From positions 56,553,676 through 56,617,675 of the forward strand of contig CM049316.1 in NCBI GenBank assembly GCA_026874595.1: DNA of 64,000 bases. Direction: 5' to 3'. Positions within the stretch are counted from its first letter, which is position 1. The number at the start of each line of letters is the position of its first letter. Below are positions 1 to 64,000 of the stretch, piece after piece. The stretch is from Sipunculus nudus. Taxonomy: Eukaryota > Annelida > Sipuncula > Golfingiida > Sipunculidae. The notes under the pieces were generated by a model, which did no database searches, was not told where the DNA came from, and was given only the letters and a program-made list of their open reading frames with translations. The position numbers and the translations under genes are program-made.

Positions 1-136
1 ACAGTTCGTAAAACGGTAGGAAAATGCCAGATAAGTATTAGTTATAAGGAAATGACCCAAAAAAAGTAACAAATTTAACCGAAATCTACACTAATAGCAA
101 TTCAAGCATCTGTAGTAATAACAACCATGCCAAAGT

Positions 137-204
137 TGGACAGACCTTTCAGCCATTTTGTGATTTTAAACTTAAACTCCTGTGTCGTTTATATTATCTG
201 AATC
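137..204 (+). repeat. Short dispersed repeat, copy 1
   Basis: About 65 bp beginning ggacagacctttcagccatt reappears with few changes at 58708-58772. No coding potential. The rest of 1-650 is AT-rich sequence in which I see no gene. Confidence 0.6.
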
Positions 205-652
205 CTTTATATGAAAATTCTTCATATACCTTTTGTGTGTGAGCTCACATGACTAAAAAAAATATCTGCACTGACAAAGTCATGTTTTTTTGCTAATATG
301 GAAAAAAATGTGAAACCATCAGTGTAAGTAACCCGATTTAAAAACTGATTCGATTGCTGAACTTGGTAGCCTACAATAGTAATAATGCACAAAAAGTGAA
401 GGAAAGGATTTATATGATCACCAATTACTCTCTCTAAGTTCACCCTTCACAGCATTCAAAAGAATCCACAAAGTAATAATGGGATATCCTCGCTGTTTAC
501 TGACAAGAATATGAACTTCTCATTCTAAGTTGCCCAGATGTATGTTTTGCCACATGACATGAGAATATAGATCGCGGTGATCTCATTTCAGGTCTCCTTG
601 GTGATTCAATCAAGACCTGGCAAATTAAAAAAATTGTACTCTGCTTTAAGGT

Positions 653-1003
653 GGAACAGACCTATATTTAACCCATATATATATTTTAAATATTTGTATA
701 TAAGACCTGTTTAAAATGATGAATTATTGTATATAAGACCTATATAAAATAATGAAATATTGTATTAAAGACCTATATTTAATTATGATTTTTTGTATTT
801 AAGACCTATATTTAATTATAAATTATTGTATTTAAGACCTATATATTATTATGAATTATTGTATATAAGATTTCTATATAATTATGATTTTTTTTGTATT
901 TAAGACCTATCTATAATTTATGAATTTTTGTATTAAAACCTATATATAATTATGAAATATTGTATTTTAGACGAATAAGTAATTATAAATTATTGTATCT
1001 TTC
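653..1003 (+). repeat. ~33-bp tandem repeat (about 10 units)
   Basis: Each unit begins aagacctatat and ends near attattgtat; unit length is close to 33 bp. Units differ by several substitutions, so this is an old AT-rich minisatellite. Confidence 0.8.
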
Positions 1004-1010
1004 AGTTATG

Positions 1011-1185
1011 CAGTCGGATCCACAACATCCGAGTTCGAGTGCAAGTCCGAGTTCAGGCCAATCGAGTCCTTTTTCAAGTCAGACCCCTTGAGAATTTTCC
1101 CAAATGAAGTCTAGATGGACTTGGTCTGATTTCTAGAGTGTTTACCTCCGAGTTCAAGTGTAAGTCCATAACTAAGTCCGAGTCC
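1011..1185 (+). repeat. Degenerate gagttcgagt / aagtccgagt oligomers
   Basis: The motifs tccgagttc and caagtccgag recur irregularly, giving a low-complexity stretch rich in TCGAG/TCCGAG steps. No open reading frame is supported. Confidence 0.5.
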
Positions 1186-1207
1186 CACACCCCACACACC
1201 CAAAGTG

Positions 1208-1210
<3 letters not shown>

Positions 1211-1296
<86 letters not shown>
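1211..1296. repeat. (TA)n microsatellite
   Basis: Nearly pure TA dinucleotide for about 86 bp with one interruption (tttata). Confidence 0.95.
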
Positions 1297-1298
<2 letters not shown>

Positions 1299-1842
1299 AA
1301 GCTGAAATATCAGATAATTATTATATTATCAAATGTTCCCACTGATTAACTATCTGCAAACCACGGGTTTTTTTTCGTCGGTCACATCTGTTCAAGTAAA
1401 AAAATATGTTATTTAAATTGGTGTAACTAATTTAATTTAATCTATATTGTCTTCATTAATATGTCTTAAAACAATACATATATATTTGCTATTTAGTGGA
1501 CATTGCTATGAAATTTTTCTTTTAAATTCTGCAAGAAAACACTTTATACATACCATTATCTCATTAAAAAAATGAAGAAAAAAAAAAAAAACGCTTGCTA
1601 TTACAAAATGATAACAATGTTTGCTGAAACATTACTTGTTTTCTGTATAGCCTTGATACGAGTGTTATTTACTCAAGTGGTCTTTCAGTCTCTGACTAGA
1701 ACAAAACTTTTAATTCGAGAACTGCACAAATCAAGAAATACAGCTACGCATTTTCTGTTAAAAGGTTCACAAATAGGAGTCAGCTGAATGTTAAACTATA
1801 CTGAGCCCTGGTGGAAAATGCCTTTTGCTCCAGGCATATATG

Positions 1843-2512
1843 CAATCTCCACCAGAGGTCACTACCGCTACGCTAATATCACCTCTCAATCTCCACCAGA
1901 GGTCACTACCTCTAGGCTAATATCAATATGCAATATTAAGCTAAAGTTCTTGGTCATTATTAAATTAATTTACTATTTCTGCTTCAATTACAAAGGGTTC
2001 CCTATCATAAACACGATATTTAATTTTTTTTTGGCAAGGGTTTCAAGTTCTTCCGTTTTTGTGATGCTTTTTTTGCAGCGGTATCATAATTAATTTTCAA
2101 GGATCCTGGATACATTTGTTGCCAGAACTGTGGTGGGACGAAACTTAATCGACACAAACCTGGCAAATTATATTCTTCACAAATAATTTGAAACAGTCAA
2201 TGCACACTTTATTATTGTCTTATCTGTTCCATGTGTCTTTATTTACAACCTGGTAGATGAATATTTGCTTTGTTACACCTATAGTGCCCTATTTAAGCCT
2301 GCGCGTATATAGTTCTTAGTAATTATGCAAAATAGTCAATTAATTATACATTCTTCTTATTACGAGGATTATTTAAAAAAATAGCCGCACATTTGCGTTC
2401 TAATGCATACATTACTTTTTGGGAAACTCCCCTCTTTGCTTTGGGCACAAATTTTACCGTTATAAACAGAGGTGAAATTAGCGTAGAGGTAGTGACCTAT
2501 GGTGGAGATTGG
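1843..2512. repeat. Inverted repeat with duplicated left arm
   Basis: A ~41-bp motif (caatctccaccagaggtcac, then taccgctacgctaatatc) is present twice in tandem at 1843-1924 and once in inverted orientation at 2469-2512. The arms lie about 550 bp apart and end about 100 bp upstream of the NLR start codon. It may be a fold-back or MITE-like element; no coding sequence is evident between the arms. Confidence 0.65.
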
Positions 2513-2611
2513 AAAACGTGCGCCGTTACGGAAAGGAGGAAACATGTAGCTGATTTGGACCTTGCCCTCGGAGGACAGATTGTATCAACATTAACCTAAA
2601 CACCGTCCATC

Positions 2612-2773
2612 ATGGCGGCCAAAAATGCTGCGTCACAGAAAGCCCTTTATCATAACTTAATGAAAGTGAATCGGGTTGAACTAATGTTGAGCATAGATCC
2701 TGTGGATAGTCTCCTGTTGGATCGTCTTTATGGTTACCGGGCGATCACGAGAGCGGAGTATGATAAGTGGAAG
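2612..2773 (+). CDS. NLR exon 1: first half of CARD
   Basis: Fifty-four codons from ATG in a good context (ccatcATGG) to donor AAG|GTTAGT at 2774. The translation has the amphipathic pattern of CARD helices 1-3, with ALYHNLMKVNRVELMLSI and LLLDRLYGYRAITRAEYDKW. It ends exactly in phase 0, matching exon 2. Alone it would give a 60-residue frame, but the CARD fold is completed only by joining the next exon. Confidence 0.82.
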
Positions 2774-2829
2774 GTTAGTATTATTTGTAAATGAGCTGGT
2801 ATCGTTATGCACAGACCATATTAGAATAT

Positions 2830-2916
<87 letters not shown>

Positions 2917-5900
2917 AATAGCTGAAGTAAGATATTTTTTGTTATTGTTTCGACGTATAAATGTTTGTTTTGTACGAGACATCTGTAAGTTATTAATTTA
3001 ATTGAAGTTGGGTCAGAGAAAGAAAAAGATGCATAAATATTTAGATTCATAAAACAAACTGAAATCGAAACAATTCATTACATTAAGCATTTAAATCAGG
3101 TTTTATCATTGGCATTAGTTTAATCATTTGTTTGCTGTCAAGCCTTTTTGTTGATTGTGACACCAGGAAGTGATATGAAGTCAGCCCCAAAGCCAAGGTC
3201 TAACTATTGATTTACTAGCCTGTGTTTCAGAAACCTCAACATGTAGGACACGCGCTGGTTGCTCACGGTAGGCTTTTTTTCAGTTCCAAGATAAGAGCAA
3301 TATAAACAAACACAAACGGGTCAAACGACCAAGTGGCACAATAAGGACGCTTACTACATGACACAGCATTATAAATGTGTTAACTGCAGGCTACATGTTA
3401 TCAGGTCTTGCATGAAAACAATTTAGGAGTGTTGAGCTCACTCACTCAGTCTTCATCAGGAGTGTAATATTTGTTATCATGTCCTATTGTCCTAATAGTT
3501 ATCTCATTAACTCATAATATTGAATGTGGGATGGGGTTTTTAATGTGGGTCTTAGGTCTTAAAGTCACTATTCACCTGTCTTATTTATAGAATTTTATTG
3601 ATACTGGCTAACTCTGCATATACATATTAAAGAAGTGAAGGTAATCCTTGCTGGGAAAGGTTCTTATAACGCCACTTTGAAGTATAAACATTAAATCTAC
3701 AGGCTACTTGTACACAAGGTACTTGAGCCAGTGTTAATATATACAGATAAATACATGTAACCGTGTTATTGAAAGATCCCTAGTTGACGTTCGTTAGAGC
3801 ATGGGAAGCAATGCAATATTTGTCATCAACAGAACTCTGTACTCTCTGAATTGAAGCCAGATGCCACGTGCCGCCGTCTGCAGCTTACTCTGACATACTA
3901 TCGACAGGACAAACATGTCAATAAAACTTGTTAGACTATAGCACGAGCAGTTGCTAAGATACACAGTAGCACGCATAACTTTATATATGCAATGTATCTG
4001 TCATTTTTTAAAAACGTCAAAAATTAGGATAAGCTAAATTCGATAATTCAAATAATTTACATATCATAAATTCAATAACTTAACACGATCCATGCTTATT
4101 CCATGACCCTTTTTCTAATTAACCAGATGTGTCGGAACGACACGAATACCCCCGACGGCAGAAAATTAAAAATATTTTTTTTTTTGAATGGTGGAGCATA
4201 AATTGTTACAGATGTCTGTTTTATTGTGCGCTGTTGACGTTCTGATTCGTGTTGGGCTCAAGCCCCGGGCGTTGCTATGCTACAGCGTTTCTTGTTCTAG
4301 CTGGCAGGGTGCGGCCTACGTGGGAACTCTACACAGCGCTAGGTTTATCTGTGCCGTGTGAACCCTGACATGTAGAAACACAGCGTTCCTGGTTCTAGTT
4401 TGTTCTTTGTGTACTGTTTATTATGTTAGGTTCTTTAGATTGTTCGGGAAATGGAAAGTTATTGACTCGAGGTGAAAAGTTATAAATAAGGGGCTGTGTT
4501 TTACAGCCGGGAGAGAGGAGAGATATATTCCTGCGGACACAGAATAGTGTAAGTCAGTTTGTGGACCTTTTCCTGTAATTGCGGCAGTTTTAGCTTTTCT
4601 TCGAATTTTTAACGGATTTTATTTAGTCTTCAGTTTACCTTTGGGATTACTATCAGAACTTCACTTCTGAATTACAACAAATTGATTTTGTGATTGAACT
4701 AGACTGTTATTCTCTGAGAAGATTTATGTGAACTATTCATCTGGATTAAATGCTTTAAAGGGCTTTTTGTCGCTATCGCAGTGGTGGTATCCAGGTACTG
4801 TACACTTTATTTTATATACTTGTATTGACTGTTGCACTGTTGTTATACTGTGTAATTATATTGATTTAGTGTATTGTAATGTTAGGATTGTTTTAAGAAT
4901 AAATTATAATTATTTGTTAACAAAAAACCACTGACTTCTTTATTCATTCCCCTAGACATTTCACGCTGCCTAGTGTTTCAGATTCTGATTTTTTTTTATC
5001 TTCGTAACAAAATTTATGCTCGTCACGACTACGTGATCTGTTGATATTAGGTTCCGTAACATAAAATTGTGGGCTCGTCTGGGAGGCTTCATAGTTTTGG
5101 AAATTTATTAGGCCAGGGCCTAGACACATTGTTTACAATACATTGTTTACAAAATTTCACATTGTTTACGTTACATTGTTTACAAGATTCAACTAAGTGT
5201 TTTTTTGTTGTTGTTTTAACATCTTAACATGGCAGATTTCAAACCTGAGTCATTTGTTGAAGATTCCGACTCTGATCAACTTGAACAGTTGACAAAAGAA
5301 CAGTTGTTGCGTTTGGGACAACACTTAGGGCTAGGAGTGAAAAAAGCTATGAGAAAGCCTGATATCATTGCTAAAATCATGCAAGATCTTGTTAGCAAAG
5401 GTTTAATTGAAGAGAGTGTAATGGATACATAAACTAGTGGCCCATGAGCTTTGACGCTCAGCTGAAATCAAGGAATGTTGAACAATGAGAAAGATGACTG
5501 CCAGAGGGCCAGAAAATCATGAATTTTATGAAGAGGACTTAGAAATGTCTGGTTTACGAGAAAACTCTCCAAGACGTATTGACAAAGCAAATTTCAGACC
5601 AATATCTTGATCCATTCCTGAGATATGAGCAGTTTTCCCCAAAAGCACATGTATGTATGGACGCCAGAGGAAAACGATTGCAGATGTTGCGCCACCATCT
5701 TTAGTGCAAGCTGGAGCAGGCCAAGATCTATGGAAATGCACAATTTGAGGCCAATACGGCACACAATTCCTAAGAAAAGAAAATTAATTTATTCTATAGA
5801 AACAGGAAGGTAGGGGGTGTCTCCTGTCTGGTTTACGAGAAAATTTTCCAAGATGGATAGACATGCAAAATTTCAGACCAATACCTTGAACCACTCCTGA

Positions 5901-8900
5901 GATATGAGCAATTTTCACCCAAAGCAGATGTACGGATGGATGCCACAGGAAAATGATTTCAGGTGGCTGCACCAGTCTTGAGTAAAAGATGGAGGAGTCC
6001 AAGATCTATGAATATGGACAATTTCAGGCAAATATGGCAAGTCACTCCTGAGAAAAGGGCATTCATTTTTTCTACAAAACCGGATCGCGCCATAAGTCTG
6101 GTTTACCAGGAAACTTTCCAAGATGGATGGACATGCCAAATTTCAGACCAATATCTTGATTCATTCCTGAGATATGAGCAATTTTCACCAAAAGCGATTA
6201 TAATGATGAATGCCACGCAAAAATGACTGCAGATGGCGCCACCAGTCTTGTTTATGAGATGTAGGTGTTGAGGATCTATGAACATGCACAATTTACCCCG
6301 CAAAAAGTATTTTAGGTGGCGCCACCAGTTGCAGTTAGGAGATAGAGAGATCCAAGATGGATGGACCTGCAAATTTTCAGCACAATACAATGAGCCACTC
6401 CTTAGATATTGGCTTTTATCTAAAAGACACCGAGATTCATACTGCACAGAAAGATTGCCGATGGTACCATCTGTCTTTGTTAGGCACAAAAACATAGGTG
6501 AAGGAACAACTATGCTAGGTTTTTGGAAAGATCAGTCCAAGGGTCTCAGAGGAGTTTTCTTGAAACTAATGCAGAGTTTCTGTATCACATTTTTAATTAT
6601 TCTGGGGGGTACTTAGCGAGAAGGATATGGGTAACATAGACCGTATTTCAGATTTACATAGAGACTTTTCATGGACCTCCCTTGATGTCAAGTTAGAAGA
6701 TTCGAGGTCCAGCAGTTACGATTTGTGCCCTGTTAACAGATGATAGCTTCTTTGAAGGTATCATAGATAAAGAAAAAAAATCGTAACATTAGAAAAATAC
6801 AGGTGGCGCCACCAGTTTGCAGGAACTGACGGAACACTCCATGATATATATTCATCCAATGAATCCTGGTGATCAAGGCAGCAGTTATTCAGATACTAAA
6901 CTTTTTGTATAATTTTTTTTTATTATTCTGGGGGGTACTTCGGAGACCCATAGCTCGTAGAATACGGGTAACAGAGACCTAATTTCAGGTTTCCAAGGAG
7001 ATTTTTCATGGACCTCCCTGGATGACAAGTTAGAAGATTCCAGGTCCAGTGGTTACGATTTGTGCCCTGTTGTGCCCGGACGGACGGACACCGGACAAAG
7101 GGTGATCGCTATAGCTCAGATGACTTTCAGTCAGCTGAGCTAAAAGATGACAGCCTTGCTATGCAGTTGGAATTAAAAAAGTTAGAAATGCAACATGAAC
7201 TAGCATTAAAACAATTAGAATTCGAAAAACAAAGAGAACAGAGGGAAGAACATAAAAGGTTAAACAGTTAGAATTACAAAAAGAAAAACAAAGAGAAGAG
7301 AGGGAATTAGAAAAACAAAAAGAAATAGAAAGAGAAAGACTAGAAAAAGAAAAAGAAATTGAGTTAAAACGACTGGAGATAGAAAGACTTAAACTAGAAC
7401 ATAGTCTAAGTGCTGCCCAAACTCACAGTTTTGATGTTACTTAACACATTAGACTGGTCCCACCTTTTCAAGAAAAAGAGGTTGATAAATACTTCTTACA
7501 CTTTGAGAAGGTAGCTGAAAATTTAAAATGGCCTAAGGAAAATTGGACCATGCTATTACAAAGTGTATTGACTGGCAAGGCCAGAGAAATTTATACAGAG
7601 CTTTCATTAGAAGCCGCTGCTGACTATGACCAGGTTAAACGGTTAATCCTAAAAGGTTATGAGTCCCGAAGGCTTACTGCTAGAAATTCAGAAATTGGGA
7701 AAAGCGCAAATAACGTCCTATGTCGAATTTGCCAGGACAAAAGAGCAATTGTTTGATCGCCGGTATAGTTCTAAAAATGAAATGAAAGATAATGACAATT
7801 TGCGCCAGTTGATTTTGCTTGAAGAATTCAAGCGCTACATTAACAGATGTTAAAACTTTTCTGGATGAGAAAAGTCCCGAAACACTTGACATTGCTGCTC
7901 AATTAGCTGATGATTATTCATTAACACACAAAATGTCCATTACTATCAAATCAAACCAGTCATTCACAAACAAGAATGTAAATCAGTATGGCCAAAAGAA
8001 GTTTAAAGCGCAGTCACCCAGTACTAGTGGTCCTGATAGTTCGGCAAAGTCTATTGCTACACCTAAGTCCACGTCCACTGTGTCTTAATCCAACCAAGGC
8101 CAGTCATTTTCAAGGAAAATCTGTAATTACTGCATAAAGGAAGGTCATCTAATATCTGACTGCTGGAAACTTGTAAATAAACCAAAGAGTAAACCTTCTG
8201 GTTTTGTTTCAAAATCTATGCATAGCATAGTACAAGGGCCAGGCTCTTTTCATATAAATAAGGGGCACAACTCCTTTATTAACTCTTATAAAGGCTAGGT
8301 CCTTTCAAGACTCCTGCGAGGAATATCCTTTAAATAAGGCTAAGTCCTTTTATGACTCTTGCGAGAGTATTTCAAATGATGCCAGGTCCTCTTATGACAA
8401 ACAGAAGTTTATTTCTGCTGAGGAAAATTCCTCTGTTGACTCTAATGAGGAGTTTGATTGTAATAAGGATGTAGATTCCTTTAATGACTCTGAAAAAGAG
8501 TTTATGACTGACACTATCAGTGTCAGTTCTTTGTTTAATGAAACTGAGGTAGTAATTTCCTCTCCTGACTCCGAAATTGAGTTATTTGAGCCATTCATAC
8601 ATGATGGTTTTGTATCACTTTCAAGTGATTTTTCGGATTCTAACCCTATTAGAATTTTGAGGGACACTTTACCATTTAAGGGAATTCAGTTGCTGCTAGG
8701 AAATGATGTTGCAGGTGACAAAGTACAGCCTGTACCAAGAGTGACAGAAAAGCCGTCACTTGATCAGGAGACTGATCCTGAAAGTCAGGAAATTCCTGGT
8801 TTGTATCCTTCATGTGCTGTTCCTAGATCTATGACCAAGAAAAACACACATGAGGATAATGGTCCAGATAATAACACTCCTGGAGTCACTAGTGACTTGT

Positions 8901-11900
8901 CTATCGACTCCCCCGTACAGGATGCAGCATTTTCAAGGTCAGAACTTATCGCAGAACAGCATAAGGACCCTGATATTTCATGTTTGGTTCCTAGGGCAGT
9001 TTCTACAGATGATCTGTCACAGAACCCAGTTTGTTTCTATGTTAAAATGGAGTGCTTATGCGTAAATGGCGACCACCTGATGTATGCGCTGATGATGAGT
9101 GGGCCATCCAACATCAAATAGTAATGCCCAAAACCTTTCGCAATGAAATTCTAAGCATAGCACATGAGGCTTCTTTGTCTGGCCATTTAGGTATAAATAA
9201 AACCTACCAGAAAGTTAGTACACACTTCTATTACCCTTACCTCAGGACAGATGTTGTACAATACTGTAAATAAGTGGTGGGCCGATCATCGAGTTTTATC
9301 GAAAGTCAGTCGGTTTGCTGCCACTTTCAAGCGCTCGATTACCAAAGGCAACTATCGATTACATCATAATAATGATGGTATTCTTTCCAGAATGCCTTTA
9401 TGTTAAAGGCAATATTTATTTTTCAATTTTTTACCACATTCCGCGCTTTATATAATGAGTCTGTGTTCCCAAATAACTTCCATATGTAACTGAGTATGAC
9501 ACGGTATATAGATGAGAGAACGGAGGACTTATGAAAATTATTATTTGTGAACTCGCGGGGAGCAGCAGAATTAGCCGAGAGTTTTCATACGAGATGTAGA
9601 CTGCAAAATATGGGCGGGAAGGCGTTAAAATACTCCATAAAATTTTCAAGGTCTATGCCAATTTGCGAGATTCTCTTAGAAACATTCTATTCAACCGATG
9701 CCAAGTGCCGCTGTTTAGGCCGTCCTTAAAAAAAAATCTTTGTTGGGGCTAACCCGGCCGGTCGAGTATTTGGATTTCAGCTGGAATTTTATTTTGGACT
9801 AGTCTGCAATTTTTTTTGGAATGATCTGCCCAAAGCGCACCTGGGCCCGTAAAATCTGCCTTCATGGGATAGAAAAACAGCCCCTCTATAGGCCTAACAT
9901 TCTTAGACGCTCTTAATTGAAAGATATTACCCGTCGTTAAATTTGATCCTTAAATTAGTCTGATTGTCTTTATACGTGGAAGGATCGTTACACTCGTGCG
10001 CGAGAGGACAATACCTGCCGGGGAAACGCAGATACAGTTTCACAGATAATTGCATATTTCTTTGATAATTGCATATGTTTGTCTGAACCGATTAATAATC
10101 GATCATCAGTCGGTTTGCTCAAACCGATGATCGACTATGAAAAAGGAACCGACTCCCACCACTACTGTAAATCATGCCACACATGCCAGATGGTAGGCAA
10201 GCCCAATCAGAATCCTTCTAAAGCCCCACTTAGACCTTTTTTCTGCTTTCGAGGAACCATTTAGTAGGGTTATTGTTGATTTTGTTGGACCACTGCCCAA
10301 AACAAAATCTTGACATGAATACTTGCTGACAATTATGTGCGCATCTACCAGGTTCCCTGAGGCAATACCATTGCGCAGAATTAATGCCAAGAGTGTTGTC
10401 AAGGCTCTTACCAAGTTTTTTACAACTTTTTGATTACCAAAATCCGTCCAGTCTGACCAAGGGTCTAATTTTAAGTCTGGCTTATTCCAGCAAGTTATGA
10501 TTGAGCTAGGTATAAAACAGTACAGCTCTTCGCAATATCATCCTGAAAGTCAGGGCGCCCTCGAGTGTTTTCACCAGACACTAAAAAACATGATCAGGAC
10601 CAATTGTTATGACACAGAAAGACTGGGATGAAGGAATCCACCTGTTGCTGTTTGCTGCCAGAGAATCCTTTCAAGAGTCCTTGGGTTTCAGTCCCTTTGA
10701 ACTAGTTTTTGGGCACTCAGTTCGCGGTCCATTAAAAACTGTTTGAAGAAAAAATCGTGTGAAAATCCTGATTTTCTTAGTTTGTTACAGTATGTTTCAT
10801 ACTTTTGCACTAAACTACACAAGGCGTGTGAGATTGCAAAGTCTAATCTTAAATCTGCAGAAAGTAAAATGAAACCAAAATATGACAAGCCCACTGTAAG
10901 CAGGACGTTTGGGCCAGGTGAAAAGGTCCTTGCCTTATTTCCCATCCCTGGCAGACCTCTGCAAGCTAGGTATTTTGGTCCTTACATTGTTGACAAGAAA
11001 GTCAGTGATTTAAATTACATACTGTTGACACGAGATAGACGTAAGAAGAAACAACTGTGCCATGTTATTATGTTGAAACCATATTATGACAAAAATAGCA
11101 CATCAGATGACGTACAAAATGTTACTGCTGTTAATTGTGTAAAAACTGACCCTGAACAAATTAAAGTAGATACTGACTGTAAGTGTGATGTAAACATTCA
11201 GTGTGGAACACTACCACTAAAAAACTCAGACGTGCTTAACAACCTGGATGCCAAACTGTCACACCTCACTGCACAACAACAACAAGACCTCAAGAACCTG
11301 CTGCGGAATTATGAACATTTGCTTAGTGACATTCCAACGCGAACTAACATATTGTGCCATGACGTCGATGTTGGCGAGGCAAGCGCAGTCAAGCAGCATC
11401 CTTATAGACTGAATCCAGAAAAGCAAAAGTATCCACAAGATGAGATTCAATATTTGCTGGACAATTATTTTATTGAACCTAGTAACAGTAACTTCAGTTC
11501 ACCATGTATTCTTGTGCCAAAACCTGATGGAATTAAGTTACTGTATGTGCACAGATTATCCAAAACTGAACTCTGTCACCTAGACTGACACGTTCCCGAT
11601 TCCGAGGATCGATGATTGTATTAATAGAATCGGTAGCTGAAGATAGGTCTTCAAGTTTGACTTGCTAAAAGGATTCTGGCAAGTTCCGCTGACAGAACGG
11701 GCGAAAGAAGTGTCCGCATTTGTGACGCCGCAAGGACTGTACCAGTATAAAGTTATGCCGTTTGGCATGAAGAACTCGCCAGCCACGTATCATGCAGCGC
11801 CTCATCCATATGGTTGTCAAGGACACTCAGGGCTGCGACGCATATATTTATGACCTCATCGTGTACAGTGACACCTGGGAGAAACATCTGCAAATTCTTC

Positions 11901-14900
11901 GCGACCTCTTCGAAAGACTCAGTGAAGCACGTCTTACCTTCAGTTAAATCTGAGTTTTGTCACGCACAAGTAACATTTTTGGGTCATATTGTAGAACAGG
12001 GTCAAGTAAAACCTGTTGATGCTGAAATAAGTTCTATTTCTGCATTTCCTAGACCAGAAAACAAAAAGCAAATAGTGCGTTTTCTTGGTATGGTTGGATA
12101 CTACAGGAAGTTTTGTACATTTTTTTCTGCTGTAGCTGAACCTTTGACTAATTTGTTAAAGAAGAAACAAACGTTTGTATGGAATGTTCAGTGTGAAAAT
12201 GCTTTTCAGAATTTGAAAGCAATTCTGCAAAGTTCACCAATTTTGGTAGCTCCAGACTTTTCTGTACCTTTAAAGTTAGCTGTAGATGCTAGTGATACTG
12301 CTGCTGGTGCTGTGTCGTTACAAGAAGGCAGTGATGGCATAGATCATCCAATTTGTTATTTTTTCAAGAAAGTTTAATGCAAACAAGAAAAACTATTCCA
12401 CTATTGAAAAAGAATGTTTGGGTTTGATTTTGGCATTGCAACATTTTGAAGTTTATGTTACTTCATCAGTCAAGCCTGTCGTTGTCTTCAGTGATCACAA
12501 TCCTCTCACGTTGATGAACAAGAAGAAAAGATTGTTGAGATGGAGAATGTTTTTACAGGATTACAATCTTGAAATCAGACACATGAAAGGGAAGGACAAT
12601 GTACTTTTAGATTGCTTATCGAGATGTTTATGACATGTTGTAAACGAGATGTTTATGTAGTGTTGTAAATAAGATGTTCTTGAGATGTTGTAAAGATTTA
12701 TTGATTGCGATCGAGAAAACTTTCTTTTTTCTTACAGGAGGGGGAGTGTTACAGATGTCTGTTTTATTGTTCGCTGTTGACATTCTGATTTGTGTTTGGC
12801 TCAAGCCCCGGGCGTTGCTATGCTACAGCGTTCCTTGTTCTAGCTGGCCGGGCGCGGCCCACGTGGGAACTCTACACAGCGCTCGGATTAATCTGTGCCG
12901 TGTGAACACTTACATGAAGAAACACAGCGTTCCTTGTTCGAGTTTGATCTTTGGGGCGTGTGTACTGTGTATTATGTTAGGTTCTTTAGAGTGTTCGGGA
13001 AATGGAAAGTTCTTGGCTTGAGGTGAAAAGTTATAAATACGGGGCTGTGTTTTAGAGCCGGGAGAGAGGGGACAGATATTCCAGCGGACACAGAAGGATG
13101 TAAGTCATTTTGTGAAACTTTCCCTGTAATTGCGGCAATTATAACTTTTCTTCGAATTTGTAAAGGATTTTAATTAGTCTTCAGTTTGCCTTTGGGATCA
13201 CTATCAGAACTTCACTTTTGGATTACAACAAATTGATTTTGTGATTGAACTGGACTGTTATTCTCTGAGAAGATTTATATGAACTATTCATCTGGATTAT
13301 ATGCTTTAAAGGACTTTTTGTCGCTGTGACAGTGGCGGTATCCATGTACTGTACACTTTATTTTATATACTTGTATTGATTGACTGTTGTACTGTTGTTA
13401 TACTGTGTAATTGTATTGATTTAGTGTATTGTAATGTTAGGATTGTTTTAAGAATAAATTATAATTATTTGTTAACAAAAAAACACTGACTTCTTTATTC
13501 ATTCCCCTAGACATTTCACGCTGCCTAGTGTTACAGAATCTGATTTCTTTTATCTCAATAACAAAATTTATGCTCTTAGAATAACCGCTGTTGTAACCTT
13601 AAAAATTGCGTCAAGTTCATCCTTTTTCGAACCTGACCTAGCCCTTGATAAGGTGCATTAACGCTGCAAGTTTGGTGACTGTATCTCAAATTATGTTTGA
13701 GTTATTATGTTAACATCATTTTTGCATTATCGCCGCTGTGACCTTGAAAAATGCGTTAAGGTCATCCATGTTCGAGCTTAACTTAGCCCTTGATAAGGTG
13801 CATCAATGCTGCAAGTTTGGTGGCTGCTTCTCAAACTCTTTGAGTTATTGCGTTTACATTATATTAGCATTATCGCCGCTGTGACTTTGTGAACACGGGA
13901 CGCTCACCAGGAAAATCATGCCGTCGGAAGAAGGTCAGCCTAGATGAAACGCGAACTCGATCTGTAACTGGTCATTATCAAACCACACATCGAAAATCAG
14001 TTCAATATCTGCAGACATTGAAGAAGATGTCCGTACAAGTGAATTTTTCATGAAATCTTCTATGTTCAGGAGCCGTCTTTCCGGCAAATGTAGGTCAGCC
14101 GGGACGAAACACAAACTCGATCTGTAACTTGTCATCATCCATAAAAAAAAAACAGTGCCCTATTACTCACAGATTATAGGCCAGTGTATCATAATTTCGG
14201 TTTTGCTTGGAAAATTTCCCATTGACCTCTCTTGATGTCTACAAAGAAGTATCTAGTTTGAGTGTGTACGATTTGTGTCCTCTAATTAGACGACCGGATG
14301 AACAGATGGATAGACGACGGGACAAAGGACAATCGCTATTCTTGTTAGTTAATTCCTAGTAATTTACCAACTGCTACGTGCAGAAATAGTCCTGGAGGAC
14401 AATGACATAATCTGAAAAATGGCTCCTCGGGTTCGGAAAGGGGCGTGGGGGGGGAGCGGCTAAAACTGGTCTTAAACGCTTAAAAAAGATTGAGGCTGCC
14501 AACAAGGGGACGGGGGGGGGGGGTGGGGGGGGAGGGGGGTTCTGGACTCCTTGGACCCCTCAGCTGAATCCGCTTTTGACCGCCATCAAGGAGGCTGTGT
14601 ATGTTGGCGCCGCTCCGCCCAGTAGTTTAAACTTGTCTTGCACACGGGAAGACAAGCATTGGGACAAATGTTTGGACATATGAGAGCGGTTATGTGAGCC
14701 AGATTTTCGCCAAGACAGTTATATTTGACAAGGCTCCCCTGGTGGTAGCCTACATAAAAGCTCCCAGTATGACCAGTAGTGGAATGAAATGGACTGGTAG
14801 GAATGGAATGAGACCACTGCGTAAGGAGTATATGACCCAGCCTGAACCTTGATGCTCCGGTGGAAGTAACGAAACTTCCCATCCGGTGTCAAGAAAATTT

Positions 14901-17900
14901 GCAAACCGCATTAAATTGAATTTTTTATTTCTGTTTCAGCGAAAAGATTTAGCAAACCATGAGATAGTAGGAATGTTGCTAGATCGCTTCGAGAAGCATT
15001 CCATGACACACATCAACTTTCTCCTGTCAGCTTTACGGGTCACTGGTCAGCAGGAGGTAGTTGATGAATACCTTACCCCAGCAGGTGCATATTTTTAAAA
15101 TGGACTTTATTTTGTTTTGTAACATTTTGAACTATTTAAAAAGGTATGCTATTTTAAGCACTCAGTGAGATACCTTTTGGTCGACTTACATTAAACTACA
15201 TGACAATGTCTCAAAGATGTTACTTTTTTGTTTTTCCTCTATTGTGTGTCTTTCTTGTTTGCAAAATATGCAAAATATTTAATTTTTTACTGAATAAAAA
15301 TGTCAGTTTTGGGTAGACAGAAATATGTGATATCATGTTGTGAAGTAAAGTATTTTTAAAGCCCTAATATACATTTGTAATTTCATACCTCTTTGCTATA
15401 CCCCCACATGATATGATTGGCACTTCATTTGTTTGAGAAGCTTGTTTAAGGTAGATGTCATTTGATCTCTGAAAGAAGAGAGAGAGTCTTTCTCACATAG
15501 GTCCTCAAATTCATTACGTTACATGTTTAAATTGTACAGTAAATATAAACATATTTATCATTTTAATGGTCCTTTCAGGTAAATCTCATAATGAGGGAAT
15601 CACATTATTTAGAGCCACATGAGGTAGATATCGTCATTGTTCCAGCAAGGTCTTATTATTGGTTAGGCAAAGAATAATCAGTCCTGATATTCTGTATTTT
15701 TTATTTTTTCTAAGCTGCCCGCTCTGACGTCAAAGTTGATGTCCAACAACTACAGGAGAAGATAACAGACTATCTACTTGGGACATTTACAAAAATTGAC
15801 CATTGGACCAGACAAGACAGACACCTATGGGGAAACGTAGGAGAAGAGTATGTGCCTTTGACGCTGTGTCACAGTGGAAAAGAGAAAATTAAAAAATTAG
15901 AAGACTACACAGAAATATTTAACCAGGTATGTATAATGCTTAAATAATATTAAAACGTAAAATTTAATGTTATGCATATTTTAAGTTTTATGCTTATATT
16001 TTATTATTTAATTTTGAAATAATGAATTTTAAATAAGCCATCTTAGGTGCTGACCTTATTTGCACAAGAGTTATGTGCCTTTAGGGAAAATAATACACAT
16101 GCATTTGATCTACCTGCATTGCTCTTTTGTCAAGTATTCCTGTATGTCAATTTATTTTTCACTCCCTTTAAATCATTCTGATAATATACCCCTTAAGAAT
16201 ATCCAAGTGCTTTTTTCATTATGTATTATCTGAATAAAAAGTGAATTCATTTAGCAAAGAAAAAGTGGACATTATTATTACGTGCATACTCATCATCCGC
16301 TGTGATTCCTAAAAAAGGATTCCCCCTTGACATTCACTTGTTATATAGACAAAAAAATTCCCCCTTGACATTCTCCTGTCATATAGACTATTTTCATTTT
16401 GGTCCAGTATTTTTAACGAATCGACGCATAGTATGACACGTAATGTATGAATGCACATTTTCTTTTGTAGACACCCGAAAACACCAGATCATATCGAATT
16501 ATAGTGCATGGTGACGCCGGGGCGGGGAAAACGACTTTACTGAAGAAAATAGCGTATGACTGGTGTCATGTAAAAAGAGGCACACACCATGAAATGAAAT
16601 CGGACAAAGTATCCTTTTTTCAATCATTTGAAATCCTTTTATCCTTGACCTTACGTCTTGTTAAACCAGGCGTGTCAATGATGGAAACCCTTCAAATGCT
16701 GCTTCCATGCTTGAATGAAGACGACATAGCTTACATTCTTTTCTTGCTTGAACATTCTCCTGAAAATATCCTCATATTGTGTGATGGTTATGATGAAATG
16801 ATGAAAGGGACGCCAAGCGAAGTAGAAAAAATGGTGTATAATGTTTTGTGGAACAAGGTGTGTTGTGTAACAACGACACGCTCACACTCACTGTCAGAAC
16901 TCTCTAAATCATGTGACACACTGATACAGGTAAAAGGGTTTACAAACGAACAAGTAAAAATATTTGTTGATAAATCCTTTGCACACATTGAAGGAGACAG
17001 GACAGCAAATGATATGTGGAAAGACCTGAGTCAAAATAAACCTGTAGAAACTTTGGCCTGCATTCCAGTTATCCTGTATTTCATGTGTTTAGTATACGCA
17101 GATCAAGGAAAACTTGGAAACAGCATAGCGGAACTTTACACTGGAATTATTGAAGTACTTTTAAGCCGCTACGAACAGAAAAGGTTCGATTTTGAAAAAA
17201 GGGGGAACTCTGCCGATGTCCTATCAAGAAATCACGGTATTTTGATGAATCTAGGGGAGCTGGCAAAGAAGCGAGACGACAATGGTAATCTGTGCCGTGT
17301 ATATAGCAACGCTGAAGTTATGCGTGTGTTAGGAGAAGACAAAGAAGAGCTTGGAATTCTCCAGAAGGAGTTCCCCTCAAATGCTCTGCAAGAAAGCCAT
17401 TGGACATTCATCCATGGGTCAGTTCAGGAATATATCTATGCATACTACCTGTGTTACGCCAAACAAAACCATTTGTTTGAGGAACTGGCTTCATTTAGCT
17501 TTATTCGTCTGTCCACAGACACAAGTAACACAGATATGGGCTGGTCGAATCTAGTTCATGGAGAACTGGACGAGGCAGTCATTGTAGCCAGAAGAGACAA
17601 CACTATAAACTTCCTGTGTGGTCTTAATAACGAATATGCCAATAAAGTAATACAACAAGTTGTAACGGATAAAAAACTGGATAATGCAACGAATGTAGCT
17701 TGCATTCTTACCCGGTTGTATCAAGACTACTCGGAGAAACATAATTGTAAAATCCCGTTACCGTCGGACTTCCGAGTCGTTACGAGTTTCGACCCCCTGA
17801 CTGCTCTCTGGAAACTTTTCATACTGGACCTTGCAAAGAACCAGCAAAATATTCACACGTTAAGACTTGACTGTTTGTCATCAGACCAGTTGAACTTTAT

Positions 17901-19101
17901 ACCACAATATCTTTGTCATCTGCATGTCCGAACAGACCATTTAACTTCAGATATGTCCAGAATGATAAATACCTTGAAAAATCTGAAAGAGTTGCGGATT
18001 ATGGCTGATAAATTCGACAGTCTCGGTGGTTACCCGTTCTCTGAACTAAAAGTGCTTGAATCCCTAGAAATATTAGATTTTCCTACAGAGCAGAGCAGGA
18101 AAATAGTTCCAAACGGTTTTGTGAAGGCTCTGACTTTCCACAAGAATCTCACAAAGCTTTTATTATCGAATTGCTGCAATGCAACCACACTGACAGATGT
18201 CATCACAAGGCAAAATCAGCTGCCATCTTTACACTCACTTACTCTGAATGGGAGCAAATTGGAAGGTGGATCGGTTGTGTGTGAACTCATTCAGGCATTC
18301 ACTCATCTCCGCCTGCTTTCCATTGACAGATGTGGAATAGACTTATCTAGTGTGGCAGGGAGTCTCAGGAACTGTAATTCCCGATTAGATGAGTTGTTTT
18401 GTTCATACAATCGGGTCTCTTCGGGAACCGGATTAGCAGAGCTTCTTCATAAGCTTTCACGCTTAACCAAAATCTGCATCATCTCGTGCAGCCTCACTGC
18501 CAAGAGTTTTAGTGAGTTCATCAAAGCACTTGATTTGTATGGGCAGATGTCTACGATAAAGTATCTAGACCTTTGTATGAATCCCTTGGTGAGTGGAGTA
18601 GCTCCGCATTTTGCCATGCTTCTTCCACTTTTTCCTAGACTTGAGCGACTGGGCTTAGGAAAATGCCAAATAGACCACTTTTCTTTCATACATCTTCTTA
18701 AGGGCTGGTCAAAAAGGCGTCACGTGCTCAAGTGTCTGAATATTTGCAGTAACAACCTCACCAATGACTCCGTCCTTGAACTGATTAAGTATAGCAAAGC
18801 GGGAACCATAAAGGCGGAATTAGAAATACTATCTCTCGCTGGCAACTCCCAGATAACAGATGGTGTAAGTATATGGAACATCTGTCAGTACAATCCAGGC
18901 TTGAAATTTTTAAACATATTTGGATGTACGTTTAGAAACTTTCCCTTTGATCGTTTTTTCTTTCATCAGTTTAGTCAAAAACCACCCGCATCTGCCGACC
19001 AAACAGATGAATTAAACATAACAGCAGATGCAGACTTGGGTCTTCAGTGGGTAAAATTAAACATGAGGATTAGTAACACATCTGTACAAATTACATCTTA
19101 A
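2612..19101 (+). CDS. CARD-NACHT-LRR receptor (NLR-type), four exons
   Basis: Gene model: exons 2612-2773, 14940-15084, 15715-15926 and 16471-19101. Every junction has GT-AG borders and phases match, giving 3150 nt (1049 residues plus stop). Domain order: CARD-like death fold (about residues 5-100), a linker (about 103-175), a NACHT NTPase with Walker A GDAGAGKTT and Walker B ILILCDGYDE, then winged-helix-like sequence and leucine-rich repeats to the C-terminus. By family knowledge such proteins are cytosolic pattern sensors that oligomerise through NACHT and recruit partners by CARD; the ligand is unknown. The start is fixed by an in-frame TAA at 2597-2599. There are no internal stops. A related NACHT pseudogene lies at 45260-47130. 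Intron 1 (12166 bp) carries a decayed retrotransposon. Family call is strong; expression is inferred only from the intact frame. Confidence 0.88.
2832..2913. repeat. Compound (TA)n(GA)n microsatellite
   Basis: A TA run passes directly into a GA run, about 60 bp inside NLR intron 1. Confidence 0.95.
2914..4122 (+). other. NLR intron 1, left part: nothing recognised
   Basis: AT-rich non-coding intron sequence with no ORF, RNA gene or repeat that I can support. Confidence 0.5.
4123..4203 (+). mobile_element. Head fragment of a Helitron-like repeat
   Basis: It starts ccagatgtgtcggaacgaca and closely matches the head of the element at 60615. It stops abruptly at the 5' LTR, so the LTR element probably landed in it; the candidate remainder is at 13576-14345. 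Confidence 0.5.
4204..5061 (+). repeat. 5' LTR
   Basis: It begins TGTTACAG. Similarity to the 3' LTR runs to 5021; the next terminus compatible with TG...CA is ccgtaaca ending at 5061, eight bases before a candidate primer-binding site. An alternative end is cgtaaca at 5009. The LTR would hold promoter and polyadenylation signals, which I could not locate precisely. Confidence 0.8.
5070..5085 (+). promoter_or_regulatory. Candidate tRNA primer-binding site
   Basis: tgggctcgtctgggag resembles the site complementary to the 3' end of tRNA-Pro used by several retroelements. It sits just downstream of the 5' LTR. A degenerate look-alike (tatgctcgtcacg) follows the alternative LTR end at 5009. Confidence 0.55.
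5229..8250 (+). pseudogene. gag of the LTR element, interrupted
   Basis: An N-terminal SAP-like segment (MADFKPESFVEDSDSDQ, then LTKEQLLRLGQHLGLGVKK) runs 5229-5432 and stops where another repeat is inserted. Gag resumes near 7146 with a Glu/Lys/Leu coiled-coil stretch, then a capsid-like region (RLVPPFQEKEVDKYFLHFEK at about 7448) and a zinc knuckle C-x2-C-x4-H-x4-C at 8122-8163. Stops at 7269 and 7442 and frame changes near 7665 and 7830 disable it. Gag proteins form the particle and bind the RNA; this copy cannot. Confidence 0.8.
5430..7145 (+). mobile_element. Non-autonomous repeat inserted in gag (family A, copy 1)
   Basis: Starts ctagtggcccatgagc and ends tcagctgagctaaaa. Subterminal inverted repeats gctcagctga (about 5449) and tcagctgagc (about 7133) frame it. 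Inside are about three ~270-bp units starting with ctggtttacgagaaa (near 5550, 5828, 6097), then a section with ggtggcgccacc and gttacgatttgtgccctg and a terminal ggacaaagggtgatcgctat. A second full copy is at 53806-55090 and a minus-strand copy at 35320-37190. No coding capacity. Ends CTAA after a hairpin, as Helitron-like elements do; assignment tentative. Confidence 0.75.
8390..9060 (+). pseudogene. Linker and protease remnant of pol
   Basis: An open frame (8504-9121) rich in Ser, Asp and Glu. It contains ILRDT, which resembles the aspartic protease active-site D-T, followed almost at once by GIQLLLGNDVAGDKV, which normally closes the protease region. The body of the protease therefore appears deleted in frame. 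The frame then runs toward the integrase zinc-binding region. Function in the parent element: cleavage of the polyprotein. Confidence 0.6.
9060..11100 (+). pseudogene. Integrase (pol), split by a hAT-type element
   Basis: The HHCC zinc-binding region begins near 9165 (HEASLSGHLGINKTYQKV), is cut at 9271, and resumes after 10172 with SCHTCQMVGKPNQ. Core pieces follow: DFVGPLPK (about 10278), SDQGSNFKSGLF (about 10455) and QYHPESQGALECFHQTLK, consistent with a DDE core. The C-terminal GPY/F module (ARYFGPYIVDKKVSDLNYIL, about 10960-11020) is in the 10743-11588 frame. Frame breaks near 10263, 10430 and 10740 make it non-functional. It lies upstream of reverse transcriptase. Confidence 0.85.
9272..10164. 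mobile_element. Non-autonomous hAT-type DNA transposon
   Basis: 893 bp flanked by an exact 8-bp duplication ctgtaaat (9264-9271 and 10165-10172). Terminal inverted repeats of about 10 bp: aagtggtggg at the left, cccaccacta at the right (one mismatch at the outermost base). The terminal sequence (agtggtgggccgatcatcga) and 8-bp target duplication fit hAT elements. A strong internal hairpin with tcggttt/aaaccga arms lies near 10096-10139. No transposase is encoded. Confidence 0.9.
11200..12632 (+). pseudogene. Reverse transcriptase and RNase H (pol)
   Basis: The RT N-terminus (YRLNPEKQKYPQDEIQYLLD, about 11400; PCILVPKPDG, about 11504) ends at 11586. A second piece carries LLKGFWQVPLTERAKE and KVMPFGMKNSPATYH (about 11660-11790). 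The active-site motif at 11843-11854 reads YIYD rather than YxDD, so the first catalytic Asp is lost. A stop at 11945 follows. The connection (FLGHIVEQGQVKPVD, FLGMVGYYRKF) and RNase H (LAVDASDTAAGAV, SDHNPLTLM, EIRHMKGKDNV) extend to 12632 with another frame break near 12375. Confidence 0.88.
12736..12746 (+). promoter_or_regulatory. Polypurine tract
   Basis: aggagggggag lies directly against the 3' LTR, the expected place for the plus-strand DNA primer. Confidence 0.85.
12747..13575 (+). repeat. 3' LTR
   Basis: Begins tgttacagatgtctgtttta as in the 5' LTR and stays collinear to aaatttatgctc at 13575, where similarity stops about 40 bp short of the proposed 5' LTR end. It is either truncated or marks the true LTR end near 13563. 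Confidence 0.85.
13576..14345 (+). mobile_element. Tandem-repeat-bearing repeat remnant
   Basis: About two ~145-bp units carry ccttgataaggtgcat and ctgcaagtttggtg (13580-13885). Two units of a second repeat follow (13930-14140: gaaacgcgaactcgatctgt, ctatgttcaggagccgtc), the same monomer as the 60750-61515 array. A tail with gggacaaaggacaatcgcta (about 14318) resembles the end of family A. It is probably the right part of the element whose head is at 4123. Confidence 0.6.
14346..14939 (+). other. NLR intron 1, right part
   Basis: Holds a G-rich tract (about 14508-14540) and otherwise unremarkable sequence up to the acceptor tttctgtttcag. Confidence 0.5.
14940..15084 (+). CDS. NLR exon 2: second half of CARD
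   Basis: 145 nt after acceptor ctgtttcag, ending at donor GCAG|GTGCAT, entering in phase 0 and leaving in phase 1. The translation (ANHEIVGMLLDRFEKHSM, then INFLLSALRVTGQQEVVDEY) matches the usual last helices of a CARD, with the F/L-x-x-x-L-R-x-T-G-Q pattern typical of the family. Confidence 0.82.
15085..15714 (+). other. NLR intron 2
   Basis: 630-bp AT-rich intron, GT-AG, without recognised features. Confidence 0.7.
15715..15926 (+). CDS. NLR exon 3: CARD-NACHT linker
   Basis: 212 nt between acceptor tttttctaag and donor CAG|GTATGT; phase 1 in, phase 0 out. The predicted 70 residues are charged (VDVQQLQEKITDYLLGTF, EEYVPLTLCHSGKEKIKKL) and resemble the pre-NACHT segment in which a Y-V-P-L motif precedes the NTPase. 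No separate domain recognised. Confidence 0.75.
15927..16470 (+). other. NLR intron 3
   Basis: 544-bp AT-rich intron with a short tandem duplication near 16317-16388 (attcccccttgacattc present twice). Ends at acceptor tcttttgtag. Confidence 0.7.
16471..19101 (+). CDS. NLR exon 4: NACHT NTPase and leucine-rich repeats
   Basis: 876 codons open to a TAA at 19099-19101. The P-loop GDAGAGKTTLLKK is near 16513. Walker B is ILILCDGYDEMM, with the extra acidic residues usual in NACHT. A sensor-like stretch CCVTTTRSHSL follows. A winged-helix-like region includes FPSNALQESHWTFIHGSVQE; the H-x-S-x-Q-E-Y pattern is common in animal NLRs. From about 17850 leucine-rich repeats appear (LTKLLLSNCCN, LKCLNICSNNLTNDSV, LEILSLAGNSQITDG) and run nearly to the C-terminus. 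No transmembrane segment is seen. Confidence 0.92.
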   Translation, partial: TPENTRSYRIIVHGDAGAGKTTLLKKIAYDWCHVKRGTHHEMKSDKVSFFQSFEILLSLTLRLVKPGVSMMETLQMLLPCLNEDDIAYILFLLEHSPENILILCDGYDEMMKGTPSEVEKMVYNVLWNKVCCVTTTRSHSLSELSKSCDTLIQVKGFTNEQVKIFVDKSFAHIEGDRTANDMWKDLSQNKPVETLACIPVILYFMCLVYADQGKLGNSIAELYTGIIEVLLSRYEQKRFDFEKRGNSADVLSRNHGILMNLGELAKKRDDNGNLCRVYSNAEVMRVLGEDKEELGILQKEFPSNALQESHWTFIHGSVQEYIYAYYLCYAKQNHLFEELASFSFIRLSTDTSNTDMGWSNLVHGELDEAVIVARRDNTINFLCGLNNEYANKVIQQVVTDKKLDNATNVACILTRLYQDYSEKHNCKIPLPSDFRVVTSFDPLTALWKLFILDLAKNQQNIHTLRLDCLSSDQLNFIPQYLCHLHVRTDHLTSDMSRMINTLKNLKELRIMADKFDSLGGYPFSELKVLESLEILDFPTEQSRKIVPNGFVKALTFHKNLTKLLLSNCCNATTLTDVITRQNQLPSLHSLTLNGSKLEGGSVVCELIQAFTHLRLLSIDRCGIDLSSVAGSLRNCNSRLDELFCSYNRVSSGTGLAELLHKLSRLTKICIISCSLTAKSFSEFIKALDLYGQMSTIKYLDLCMNPLVSGVAPHFAMLLPLFPRLERLGLGKCQIDHFSFIHLLKGWSKRRHVLKCLNICSNNLTNDSVLELIKYSKAGTIKAELEILSLAGNSQITDGVSIWNICQYNPGLKFLNIFGCTFRNFPFDRFFFHQFSQKPPASADQTDELNITADADLGLQWVKLNMRISNTSVQITS

Positions 19102-20390
19102 GTTCAGTTTCATACCGTCATGCAAACCAAAGGCGGATTGGATTATCTCTTTCAGCACTTGTCACAAATGGAAATGGACGATATGTATCTTGACATGTAG
19201 GAAGGTCTCCATGATGTGAACTATCTTAATTTCTCATACTTGCAAGCGTAGCTGCCATATGTTGCATCAATGTGACAAAAATAACATACCAAATTTCAGG
19301 ACACAAATGCCCCTACCCGTTTCTGACGGCAGGGTCATATAAATATTTAGGTAATTCATTATTTCTTGCTTCCCTATTTATTTCGTTGATTATCTAGAGT
19401 TATATTTAGATGCTAAATATTATCTCATAAACCGAGTTCATCTTAAGAGCCATGGTGGCCTGGCAAATCTTTTTGGAAACAAAATAAGGTCACGAAACTT
19501 ATATTCTGCGCTCAGCTTTCTGGAAGACTTGCAAAGAGGTAATGATTTTGATCAAATGAACATTTTTTTTTTAAATATTCACTTAAGGAATTATTTATGT
19601 TTATAAAATCTGCATTGCATATTAATTGTATCAATTCTCAGTGAACCACATATTGTGCCTTCGAACACTTGATTTTATATGAAAGTTTAAGAGCCTGTTA
19701 TGGCGTCTGTTGTTGGAAATAAAATCACAACACTAGGGAACATGAAATTTCATATATCGCATCATATTGTATACTTACTACTATACATAAATTTCTTGTC
19801 ATGTCAAGAATACAAAACTGTTTATAATTAGGCGTAAAGTATTTTATTATGTTCTTAAAAAATAGGGGAATGGATTCATAGTCACACCTGCTTACAATAT
19901 AACAAAGATATGTAATTACTGACTTACAGGGATGAGGAGTAACAAACCTTTCATTATGATTTAAAAAAAATAGCGAGAGATAAGCCCAACACCTTCATAT
20001 TACACTTAATTACAGAAATTATCTGTGATATAAAATATGTCGGTGAAATGGTCTCTCTACTTTAAATAAACCACCATGGCAGGATTATATATGGTTGTAT
20101 TGGTTATTAGAAAAGTGGTCAGTTTGCTGCAATATCACAATAGCAGCACATATGGTGAAATCAGTTTTTTATTATTGTGGAAAAAGTTGGCCTTATTGTG
20201 ATTTTTAAAAAAGTGCGTCAAGAAGCATATGTTCATGAGGTGCATGGGCTGAGCTCGAAGGTTACATATGGCTTTTATCTGTCAATCTCAAAATAATCAT
20301 AAACATGTAAAAATTGTTGATCAGCAAGTTTAACTTAACAGTTGATTTAAAGCGGACAGGGTTAAATATCTAAATAAGTGGCTATCCTCT
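19102..20390 (+). other. Downstream of NLR: no gene recognised
   Basis: AT-rich; presumably includes the NLR 3' UTR, but I cannot fix a polyadenylation site. Confidence 0.5.
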
Positions 20391-20394
20391 CTAC

Positions 20395-20470
20395 GAATGC
20401 GGTTATTCATTGCAGTCGTCCCAGATCTACTTTTGTTTAAACCGCTGCTGATATCACCAGTTCCATGAAT
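20395..20470. repeat. Short dispersed repeat
   Basis: gcagtcgtcccagatctac with aaccgctgct recurs near 62300-62350 (gcagtcgttccagatctcc). Same orientation. Confidence 0.45.
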
Positions 20471-22685
20471 CGGACCAGCGGGATCTGGGTGCATTAACGA
20501 CGAATTAACTTTTGAGAAATATAACCTTTTTTCTAAATTTAAATAATTTTTAATCAAAATGGACAGGGATTTAAAACAAAATAGGCACACCCATTGGCGG
20601 CGAAACAGCATTTTTGCTGTTATTTATTGGTCAATGCTTACTTAAAAAAATAAAAATATATTTACTTTGCAATATTTTATTTTGCAACCAACTAACCAAT
20701 CTAGGGGGGGGGGGGGGGTCAGCTGCCTTTGAAAGTGATATTGTTATGATATGCAATAGATTAATATGCTCATTATTGATATTTATAATCCTAGTAAAAA
20801 GATAAAAAAAAACATATTATGTACCATGGATATTTTATGAATGTTATACATACTTGACAATGTTAACACAGTTTGTCATAGTTATAATTAGATGTTATAT
20901 ATTTGTATATACATTTTTATGCTACTTTTATATAACTGTATGAATAATCCATCTAAAATAAATATATAAATTTGATGATATTATATGCAAATTGTCAATG
21001 TTGTTTATATCTGTTTATACCAAACAAATTCAATATAATATATATTTTAAAGATTCATAAACGTTGATTTTTTTCCTTGCTTAAGGAGATGTATTTTGTT
21101 CTAATGTACTATGATATTATATATATATATATATATCTTATGAATCTTTCTCCCTATATAGTTTTCAGAATATGTCTTAATAATTGTCATTGAGCTGGAG
21201 CTAAAATTTTAACACCGCGGAGATAATGTTATTACGTGCAATAGATTAATATATTTATTGTATGTTTAGTATTGTTAACATTAATTGTAAAACATCTTTA
21301 TGACAGAATGAACTTCAATAGGACAGAGAGAAGAGAAAAAACATTCATGGTTATTAATTAGCTGTGGGACTCGGTTTCGGGTATTGTTTATGATTAGATG
21401 ATTAGTAGTCAGATGGAACATAGAAGCTAAACTGATGCTGAGCTGTTCATTGATTGCTTTTGTATATAATAATAGTAAAGATATGACAGAATTGACCTAT
21501 CCACCACAGCCCAAATGCTCCGCCCTTTTAACCTAATTATTATAAAACGCTCCTATACAGAAGGTCTTCCATTCCCACGGTAGCGAGAGTTGTTTACAAC
21601 ATTATATAATGACTAACAAAGGTCGATGACGTATATGAAGTCGCACTGACTGACGTCATCAACTGGTATCGCTGTTCTCCATTGTTGAATATATCGCAAT
21701 CATTGTGAACTGCCTTGTAATATTTTGGATTATTTGACTAATACGAATTACGTGCCAGATAAGGCATTATTATATACTCGGTAGTATAAGGGATTGCTCC
21801 TGCAACATATGGCCTAGAACTTAAATGCTGTCTCCTTTGTATAAAAAAATATCCTGGAAAACATGCCGACATGGGTACTGGTACAATCTACACGTGTTCT
21901 GTTTGGCAGAGCTCTGCCAAATTATGCAAATTTTGTTTTTGTCAGGTCAATTGCAGATTAATGGATGTTAAATATGTGTATAAATGTGGAAGTGCGTTTA
22001 TACAAGCACAGATATGAATACAATGGAAAATTATTTTGAGAATTCATTGTGTCTGTTCGAACTGACAGTGAGTTCAGTACACGAGTGTAGGAAGGTAGAA
22101 ATAATATCTGGTTATTGGATCAACTTGTCTCAGTAACAAAGGCGAATAAATTTAAGATTGTCGCTAGAAATAATTATATGGCATCAGCTAGGGAAAATCA
22201 GAAATATTTTGGTAGACATACAGGAGGGCTCACACCATATTTGGCTGTATAACAAGGTGTGACGTCACAGCAGGTCTTGAGCGAAGCCGAACCTATAGGA
22301 ATAAATTATATTTTCATATTTGTGTTGGTTGCTCATACGAAGCAGCATACATGTGATGTTTGATTCTGGGCATTGAGTTGGTTGTTTATACAAAGCAAAA
22401 TACCTGTAGTGTTTAATTTTGAGCATTTAGTTGGTTGTTTAAAACATGAACCGGGAGGTGTTCTATTACGTTGAATGTTGTGTTTGACTGTTTGGTAAAG
22501 AATCTTTAGTGATACTTGTATTTCTTCATTTGCTTTTTTTCTGGTGTTCTGTATGCAAGAGAGTAGATATCTGGTATTAAGCAAACCTGATCAAAACTTT
22601 TCTAATAGACGCCCCCCCCCCCCCCCGCCTCTATTTTTTTCTCTCTTATCTAATTCTTAATTAAATATGTACATCTGCAGAGTTC
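20471..22685. other. Intergenic, no gene recognised
   Basis: Contains a G-run at 20704-20718, a short (TA)n at about 21119-21135 and a C-run at about 22612-22626. A segment near 21780-21900 (gctcctgcaacatatggcc, gggtactggtacaatct) resembles 37445-37535 and is a dispersed repeat. No supported ORF. Confidence 0.5.
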
Positions 22686-22689
22686 CATT

Positions 22690-23020
22690 ACGGTTTGGGA
22701 CTACGTGGAGGGGCGGTAGCAATCGCTTCCTATCAGGTTATTTTTGTATCCTCCTGTCACCCAGGCCCGGTGTCTACCGCACCTGCGGGTCTTTGGTGTG
22801 TAATCATCCCAAAGTTGAGTCATAACACCGAGGAACTCCCAAAGACGCACTCTTTTGTGAGTGATGCACGGCTGTGGGGCACAGCCATCCCATAAAGCCT
22901 GCAGAGCGCTTTCCCTGGGTGGGGGTCGACCTTGAAAGTCTCACTGGCTCGGCTGAGATTTGAACTCACGACCTCCCGGTTTTGAGTCCTGTACTCAACC
23001 TCTGAGCCACAGGAGCCGGT
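22690..23020 (-). mobile_element. tRNA-derived SINE
   Basis: Read on the minus strand, the right end begins ggctcctgtggctcagaggt (A-box-like) and continues to gtgagttcaaatctcagcc (B-box-like), the internal polymerase III promoter of a tRNA-derived SINE. The body extends leftward to about 22690. Not a real tRNA gene: no cloverleaf of normal length. Confidence 0.65.
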
Positions 23021-23384
23021 CTTAGAAGCCCTTTCTATTGTGATTATAACACCATATGGGCTCCGAAAGGGGTATTAGCATGCTGCCTTAGTCCCGTCAT
23101 CACAAAAAGCCACAATGATACAAGCCTGGCAATTATCCTAGAACAGATAATGTACTGGCATTGGTGACAGCTTTGCAGTATAGGGTACACATGCTAGCAT
23201 ATCCTTTATCTACCTAATAAAAATATTTTTAACTAGAATACGGGAACATGTAATAGCGACTACATGTATCCGCCGAAATCAGAGTGGTATGGATGAAGTG
23301 AGAATGGATTGAGTGGTCAGAGGAAATAGAGTGAGATGTGTTGCATTATTGTTGGGGTGGGAAAGGCGACAATTAGGGTAAGGG

Positions 23385-24210
23385 TTAGGCCGATATGTCA
23401 AACCAGTCCTGAGATATTAGCATGGATGTCTGCCATGTAAACATGATCGTAGGTGGCGCTATCTGTCATTTAAACGAGAAAGTTATCAAAGATTTATACA
23501 CAACGAAAATTTCAGGTGGATAAGTCAAACAAATGCAGAGATATGAGTTTTTTTCCCCAAGGGAAAAGAACAGGTTGGCATCATGCAAAAATGGTTGAAG
23601 GTTGGGCCACCAAACAATAAGCTGCAGAGCTTTGTAAGATATATACTCATGTAAAATTCCCGGCCGAGATGTCTATATGACCAGTCCTGAGATATTAGCA
23701 TGGATGCCTGCCTTGTAAACGTATTAAAAGGTGGCACCACCTGCCGGCTCAACGAAAAATCTATCCAAGATGTATACACATGCAATTTTTAAGGCGGATA
23801 AGTCAAACCAGAGCCGAGATATGAGTGATTTTTACCCTAGGAAAACAGATGACACCATGCAAAAATAGTTGCAGATGACGCTACCAGTTTTATGTATGAT
23901 AAAGGGCTATGTAAGATCTGTTCACATGCAAATTTCAGGCCAGTCAAATCAGTCTTGATATATTAGCATGGGTGTTTTCAGCGAAAACGTGATTGTAGGT
24001 GGCGCCACCTGTCATATAAACGAGAAATCTATCCATGATGTCTATATGTGCAAAGTTTCCGGGGGAATAAGTATAACCACTGTAGAGATATGAGTGATTT
24101 TAACCCAAGGAAGACGAACAGATGGACGCTTTGCAAAAACAGTTGTAGATGCCGCCACCAGCTATCCAAAAACTATGGTAGTGCACAATTTTCAGCCCTA
24201 TTGGTCAAAC
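23385..24210 (+). repeat. Tandem-unit repeat related to family A
   Basis: Several diverged units carry cagtcctgagatattagcat, ggtggcgccacctgtcatat and cgagaaatctatcc. Motifs gagatatgagtgattttac and ggtggcgccacc link it to the repeat inserted in gag (5430-7145). No coding capacity. Confidence 0.6.
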
Positions 24211-24314
24211 GAGCTTATAAGATATGTGGGTTTATGTGTGAAACAGACGCACAGATTGACGCTCTTAAGACAGGGGAGGTCATCAGTCATACTTATGCAA
24301 GTTACCGTGTGCAC

Positions 24315-24790
24315 ATAATGACATTTCATGACTATCATCAATAATAAGTGCAAATATCAGATGTGTGAATAAAAAAAATATGTTGGTCAAGGTCCATGTC
24401 CTTCGACATGGTGACATATTCTATGGTTAGCTTCATATTCGCCGGGTAAAAGTCTCGCGACTTTGACTTTTTCAGTGTTTCTCGATGATTCAATTTTAGC
24501 GATCACAACATGTAGTAAACTTCATAGAATATATTCTTTATTGCATGAAATATGTAATACATTCGCAAAAATCTTTACAATTTGTGTAGGATCTAGGGAA
24601 AATCGAGCGAGTGGAAATTCTTGTTCATTTTAGGCAGATAATGTTAAATATCTTAGATTATTCATAATATCAACATTTGACTTATGGATAACATAAAAGA
24701 TGCGCCCATATAAATAATGTCAACACTTTGCCTTGCGACCTTACAAGTACAGAAATATATACAAGATGTTGAGGCAGAGTATAAAATAAT
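24315..24790 (+). repeat. Dispersed repeat, copy 1
   Basis: Collinear with 51930-52345: shared blocks include gtgcaaatatcagatgtgtgaa, ggtcaaggtccatgtccttc and tgccttgcgaccttacaag. About 80% similar by eye. Confidence 0.6.
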
Positions 24791-26295
24791 TTTAACCTGT
24801 TTAGTGGGGCCATTTTATTCACGATGGATAAATTTTCGCGATGAAGTCCATTTCTCGAATATTGCTAATTTTAAACCCTCGCGAACAAAATCCGACCACA
24901 GTATTATCTCACACTTGACAACCCAAAGGTACCTGCTCGTCGACACAATGTCTCTTAGGCACTTGGTAGACAGTACGGCGATAGGATGAAAAGACTAGGC
25001 CATTTGATGCAATGGTTAAAACTTTTAACTCATCACACTAACAGAGCCATCAAACTTGCTCTTGCCGTGTCACATCGATTAGAACGTACTACCACCTCGC
25101 GGCAAATGATATAACTACCGGAACATTATGGCCCTCTGGCCGACTAATTCATCGACTTGTGAGGTCCACCGGTCATGGGACGGTCAGCGCCACATATCAC
25201 CGTCTTGCTGAACTTATGTCTTTTCCAGAGACGTCAGCAGTAATTGGCGGTCTTTCCCAGATATAAAAAAAAAACAGCATGGTTCATTCAGTCATCGCCT
25301 ATTGCGGGCTTTTAGTTGGCTACTAAAATCCCATTTAAACAGTCTTAACATTTGTAAGCCCTCGCATATGTTGAGATTCATGTTACCGTTTATCAGACCA
25401 TCGCTGTTCAAAAATGGTCTATATAAACAAAATGTAGCAAAACTCGGGCTCAGGCCAGTCAGCGTGAGATATTCAAGTTTACACGCGACGAACGCAGTCA
25501 AAATGTAATATATGTACCCGCTGGCTGAAACAATCACAACCTATCGTTACAAAATCGTTGCAGTATAGTGTCTACAACACACTTACATTAGGCCCATTGG
25601 CCGTAATGTTCGTCCAGCAGAGATATATCACGCGACATGAAGGTCCATGTATGGACTACCTGAATACATGATATTGGTGCGAATTTTACCAAGCGCATCG
25701 AGCTGCCTATTGCCTGTTGGACCGCTGTTGGCGTTTTCATATCAACGATGCAGTTCATACAAGGCGTGACGGCCTGATATGCAAATACGGGGAATTGTCA
25801 TGTCCTCAAAGAGTCTAGCCACCAAGGGTGACTATAAAATATTAGATACATCTGAGAGTACATTTTTGAAACAGTCATCCGTTAACGGTGTCAGACGTTT
25901 CGTCGCTGCCGGCGGCTAAAAAGAGCCTTGTGTCGCCCTAAAATGCCAATATCAAGGATTCACCTAGCTACAGGACTGTATACATAACGCAAACAATGCT
26001 ATTTGTTCTTTCTTGTTTGTGTTACAGCTCCTAAGGTGGAGAGTTCACCCTCTAAAGCTTAGTCAGAGTGGTTCAGACCATGATGTTCGACGTTCAGTGA
26101 GAAGACATGCTACAACCCCTACATATTACGCATAATACAGTTGTGTTGACCCAGTTGAGATATAAATTGTAACTTAAATGTTCAGAATGTATGAAAATAT
26201 TGGCACTTAATTACTCTCAAGTAAACCAGACAATGGCTGCCTCCATCGGCTCTTGTTTACAGCCTGGCAAGACTTGCTTGGAAGGCTAAGGAGGG
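24791..26295. other. Intergenic, no gene recognised
   Basis: Mixed-composition sequence, less AT-rich than its surroundings; no domain recognised in any short frame. Confidence 0.5.
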
Positions 26296-26299
26296 TGTA

Positions 26300-26545
26300 T
26301 CCATGGGCGATTTATGAGGGAACCACCATATTTGGGTGTTTTTAGGTAATTTGCATAGATCCCCCTGTTAATTCGCATGTGATTCCCTTTTTGGGTTGTG
26401 GTCCAATAAGAGGGGAAACTCTCACCAACAGGTGTTCGGACTCCATTCCTGAATTGAGTCTGAATGTTCGGGCGAGGATTCAACCTACGGACTTCAAAGG
26501 GCTTTGTGATAAGAGCTGGGTTATGTCTATCAGTACATGGAGTCA
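26300..26545 (-). mobile_element. Probable tRNA-derived SINE
   Basis: On the minus strand the sequence from 26545 reads actgatagacataacccagc then gtaggttgaatcctcg, resembling A and B boxes. The rest continues to about 26300. Weaker than the other SINE calls. Confidence 0.4.
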
Positions 26546-27932
26546 CATTTTATTTCAGACATTTTAGTAGCAAATGTAGCCTAAATACTGAAGCTCAGGA
26601 AGGCTATAGGATGTTGAAATGCAGATTATAAGCTTGCGGGGCCCTTCTGTTTGGCCGTTTCTTATTTAATCTGCACACTGTCATTGAATATACGAGGATA
26701 CGTAAAGTGGAGGGTCGACATGCGTAATTTAATCAGAAACTTTTTTTGCAAATGACAAGTTTGATATTTAGTAATAATGTAAATCACTGCCACACTTAAA
26801 CATGATTTCGCATTTTTATATTCACAAAAACTATATTTTCTGGTAGATTACTTTCACCATTATCGAGCAGAATAAACCATGACTCCAATGCGCGATAATA
26901 AAGGACAACTATAATGACCTAAAATACAACTTTCTAAAGAATACCATATAAAAATAAAACGGTGACTTTAAACTTAAATTTCTTCAATTATCTAAAGACA
27001 GGAACCTTCAAAGCAAAGTCTCAAATTTATACAACATTATATATAAATACTTCAATTCATTCTCCTGTCAAAAAAAAATATTCCCAACATGTAATCAGTA
27101 ACGAATTGATTTTCCGTGCAATGTTACAAACGTAAATTATAATGTCAATTCTTTTTAATGTACTTGTATCCTGTAAAAGAAACCTGTGAACGTCTGCCAG
27201 CTATTTCCAAATTCGTGTCATCAAACATGTCGTGTGCTTTATGTAAGAACAATGACCCTGATTGGTTTCCTGTGAATGGAGGATAGCCTATCGACCTTGA
27301 CATCTACACTTTCAGCAAACACAATTGTTGGTTCTGTAATTCATAGAAATCGGTTTTCATTACACTAATTACAATACACGTTGAAGTTCTTAAATAATTC
27401 TTAAAGGGGCCAAATCACCTATAAAGCATGTTGAGTTAACACGCAAAAATAGCTTCTTCCCTTTAAAATTAGTCTGTACCTGTCAAAATATTGCCTTGAA
27501 ACCGTTTGCTTACTCCTGTAAACAAGTGTTAAAAACAGTGGACCGGGCGCGATCGTAGGTGTCAACTTAAACACCGTGCGTGGGGCCGTAAGCAGCACGG
27601 GGCCACAACACGTGTCAACCAAGAGATGCTATAACTGACTTGGCCAAAAAATATATAATACATGTTCCTGAAGGCCAAAGCAGCGCGAATTGCCCCTCTT
27701 AATCGGACTTCCGGTCAACAGAAGTTATGGTAAACAGGCACACGTGGACTGAGTTTACCAACACGCAGAGCCATAGCAAGGAGTTAAACAGCCGTATGCG
27801 AGGAAATGAGACTGTGTGCTGGGATGGTTTTGCTGGGAAACTTTTGTTTAAAGCAAAACTTACCTGATAGTATGAAAGAATAGGCATACTATTGCTCCTG
27901 AATATGTCCCTTTAATACACAGCATCGCAAAT

Positions 27933-27993
<61 letters not shown>

Positions 27994-28310
27994 TTTTCTT
28001 TAGTCTGCTAGACTCGAAATTTCTGGACTTTTGCGTGAAAGATATGTCCGCCGTTTTTGTGGTATGATAAATATTTACGCATATTTTAAATATGTAAATG
28101 TACATCATGAGACAGAGACAGTAATGCTCAACATTTATTCATATATTGTGTTATATTATTGTTTTATTAATATGTTTTAACGGATCATTTGAATTTAAAA
28201 CATGTAATGGTTGGTTGACACAATCAATGGAATCAGATACGCGTTGATGGCTTCAATCGAGAAAATGTTTCTTTTTTTCACGATGCAGGGTTGTAAATAC
28301 CGTAACAAGA
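26546..28310. other. Intergenic, no gene recognised
   Basis: AT-rich with a (TA)n tract at 27935-27991. No supported ORF or RNA gene. Confidence 0.5.
27935..27991. repeat. (TA)n microsatellite
   Basis: Pure TA for about 57 bp. Confidence 0.95.
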
Positions 28311-28690
28311 GTGATGACCTGGAAACATAAATCTATAGTTTTGGCAGTGTAGTCCCCATCCCGATGCACACGTATGTTCCTTAATCACCTAACGCTTTTA
28401 TCAATGATCTTGATGATACTCCTGAGAAAAACAGTAAAAGCTATACGGGTCACATTAAAATAGATTTATTGAAAACATTGGAAACAAATACAAAAAAGCA
28501 AAGCCAAGACCTCTTGTATCTTGCCTCATAAATCAATAGTCATGGCAGTAAAGTGCTTAGACATATGCTTCTTAATTTCTTGATGTTGTTATCAACAATC
28601 TAAATTACACGCCCGAAGACTCGGCAAGCCCTAACTATACTTGGTCACATTTAATAGATATACTGAACGCAGCATGTGTACAAGTATAGG
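28310..28690 (+). repeat. Diverged tandem duplication (~185 bp unit)
   Basis: Two similar halves: each has (a/t)agt(t/c)(a/t)tggcagt, then a stretch around atcaa(t/c)(g/a)atct and a later (g)gtcacatt(a/t)aa. Strongly diverged, so the call is tentative. Confidence 0.4.
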
Positions 28691-29567
28691 AACTTGGGCC
28701 TTTATTTTAACCATACACGAGTATTTGATCACTAACTAACACTCTGCAATGAAGCATAACTCAGCGACCACCAGTGGCGGAGAACACAACAGTTGGTGAG
28801 ATCATGGACTGTGACCGGTGTAGATAAGACATCTGACCACACGTAGTTTATTACGCTATCCATAATCAAAACTTTTTGAACTACGTGATATTCGCTCACA
28901 TGAAGAAAGCCCCCTTCCGTTCGATGATAAGTTCCCCGATCGATAACTTGTAAATTTGGACAGAATATGATCCTACTACAAACATCCAAAATTTATGTGG
29001 CATTTAAGGAAATTAAAAAGAACATTGCAACATGCTCCGCAAAATAATATTTTTCTTGTATTTCCGGGAGACTCTGATCGTCGCACCATCATGTTTTGTA
29101 ACTGCGTGAAACAAACACGTCGTTACGTGCTGCATCCTAGACAAACGCGTCAAAACTTGGGACTCCTTGAATACATGGACACAACACATGCTTATTAATT
29201 TTAACACAATAGGTTGACGTAATAGGGGTGAAAACAAAATGTTTCAATCTCATAAAGGGCCAAATTAGAGCGACATTGTATCGCCCAGCAAGGTCCTTCG
29301 AATTGTGTCCATCTACAAAGAAATCACACGGGAACGTTCAAGGTACACGCACAGTGTTCAAGCAAATATCTTTTTCTCTGTCCCAGGACGACCTCACATT
29401 TTGGCAGTTCATGATCGTTTAATTCATGTTTACACATGATGACAAAATATTATACCAAGATAATTAATACCGATCAAGGGAACTACATGGTTACAGTTAT
29501 ACGTGTCATCCTCATGGAGCCAGGTATGCTGACTGTTGTTCAGATTTCATAGTTCGACAATAAGAAA
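28690..29567. other. Upstream of NXPE-like gene
   Basis: Non-repetitive sequence. Short frames on both strands show no family I recognise. It probably contains the promoter and 5' UTR of the gene at 29568, but no motif can be fixed. Confidence 0.4.
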
Positions 29568-31199
29568 ATGGGCGATTCCGGAAAATCACTCTACAACAAC
29601 TATATCAGTTGTCTTGGCAGGAAAACAAATAAAGTAGCCAGTGGTAAAAGCACAAAGCTTATTTTCGCTTTTATTGTCATTTCAATAAGTTTTGTTTATA
29701 TTTATCTTAATTATTTTCAAGGGGCATTTCATCTTGAGTTTTACATTTCTCAGATTAAACTTTTTCCTCCATTTACCGGTTCTAAGGACCTGACGCAAAA
29801 GATTGTGGATTTCAAAAATGTCTTCGGTGATCAAATGTGTGCTCCACCTGACGGACAAAACGAGTTACGTCAGTTACGGCATTATTGGTCCTGGTACTTC
29901 AACAAAACTGGGAATGTAATGAAAATTCCATATAATACCAGCAATTTAGGTTTTAAGTATGATATTGATGGTATATCATCGCTAGGAACAGACCAATTAT
30001 TTTTGCTCTTGAACTTAAGGGAATCGTACCAAGAAAATGCAACTTTTGGTGGTGCCAGTTTCAGGGCGACAGTGACATCGCAGAGCAAAGGCGCCAAACA
30101 CCTCAAGATGTGTCACGTGACTGATTATTTCACAGGAAGTTATCATATCTGCTGCCCTCTTATGCCTGGCGCGTGCAACATTATAGAAGTGTTGCTCATG
30201 TATACAAATTTCGAAGCCTATTCCGATAATCTGCATACTTCGCCACTGCTAAGAAAACTATGGTCCATTGATCACTGTTCCAAAAACAAGATACCGTCAG
30301 TTTCCAAATATAATTCAATATACGTAGATAATAGCAGTACTACGAATGTTGACAAGCACAACAACGCAGTGTCTAAATCAAACATCTATGAAAATGAAAG
30401 AGAGGACGGAAATATCACAGGTTATCAAATATGCAGCAATGCTCCAAATGCGGACAATCCGGGTCACTGGGTACAAATATCAGGGCAGTGGAGGTGGTTA
30501 CATGACCAAAATGGAAGTTGTCTCATGAAAATGATTTCCTCTCAAAATCTTACCAAGTGTCTTATGGGTATGACGTCACTGAACTTGTTCGGGGCATCGC
30601 ACATGCGCTATAATTTTGATTATCTTGTAGCTCATCTGCCAGGAACATGGCCAAAACTTGATCGAAAACACGGGAGCACGAAATTTGGTCACGTAAACTT
30701 TCATAGTGTACACTACGCCCAAGACTTAGCAAAAGTGTTACGTGAAATGCAGACAAGTTATAAAGGGAAAAACATCACCAACTCCGATGTTGTTGTCATA
30801 CAAACAGGTGCCTGGGATATTGCATTTAAGAAATTTTCAGATTTCTTGCTAAAAAAGCTGCCAATGGCTTTACGCAGCTTGGCGAATCTGCGTAAAGCAT
30901 TGGTTAAAGCTCGCATTGTGTGGGTAAATGTTATAGCCTATCCGCAAAACAAGCATCATAATCGTGGCAAAAGAAACAATTTCTCGATTGCATCCATGAA
31001 CGCGTATCTAAGGCCTTTAATGAAGAAGTTGGGTGTGGTTTACTCCGATGTTTTTCAGGTTACGATGCCACGGAACTTTGACACGGTGTTAGGTACTCAT
31101 TACATATGTCCAAACACAATCACAAATCCGGAGGTAGGCTACGTGGGTCTACATGCCCTTCATTTAACATTCGGACAACTTTGTCGGCACTACCTATGA
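29568..31199 (+). CDS. NXPE-/SGNH-esterase-like type II membrane protein
   Basis: 543 residues in one uninterrupted exon; ATG in context aagaaaATGGG. A single hydrophobic segment (residues about 31-49, LIFAFIVISISFVYIYL) follows a short basic cytoplasmic tail, so the protein is predicted to be a Golgi or cell-surface type II membrane protein. Residues about 155-218 resemble the Ig/filamin-like module of NXPE proteins (GGASFRATVTSQSKGA, cysteine-rich CHVTDYFTGSYHICCPL). The C-terminal half carries SGNH-like blocks: GHWVQISGQWRWL, LFGASHMRYNFDYL (nucleophile-like Ser, about residue 343), VVVIQTGAWDIAF (about 410) and GLHALHLTFGQLC near the end with a candidate catalytic His. Several N-x-S/T sites. 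NXPE/PC-esterase relatives act on glycans or are of unknown function; substrate not predictable. Family call good, exact subfamily uncertain. Confidence 0.8.
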   Translation: MGDSGKSLYNNYISCLGRKTNKVASGKSTKLIFAFIVISISFVYIYLNYFQGAFHLEFYISQIKLFPPFTGSKDLTQKIVDFKNVFGDQMCAPPDGQNELRQLRHYWSWYFNKTGNVMKIPYNTSNLGFKYDIDGISSLGTDQLFLLLNLRESYQENATFGGASFRATVTSQSKGAKHLKMCHVTDYFTGSYHICCPLMPGACNIIEVLLMYTNFEAYSDNLHTSPLLRKLWSIDHCSKNKIPSVSKYNSIYVDNSSTTNVDKHNNAVSKSNIYENEREDGNITGYQICSNAPNADNPGHWVQISGQWRWLHDQNGSCLMKMISSQNLTKCLMGMTSLNLFGASHMRYNFDYLVAHLPGTWPKLDRKHGSTKFGHVNFHSVHYAQDLAKVLREMQTSYKGKNITNSDVVVIQTGAWDIAFKKFSDFLLKKLPMALRSLANLRKALVKARIVWVNVIAYPQNKHHNRGKRNNFSIASMNAYLRPLMKKLGVVYSDVFQVTMPRNFDTVLGTHYICPNTITNPEVGYVGLHALHLTFGQLCRHYL

Positions 31200-31204
31200 A
31201 ATTT

Positions 31205-31445
31205 TTATTAAATATATACTCTATATATTCTACATGAATTGTACAACTAGTTATAATTACAAAAGCAAGACACACTTCATTGATCAGATCGTGGCGTTCG
31301 GTAATGTGATTGGGTCTAGGGAACCGTAGGATCCGGAGAAAACAACCGACCTTAGACGAACAATTACGACCCATTCCCTTAGCTTCGCCGGGGATCGAAC
31401 TTTGGTCGCCAGTGGAGAATGTTAAGCGTTTTGCCAATCAACCCC
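31205..31445 (-). mobile_element. tRNA-derived SINE abutting the NXPE-like stop codon
   Basis: Minus strand: head ggttgattggcaaaacgctt (A-box-like) then aaagttcgatccccggcg (B box), body with ggttgttttctccggatcct, and tail actagttgtacaattcatgt at about 31235-31250. Same family as 50440-50655. The tail ends within ~40 bp of the NXPE-like stop codon. Confidence 0.7.
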
Positions 31446-33295
31446 TCACTTGCCTATGTAATATTGTTATTGCATGGTACATATCTACGTTCCTTGTATT
31501 CATTTCTCAGTATTCCTTTCGGACCGTGATTCAACGTTATTCAACGGTGATAAATTGTGTTTGACGGTAAGAAACCGATATTTAATTTAGTCTTATACAT
31601 CGAAAATCATTTAGGACTGTTCAAAGGCCTTATTACATCATGCAATTGTATTTTGTAAAGAAATTATGCGGATGTGAAAAGAAACATATGGTTTGTCTTA
31701 GTGAGGGGTGGCCTGTGTACAATTAAATGCATTAGTTATTTTCTCTATAATTTTAAGACGTTCCAGACTTGATTATCATAAAGTAATATACATTTGGGTG
31801 GTGTACATCACATAATAAAATCATAGTCTTCAGTACTGGCATTTCTTTGAACAGCTTCAGTTTTACGCCGTTTAACGATTTCTTCTGGATACTTCTACAA
31901 TAATCCAAACATTGATAAAAAGAAACATTACTTTTATATTAATTATATTTTACAGACTCACATGGAAAAAAATGCAACTATCGGAATTAAGTCTCATCAG
32001 AGCACTATATTGCATTGACATTTCCAGTTTGGCCTTATATAATACTCTACGTGCGTCATCATTTTCAACCCACTCACAGACTTTACGCAGTGCTTGTAAT
32101 TTATTATTAAAGAGTGAGTATGAAATTTTTATGCATATTCCGCGCTTCCAGGAAATTCACTTAAAAATAATAAAGGACTTATACGATGTATTATGTGATT
32201 ACAATATATTTTAACCCTACACAATGGATTACGTTAAAAGATTCAAGCTAACTACAGCCGCAACCCTCAGAACGTAATACAACAAATGGAAGGAAAATAA
32301 AGCAACCATTTTCCTATATGTCTTAAATAAGTTTTATCTTGAAATTATGCCCATTTCCCACATAAAGCAGTGTGAAGGAAAGAGAATGGTGCTGATTTAT
32401 AAAAATTGTTTTCAATGGCAAATTTATTGTTTAAACCATGCAAATTCTTTTATACTATTTTAAAAGATTTATATTAAACAATACATATAACAATGTTCCC
32501 TATGAAAACTATGCAATTCAGAATAACAGTTCATTTGTAGCTATACGGCGTTACACCTATCTATCACCTTCTGTTTTAACATTGTTCAGCGATATTCTCC
32601 ACCGTTAACAGTGAACTCAAGTGACGGGGTTCATATATAACGGCGTGGACAAACAGATATAATATTTATTCCAAGACAACTTATTATTCCTACAACCTTT
32701 AAGGGACAGCCCATATAGGTCATTGATTATACTACTTTTAATGAATTTGGCCCTTGGTCTGTGGCGGCTTTTAGGGCGCCCCCCCCCCCCTCCTTCTTGA
32801 GCTGCAACATATCTCAGTTATCTATTTGTTTTTCAATTATTCGTGATTAATTATCGATTTTAAATAAAATTCGTTATTTCCTAGCAATTACATAATTAAT
32901 TTATCCACTATTTCTTACATTCGAATTCATAAGTTGAGGATATTAATAAACAGCCCTTCAATCCAAATGTTCCTATAGTGCCGGAGGGAGTCTTCCCATT
33001 ATTGCACTCTGCCGATAACCAACCCCCATTCGCCTTTGACTGAAGCGCGGCCTTCCCTGTCGCCTCGACACTCTAACTCACGACATGTGCTCAGCATAGT
33101 CCTGTGATCTCCCCAAACACAAAAACGATCAGTCATATGCTGATACGTGGCAAGTTATGAACGTAGATGCGCAGTTCCGCCATCCAAATATCCACATTTT
33201 TGGACAGTACATGTTTTTTTTCCATTTTTTAAAAGAAATTTAAATAATATAGCCGGGAACACGGGTTCCCGCACCCATTGAGATTTGACTACGAT
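31446..33295. other. Intergenic, no gene recognised
   Basis: AT-rich; a C-run at about 32778-32790. A 100-codon frame at 31912-32214 shows no recognisable domain and is not called. Confidence 0.5.
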
Positions 33296-33299
33296 ATAC

Positions 33300-34340
33300 A
33301 AAGACGTTTAATTTGATTAAAGGTATTAAATCTGGTCTGGACTGATTTTAAAATGGGCCAGCCCAGATTAGAATTTGATCTGGTCCGGTCAAGTTTACAA
33401 TCTTGTTGTGGTCTGATTAAACTGAGTAAGCCCAGATCAGAATCCTAATCTACTCCTATATATTTTCCTGTTTGCTAAATTTCAGTCTCCTAATTTCAAT
33501 GACCTAAGTTCAGGTATCGTCATAGATGTTTCAGGGCCTTCTTTCCTTAATATGTAGTATGTTATAAGTTCTAGGTCCAATGTTACAATATGTGTTACAA
33601 TACGGGTGACTGGGGGGGGGGGGGGACATCACAGAACAAAAACCCCAACTTATGATAAATGATAAAAAACTTTAAATAACAAATAAAATTTTGAATTTAC
33701 AGATCTTGGATCACAAACTTAACATTGTGTAAGATATATATCAATAATTATTGATTAAATTTTGTTTTAGTTTCTTAAATTAATGCACATTTTCTACTAG
33801 CTAAATTTGTAGTTTTTAGCTGAAGAATACCGATGTTTAACATTATTATTTTACAATTATGCTTTAGACATTTCACATATGAGGTATACTTACAAAATAA
33901 ATATGACAGGAGTCCAACCAATGATATTTTCATAGAATATGAAATAAATCCATAAATTATTAATTATTATGGACTTAAAATGTTTTACAAATTCTTTGTA
34001 TTGATTTAAGGCCAGCTAGGTAAATAGAGTGTAATTTAAGCCAGCCTAGGAATAGATTAAGATTCTGATCTGGGCTGGTCCAGTTTTAAATCAGTCCACC
34101 TCAGGATTGTAAATCTGACTGGCCCAGATCAAAATTCTAATCTGGGCTGGCCCAGTTAAAAATCAGTCCAGACCAGATTTAAATCCTGTCTTCACCAAAG
34201 GATTTAAATCTGGACTGGCCGAGATCAAAATTTTAATCTGGGCTGGCCCAGTTTAAAAATGGTCTGGCCCAGATTAGAATTTTGATCTGGGCTGGTCAAA
34301 ATCAAAATTTTCATCTGGGCTATAAATATATATATATATT
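33300..34340. repeat. Palindromic AATCTGGGC/GCCCAGATT minisatellite
   Basis: Many degenerate units built on ctgggctggcccag and gatctgg(g/t)c...gcccagat, on both strands, in two blocks (33300-33450 and 34040-34320) separated by AT-rich sequence. Units form inverted repeats such as gcccagat...atctgggc. Confidence 0.75.
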
Positions 34341-34614
34341 TATTTATACACCGTCACACCTATAAAATTAAATAACTCTAAGAAATCTAAAAATCAGTCC
34401 AGACCAGATTTAAATCCTGTCTTCACCAAAGGATTTAAATCTGGACTGGCCGAGATCAAAATTTTAATCTGGGCTGGCCCAGTTTAAAAATGGTCTGGCC
34501 CAGATTAGAATTTTGATCTGGGCTGGTCAAAATCAAAATTTTCATCTGGGCTATAAATATATATATATATTTATTTATACACCGTCACACCTATAAAATT
34601 AAATAACTCTAAGA
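34157..34614 (+). repeat. Perfect 227-bp tandem duplication
   Basis: 34157-34383 and 34388-34614 (offset 231 bp) look identical base for base, including an internal (TA)n run. The block spans the end of the minisatellite and the sequence beyond it (acaccgtcacacctataaaa). Confidence 0.9.
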
Positions 34615-34891
34615 CATTTAAGAGAAGAGCTAGAAGTCTGTTTTGTTAAAGGTGCCTCAAATATCTTCTTTATATTGCAGATTGAATTTTTTTTTCAAAA
34701 TATGGGAGGGAAACACTACCGTGTACCTGTGATTAACTGTCCCAAATGAACATGGCTCTTAGATTTTATACATATAGGTAATCTAAAACCAACACAATAT
34801 TTATAATTTTCATTGGCTGAAAGTAGATAACGTTTATATTAATATTTCATATATATTGCGCGCAAACACAAATACACACACATATATTAAA

Positions 34892-34925
<34 letters not shown>

Positions 34926-35319
34926 CGTCACACATAAAATTATAGAATTTTATTTTATTAATCTGTTATTTCAGTTATATTATTTGATATTATCAGATGA
35001 TTCTATTTTTTTATTAAAATTATATTTGGCACAATACTTGTAATAAATTTTTAAATAATATTATACTCTCATATCATGTCGAGAGACGGCCTCAGTCGCA
35101 TCAGTATTTATCTATATATTTACAAACCGGACATGTGGCGAATACGTTGCAGATGTATTTAAATACTAATTCGAATACTCATTGATTCCATGATATGAAT
35201 TCGATTACAGGTAAAAAGAAAGTATTTGAATACGAATGCGAACACTTTTAAAATGTATTTATGAATGCAACCTGTATTTTTTCGATATTTTTACGATTTT
35301 TTCTCTATTTTTGAGACAT
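34615..35319. other. Intergenic AT-rich
   Basis: Contains (TA)n at 34893-34921 and a third instance of tacaccgtcacac at about 34921. No gene seen. Confidence 0.5.
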
Positions 35320-37190
35320 TTAAAGATGCGATAATCTGTGAACAGGGCACAAATCGTAATGACAGAACCTACAATCTTGTATCTTGACATGCAGGGAGGC
35401 ACATGAAAAGTCTCCTTGGAAACCCAAAATTAGTTCTCTATTACCCATAACCTCTGAGCTATAGGGCTTCGAATTTACCCCCCCCCCCCCCCCGAATAAT
35501 GGAAAATTTGAAACAAAAGCTCAAGTATCTGAACAACTAATACATTGAACACCATGATTCTTTGCACGGATATTGGTCATGGAATGTTTCATCAGTTCCT
35601 GCAGACTGTTGGCGCCACCAGGAGTTTTTTTTTAATTTTTAAGCATTTTTTCTGTGTGTTTGAAAACTTTAAAGATGCGGTCGTCTGTTAACAGGGCACA
35701 GATTATAACCGCTGTACCTAGATTCGTCTTACTTGTCATCCAGGGATATCCATGAATTTCTCCTTTGAAACGTGAAATTAGGTCTCTGTTACCAATATTA
35801 TACAGGCTATGGGGCTAAAAGTACCCCAAGAATACTTGAAAATTTGATAACAAAGCAGGGCACAAATCATAACCATTGGACCTAGAATCTTCTAACTTGA
35901 AATCCTGAGAGTTTCTCTAATGTTCTTCAGAACCTGAAATTTGGTCTCTGTTACCTATATTCTTTGGGCTAACGGGCTCGAAAGTATCCTCCCCCCCCCC
36001 CCCCCCAGAAAAAATAATTGCAAATTTGATACAAAAACAATAGTATCTGAACGACTAATGCATTAATCAACATGATTCTTTGTATGCATATTGATCATGG
36101 AGCGTTTCATCAGTTCCTACAGGCTAGTGGGGCCACCGAATGCTTAAGCATTTCTTTCTTTATTTTTTAAACCATTAAAGATTCAGTCGTCTGTTAACAG
36201 GGCACAAATAAAAAACATTGGACCTAGAATTTTAATTTTAAATCCGGCGAATTTCTAAAAAGTTCTCTTTAGAAACTTGAAATAAGGTCTCGGTTTCCCA
36301 TAACTTTTGAGCTATGGGGCTCAGAAGTACCCCTAGAAAAATTGAAAGCTTGATACAAACGCTCCAGTATATGAACAACTAATGCATTGATCAGCATGAT
36401 CCTTTGCATGCATAAGAATCATGGAGTGTTTAATCAGTTCCTGCACACTGGTGGTGCCACCTAAATTTGTTTTATATTTTTTTAACATTTTTTTTTTTCT
36501 CTCTTTTTGAGACCTTTCATGATGCGGTCGTCTGATAACAGCACAAATCTTAACCATTGGTCCTAAAAATCCTCTTACTTGACATCCAGGGAGGTCCATG
36601 ACAGGTCTTATCGGAAACCTTAATTAAGTTCTCTGTTACCTAAATTTTCCCAGATATGGGGCTTATAAGTACCCCAGATTAATGGAAAATTTGACAGCAA
36701 AGAAGGGCACAAGTCATAACCATTGGACCTAGAATTATCTATTTGGACATCCCAGGATGTCCATGAAAAGTGTTTTTGGAAATCTGAAATTAGGTCTCTG
36801 TTACCCATATTCTCCACGCCATGGGGCTTATAAGAACCCCAAGAATAATTGAAAATTTGATACTTAAGCTGGGCACAAATCATAACCATTGGATCTGGAA
36901 TCTTCTTACTTTATATCCTGCGATTCCTCAAAAATTCTCTTCAGAAACCTCAAATTAGGTCACCGTGAGTTACAGGCCATGTTTGAGTACCCCAGAAATA
37001 ATGCAAAATACACACAAATGCCAGATTCCTCAGGAACGACTGGATGGATTGTCAACAAATTTGGTGAACTTGAGCACAGTCGCTCGAATCTCATTTTTGG
37101 GGTTGTTTTTTTTTATCAAGAGATGGACGGAACTGTGCACTATATGGGTATACAGATGTGTCTTACGAAGTAATTCGTACGGAGATAGCA
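35320..37190 (-). mobile_element. Family A repeat, minus-strand copies
   Basis: At least five units, each with a variant of gttaacagggcacaaatc(a/g)taaccattggacctagaa on the plus strand, i.e. the reverse complement of the gttacgatttgtgccctgtt block at 6717 and 7054. Also ggtggcgccacc variants and a pyrimidine/purine tract that is long poly(C) at 35479-35494 and 35991-36006. The expected terminal ctcagctgag segment is missing at the left, so it is truncated or rearranged. Confidence 0.7.
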
Positions 37191-38620
37191 TGTATCACTA
37201 TAGAAGCGTAATATGAATGGTTTCTTCCCATTTTCTCCTGAAATAGGGATTCAAACGACTGTGACTTGAGCTAATATGCATGAACTATCTTAATTAGTTG
37301 CCTGTGCAAGGATATATTGTCAACATGACAGTCGGCTGTGCGTCATGACCCATGGGTAACTTGTTTTTTTTTTTCATATTTTGAATTATCTCATACGAAT
37401 TCAAGGCAAGGCAAGGTAATATTATTTACGCAGGCAGTCGGCGGAATAGCTCCTGCAATCTTATGGCCAGAAAGGTTATACTGCCTCACTTGTATGAAAA
37501 ATAATCCCACGGGTACTGGGACGGACTATAGTTAGAATTCCTTTAGTATAGTAGGGAGTAAATTATAACCATAGGAGACGGGAAAAAAACACTTAGACAA
37601 TTGAAGAAGGTTTTCATATACATACTGCAGATATTAGGCTTTAATTACTGATGAAAATTCATAGTTAGTCCTTCCCATATGCTGCCACAGCTGAAGCTGC
37701 TGCTATGTTTACCTGTGTATTATAAGAATTAAACAACATATGCAGGATCACAATAATTATAGTTTTCTTTTTCAGAGAAATCATAAATGGGAATTACAAG
37801 GTAGTTGGAATGCTACTCGACATCTCTGATAAGAATCACATATGAAACATTTATCCTGTCTGTTGTCAGCGCTCATGAAAACTGACCAGCATAACATAAT
37901 TTACATCTATCCAGTCAGCTATAAGTGTGTTTTTTTAAGTAAATAAAGGGTTCATATGACTGGTGCTTCGCATACAACATACATTTTCTTTGATACCAAG
38001 GTCCAAGACAATTGAAATTATTTAATATAACCTTTCATCTTACCATATGTAAATATATAAACAAGAGTAAAAAATTCAGTATAAGATTCTCATAATTTTA
38101 GTGTCCAAGATCTGAAGAAAAAATACGTTCCTCTCACAAAAAAAGCTGAGCGAATACGTCGAGACTTTCCTGCAGTTTTATACGTGAAGCAGAAAAATAA
38201 TTATTCATAAAGTTTATAAGATGCACGGAAGTATTATTGGGTATTCTTGAATATATTAGCATTAGTGCAGCAGATAGCTGAAACAATCTTTAAAATGGTG
38301 AGACAAGCACCAAATTTGGCAAAAATACTCCTTAGACTACGGGAGAGTTAAAAATTCACTTCTTAACCTTCGGCCGAACACCTTTTTATCATTTGTAGCA
38401 AAAAATGGTGAAAAAGTATATATAGACTAGGACATAATCAACGAAATATTGGAATTATTTGAATGTAAAACTGGAACTTTAAAAATTGTTTTTGGTGAAG
38501 GTAACCGTCTCCATTTTTTCTTTTGCTAGCTTAACTAAGCTATATACATCGACAAAATTCAATTCAAACAGTCCATACGAGGTTAGGCATGCCTGTCATC
38601 CAGATGAATTTAAATTGGGC
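37191..38620. other. Intergenic, no gene recognised
   Basis: 37445-37535 is a dispersed repeat similar to 21780-21900. The remainder is AT-rich without a supported feature. Confidence 0.5.
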
Positions 38621-41600
38621 CTAACCCTCATATTTGCAGCTACATAGTCTGGTACAGGTAAGACTGAATCGGTAGCATGTGCACCTTCCACGGCATTCCG
38701 ACTTACATCCACACTTGGTCTGCTATTGGCAACTATCTGCAATAGGTAGGTGTTGTCCAGATGACCTTCCATGTATCCCCACTCTTTGTCCATCCCCAGT
38801 CATCAGGATTCTGTGTTTCTGGTTGACGTTGTGTTCACTGACTTCATATGCAGCCTGCTTGATAGGCAGCACGCTTTGCATGCTGAAGTAGTGCTGCCCT
38901 CGTTAGAGGAACTGCGTCATAAGACCTCTGCTTCCGAGCAAACATGTCCACCCTGGCATCATCAACACGTGCAACTGTACTGGACCTGTCATACATTGTC
39001 ACCACAAACTTCTCCAGGACCTCCAGATCATCATCATCTACTATTGGTGGGTACTGGCTGAGCTTGGCAAACACACCTTCCCAGGTTTGCCATGCTGATT
39101 ACTTCCTGCTGGTTCTTATGGTGAAAATTCTCTGCTCTGGCATGAGATGAAAAGCTTGTTGGCAGTCCGTTTTCAGCACTTGCTGCTTTGAAGCATCAGC
39201 AGAGGCTTGTTCCTGTCTGAAGAAATACACCCTATTCTTCTTGACTGGATCATAGAAGGTGGTCATTTCCTCATTTTGCAGGCACTTCATGAACTGCTGG
39301 AAACAAGTTCTGCCCCTATTATAGTGGTGCTAAGCAGTTCAACTGCACTGGGATGAGCGAAATCCTTGGTGTCTAGGGACAGCAGGTCCCAACTCTCTTC
39401 TAGAAAAGTTGCCCAGCTCCCTCAAAACTTGGGTCAGCTTCTTGACTTTCTCAAACAAGGGACCCATGGGTCACGGGGCTCAGCTTAAGTTTGAAATTTT
39501 TGCAAATGCAAAATATTCTATTTTAATGTTTTTCATTTATATAAGCATATGAGAAGCTAAGAGGAAAGAGGCCGTCCTACTTGGTTATAGTAAAGTTCTA
39601 TATATATGTTTGCAAACTAATACTCTGACAAGACTGTCATGAAGAAAAAAACAATAAAAGTTGTGAGATACTGTGATGCATATGAAAAATTTACAAATGG
39701 ACAGGCCGGTGGACAGAATGGACTAATACCTTTTATTTCACTTTCAAGGGAATAATGCATTTAAGTTTATATATAAGCCTATTATTTAAGCATATCCACT
39801 TTTTTCCATTAAAATAGGTTTTATCTGATTAATTTTTTTTTATTTACAAGTTTTATAAATTTGTATTAAAAACACTGAAAATACAAGTAAAAATATTAGA
39901 ATTTTAAGTGGCAATCATTATATATCGAGAGTGTAGCTTATATTGGGTCATATTATGCAAACATATATTTTTATTATTTTTAAATCACAAATGCTTAAAC
40001 TGAATTTAAAAGAAAATAGTGCCTCAGCATGGCATCTACAAGATTATTCCTTGAATCACTATTAAAATGTTTTGCACATTGGAGTTTTCAGTACATGCTT
40101 AATCTTATTCAGCGAAATAAAATAAAAGATTCAGTAAATTTGGTAAAATAAAAACATCTTTTCAAATAAAGTATACACACAGAAGCGTTCCTATCGACTT
40201 CAGTGCAGCCAACTCAGTGTGTAGACCTCCAAACATCATGACGAACTTATCCTCACCATACTGCTCAGGCCAGTGCCACTGGATTTGATTTGCTAATGCA
40301 TAAATATGCTGGTCAGCAGTCATGACAGGTATCTTGCCTGGATTCAAGAAAGACACAGTGTCCTTGACTTTGTCCATGACATGTCTGATCATAGTAACCG
40401 AACGGGCTGGTTCTCGGAAGAGAGGTAACATTGATGTTATGCTAACCACAGTTGCAGGGCTTCTCTTCTTCGTGCAGCATGGTGGGCTGACCAGGTCAAA
40501 TTCACTGCCCCATCTGTTTCTTTAATCACACTGACTTTCTCAAGCCACTCATACTCCAGTGCCAGTTGTGGTCCTAACAGAGTGATGCCTGGATTTATCT
40601 TCACAGCATGACTCTCTGGTGGAGAAGGATTCTTCTTAGTGAAGAATGTTGGGCGTATGTTGGTGAAGGAATCAGTCAGTTCTGGAACTGTCTTCACTTT
40701 CCCCTCAACATATCTGAAAGGTCCACGGTGTTCACCCTGGCTCTCTTTGGTCGGGTGTTGGAACGCTGAGATGCTGGTGACATGGAAAGAGGTGGTTGCA
40801 GTTGTTGCAGTGGGGTTGTGATCGATGTTGTCCATGGCTGTTATGGTGAACAACCCTCTTCTCAGAACTTGTGGGCAGACTACCCAATCCTCGTTATACT
40901 TGTTGACTGTTGCATCTCCTAGCTGTGCAGATATTTCCAATACTCTGTCATAATAAATGCTAAGGCCATGTTCATAAAGCTTTTTAACCAGCGTCCTCTT
41001 CCTGGTCTTGGCATATATGGACATTCCAACGTAGACAGGGAATGGTGTTTCCCGATCTTTGGAATGCCTGTGAGTTGACGCTCCTTCCTTATATCTTGCA
41101 TAGGAGTTGTACTGCAGAAGATGTGCAATTGCAAGGTCTGACTTGGAGGCACCAAATCTCAGTTGTGATTTTATGTCAGCTCTGTGTTCAATCATGCCCA
41201 CAAACTGAAGAAGGCTGGGGGAAATGGTCTCTTCAATACAGGTCTCATTGAAGGTTCCATCAAAGGAAAGCTTGTGGTCCAGCATGTGTCTCCTCAAGAT
41301 CTTGGCTGCTTTGGCAAGTGTCATGGCATCACTGTAATCAGAGGCTTGTGGCAGGGCAAAACCTACATCTCTTTGAAAAGCCAGCAGGACATCTCTTCCC
41401 TTCTTGTGAGCTTCCAGCTTAGGTATTTCGGCCAACTGCTTGTCCTTCAGTCTGGTGGAGTTTACATCAGGTGTCTCCATCCCTAACTGTTCCAGACCCT
41501 GTCTGTACAGGTTGACCATATCTGCAAGCCTGAATATTGCAGGTCCCTCAGAGCTTGATTTGGTCTCCACTATGTAGGTAACTAGGTCTGAAAATGCCAG

Positions 41601-42252
41601 TTCGTAGATATCCTGGCTATGAATCTGCTTTCTCTTTTCAACATTTCTCAGAAAGCTCTCTCTCTCTCTATTGTACAGGGCTGTCAAACATGCAGAGTCA
41701 TACTTCAGCCCCTGTGCTATGACATCCCCACCACTCAGGACTTTTAGGAGTCTTCAATCATTCAGAGTTTTTGCACAGTCATTGAGTCTTTTGTTAAGCT
41801 CCATGGTCATGGCATGAGTCAGTTCTGATGCTGGTTCTTCAGGTTCACAAATGAAGCACTCAGTCTCCCAACCTTCACGGTTGGTTCTTCGTAGTTTGGT
41901 GCGTCCTTCTGACTGAGTACCTTGAGGCCCAACCCTTCTTTTTCTTGCCCTGTCCGTTTTGGTTTTATTGAATATATATCGGCAACTCTGGTGGTACTGG
42001 GCCTTGTTCCTCCTCAGTGTTTTTTTCTATTCCGCCACCCTCATCCAGTCTAGCTGGATCCAGAAAAACGGGCATCTCATTGAGGGCATGGGACAGGGGG
42101 ACATTGGTCGCAATCATGGTGTATCCATGCTGTTCCGATGAATAACGTGTAGGTGGGGATTTCAGATCTTCATTGTTCTTGATGTCTTGGCAAATACAAC
42201 ATTTGCTCCAGTCAGTTTTCCATTTAGTTGGCTCTGGTGCTGAACTTGCCAT
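38621..42252 (-). pseudogene. Broken copy of a large uncharacterised CXC-tailed protein family
   Basis: Pieces in order on the minus strand. 42252-41965: N-terminus with WSKCCICQD and PARLDEGGGI. 41964-41690: WETECFICEPEEPAS, then an in-frame TGA (41758-41760) before KVLSGGDVIAQGLKYDSACL. 41687-40437: a 416-residue frame with TAMDNIDHNPTATTATTSFH. A frame shift near 40445 leads to 40449-40162: LNPGKIPVMTADQHIYAL and MMFGGLHTELAALKSIG. 40161-39480 has no related coding sequence. 39480-39110: VKKLTQVLRELGNFSR and FYDPVKKNRVYFF, several frame changes. 39095-38621: AWQTWEGVFAKLSQYP, TRAALLQHAKRAAYQAG, WGWTKSGDTWK, and a Cys-rich tail (C-G-C-K-x2-C-R-G-R-C-x-C...C-T-R-L-C-S-C; about 38720-38630). 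From memory, long relatives are common among predicted invertebrate proteins, some labelled Tesmin/TSO1-like CXC; function unknown. Shorter than those relatives, so internal deletions are likely. Confidence 0.75.
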
Positions 42253-42289
42253 CTTGCAGTACTTATATGGTTATAAGTTAAAAAGAAAT

Positions 42290-43020
42290 CAGCTTTCGGC
42301 TTATTTCACCTTGAAGATCAAGATCAAGGGCACAAGTTTTCAAACTCATTCAAGAGCTTGCAAAATAAACAAATATATTGAAAAAGTTAAGTAACGTAAG
42401 GTTGGCTTATTTGAACTTAAATATTAAGGTCAAGGTCACATGTTTTCAACCTCACCCAGGATAGTTATAAGAATCCTAGGTTTCTGGTTTTTTGAAGAGT
42501 AAGGTCAAGGTCACAAATTGTCGACCGTGTCCGAACTATTGATTAAAACAATTTGTGTGTCAAATATGATAACAAAATAAGCTATATTTTATAAATCATT
42601 GGGTTCACAAGAATTCTTGATTTTTGCTTGTTTACCTTGAGGATTAAGGTCAAGGTCACAAGTTTTCAACATCATCTGAGTTGTTGGTATAAACAGTTCG
42701 TGTGTATAATATTAGAACAAAATATGCAACATTAAATAAATTGTAGGGTTCACAATAATCCTAAATTTCCCCTGATTTGACCTTGAAAACTATATCCCAG
42801 GTCACCAGTTTTCTGACATGTCCAAGATCATGACATGAGCAACTCGTATACCAAATTTCGGAAAAAATATCAAATACCTAAAAAATTATGGGTATTAATA
42901 AAATCCTAAATTTTGGCTGATTTGACCTTGAATGTAAATGTCAAGGTCGCCAATTTTTTTAGTCAAATATGCTTTTGATACTAACAATACGTGTATAAAA
43001 TTTCAGGGGAAAATATACAG
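42290..43020. repeat. AGGTCA-rich tandem repeat
   Basis: About six degenerate units of ~110-150 bp, each with a form of ttgaccttgaa...ttaaggtcaaggtcacaagttttc. Clear units lie near 42309, 42425, 42510, 42640, 42785 and 42930. It begins right beside the 5' end of the CXC-family relic. Confidence 0.75.
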
Positions 43021-44105
43021 TGCTTCAAAAGTTAACGCGTTCACTTGAAATCAAGAAGAGACCTCAGTAGTTCACATTGACAGAAGACAAGTCTGAAACA
43101 AAGGGGGTAGTTAAAAAAAAGTCTTCATGAAAATGTGAATCATGAAAATGTGATACAATGTATAAACTTCAGCACAGTGCATAGAGTAGGACAATGTAAA
43201 CTATAACTGATACAATGTAACATTTGTTCAGGTACTCCCTGCTCTGACTAAGCACTCTCCATGCCAAAAAAAAACTAACCTTTGTTTCCCTTGTATCTTT
43301 GTCAACAATGATCATAGCCACATAAACTATAGCTCATTTTGTTCGTCTTTTGATACTGCATTAAAATAATGACTGACTTGGGCTTGGTTTTTTTTTTTTC
43401 TTTTGTTTTCTTGTTAGTCTTTTCACCTGCCATTTTATTTTGTTACTTTTAAAGTAATAAAGATATAGTGTTTGTATTAGTTAGGATTCGAAAAGCTTTC
43501 AGTAAAACAATGGTAAATCTCACACTGTTTGCTGTCGAACGAGAGAAAGCCAGGTTTGGTTGAAATATTGATACCTTAATAACCCTTTAGGTAAGAGATT
43601 TCTAGTTTTTTGCATTTGGTGAATTTTATCAGTTTTCTCTGACACAATTGCAAGTCACTTCAATTGATCATCTTGATCAGTGAGGCTCCACATTTTGGAA
43701 CCTGTGCTATTAACAAAGCAAAACAAAAAGAAACTTACCTAAATTACCTGAAATGTAAAGCACATATTAGGTTAAAAATGGATTACATATTTGTGCAATC
43801 TAAATATGTTGCAAATATTCAAAGTCGTACCTTAATTTCAGAATATTTCAATAATTATATTCAATTGCAACAAAGTACATTTCAATAGTTAAACATTTTT
43901 AAAATCAAAGAAACGACTGACAATGTAAACCTATTTCGATGAATCACTGATCTGTAAGCCTGTATATGGCTAGTCATATTCAACCCGTAAAAGTCAGAAC
44001 CCAGAAACCAGGTTTAGAATGGGTTTAATCGAAATTTTGATGTTAAAATTTAACTCAGCACGGTCAAATTATCTCAAATCGATATATTACATGACATGTT
44101 TCCTG
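43021..44105. other. Intergenic, no gene recognised
   Basis: AT-rich, no supported features. Confidence 0.5.
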
Positions 44106-44109
44106 AAGG

Positions 44110-44830
44110 TTGAACTCCCTTTTAGGAATTGTCCAAAATTGGCGGTCATCTTGAAAAATAGCAGCCATCTTGGTTTTTTACATTTACGTTTCTGTCAAAA
44201 ATAATTGGTGTCTACTAAAAAACAATATTTGAGCCAGCAATTGACATTTAGTAATAATTTGACTGGAGTTCAACCTGCTTCAGGATCATTTGTGGGAAAT
44301 ATAGATTTCATTGGCGGCCATTTTTAAAAATGGCGGCCATCTCGAAAATTCCCATAATTTGCAGTGACATTATCTTTAATTTTCATCTTGGAATTATGAA
44401 GAGCTTTTGTACCGAATTTCATGCTTGCATCACCATTTGTACATTTTTTCAGTATCCCGCCTCACTTATATTGCTATATAGTCTATACAAACAGGCATGC
44501 TAACTAAATAGAGTAATCTTAGTGGATTTTTTTTAACTAAGGCCAATATAAAAGTTAGCTTCTGAGAGATTTTAGAGTCCCAGATTTGGAATCTACATGG
44601 TGAAAAATGTATACTGTGATACCATAATCATTCATATTTGGCAAGTCCGTGCATATTTATTGCAAAACGTTATATTTGTGTATACGATATGGCGGCCATC
44701 TTGAAAATCGGCAGCCATCTTGAATTTCAAGTAGCCCGCGTACATATTCAAAAGAGTAATGTCTAAGGAGTACCCGTGCCAAATTTGGTGCTTGTATCAC
44801 CATTTGAAAGATTCCTCTGAAATATTATGT
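44110..44830. repeat. Degenerate ggcggccatcttgaaaat repeat
   Basis: tggcggtcatcttgaaaa, cagccatcttgg, ggcggccatctcgaaaat, ggcggccatcttgaaaat and cagccatcttgaatt recur, together with a repeated accgaatttcatgcttgcat / ccaaatttggtgcttgtatc block (about 44410 and 44780). Units are about 180-380 bp and strongly diverged. Confidence 0.6.
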
Positions 44831-45259
44831 TATCTGCTGCACTACATCATAAAAAAGTTAAGGATTCGATCCTGAGTATTAAAAAGACAAGCTTGGAGCC
44901 GCAGAGGAAATTTCATAAATGAAGAAATTAGTGTGCATTGAGAAAGTGGCTTACGATGGATCAATCCAGAATGACATTTGTAATAAGCATATCTGACACT
45001 TTAAGTAGCACAAAATGATTGTTTTCGGGAATTCTGGAATTTTTACTCAAGTCACTATTAGAAAATATTCGAATATTTTCTAAAACATGGAATGAAAATT
45101 CATCTCATCACCTACGTGTTGACCGTCACAACACGTATTAACCTTTTTTAGTCTGTGGTATGCAATTATTAATGGTCAATTATTAATAATCATATTATAT
45201 TTTATCCTAAAATTCTTCATATACAAAAGAAGAAACGAAATCGCACATGATTATTATAA

Positions 45260-47130
45260 ATCCACGGGGAACAAGGTACTGGAAAGTCAACGCTGTTGAA
45301 GAAAATTATTTTTGACTGTTGCATGAAGAACAGTAGCCAATGTCACAACCAATTCCCGAACTTTTAAGCAATTGCAATCCTTCGACTTGGTTTTGCCTCT
45401 TGAATAGTGTGTAGTTGAACCAAATAACTCCATTCTAGATATTCTTAATAGCAGTTTCTATGCTTTGATAAAAATGACAGAGCAGCAGTTCTGTACATGA
45501 TTGAGAAATCCCCTTCAAATATTTTGTTTGTATGTGATGGATTTGATTAAGAAAACGTAAGGGAAACAAAACAAGTGGAAAAAATGATATACAATTCTCT
45601 GTGGAGCAAGAAATATTGTGTTACAACAATACGTTCACACTCTCTCTAGAGACTGGAAGCAGCCAGGGGTCCTAATGACAGAGAAATAGACAGATCTTTA
45701 TTTAATTATGTTGTCAAGGTGTTCATTAACATAGAACGCTTCTTTGATGGTTCAGCTGTCGACAAGGCGGCATTTATGTGGTCATTACTTCAGCAATATA
45801 CTGCCGGAAGGCAAAAGCCGTATATTTCTAACGTACATGTGCACAAATCAAATGGAAGGTTAAGGGAAATCATGACCGAACTTCTACACACATTGTAACT
45901 CTTACTAGGACGGTATGAGGCCAAAGAGTTTGGAGCAAAAGAACGGGTCACTCCAGCGACATTATTTTTAAACTTCATGATACCCTGATGTAGCTTGAAG
46001 AGCTAGCAAAAAAAAAAAAAAAAAAAAATACGCAAGGAAAACGGCGATTTGTGTTGTGTATATACTCATGAAGAAATATCTGCTGGGAAGATCTAAGAAT
46101 GCTGGGCTTCCTCTACAGAATATTCCTATCCATTCATCTCCAGCCCAGCTGCTGTAGCTTATCCATTGGCATGTCTAAGAATACATTGTCGCTGTCTGAA
46201 AATAGCCCCGATGTAGAGTTCTTAAATGAATTGTTCCTGTCTTTAATCATAGTTATGTGCCCGTTGTCACAAATATAGTGGTCCGTCTGGAAGTTTAATA
46301 TTCAGGAAAATTGATTGTAGTAACGAGAAGGCATAAAGTTGTCCATTTTTTGTGGACTTTTTGCTGAACTCGCCCATACAGTTAAAAAAAACCACTCATG
46401 TTTTTTGGTGAACAGGGACATTAGGAACGTGATAATTAAACATCTCTGTGCCAAAACTACCAAAGAAATACAGTTTACAAATTTCCATTGCTTACATCGT
46501 TATCGTTGATGGAAAATCATTGAAAAATAACTTATAGTAGCGAGATAATCCTTCTGATATTCAGAGGTTTCATAATCTGGTTATTAACAACCGGAGGCCT
46601 GCCATGTCAGTGTTCACGACAATGTCATATTCATCGCTGTAAAACTGGTTTCAACAATATATTCAAGATAACAGCTCTCTTGGGAAAAATTTAAAATTTT
46701 TACATCTGAGTATGTTTGCAGGCTTTCCAATAAGGGACGAGTACACTTTCCAATTACAGCATTTTCAGCATTTAACTTGAGAAATTGCGAATAACATCAA
46801 AACTTTTTCAAACATCATTTTTTTCAAACTAAATAACATCTCATCATGTCACATCACAGCGAATATCTTTAAAGAGCGTATGACTGGGCTACGGACAAAC
46901 ACTTGACTCGGAGGATCCTTATAACTTGATGTCTCGTCTGTGGCGATGCTCCCCACTTTTCCAGTGTTCCATTGGTTTTTCCTCAAATAAAATCGCTTGA
47001 TATTTCAGGTCACAGTGTTAACCACTGTCTAAGTCTTGATATGTCGAAAAATCATTTAAAAAATTCTCTCCGAGAATGGATATTGATAATGGATTTGAAA
47101 ATAAGAGCGTGCCGGGCCTGGGGATATTAG
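45260..47130 (+). pseudogene. NACHT-LRR pseudogene related to the intact NLR
   Basis: A P-loop (HGEQGTGKSTLLKK, from 45263) corresponds to HGDAGAGKTTLLKK in the intact receptor. Walker B survives as SNILFVCDGFD followed by a stop at about 45548, and then QVEKMIYNSLWSKKYCVTTI, collinear with the intact gene's EVEKMVYNVLWNKVCCVTTT. Later fragments match too: LLLGRYEAKEFGAKER (about 45900), an ELAKK codon run expanded to about 21 A's (46010-46030), and LRR-like CLSLDMSKNHLKNSLREW (about 47025). Many stops and frameshifts; no CARD seen upstream. Clearly dead. Confidence 0.82.
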
Positions 47131-47593
47131 GTTTTGACGTTTCACTTTTTCTATTTATTATACAAATACAATCTTAATGTGAGAGTACACAGCATAACCT
47201 GATGCGGTATAGATGAAATTCCTTCAGACCTGTTTTTCAATCATCAAAATAGAAATGCCTGCGTTTCACATGCATCGAAAACTTTAAATTGATGAACACG
47301 AACACGACCATGCCATTTGCTAGCAGTTGCATTTCAATAGATTCCGGTTTTTTTTCATAAATTCACAAATATAAATAATTGATGTTAATTGTGCAACCGT
47401 ATCAGTTTACATACTACGAAATGATAACCATAAGAGAACACAACATTGGCTAGTCAAACTTTGAAAATAAATTGGGAGAACAATTGGTTTCTGACACTGG
47501 CACACTGATTATTAAATGTGGATTGATTGAGGAGAATCCTGCTATGTTAGTTACGTGAATTATGTTTGTTTAAACTTATGCATGCATATATAT

Positions 47594-47637
<44 letters not shown>

Positions 47638-47729
47638 TGTATGTATTTATAACAACATGAACGTACACCTTAAAACGGATATAGATTAACATAGTACAGA
47701 GTTAAAAGTACATAGTACAGAGTTAAAAG
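47131..47729. other. Spacer with (TA)n tract
   Basis: (TA)n at 47597-47632. Just before the LINE fragment, agtacatagtacagagttaaa-type sequence is duplicated (47692-47730). Confidence 0.6.
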
Positions 47730-48998
47730 ATGGTTACTTTAAAATCAGATATTATATCACAGTTGACTAACTTAATGTCCGTCATTCTAAGTCCAAGCGA
47801 AAGTTACATAAAAGAATTGAATAAGAATTTATACTCGTTTATATGGAATAACGGTCCTGAGCAAATAAAGAGGAGAATTTTAATAGCTACCATAAAGAAG
47901 GGAGGTCTGGCAATGACCGATATCTCGACTTTGAATGAGACACTTAAGATATCCTGGGTGAAACGTTTATTTGTTAAGAAAAGAAATGATAAATGGAGAC
48001 AACTTGTTCAAGAATTATTTAAGATAAATGTAGAATATTTATTTCGATGTAATATTAAAAAAGTACATTGCCGCTTAGTAATGAAGGTTGACAATATCTT
48101 TTGGACAAACGTGTTACAAAGTTGGACTGACTTAAACTTTAAGGAACCAATGTCTAAATTAGAATTTGCGGAGCAAAATATATGGTTTAACTCCTGTATA
48201 AAGATGAGTAGAGAACGTGGTCTTATCAATTTGATGTATAGTAGATGTGTTAAACAAGTTAAAGATCTGATCCAGGAGGGTTCAGATAAGTATGAAGTTT
48301 TAACATTTCAAAAGTTTAAGTTCAAGTATACGGTGGGTATTGATTATTTAACATATCACAGAATTGCAAATGCTATTTCAATGAGAATGAAACTACTGTG
48401 TGTAAGATCCGAGGTACAAGAGGAAGAAAGTAAAGGTGTCTCCTTTCAAATATTGAGGAATCTGAGGAAAGCAACTAGATACACTTATGATATTCTAATT
48501 CAAAGGCAATATGAAACTCCTGAACGAGTGTGTAAAAAATGGGCACCTGATATAAACGAAGCATCAGTAGAAAGGGTCTTGAATGCATTTAGCGAATTAT
48601 ACAGGAATACTATCGATACAAAAATAAAAATGTTTCAGTATAGAATTTTACACAGGTGTATAAACTGGAATCCGCTTTTGGAAAAAATGGGAATAAAAAG
48701 TAATGATAAATGTACATTTTGCAAGACAGAAAAAGAGACAATCTATCATATTATGTTGGAATGCACACATGTAGACAAATTATGGAAGGATATCACAAAA
48801 TGTTGTTTAGAAAAAGGATATAAAATAGGACCTTTATCACTGAGTAATGTTATATTTAATGATGCCTCAGCAGTTTTAGAAAATTCTATAGTACTGGTAA
48901 TAAAAAGATATATCTATGTGTGTAGATGCAAAGAGGAGTTGCCGGTTGTACAAAGGGCAATAGAATTCATTAAACATGTGCATTTTTTGAGAAAATAG
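47730..48998 (+). CDS. 3' part of an L1/Tx1-like LINE ORF2
   Basis: 422 codons without a stop. The sequence matches the region after the reverse transcriptase palm in L1-type ORF2: SYIKELNKNLYSFIWNN, KKGGLAMTDISTLNETLKIS, and a C-terminal zinc-knuckle-like CTFCKTEKETIYHIMLEC (C-x2-C...H-x4-C, 48711-48764). Endonuclease and RT catalytic domains are absent, so this is a 5'-truncated insertion; the ATG is not a true start. The unbroken frame suggests it is relatively young. Autonomous activity is impossible. Confidence 0.8.
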   Translation: MVTLKSDIISQLTNLMSVILSPSESYIKELNKNLYSFIWNNGPEQIKRRILIATIKKGGLAMTDISTLNETLKISWVKRLFVKKRNDKWRQLVQELFKINVEYLFRCNIKKVHCRLVMKVDNIFWTNVLQSWTDLNFKEPMSKLEFAEQNIWFNSCIKMSRERGLINLMYSRCVKQVKDLIQEGSDKYEVLTFQKFKFKYTVGIDYLTYHRIANAISMRMKLLCVRSEVQEEESKGVSFQILRNLRKATRYTYDILIQRQYETPERVCKKWAPDINEASVERVLNAFSELYRNTIDTKIKMFQYRILHRCINWNPLLEKMGIKSNDKCTFCKTEKETIYHIMLECTHVDKLWKDITKCCLEKGYKIGPLSLSNVIFNDASAVLENSIVLVIKRYIYVCRCKEELPVVQRAIEFIKHVHFLRK

Positions 48999-50435
48999 TC
49001 TCTAAAAATAGAGGAAAATTGGAAGAGCATAAAAAGAAATGGATGCAATTTGGAGAGTTTTTAGAGAAGTAAAAAAAAATAGTTAATGAATATTTTTATA
49101 TTTTTTCCAGATATCACGAAATGACAATTTTATGTAAAATCTTGGTAAAAAACACCGTTATATGTTTTGATGGCGGTAATTTTCAATTCAGTATGTTACA
49201 AATGTCTATGAACTGATTGTGCAACAAGGGAAAATGCATCAAACAGGCCTCAGTATAATTTGAGACGGGGAGGAACCATTTGTTGGACATTGGATGAGTT
49301 CCAACAAGTTCAAACAGATGTCTCTCAATTACAGACCGCTGGGGGAATGTACACATTGGACGAAAATGCGAACGCCATACGCATGCACGGTAGATGGTAA
49401 CGAGTCAACCGACTCCGCTTTACGTTAGGTACGATTGAATGCATACCACACCTCGTTAAAGGACGTTTGACGCACACGTCATGTCGCAATGTGCACAAAG
49501 TAAAACTGGTCAAGTCTCGCTCGTGTTCTAGTTACCCCTCAACACGTGCCTGGTGAATAACGTTTTAAAGTATGCATTTACATGCTGCTGAATGAAAATA
49601 CACTGTATGCTATAATTATCATTCAGGATTCTACGTTTAATACAGGGAGGCCTGGAAATTTCCATAATATGTAATAGCAAAGTGAAAGTCCAGATTAAAG
49701 AGGAGTTCAGCTGTACAAACAGCATTCGTATTATATCCGATATAAAGTCCAAATCCCAACGCCTGTATAACTAATTTTAACCCTATCGCACTTCCTTTGA
49801 ATAAATTTTCTGTAGCCGAATTGGATATTGTTTTTAATCTATTCAATCTATTTGATCTGTTTTTAATTCCATTTTCCTTCTTCAGGCTAACGAGATTTCT
49901 GATTCAGTACCAGGATGTAGAATCTGCGGTCTCTTTTTGATCGAGTTCATTTAAATTTAGTATAAATCTAGGTTTGAATTATATATAATTAATTGCTCTG
50001 TTAGATTAAATCTTCTACAAACATTTAAGAAATACATGACATATTAAGATAGACGGAGCTGAAGAGGGATTATCATTTCTATGCATGATAATAACGCTTT
50101 CCATTTTTTTCAACAGTCTCCTGGGAGTTTAATTTTTGCTCTGTATTTCAGTTTTACTGTTTACATAATGGTTTAAAAACTCTATACTTGGCAATAAAAA
50201 CACAGTATACCCTGAATGTGCCATACTTCCCCAAGATAATATTATAAAACATAAATTAATCTGCGACATATCTGGTACACGTCTACCAAATAGACGGACA
50301 ATCAATAAATTTATCCTTATTTGTATATGTTCCTGTTTCAGGAATATTAATTAATATATCCTCTTCCCCTTGACCCATATCTTGACACATCTGCAATAAA
50401 ATGATCCATAATGGTTGGATATTATATAAAAATAT
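48999..50435. other. LINE 3' end and intergenic sequence
   Basis: The LINE 3' UTR probably ends near 49130. Beyond it I see no gene. Confidence 0.45.
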
Positions 50436-50439
50436 AAAC

Positions 50440-50655
50440 TTTATTTATTTTACATGGATTGTACAACTAGTTTTAATACCTAATACAAGGAACTCTCCAT
50501 GGCTCAGATGTTGGCGCTCGGTAGTCTGTAAGGGCGGAGGAAACCGGAGAACCCAGAGCAACTACAACCAACTCTCACAGCCACCCGGGCCGTCAGCGGA
50601 GAAGGCCGAGCGTTTTACCACTCAGCTTCCCAGGCCCCTCATATATCTAATGTTT
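50440..50655 (-). mobile_element. tRNA-derived SINE
   Basis: Minus strand: head agctgagtggtaaaacgctc (A box), body gttggttgtagttgctctgg and ttctccggtttcctccgccc, tail actagttgtacaatccatgt followed by aaaataaataaa. Same family as 31205-31445; the B box is degraded. Confidence 0.75.
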
Positions 50656-51925
50656 CGGTAACTGTACCAAACGTTTTTTCTTTTTTTTTTTTGGCTAAGC
50701 ATTATAAATATTAACGTCCTGGCTGCAAATCTCCAAGTTACAAGTGCTTCGCGAGGCGTGTCACTCCACTTCTTGCGTGTCACTTGCTTTCATTAAATGG
50801 GACTGTTGTGTAAAGCAGTATTCAAGTCTGTCGACAAATGTGTTATTGCCGTACATGTGACAAATGTGGTTGTCAGCTGTAGGCCTTCGGTTGTATTCAT
50901 AAACGCTTTGTGCACAACTATGGCCCGCTGCTCACTGGAGAATCACATATACACATTCGCGATCCACGATTTTTGCAGGAAAGGGTCACCGGGTGTCATG
51001 CATAAAACTTGTCTAAAAAAAGTTTTGGTAAAAGGCGGGGGGGGGGGGGGGGGGGCTCGACCCCAAAAACACCCCGTCATGCATAAGCTTTGCCTAAAAA
51101 GGACATTGGTTGAGAGCAAACCACCCACTCTGAATCCGCGCCTGATACAATATATATACAAACTGCAACCTTTACGGATAAACTTAATCTGTCGCTTTGT
51201 ACAATCCACATCGATTCGTACGAGAATATTATTCATAAATGCTTGGCCACTGAACCAGTCGCATGTGCAATATATTTTATATAAATGGGTTTTTGAAAAT
51301 ATTACATTGTCAAAAAAGAGTTCCAGCTTCAACACCGTGAACACTATTTACTTGGGTACAATATGTACCATATATATATGTTTGCGTGTGTGTGTAGTGA
51401 AATAATACCCGACATTTTTTCTATCACTTATTATCACATTTGTTGAGTGACTCAGTAGGATATATTGAAAGAAATTATGACACGATTACACACTGGTTTC
51501 AGGAAAAAAAAGACATTCGACACTTTTTTTAAATAATTTGATACATTTTATAAAGTTAATAATACAGACAATTAAAAATTTAATTTACGAACACAAAAAT
51601 CATGAGTCTGGTTTATTGATATAAATGTATTAATAATACAAACTGTTCATAAACTTTCTTACTAGCGACATTTGCATCTGAACTTACCTCTTATATATAA
51701 GAGAGTACCATGTAGTCTCCGCACCAAATTAATCAGCATAAGGTACTTCTATTGCAGATAAATAATCATTTTTTTACATACTTACATTGTCCGACGATGA
51801 GAAAATACATGCCACCGCGTTCACCTTAACCTAAATACGTTGACGTACAGACTGTGTTAGAATGGATGCATCTAAAATTATACGGTAATCAACACATTAT
51901 CAAACTTACTTATTCAAGTTGACGT
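50656..51925. other. Intergenic, no gene recognised
   Basis: A 202-codon frame at 50797-51405 contains a poly-Gly run from an 18-base G tract (51036-51053) and no recognisable domain; it is not called as a gene. Confidence 0.5.
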
Positions 51926-51929
51926 GTTC

Positions 51930-52345
51930 AGATAATGACATTACATGACTTGCATCAAGAATTAGTGCAAAAGATCAGATGTCTGAATAATAAAAACACA
52001 AATATGAGGGTCAAGGTGCATGTCCTTTAGATATGGTGACATTTGTGTGGTTTCTTCATATTCGAATGGATAGAATTTCGCGATTTCCAATTTTTCAGCA
52101 TTTGGCGAGGGTTCAATTTTCTACACAGAATGTATTCTTTTTGTATGAAATATTTAATACATTCGGTATCTTTGAGAATAATTTGTGAAGGACACCGGGA
52201 ACATCAAACGAGTGGCCATCCTTTATAAGCAGATAAAGTAAAATAACTCACGTATAACAAAATATTTGCTCATATGAATAATATCAAAATTTTGCCTCTC
52301 GACTCTACAAGCATAGAAATTATATATTATATATATTTAAGATGA
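51930..52345 (+). repeat. Dispersed repeat, copy 2
   Basis: Collinear with 24315-24790 (gcaaaagatcagatgtctgaa, gggtcaaggtgcatgtcctt, cctctcgactctacaagc). Lies just downstream of the METTL27-like gene. Confidence 0.6.
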
Positions 52346-52475
52346 GGCTGCAGTATACACACTTATTGCAATACACTTAGAACTCCTTTTTAATCATTCT
52401 TAATTCCAAGCAAGGCGAATCAGATATATGGTAATTTTTTGTTTCTTAAATAAACTCCTTTATGCTAGGTCGCAG

Positions 52476-55400
52476 TCATGTACTATTTGAATGTTCAACC
52501 AAATACTCTCGTTTTCTTGGTTGTATCTGAAACCTGTAGACAAGGCCATCGTATCCTGCTGCCAACTTTTGGACGGTTTCTTTTCCCAGCCATTCCCAGG
52601 CGCCCTTGTCGTGCAACAACTGCATACGAGGCTCAAGCCTCTCTTTGAACACTGGCACAGTTTTAAGATATTTAGCGCCCATGATCAAAACGAAATATCC
52701 TCCTATGAAAAAGGGAAAATAGTTTGATGTACATATTCACCTTTTGTTTTTTGAAAAAAAGTTAAAAGGAGGTAAATAATGTTTAATACAAATGGCCCAT
52801 GGAACACACCGCTCAGCTAACTTTGAAACACCACTAGAGGCCATAGCATATAATTATAAATCCCAGTAACTTAATTTCGGATTTACTGAGAGAGTTGATG
52901 AAAAACTGCGTACATATTAATTTGAAAGAATCTAAGTAAATAAATATGATCAGAAATCAATAATAATAATAATGTAATAGTAAAAGTTCAGTAATTCTTC
53001 CATTTTGAAAAATTATTACTTCCAATTTTTCTTTTTTTCCAATTACTTCTAAATATTCTACTGACTCACATGAAAGCTAAGTCACATGATCAAAATGTCC
53101 GTTAAACGGCCCATGCAGTTCCTGAGATACTAGGTAGTACATAACATATGTAGACAAACACTTGAAATAGCCAAACATTGTAAAGTTACGTGCAGAAAAT
53201 TTTTGGTATAATTAAAACTATATCATAATAAAACTTTAATACACTATCTGTTTTACATGGGAAAAAAATGATTCATGTTATTTTGACCTGAAGAAACAGA
53301 TCAGCACTGGTTGTGAAACAGGCAGGATACATACATACTTAGGCCTATTGCACCAACAAGACCAATATTAATGTCAAATTGCACCGGTTAATCAATTTTT
53401 TTATAACAGATATTGTCTGAATGCATGCAAACATATAATATCGTCGAATATTGTAACGAATGGCTAGACCACTCAATGGTTCGGTTCTGTTTTGACTTAG
53501 CTCGCACAGTATATGATAATTTACCAGACGTCTAATTAACAGAGTAGCACCAGGTAATTTAAGAGCCGTGGGATTCGGCTTTACTATGGGGTCAGATGTT
53601 GACACGCACACATTTAACCTCACCTGGTTTGGTTATTCGGATCAACTCTTCAAAGCAATCATCATTAACATGACCGGCGACAAAGGAACCAGCTGTTACG
53701 ACAGCATCATACGTGTCTGAAAAATTCACAATATCAGCAATACGAGTAATATTTTGAATGGTGTCCTGCTCAAACATGTTACTATTGAGTCATGAAATTA
53801 AACTTAAATAAACAAGTGGCCCATGGATCATGACACTCAGCTGAATTCAAAGAAAATTGAACAATGGGTAAAATGACTCACAGAGTGCACAAAATCATGC
53901 ATTTTGCCAATAGACCGTAGATATAGGTTACAGTGACCTTATCTTACACCCAATTGCTACAATGTGCCCATCTGACTAACAGAGTGCTCAATCATGTTCT
54001 TTCACATATCTTGCAGAATATAGGTAACTATGTCCTAATTTGAGGTTTCCCAGGAGATTTACCTATAACTGGCTGTACAGTTAGATTTTTCTAGGTCAAA
54101 CGGTCACGATTTGTGCCCTATTAACAACCAGACCGCTTAACTGGACGGGTCTCAAAAATAGACAAAAATTCGTAAAAATATGAAAAAATACAGGTGGAAC
54201 CACTGTTTCAAGGAAATGATGAAACACTCCTTGATCAAAATGCGTCGAAGAAATTATAGCAACAATGCATTAGTTATTCATATACTGGAATTTTTTATGT
54301 GACCATAACCTAATTTCAGGTTTCCAAATTTGCCTAGGACCTCCATGGATGTAAAGTACGAAACTTCTAGGTCTAACGGTTACGGTTTGTACTCTATTAA
54401 CAGCCAGACCACTTCATTTGAAGGTTTCAAAAATAGGGGGAAAATGCGTAAAAATAGAAAAAATACAGGTGGTGCCACCAGCCTGCAGGCACTAATGAAC
54501 CACTCCATGATCAATATGCATGGAAAGTATTATGGCAATCAATGAGTTAGTTAATCAGATACTGGAGATTTTGTATCAAAAGTTTTAATTATTCACGGGG
54601 AGTATTTACGAGCCCCATAGTTCGGAGGATAGGGGTCACAGTGACCTATTTCCGGATTCAAAAGAGATTTTATATGGACCTCCCTGAAAGTCCTGTTAGA
54701 AGATTCTAGGCCAAATGGATACAATCTGTGCCCCATCTGACTCATTTGGGTGCTTTAAAATCATGCTTTTGGCCCGTAATTTGCTAAATATAGGTCACCA
54801 TGACCTAATTTCAAGTTTTCAAGGAGGACCTATATGGATGTACAGTTATCTAGGTCAAAAAGTTACGATTTGTGCTCTGTTAATGGACGACCGCTTCTTT
54901 GAAGTTCTCAAAATAGACCAAAAAATGGGTAAACATTCGAATAAATACAGGTGGCGCCATAAGTCTGCAGGAAGTCAAGTTGGAACATTCTAGGTCCAAC
55001 GGTTACAATTTATGCCCAGTTAACGGCCGGACGAACGGCGGACAAAGGGGGATCGATATAGCTCAGATAACTTACAGCTGAGCTATAAAAAAGCAAGCCA
55101 GTGCAATGAAAGAAAATCAACGAGCATTGTTCTTACCCTCTCAAGTTATAATAATGTGACTTCAGAGTATACATAATGAATAATGAAGGTCCCAAAAGAA
55201 TTGGGTCTTTTTGTTATTAAGCATTTAAGATATTATAATCAAAGTCAATTAACAGATGTCGATTTGCAGATTTATAAACTGTGCAAAAAGTGGGTGCCCT
55301 TTGAAATTTTACGATTATCCTCTTAAACTTAAATATTTCACATGGTTTGATACTTTATTATATGAGGGATAAAAGCCTGATATGAGATTTAAAAAAAAAA

Positions 55401-56247
55401 TATATTTTGTATTCCCCTTCTGGAATCTTGTGAGTCGTGATGACAGGTGAGTTGACGTTTGCCATTTTGACAATTACATTTTAAGAAGATTTATGAAACT
55501 AAACAACCAATCAGCAAATGTGTTCCGTTCTGTATATGACCGCAGACCTTGACCTTCATCATTGCAGCTTAGTTTTAGTGAAAAAGAGAATGTCTCAGAT
55601 ATTGGTTTTGTTGCATTTTTTAAATAGTTTGCGAGGTAAGGTACAGCTTTAGTTTCATTCTAAATATCATTTACATATTCCCAAATCTCATTCCTTTATT
55701 ACCTTTTGAAGTCAATCTGCCAATGACTAGTGGAAGAGACTATACATAAATATAGTTAAATCTACAGCCATAGTATCTCAATATATAACCAAGAGGCATA
55801 TTACGCTCACATTATGTCATACAAGATGCTTTAATTCTGGAAAACGAAAAGTGACTTGCAGAGAGACGTCTATAAAATACCAAATATTTGCATTCAAATA
55901 AAAGTTGAAAGAGTACTTGCCATCATCAATGTCTAAACGATTCTTTCCCAGGTAATCACATATGAAGTTTTCGTAGCATCCTTTCTTCTTGGCTTCATTT
56001 AACATTGCCTGGCTCGCATCGAGCGCGTCTAATGTTGTATAACCTAATTTCTTTAGCTGTAAATGGTCAGAAAATAGTTTTATTCAACTTTTTTATGGGT
56101 TAAAAATAAAAATGATAAAAATTGCGTCCGGAAAAAAAGTAGACGCAACCTTCGTTTTAATATAAGAACACATATAACAGTGACGAAAATTATGTCTAAA
56201 AAGGCCGAGAGAGAAGATTTCGTTTCCAGGCGCTGATTTTCAATCGA

Positions 56248-56316
<69 letters not shown>

Positions 56317-56446
56317 TATATGCTTATAAAAGTGGTAATATGCAAACTAATCAGAGGATCTATTTAGTTTAACGAATGTGTAATTGTTTCTTTAAACCAT
56401 TCAATATCCTTTACGACTTTTCAAAAATACTTCCTCCTTATTTGTA

Positions 56447-56500
<54 letters not shown>

Positions 56501-56682
56501 TTATTTATATAAAATAATGATAATAGTAATAATAATAATAAGTGCTATAGAAATGTTAGTCTGTAGAAGTTCTAAGCGTAGGTAAAGGTGAAGAGTAACG
56601 CCTTTTAGATAGACTAACTATAGTTTAACTTTTTTATTAACAGATATCGCTAAAAGGCGTCACTCTTTATATTTACCACCGC

Positions 56683-56761
<79 letters not shown>

Positions 56762-57681
56762 CATATCACCTCTGCCCCGACCAATCCAGTACCAGCTGCT
56801 GCGTCAAGAATCCGAAGTTCCTTCCTGTCCCCAAGCGTTTTTGCAAGATGAAGTGCCGCAAGAGAATGAGAATTATAATCCACCTTTTCCAAATCCTGAG
56901 ATAAGAAGTAGAATATATAGTTAGAAATTCCATTAGGCAGCGCAAATATGTTTATGCGATTAAAACCTCGGTTTTTCAAATATCTGTGCGAGTGCCTTGC
57001 GCTGGGGTGTGTTCAATATTATATCTCCGTCATATGGCTAGGTATTTTGTTTCTCCCTTGCTTGGTAACTTGGTTAGTTTATACTCAATGAAACTCGTAG
57101 AGTTTTGGACAGAATTTATAAACAAAGTTTTTTTTCAGAGGTATGTAATATGATTCCCCATAATATATTTTTAATTAAAGAACTCATTTCAATCATGATA
57201 GGGCAATTCTTTATCCCGTCCGAGGGTGAGGTGTGGATGCCATGGTGTGATCCCTAAAAAAAGCTTGATATGCAACTGCAACTGGATTCAACAAATATAT
57301 TGATATAACCTAGTATCGAATGTTCTCAATATTTTGGTAAACGGTGTTTTCTAAAAAATCTAAGTATATTGCAGAATTAACGTCTGTTGAAAATGATTTT
57401 ATGGTGTTCGGGCGCGGCGTGGATTACGGTAATAAATTTTCGGAAGCCCCCCCCCCCCCTCCCCCCCCACACACACACGCACACACTTGGTTCCGCTACC
57501 GCGCCAATTCAGTAATGCAAATGCACCTTACCTTTTCGTAATGTTCGGCCCATACATCATACACTGAGGCCACCTGATCGTTGGTGAGTCCGGGATCCGT
57601 GATTTCCTTCAGAAGACGTTGAGCCTCGTTCTCGCTCAACGCTTCTTTTTTGAAGTGCTCACTCAGGATTTCGTCCGACAT
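52476..57681 (-). CDS. METTL27: METTL27-like (WBSCR27-type) methyltransferase, five exons
   Basis: Exons, in coding order: 57681-57532, 56895-56770, 56056-55921, 53716-53624, 52702-52476. Phases match at all junctions and total 732 nt, 243 residues plus stop, close to the vertebrate protein. It is a class I Rossmann methyltransferase: an N-terminal segment ending VYDVWAEHYEK, SAM-binding motif I ILDAAAGTGLVGAE (exon 2), LGYTTLDALDASQAML with the motif II acidic residue (exon 3), DTYDAVVTAGSFVAGHV (exon 4), then KPGG closing on YFVLIM (exons 4-5). The substrate of this family is not established. Intron 3 starts with GC (GATGATG|GCAAGT), the rest with GT. Introns hold three (TA)n tracts and a family A repeat. 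The ATG lies right after a possible acceptor (tttacag), so an untranslated first exon is likely. Confidence 0.9.
53806..55090 (+). mobile_element. Family A repeat, intronic copy
   Basis: Begins acaagtggcccatggatc and ends cagctgagctataaaa, with ctcagctg near both ends as in the 5430-7145 copy. Internal blocks: acggttacaatttatgccca, ggtggcgcca, and terminal ggacaaagggggatcgatat. Lies in intron 3 of the METTL27-like gene, antisense to it. It lacks the ~270-bp units of the gag copy. Confidence 0.75.
55091..55914 (-). other. METTL27-like intron 3, remainder
   Basis: AT-rich intron sequence between the family A repeat and exon 3; nothing else recognised. Confidence 0.5.
56251..56312. repeat. (TA)n microsatellite
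   Basis: Pure AT dinucleotide in intron 2 of the METTL27-like gene. Confidence 0.95.
56450..56497. repeat. (TA)n microsatellite
   Basis: Second AT tract in the same intron. Confidence 0.95.
56688..56755. repeat. (TA)n microsatellite adjoining a splice donor
   Basis: Third AT tract; it ends only about 9 bp from the donor of METTL27-like exon 2 (GAG|GTGATA, 56769-56764). Confidence 0.95.
56896..57531 (-). other. METTL27-like intron 1
   Basis: GT-AG intron; contains a long C-rich tract at about 57447-57470 followed by an (AC)n-like stretch (57469-57486). Confidence 0.7.
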
Positions 57682-58515
57682 CTGTAAATTATGTATATAG
57701 CAGAGATCGTTAGACAGATATAAATAAGTGATCGTGTGCTTTTCGCTACCCACACAGACATGTAATCAAAGCATGACAAATTATATACGGCTGCAGCTGT
57801 GATAAGGCATTTATATGGCTGCTGTTGAAGAACTGCTGGTATAAACATTATAGTGTATAACTCTCCTTAGACATCAACATAAAACAGACAGAGCCCAGCG
57901 GGGTCTTAGTCACCTTGGTTACCATGACAATACTTGTCAGTAACCGTACAGGACTATTCCTGCATAAATGATATTTTGACGACACGCCGCTTGTAAGATC
58001 TGGAACAATCGATATTGCACTGTACCACTGTACTGTAGGCACAGACGAACTGTTTTCCTGACAAAAATATGTTTAACATTCACATTTTCCTGTATCCTCC
58101 ATCAAACTTGCATCTGAATTATATTTGGTGACATCACACACTAAATACCGATAATGATTTGAATACCGGCCCTATAACATATACAGCTGCATAAGTTTTT
58201 TTAAACCGATGTATTTAAATTTTATTTATGTTTACACCATACACGCCTGGCCCTCTGCGAAAGGTCAGGTTTTAGATTATTTCCTTTTACTCTGACTAGA
58301 TACCCCCCCCCCCCCCATAGACCATAAGTGTCTCATCCAATAATGCACGGATGATAACTCACAGCAAGTTGGTCAGAGAAGGGATATGATTACTTACAAG
58401 CTAGCGGGCCTTGGGTGCAGATCTCATCGTATGGCTCGCGGTAAGTCACTTAGGGCATAGCTAGGGTCTCCGCGTATAAGGAGATGGAAATGGTTAAGAA
58501 TCGGCTAAGTTGAGT
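57682..58515. other. Upstream of METTL27-like gene
   Basis: Presumed 5' region; C-run at about 58303-58316. No promoter motif can be fixed. Confidence 0.45.
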
Positions 58516-58517
58516 AG

Positions 58518-58665
58518 CCCGCAACCCTCTATATCATTAGTAAAACATAAATTCCATGCACTGACTAGTGAGTACACCTACATCTTTAGTAAAGCGTACA
58601 CCCAAAGCATTGACCCCGCAACCCTCCATATCTTTAGTAAAACGTACAACCCATGCAGTTACTGA
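58518..58665 (+). repeat. Short tandem repeat, three units (~50-60 bp)
   Basis: Units contain gcaaccctc(t/c)atatc(a/t)ttagtaaaac and a variant acatctttagtaaagcgtac. Confidence 0.6.
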
Positions 58666-58707
58666 CAGTAAACTGTTTGGCATATAATTAATAATCTATC
58701 TGTATTC

Positions 58708-58772
58708 GGACAGACCTTTCGGCCATTTTGTGATGTTAAACGTAAATTCCCGTGTTGTTCAATATTATCTGT
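58708..58772 (+). repeat. Short dispersed repeat, copy 2
   Basis: Matches 137-204 (ggacagacctttcggccatt). Confidence 0.6.
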
Positions 58773-59311
58773 GGAAAAATTCTGCAAGGTGTCTGAAAAA
58801 AATGACGGTATCTCATGTAATATCTCCGATACAAGTTAATGGTAGATACAATGTATACATATTTTCGGCACTGGTAAACTATCTATTCAGAGATTGATCG
58901 CGGTACCTCTATGAAATAAAAATTACCATGTTGTTTCTTTCATTATTTAACTTGGGGACGAATCTATATGCGGTCAAATTATCACCAAGTCAATAATAGT
59001 GGAAAAACATAATCTGAATCACTTTTGGCTGATCCTAGCCTGGTGCGACATTTATCGGCATCAGAATATATAAACTGGAACATTGCGTTGGACCGTAGAC
59101 AGCAATATCCTAATTTCTTGGTTTCCCCCGCAACTACTAAGCTCCGTGTCCGCATTTCCCCCGGGATCTGGGTTCAAAAATGCGACTGCAAGACGATCGA
59201 TATATCCAACAAATGTTGTCCCCGTTATCACACGAAGTCGACGTTGGTTTTGGTGTACGATTTTATTGAAATTCTATGAAAAGTCAAAATTGTGTTGAAA
59301 TTATTTCATAA

Positions 59312-60320
59312 CTAGATGTGGCGGACAATGATTCTCAGAGGGCCCCGCGTTTCAGCAAGTGCTAGACTAGTTTACATATGGTTGAAAAATTAAGTTAAAT
59401 TTGTAAAATATGACAAACAGAAACAGGTTTTTATCCATATGCATGAGGGAAAAAAATCTCCTGGATCAAATGATATTAAAGAAGATAAGTCTGAAATAAT
59501 GTGTGCAATAGAAAGTCACCGAATGTTATCTGTTAGCCATATTTGATTTTGAGCAAGTCTGTAACTCAATAGGTCTGGAGCCCTCATAGGCACCAATGAT
59601 CCCTGTGAAATTGGGTAAGCTGCAGTAGGTTGTTGTTAGGTTATTGTGTTCGAAAGAAAATCAGCGATAGGACTGTGGCGGCCATATTGGAATTCCGACA
59701 AGTCTGTAATTCGATAGTTCTGAAGCCCTCATAGGTACCAATCAACCCTGTGAATTTGGGGACCTGCAGTATGTTGTTTAGTTATTACGCGTGAAAGAAA
59801 ATCAGCAATAGGGCTGTGGCGGCCATATTGGAATTCTGACAAGTCTGTAATTCGATAGGTCTGTAGCCCTCATAGGTACCAATCAACCCTGTGAATTTGG
59901 GAAAGCTGCAGTATGTTGTTGTTGAGTTATCGCGCACGAAAAAAATCAGCGATTGGGCTGTGGCGGCCATATTGGAATTCCGACAAGTCTGTTATTCGAT
60001 AGGTCTGGAGCCCTCATAAGTACCAATCAACCCTGTTAATTTGGGAAAGCTGCAGTATATTGTTGTTGAGTTATCGCGCGCGAAAGAAAATTAGCAATTG
60101 GGCTGTGGCGGCCATATTGGAATTCCGACAAGTCTGTAATTCGATAGGTCTGGAGCCCTCATAGGTACCAATCAACCCCTGTTAATTTGGGAAAGTTGCA
60201 GTATGTTGTTGTTGAGTTATCGCGTGCGAAAGAAAGTGTCACTGACGGAAGGACGGATGGACGGAAGGACGGACTGACACGGTATCACTATAGGGCACCG
60301 CTTGTCAAGCGGGGCCCTAA
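59312..60320 (+). mobile_element. Helitron-like non-autonomous element with tandem core
   Basis: Begins ctagatgtggcggacaatg, shares the ctagatgtg head with the next element, and ends with a perfect hairpin ccgcttgtcaagcgg (60298-60312), then ggccCTAA at 60317-60320, fitting the CTRR terminus. The 5' gggccccgcgtttcagcaag is a near inverted copy of the 3' hairpin region (subterminal inverted repeats). The core holds about five ~145-bp units (ctgtggcggccatattggaa at 59673, 59815, 59959, 60105; ccctcataggtaccaatcaa). No protein encoded. Resembles the pearl/Helentron-associated elements known in bivalves. Confidence 0.7.
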
Positions 60321-60614
60321 TAACCATACAAAATCCTCCATTTTTTGGGTACGTCAAAATCATGTCGAAATTATATCGAAATTTTGTTTGAAACTATAAT
60401 ATAGAATACTAAAGGAAATTTTATTCTTACATCAGGAAATAAGCTCAGTTCATACAGAATCTATATTATCTATTATTTTCCTCAACATGCATCATATGCG
60501 TGTTGGAGTCTGTTTGTTTGACCCCGGTGGCATTATAAACTTATTAAGAGATGGTTAGTTTCTTACAGGTGGGCCTGGGAATACCCAATAAGAATATGGT
60601 TTTAGAAAAAAAGA

Positions 60615-61520
60615 CTAGATGTGTCGGAACAACACGAATGCCCCAGCCTGGAGCAGATCACAAATATTTGTTAAAGTGGCTGGGTATAAATGAAAGGAAT
60701 ACTGAAGGATCAAGAATTGTATCATTGTCTCTTAATGATATAAGTATGTACAGTTAATGAAGACCAATGGTGATGATAAGAAAATCCATGAAATATTCAG
60801 GAGCCGTCATACCATCATAAGTAGGTCAACCGGGACGAAACACAAACTTGATCTGCAACTGGTCATTATCTACCCACACAGCAAAAATCAGGTGAATATC
60901 TGCCTGCACAGCAAAAATCTGTACATGTGCATTTATCATGAAATTTTCTATGTTCAGGAGTCGTCATACATTCAAAAGAGGTAAACCGGGATGAAACGCG
61001 AACTCGATCTGTAACTGGCCATGATCCGGCCAAACAAAAAAATCAGGCAAATATCTGGAAGCATTGCGAAAAAGTCTGTACATGTTCATTCATCATGAAA
61101 ATTTCTATTTTTCATAATATTTTCTTTGTGCAGGAGTCATCATACAGTCAAAATAAGTAAACCGGAACGAAACGCGAACTCGATCTGTAAGTAGTCATTA
61201 TGCACCAACACACCAAAAATTAGGACAATATCTGCAAGCATTGCGAAAAAAAGTCCGTACATATGCATTTATCATTAATATGTCTTTTTTTCATGAAATT
61301 TTCTATGTTCAGGAGCCGTATTTTCTATGTTCAGGAGCCGTCATACCATCAAAAGTAGGTCAACCGGGACGAAACGCAAACTCGATCTGTAAGTAGTCAT
61401 TATGCACCCACACACACAAAAATCAGGCTAATATCTGCAAGCATTGCGAAAAATAAGTCAGTACATGTGCATTTATCATGAAAATTTCTATTTTTCATGA
61501 AATTTTCTATGGTCAGGAGC
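60615..61520 (+). mobile_element. Second Helitron-like element with ~190-bp tandem units
   Basis: Head ctagatgtgtcggaacaaca, then from about 60790 four or five units with ggagccgtcataccatcaaa, ccgggacgaaacgcaaactc, gatctgtaa(c/g)t and tatctgcaagcattgcgaaa. Same head as 4123 and same monomer as 13930-14140. A small unit duplication (ttttctatgttcaggagccg) is at 61300-61340. The 3' end is not clearly defined. Confidence 0.65.
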
Positions 61521-62596
61521 TGTTTCCGACTGAAAATAATATATGTTATCGCTGTGTGGCTTCATATCCCGAATGTTTGTGACCTCTTTCTACAGCTTTA
61601 CCGGATAAGATCTATGATCTCAATCATCATGAATTTAGCCGTGACAACCCGACTCAGTAGGCAATCGGATAAGCCTACTCGAGTCGTGATACAAGTTATA
61701 TCTAGGAATGTATCGCAGTGGTCTTGCATCAGGTTGCATTCATATCGTGGTAAACGGCCCATAATCTCAATATTATGCAAAAATAATGAATTTACACAAT
61801 AGTATACATGTGAGCTCACAACCCAAACTGAAACACCGTCTCCATGGACACGGGTCATTCTTGTATCGCCTGCAAGCTGCCTGCGTCATGTAACCCGTGC
61901 GAGCCATGCTTGTGTTCATGCGGTCATAAATTCAACAAACACGCCAAAGGGTTTACCAATGTGCTGGGTCAAAACGGAAATTTTCTCGCTCATGTTTGGT
62001 ATTATTAGAAAGAAAACACAAAACAAATGCTGACGATTGGTCTGGTTTATGTTGATTGACAGTTTACCTGTAGGCCATGAAGCATTGTCAGAAATGACGA
62101 AAATATTAGCATTTTCATTAATGTGTTCCTCAGACAAAGATGTAATGACACTCTGGCGCTAGTAATCTGGTCGTAATGCCAGAGGGTCGATATGACGCTA
62201 TCGTGAGGTCAGCTTTGTCCCTATTTATCCACCATGTGGCCTTTGAACTCAGCTCAATCAATGGGCGGCCCCTGAACCAATACACCCACCCACGAAGCGG
62301 ATACACTGCAGTCGTTCCAGATCTCCTTCGTTTTAACCGCTGCTTATAAGCAAGTTTTTTTTCGGGGTCTCAACACCAGGGTTGGAACAGGGATAAGAAT
62401 CAGACCAACGAGAGCGATGTGTCGTGAGCTGGATGCACAATGCGATACTACGCTCTCATTGGTCTGATTATAATGCTCTTTGCCCCGAGTTGTGGCCTCA
62501 AAACCCAACCGGGCCCTTGTTGTGCCTCAGAACCCTACCTGACCCATACTATGCCACAGAACCTGACTTAACCCTTGTTTGTTCTGTCCTCGGAAC
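61521..62596. other. Intergenic, no gene recognised
   Basis: Includes a dispersed repeat near 62300-62350 (see 20395-20470). Short frames have no recognisable domain. Confidence 0.45.
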
Positions 62597-64000
62597 CTTA
62601 ATATATATATATATCTTTATTCGTACCACAACAGAGTACATTGATTGTATACAATGAAAAAGAAACAAACAACGAAAATGCAAATCAAAATACAGATATA
62701 GGACCATTCAGTCCAGAGACATCACCTCAACAGTAGACAACACATTAATCAGCACGTTCACTTCCTCAGTTGTTAAGTGTGACGTACTTAATCCGTCTTT
62801 ACAATCAGTTAATTCCGATATTAATTCTATGTTAACAGACATTGGTATCTTTTGATAGTGAATCTTTAGGGTATTAAGATTACCGGTGTCACCCCACATT
62901 CCATATTTATCCATATCACTTTCAAGATATCGTAGATTGTTTCCAAGTACACCGACAGATGTATACTTAGCTCTTTTAGCTAAGATCCGTACAATATTAT
63001 TTTCAACAGTATACATAATGCATAAAAATGTGATAAAGCGTGCAATCAATATATTTATCAGGGAAGGAGACCCTGCAAGACCATGAACAATACTCCTGTG
63101 TGAGTTATATGGCAAATGCTAAATATGACGCAAAGCCTTGTTATAAGATGTACATAATTTTTCTATTGATTTATGCTTTAATATCCAGGACTGACAGCCA
63201 TAGAATGAACAACAAAAGGAATGAAATAACTTATTTACAACCCTCGTCGACAGACATCCAAAGTTAGACATTAGAACATTAAAGCTTGAGATAAATTTAT
63301 TTATTATATCATGATGATCTGATAAGTCTGAGCTTACCATATTTCCTAGGTACTGCACAGATTCCTCCCATTCTATAGGAACACCATTTAAGCTTGCGTT
63401 TTCTGGCTTAACTGCTGAACCCTTTTTGAACAAAACACATTTTGTTTTCTTTGGATTGAAAACCATATCGAATTCTATTGCAAAACGTTCACATTCTTTC
63501 AACATTTCCTAACGGCCTGACCTACTGGGGCTTAACAATGTGAGATCATCAGCATAGCCTAATGCTCCTACATAATGGCTACCAACATAACATTCAATAT
63601 CTTTATTTCTAAGCCGATTCAGTAATTCATCCATATATATAGTAAACAGAATAGGAGACAAGACTCCTCCTTGCCGCACACCATTACTGGCTCCAAACTC
63701 TTTGGATTCAACTCCACCCCATTTAGTTTTGATCACAGGAGTCTTGTACATATCAATTAGGACCCGAATGATAGCAGGCTGAATATTTCGTTCCAATAAC
63801 ATTCCGAACAACTTAGGAATATTAACTTTATCAAATGCACGAGATGCATCAACAAAACAAGAATACACTGGTGAACCATTCCATATGTAATGTCCAACTG
63901 TTTCCTTTAGGACTACTGTGCGCATGTTAGTTGAGTGGCCCTTTTTAAATGCAAACTGTAATGAGGAGGTGCTGAGTTTATTTCCAGTCCTATTGATGAT
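62597..64000 (-). pseudogene. LINE reverse transcriptase, 3' half, runs off the window
   Basis: A single minus-strand frame from the window edge to 62708 is broken by two TAG stops (63509-63511 and 63119-63121). It contains RT blocks CFVDASRAFDKVN, SNGVRQGGVLSPILF and the catalytic GYADDLTLLSPS, then thumb-like FNPKKTKCVLFKKGS and a C-terminal region with LPYNSHRSIVHGLAG. The 3' UTR reaches about 62597, next to a short (TA)n. Non-LTR element, Jockey/CR1-like by general look; clade not certain. The N-terminal part lies beyond 64000. Confidence 0.85.

Follow-up and report, generated by a model that had tools for sequence, protein, structure and literature searches.

Among vertebrate NLRs, NOD2 carries two CARDs, and NAIP has BIR domains where a receptor of the NLRC type has its CARD. 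In molluscs, the accessible part of one report describes NLRC proteins of oyster and abalone, among others, with the classical CARD-NACHT-LRR order (PMC11508797). A second report, likewise in its accessible part, counts 218 NACHT genes for the pearl oyster, among which 19 have the death-NACHT-LRR architecture, and typically 5-20 NACHT genes in other molluscs (PMC9646362). The CARDs of oyster caspases are encoded by two exons, like those of vertebrate caspase-2 and -9, according to the portion of a third report that deals with them (PMC7836458).

The locus described here lies in a window of 64,000 nucleotides of Sipunculus nudus DNA. We consider it probable that its gene encodes an NLR of the NLRC type, an intracellular immune sensor, and is the sole intact member of a three-copy tandem array, and that the CARDs of the receptor engage an effector with a CARD of its own, most likely an initiator caspase. 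The gene and the element within its first intron comprise the following features.

2612..2773, + strand: exon 1, the ATG and first CARD half (aa 1-54), ending in phase 0; from splicing and frame, the candidate-exon control and the upstream copy
14940..15084, + strand: exon 2, second CARD half (aa 55-102); from splicing and frame, Pfam on the joined exons and the upstream copy
15715..15926, + strand: exon 3, CARD-NACHT linker (aa 103-173); from splicing and frame, and matched in the upstream copy and in relatives on contig C7
16471..19101, + strand: exon 4, NACHT, helical domains and LRRs (aa 174-1049) and the stop; from Pfam, the structural model and the fold search
2774..14939, + strand: intron 1, 12166 bp, GT-AG, phase 0, dividing the CARD; shared in site and phase by the upstream copy
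4204..13575, + strand: LTR retrotransposon in intron 1, 9372 bp, with broken internal frames; from direct repeats and Pfam matches of its frames

Splicing in silico joins the four exons (162, 145, 212 and 2631 nt) into 3150 nt that encode 1049 aa and contain a sole, terminal stop, across introns of 12166, 630 and 544 bp with GT-AG at every junction. The start codon at 2612 is flanked by A at -3 and G at +4, and its frame is closed by a stop at 2597, 15 bp before the ATG. The frames of exon 3 and exon 4 each have a stop immediately upstream of their acceptors, and 29 open codons without an ATG precede exon 2. Given the base composition of this DNA, an 876-codon open frame has a chance probability of about 2e-27. 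In the predicted protein the CARD spans residues 15-96, the NACHT domain 182-345 and the LRR strands approximately 606-990. A preliminary description of this DNA had proposed four exons and a 1049-codon frame, which are borne out with identical coordinates, GT-AG throughout and one frame. Its 12,166-bp intron dividing the CARD has the length given, consisting of 2.8 kb plus a 9.4-kb LTR element, and its intact CARD-NACHT-LRR gene with a CARD divided by a long intron finds support in the CARD match that appears on joining the exons. The junction of exons 1 and 2 is the weakest step of the gene model, yet on sequence grounds it is well supported.

The NACHT domain is recognized by Pfam with an E-value of 1.5e-15 (57.9 bits against a cut-off of 26.7). 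An alignment of 18 NLR frames, drawn from 20 by excluding a short one (L003) and one whose longest frame lacks a P-loop (L064), contains 22 invariant columns that include Walker A and B residues; the two motifs occupy positions 187-194 and 273-282 of the protein, which possesses the NACHT with Walker A and B that is expected of an NLR. Exon 4 alone passes the LRR_4 Pfam threshold narrowly (27.3 bits against 27), and the whole protein scores 24.4, below the cut-off; NCBIfam contributed nothing of use for this exon. When exon 4 was modelled with AlphaFold on the 18-row alignment, the model (mean pLDDT 79.5, pTM 0.58) displayed about 15 strand units in the LRR region, spaced 20-31 residues apart. 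From these modelled strand units and the LRR_4 match on exon 4, the C-terminus is predicted to consist of leucine-rich repeats.

Comparison with known receptors places the gene among NLRs. Sequence matches of the protein in the PDB include NLRP6 (3.9e-8), NAIP (1.8e-5), NLRP7 (0.0016) and NLRC4 (0.0017), and NOD2 is absent from the eight matches at E<=1. A Foldseek search with the exon-4 model ranks NLRC4 first (4kxf, 5.8e-23; approximately 15% identity in the fold alignment) and returns NLRPs as well, with NOD2 at rank 15 (6.5e-21); the TM-scores are low despite strong E-values (TMq 0.26-0.56 among the best 50 rows). The preliminary description called the receptor 'NOD1/NOD2-type'. That name fits the domain order only, since CARD-NACHT-LRR is common to the gene and to NOD1/NOD2. 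These searches show no preference for NOD2 among NLRs: the fold search is led by NLRC4 and the sequence search by NLRP6 and NAIP. The gene described here encodes a single CARD. That description's further remark that complete NLRs are uncommon in molluscs is weakened by the CARD-NACHT-LRR proteins of oyster and abalone (PMC11508797) and the 19 death-NACHT-LRR genes of pearl oyster, although NACHT genes elsewhere typically number 5-20 (PMC9646362), as far as the accessible parts of these reports extend. Oyster CgNLRC (XP_011450878.1) and abalone NLRC share the order found here, a likeness drawn from the described order alone (PMC11508797, accessible part). The pearl oyster death-NACHT-LRR genes resemble it as three-part NLRs within a large NACHT set, but their N-terminus is described in the accessible text as Death (or DZIP3-like HEPN) and not CARD (PMC9646362). 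The oyster caspase-2-like CARDs are, in the portion available, similarly two-exon but part of a caspase, and the likeness is one of exon count (PMC7836458).

The CARD itself is reconstructed from two exons, neither of which alone yields a Pfam match for its CARD half. Joined (102 aa), they match Pfam CARD over residues 15-96 with an E-value of 2.4e-4 and 21.5 bits, slightly below the curated cut-off of 23.9. When relatives other than the C1 loci L057 and L059 were scanned, the CARDs of the upstream tandem copy (9.5e-7) and two C1 relatives (2.6e-9 and 2.7e-9) all scored above the cut-off, and that of a C3 relative scored at it. A profile built from six family members (the gene itself, its upstream copy, three C1 loci and one C3 locus) matched 29 PDB sequences, the best being BCL10 (2.3e-4), caspase-9 (3.7e-4) and RAIDD (5.1e-4). 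Judging by their names, 24 of the 29, including the 17 best, are presumably CARD-carrying proteins; the other five are two designed proteins, two U1A entries and dep1. Searched as a single sequence, the N-terminal 111 aa gave six PDB matches, none of them to a CARD. An N-terminal CARD of the kind that defines the NLRC type is supported by the paralogues above the Pfam cut-off and by the family profile's PDB matches, its own score lying below the cut-off. Codon comparisons of the CARD speak for constraint: they yield dN 0.39, dS 1.83 and dN/dS of about 0.21 against the upstream copy, and dN 0.62, dS 2.84 and dN/dS of about 0.22 against a C1 relative, with dS near saturation in both; exon-4 comparisons involving the gene are saturated.

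The choice of exon 1 was examined with a candidate-exon control. Briefly, a profile HMM was prepared from four paralogue CARDs, the tested gene excluded, and 1098 candidate first exons (155 in-phase ATG...GT segments upstream and 943 from the minus strand or downstream) were joined to exon 2 and scored; the control covers ATG-started, phase-0 exons of 60-300 nt. The segment 2612-2773 ranks at the top with 94.9 bits, and its own shorter forms score 82.6, 67.8 and 61.7 bits. The decayed exon-2 relic listed below scores 59.5, the best unrelated candidate 54.2 and exon 2 alone 45.9 bits. On this ranking (94.9 versus 54.2 bits for the best unrelated candidate), exon 1 as a chance frame was rejected. 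Phase, the tandem copy and this control together support placing CARD and NACHT on one predicted transcript.

Three copies were found on contig C11, and the middle one alone is intact. The upstream copy, which lies outside the window, has the identical exon order, with exon 1 at C11:56534357, exon 2 at 56543782, exon 3 at 56544135 and exon 4 from 56544980. It is broken by a stop in exon 2 and by stops and frame changes in exon 4. Its CARD is divided at the identical site and in phase 0, with exons 1 and 2 9.3 kb apart. Identity to the intact gene is 46% over 41 aa in exon 1, 53-54% in exon 2, 47% in exon 3 and 46% in the NACHT of exon 4. The third copy is represented by relics within the window.

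37789..37910, + strand: decayed exon-2 relic of the third tandem copy, two short matches in different frames
45224..46078, + strand: decayed NACHT relic of the third tandem copy, 31% identity, E 4.9e-21, 13 stops in the aligned frame
46933..47025, + strand: weak LRR fragment, E 0.12, which may belong to the third-copy relic

Inspection by eye places an intron at the same CARD site, and in the same phase, in CARD genes on C1 and C3 as well. Two intact exon-4 relatives on C7 (36% and 34% identity; frames of 893 and 889 codons) were recovered, the first with an exon-2-like CARD half upstream; the second has no CARD within its 10-kb stretch, and exon 1 of either was not found in the genomic stretches examined. 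The stretch C3:67623542-67628797 (L058 in part) combines a split CARD with, 5 kb downstream of it, a caspase-like match to C14 peptidases, in whose frame the stops may be introns or decay.

Intron 1 is long mainly because a retrotransposon inserted into it. Two direct repeats, each roughly 830 bp long and 91% identical to one another, occupy 4204-5021 and 12747-13575; a purine-rich tract precedes the second, and the frames between them match Integrase_p58_C and RT_RNaseH_2 in Pfam. On these sequence features the element is read as Ty3/gypsy-like; no clear target-site duplication appeared in the flanks inspected. Without the element the intron measures 2794 bp, and the view of a long intron as an unexplained oddity was rejected, the 9.4-kb element accounting for the bulk; we regard the intron as baggage that a retrotransposon has made longer. 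The corresponding intron of the upstream copy shares with it a single 40-bp match, and its length therefore has a separate cause. A tandem repeat (5547-6294, period 270, 2.7 copies) lies within the LTR element.

The genome searched (1.43 Gb, 153 contigs) contains at least 99 NACHT matches, each exceeding the cut-off (of 417 candidates, 98 were scored); two of the 99 listed are pieces of one frame, and the gene described here is absent from that list. Contig C17 holds 55 of them and none of the 26 Death domain matches in the genome; HEPN_DZIP3, a domain abundant in pearl oyster, has four matches. A search for a molluscan haemocyanin domain drew a blank, as did its controls. Ten further NACHT frames scanned with Pfam all carry NACHT over the cut-off, nine with an LRR-family match at E<=0.01 and four with LRR over the cut-off; these ten, of 19 outside the window, are not a random sample because they were chosen among top matches to the CARD-NACHT-LRR protein. 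No fewer than four loci have a CARD at most 40 kb ahead of a NACHT, with both on one strand: the intact gene and the pseudogene upstream of it, together with single loci on C7 and C15. This count is a lower bound because 150 of 650 CARD candidates were scored and an exon-wise search misses split CARDs; it draws on 124 NACHT places, which include some genes twice, and excludes repeated mobile-element CARD rows and most caspase rows. The best CARD match among those scored (1.5e-12; C15:49870944-49871183, L020) is a single exon; on the same strand, 11.8 kb further downstream, comes a NACHT frame of 906 aa that also has an LRR match (C15:49859151, L066). By adjacency only, this locus is a second CARD-NACHT-LRR candidate.

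By analogy with known NLRs, the LRRs would keep the NACHT domain closed and ADP-bound at rest, and a microbial or damage signal would free it. The NACHT would then bind ATP and oligomerise, and the CARDs, now clustered, would draw in an effector that has a CARD itself. This would most likely be an initiator caspase, bound directly, and it would trigger cell death or inflammatory signalling. CARD exons and C14-peptidase exons are both present in the genome. A more speculative proposal, which we regard as rather unlikely, gives the split-CARD NLRs (C11, C7) and the split-CARD genes (C1, C3; the C3 gene has a caspase-like match next to it) a common origin in a single CARD gene. Receptors and effectors would then both be encoded by one CARD lineage, and the NLR would engage the caspase directly, as an inflammasome that needs no ASC-like adaptor.

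Other readings of the locus were considered. The receptor may be real while its CARD recruits a RIPK2-like kinase instead of a caspase, leading to NF-kB signalling as in NOD1/NOD2; the shared domain order, the NOD2 fold match at rank 15 and the weak matches of the family profile to RIPK2 CARDs (E 0.31-0.39) are consistent with this, but the profile's best matches are to BCL10, caspase-9 and RAIDD, and we hold kinase recruitment to be doubtful. That 2612-2773 is not the true first exon, so that the transcript begins elsewhere and its CARD is incomplete or different, is highly improbable: a 12-kb, LTR-filled intron could hold another exon and the control is limited to ATG-started phase-0 exons, but the segment leads the best unrelated candidate by 40 bits at rank 1 of 1098, the tandem copy has the same two exons in the same order, site and phase, and a CARD match arises solely upon joining exons 1 and 2.

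The gene could also be dead in spite of its open frame, as a young copy that is not expressed, in an array that is decaying. In favour of this, the copies on either side of it are both broken and intron 1 has taken up a large LTR element, but all 1049 codons remain open with canonical splice sites although the copies are old, as the 46% NACHT identity to the upstream exon 4 indicates, and although the LTRs of the inserted element have already diverged by 9%. We regard this as improbable, and retain the reading of an intact NLRC-type receptor that probably signals through a CARD-bearing effector.

Novelty is small, in that the architecture and the split CARD both have precedents in the accessible parts of earlier reports (PMC11508797, PMC7836458). 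The locus provides a gene model, tested against controls, of a CARD-bearing NLR from a genome in which NACHT matches are numerous, points to a few loci (C11, C7, C15) where further CARD-bearing NLRs should be sought, and illustrates how tandem paralogues in genomic DNA can lend support to a CARD that a transposon-filled intron interrupts.

Elsewhere in the window, a 423-aa frame at 47727-48998 (+) contains a zf-RVT domain (7.4e-12) and is probably a LINE-type remnant. An open 548-aa frame at 29553-31199 (+) has no Pfam match at 0.01, and a hydrophobic stretch near its start resembles, by eye, a membrane anchor. CARD frames also occur in a dispersed, near-identical element with about 50 copies among the matches listed (L035-L049; e.g. 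C1:77780934, C5:42527003), where the frame is open for 230 aa; many copies have a 275-aa CARD frame approximately 3.4 kb away on the opposite strand. In copy L035 the first frame combines CARD (3.5e-8) and RING (1.5e-10), and two weak CARD frames adjoin it. This may be a mobile element or endogenous virus with captured host CARDs.
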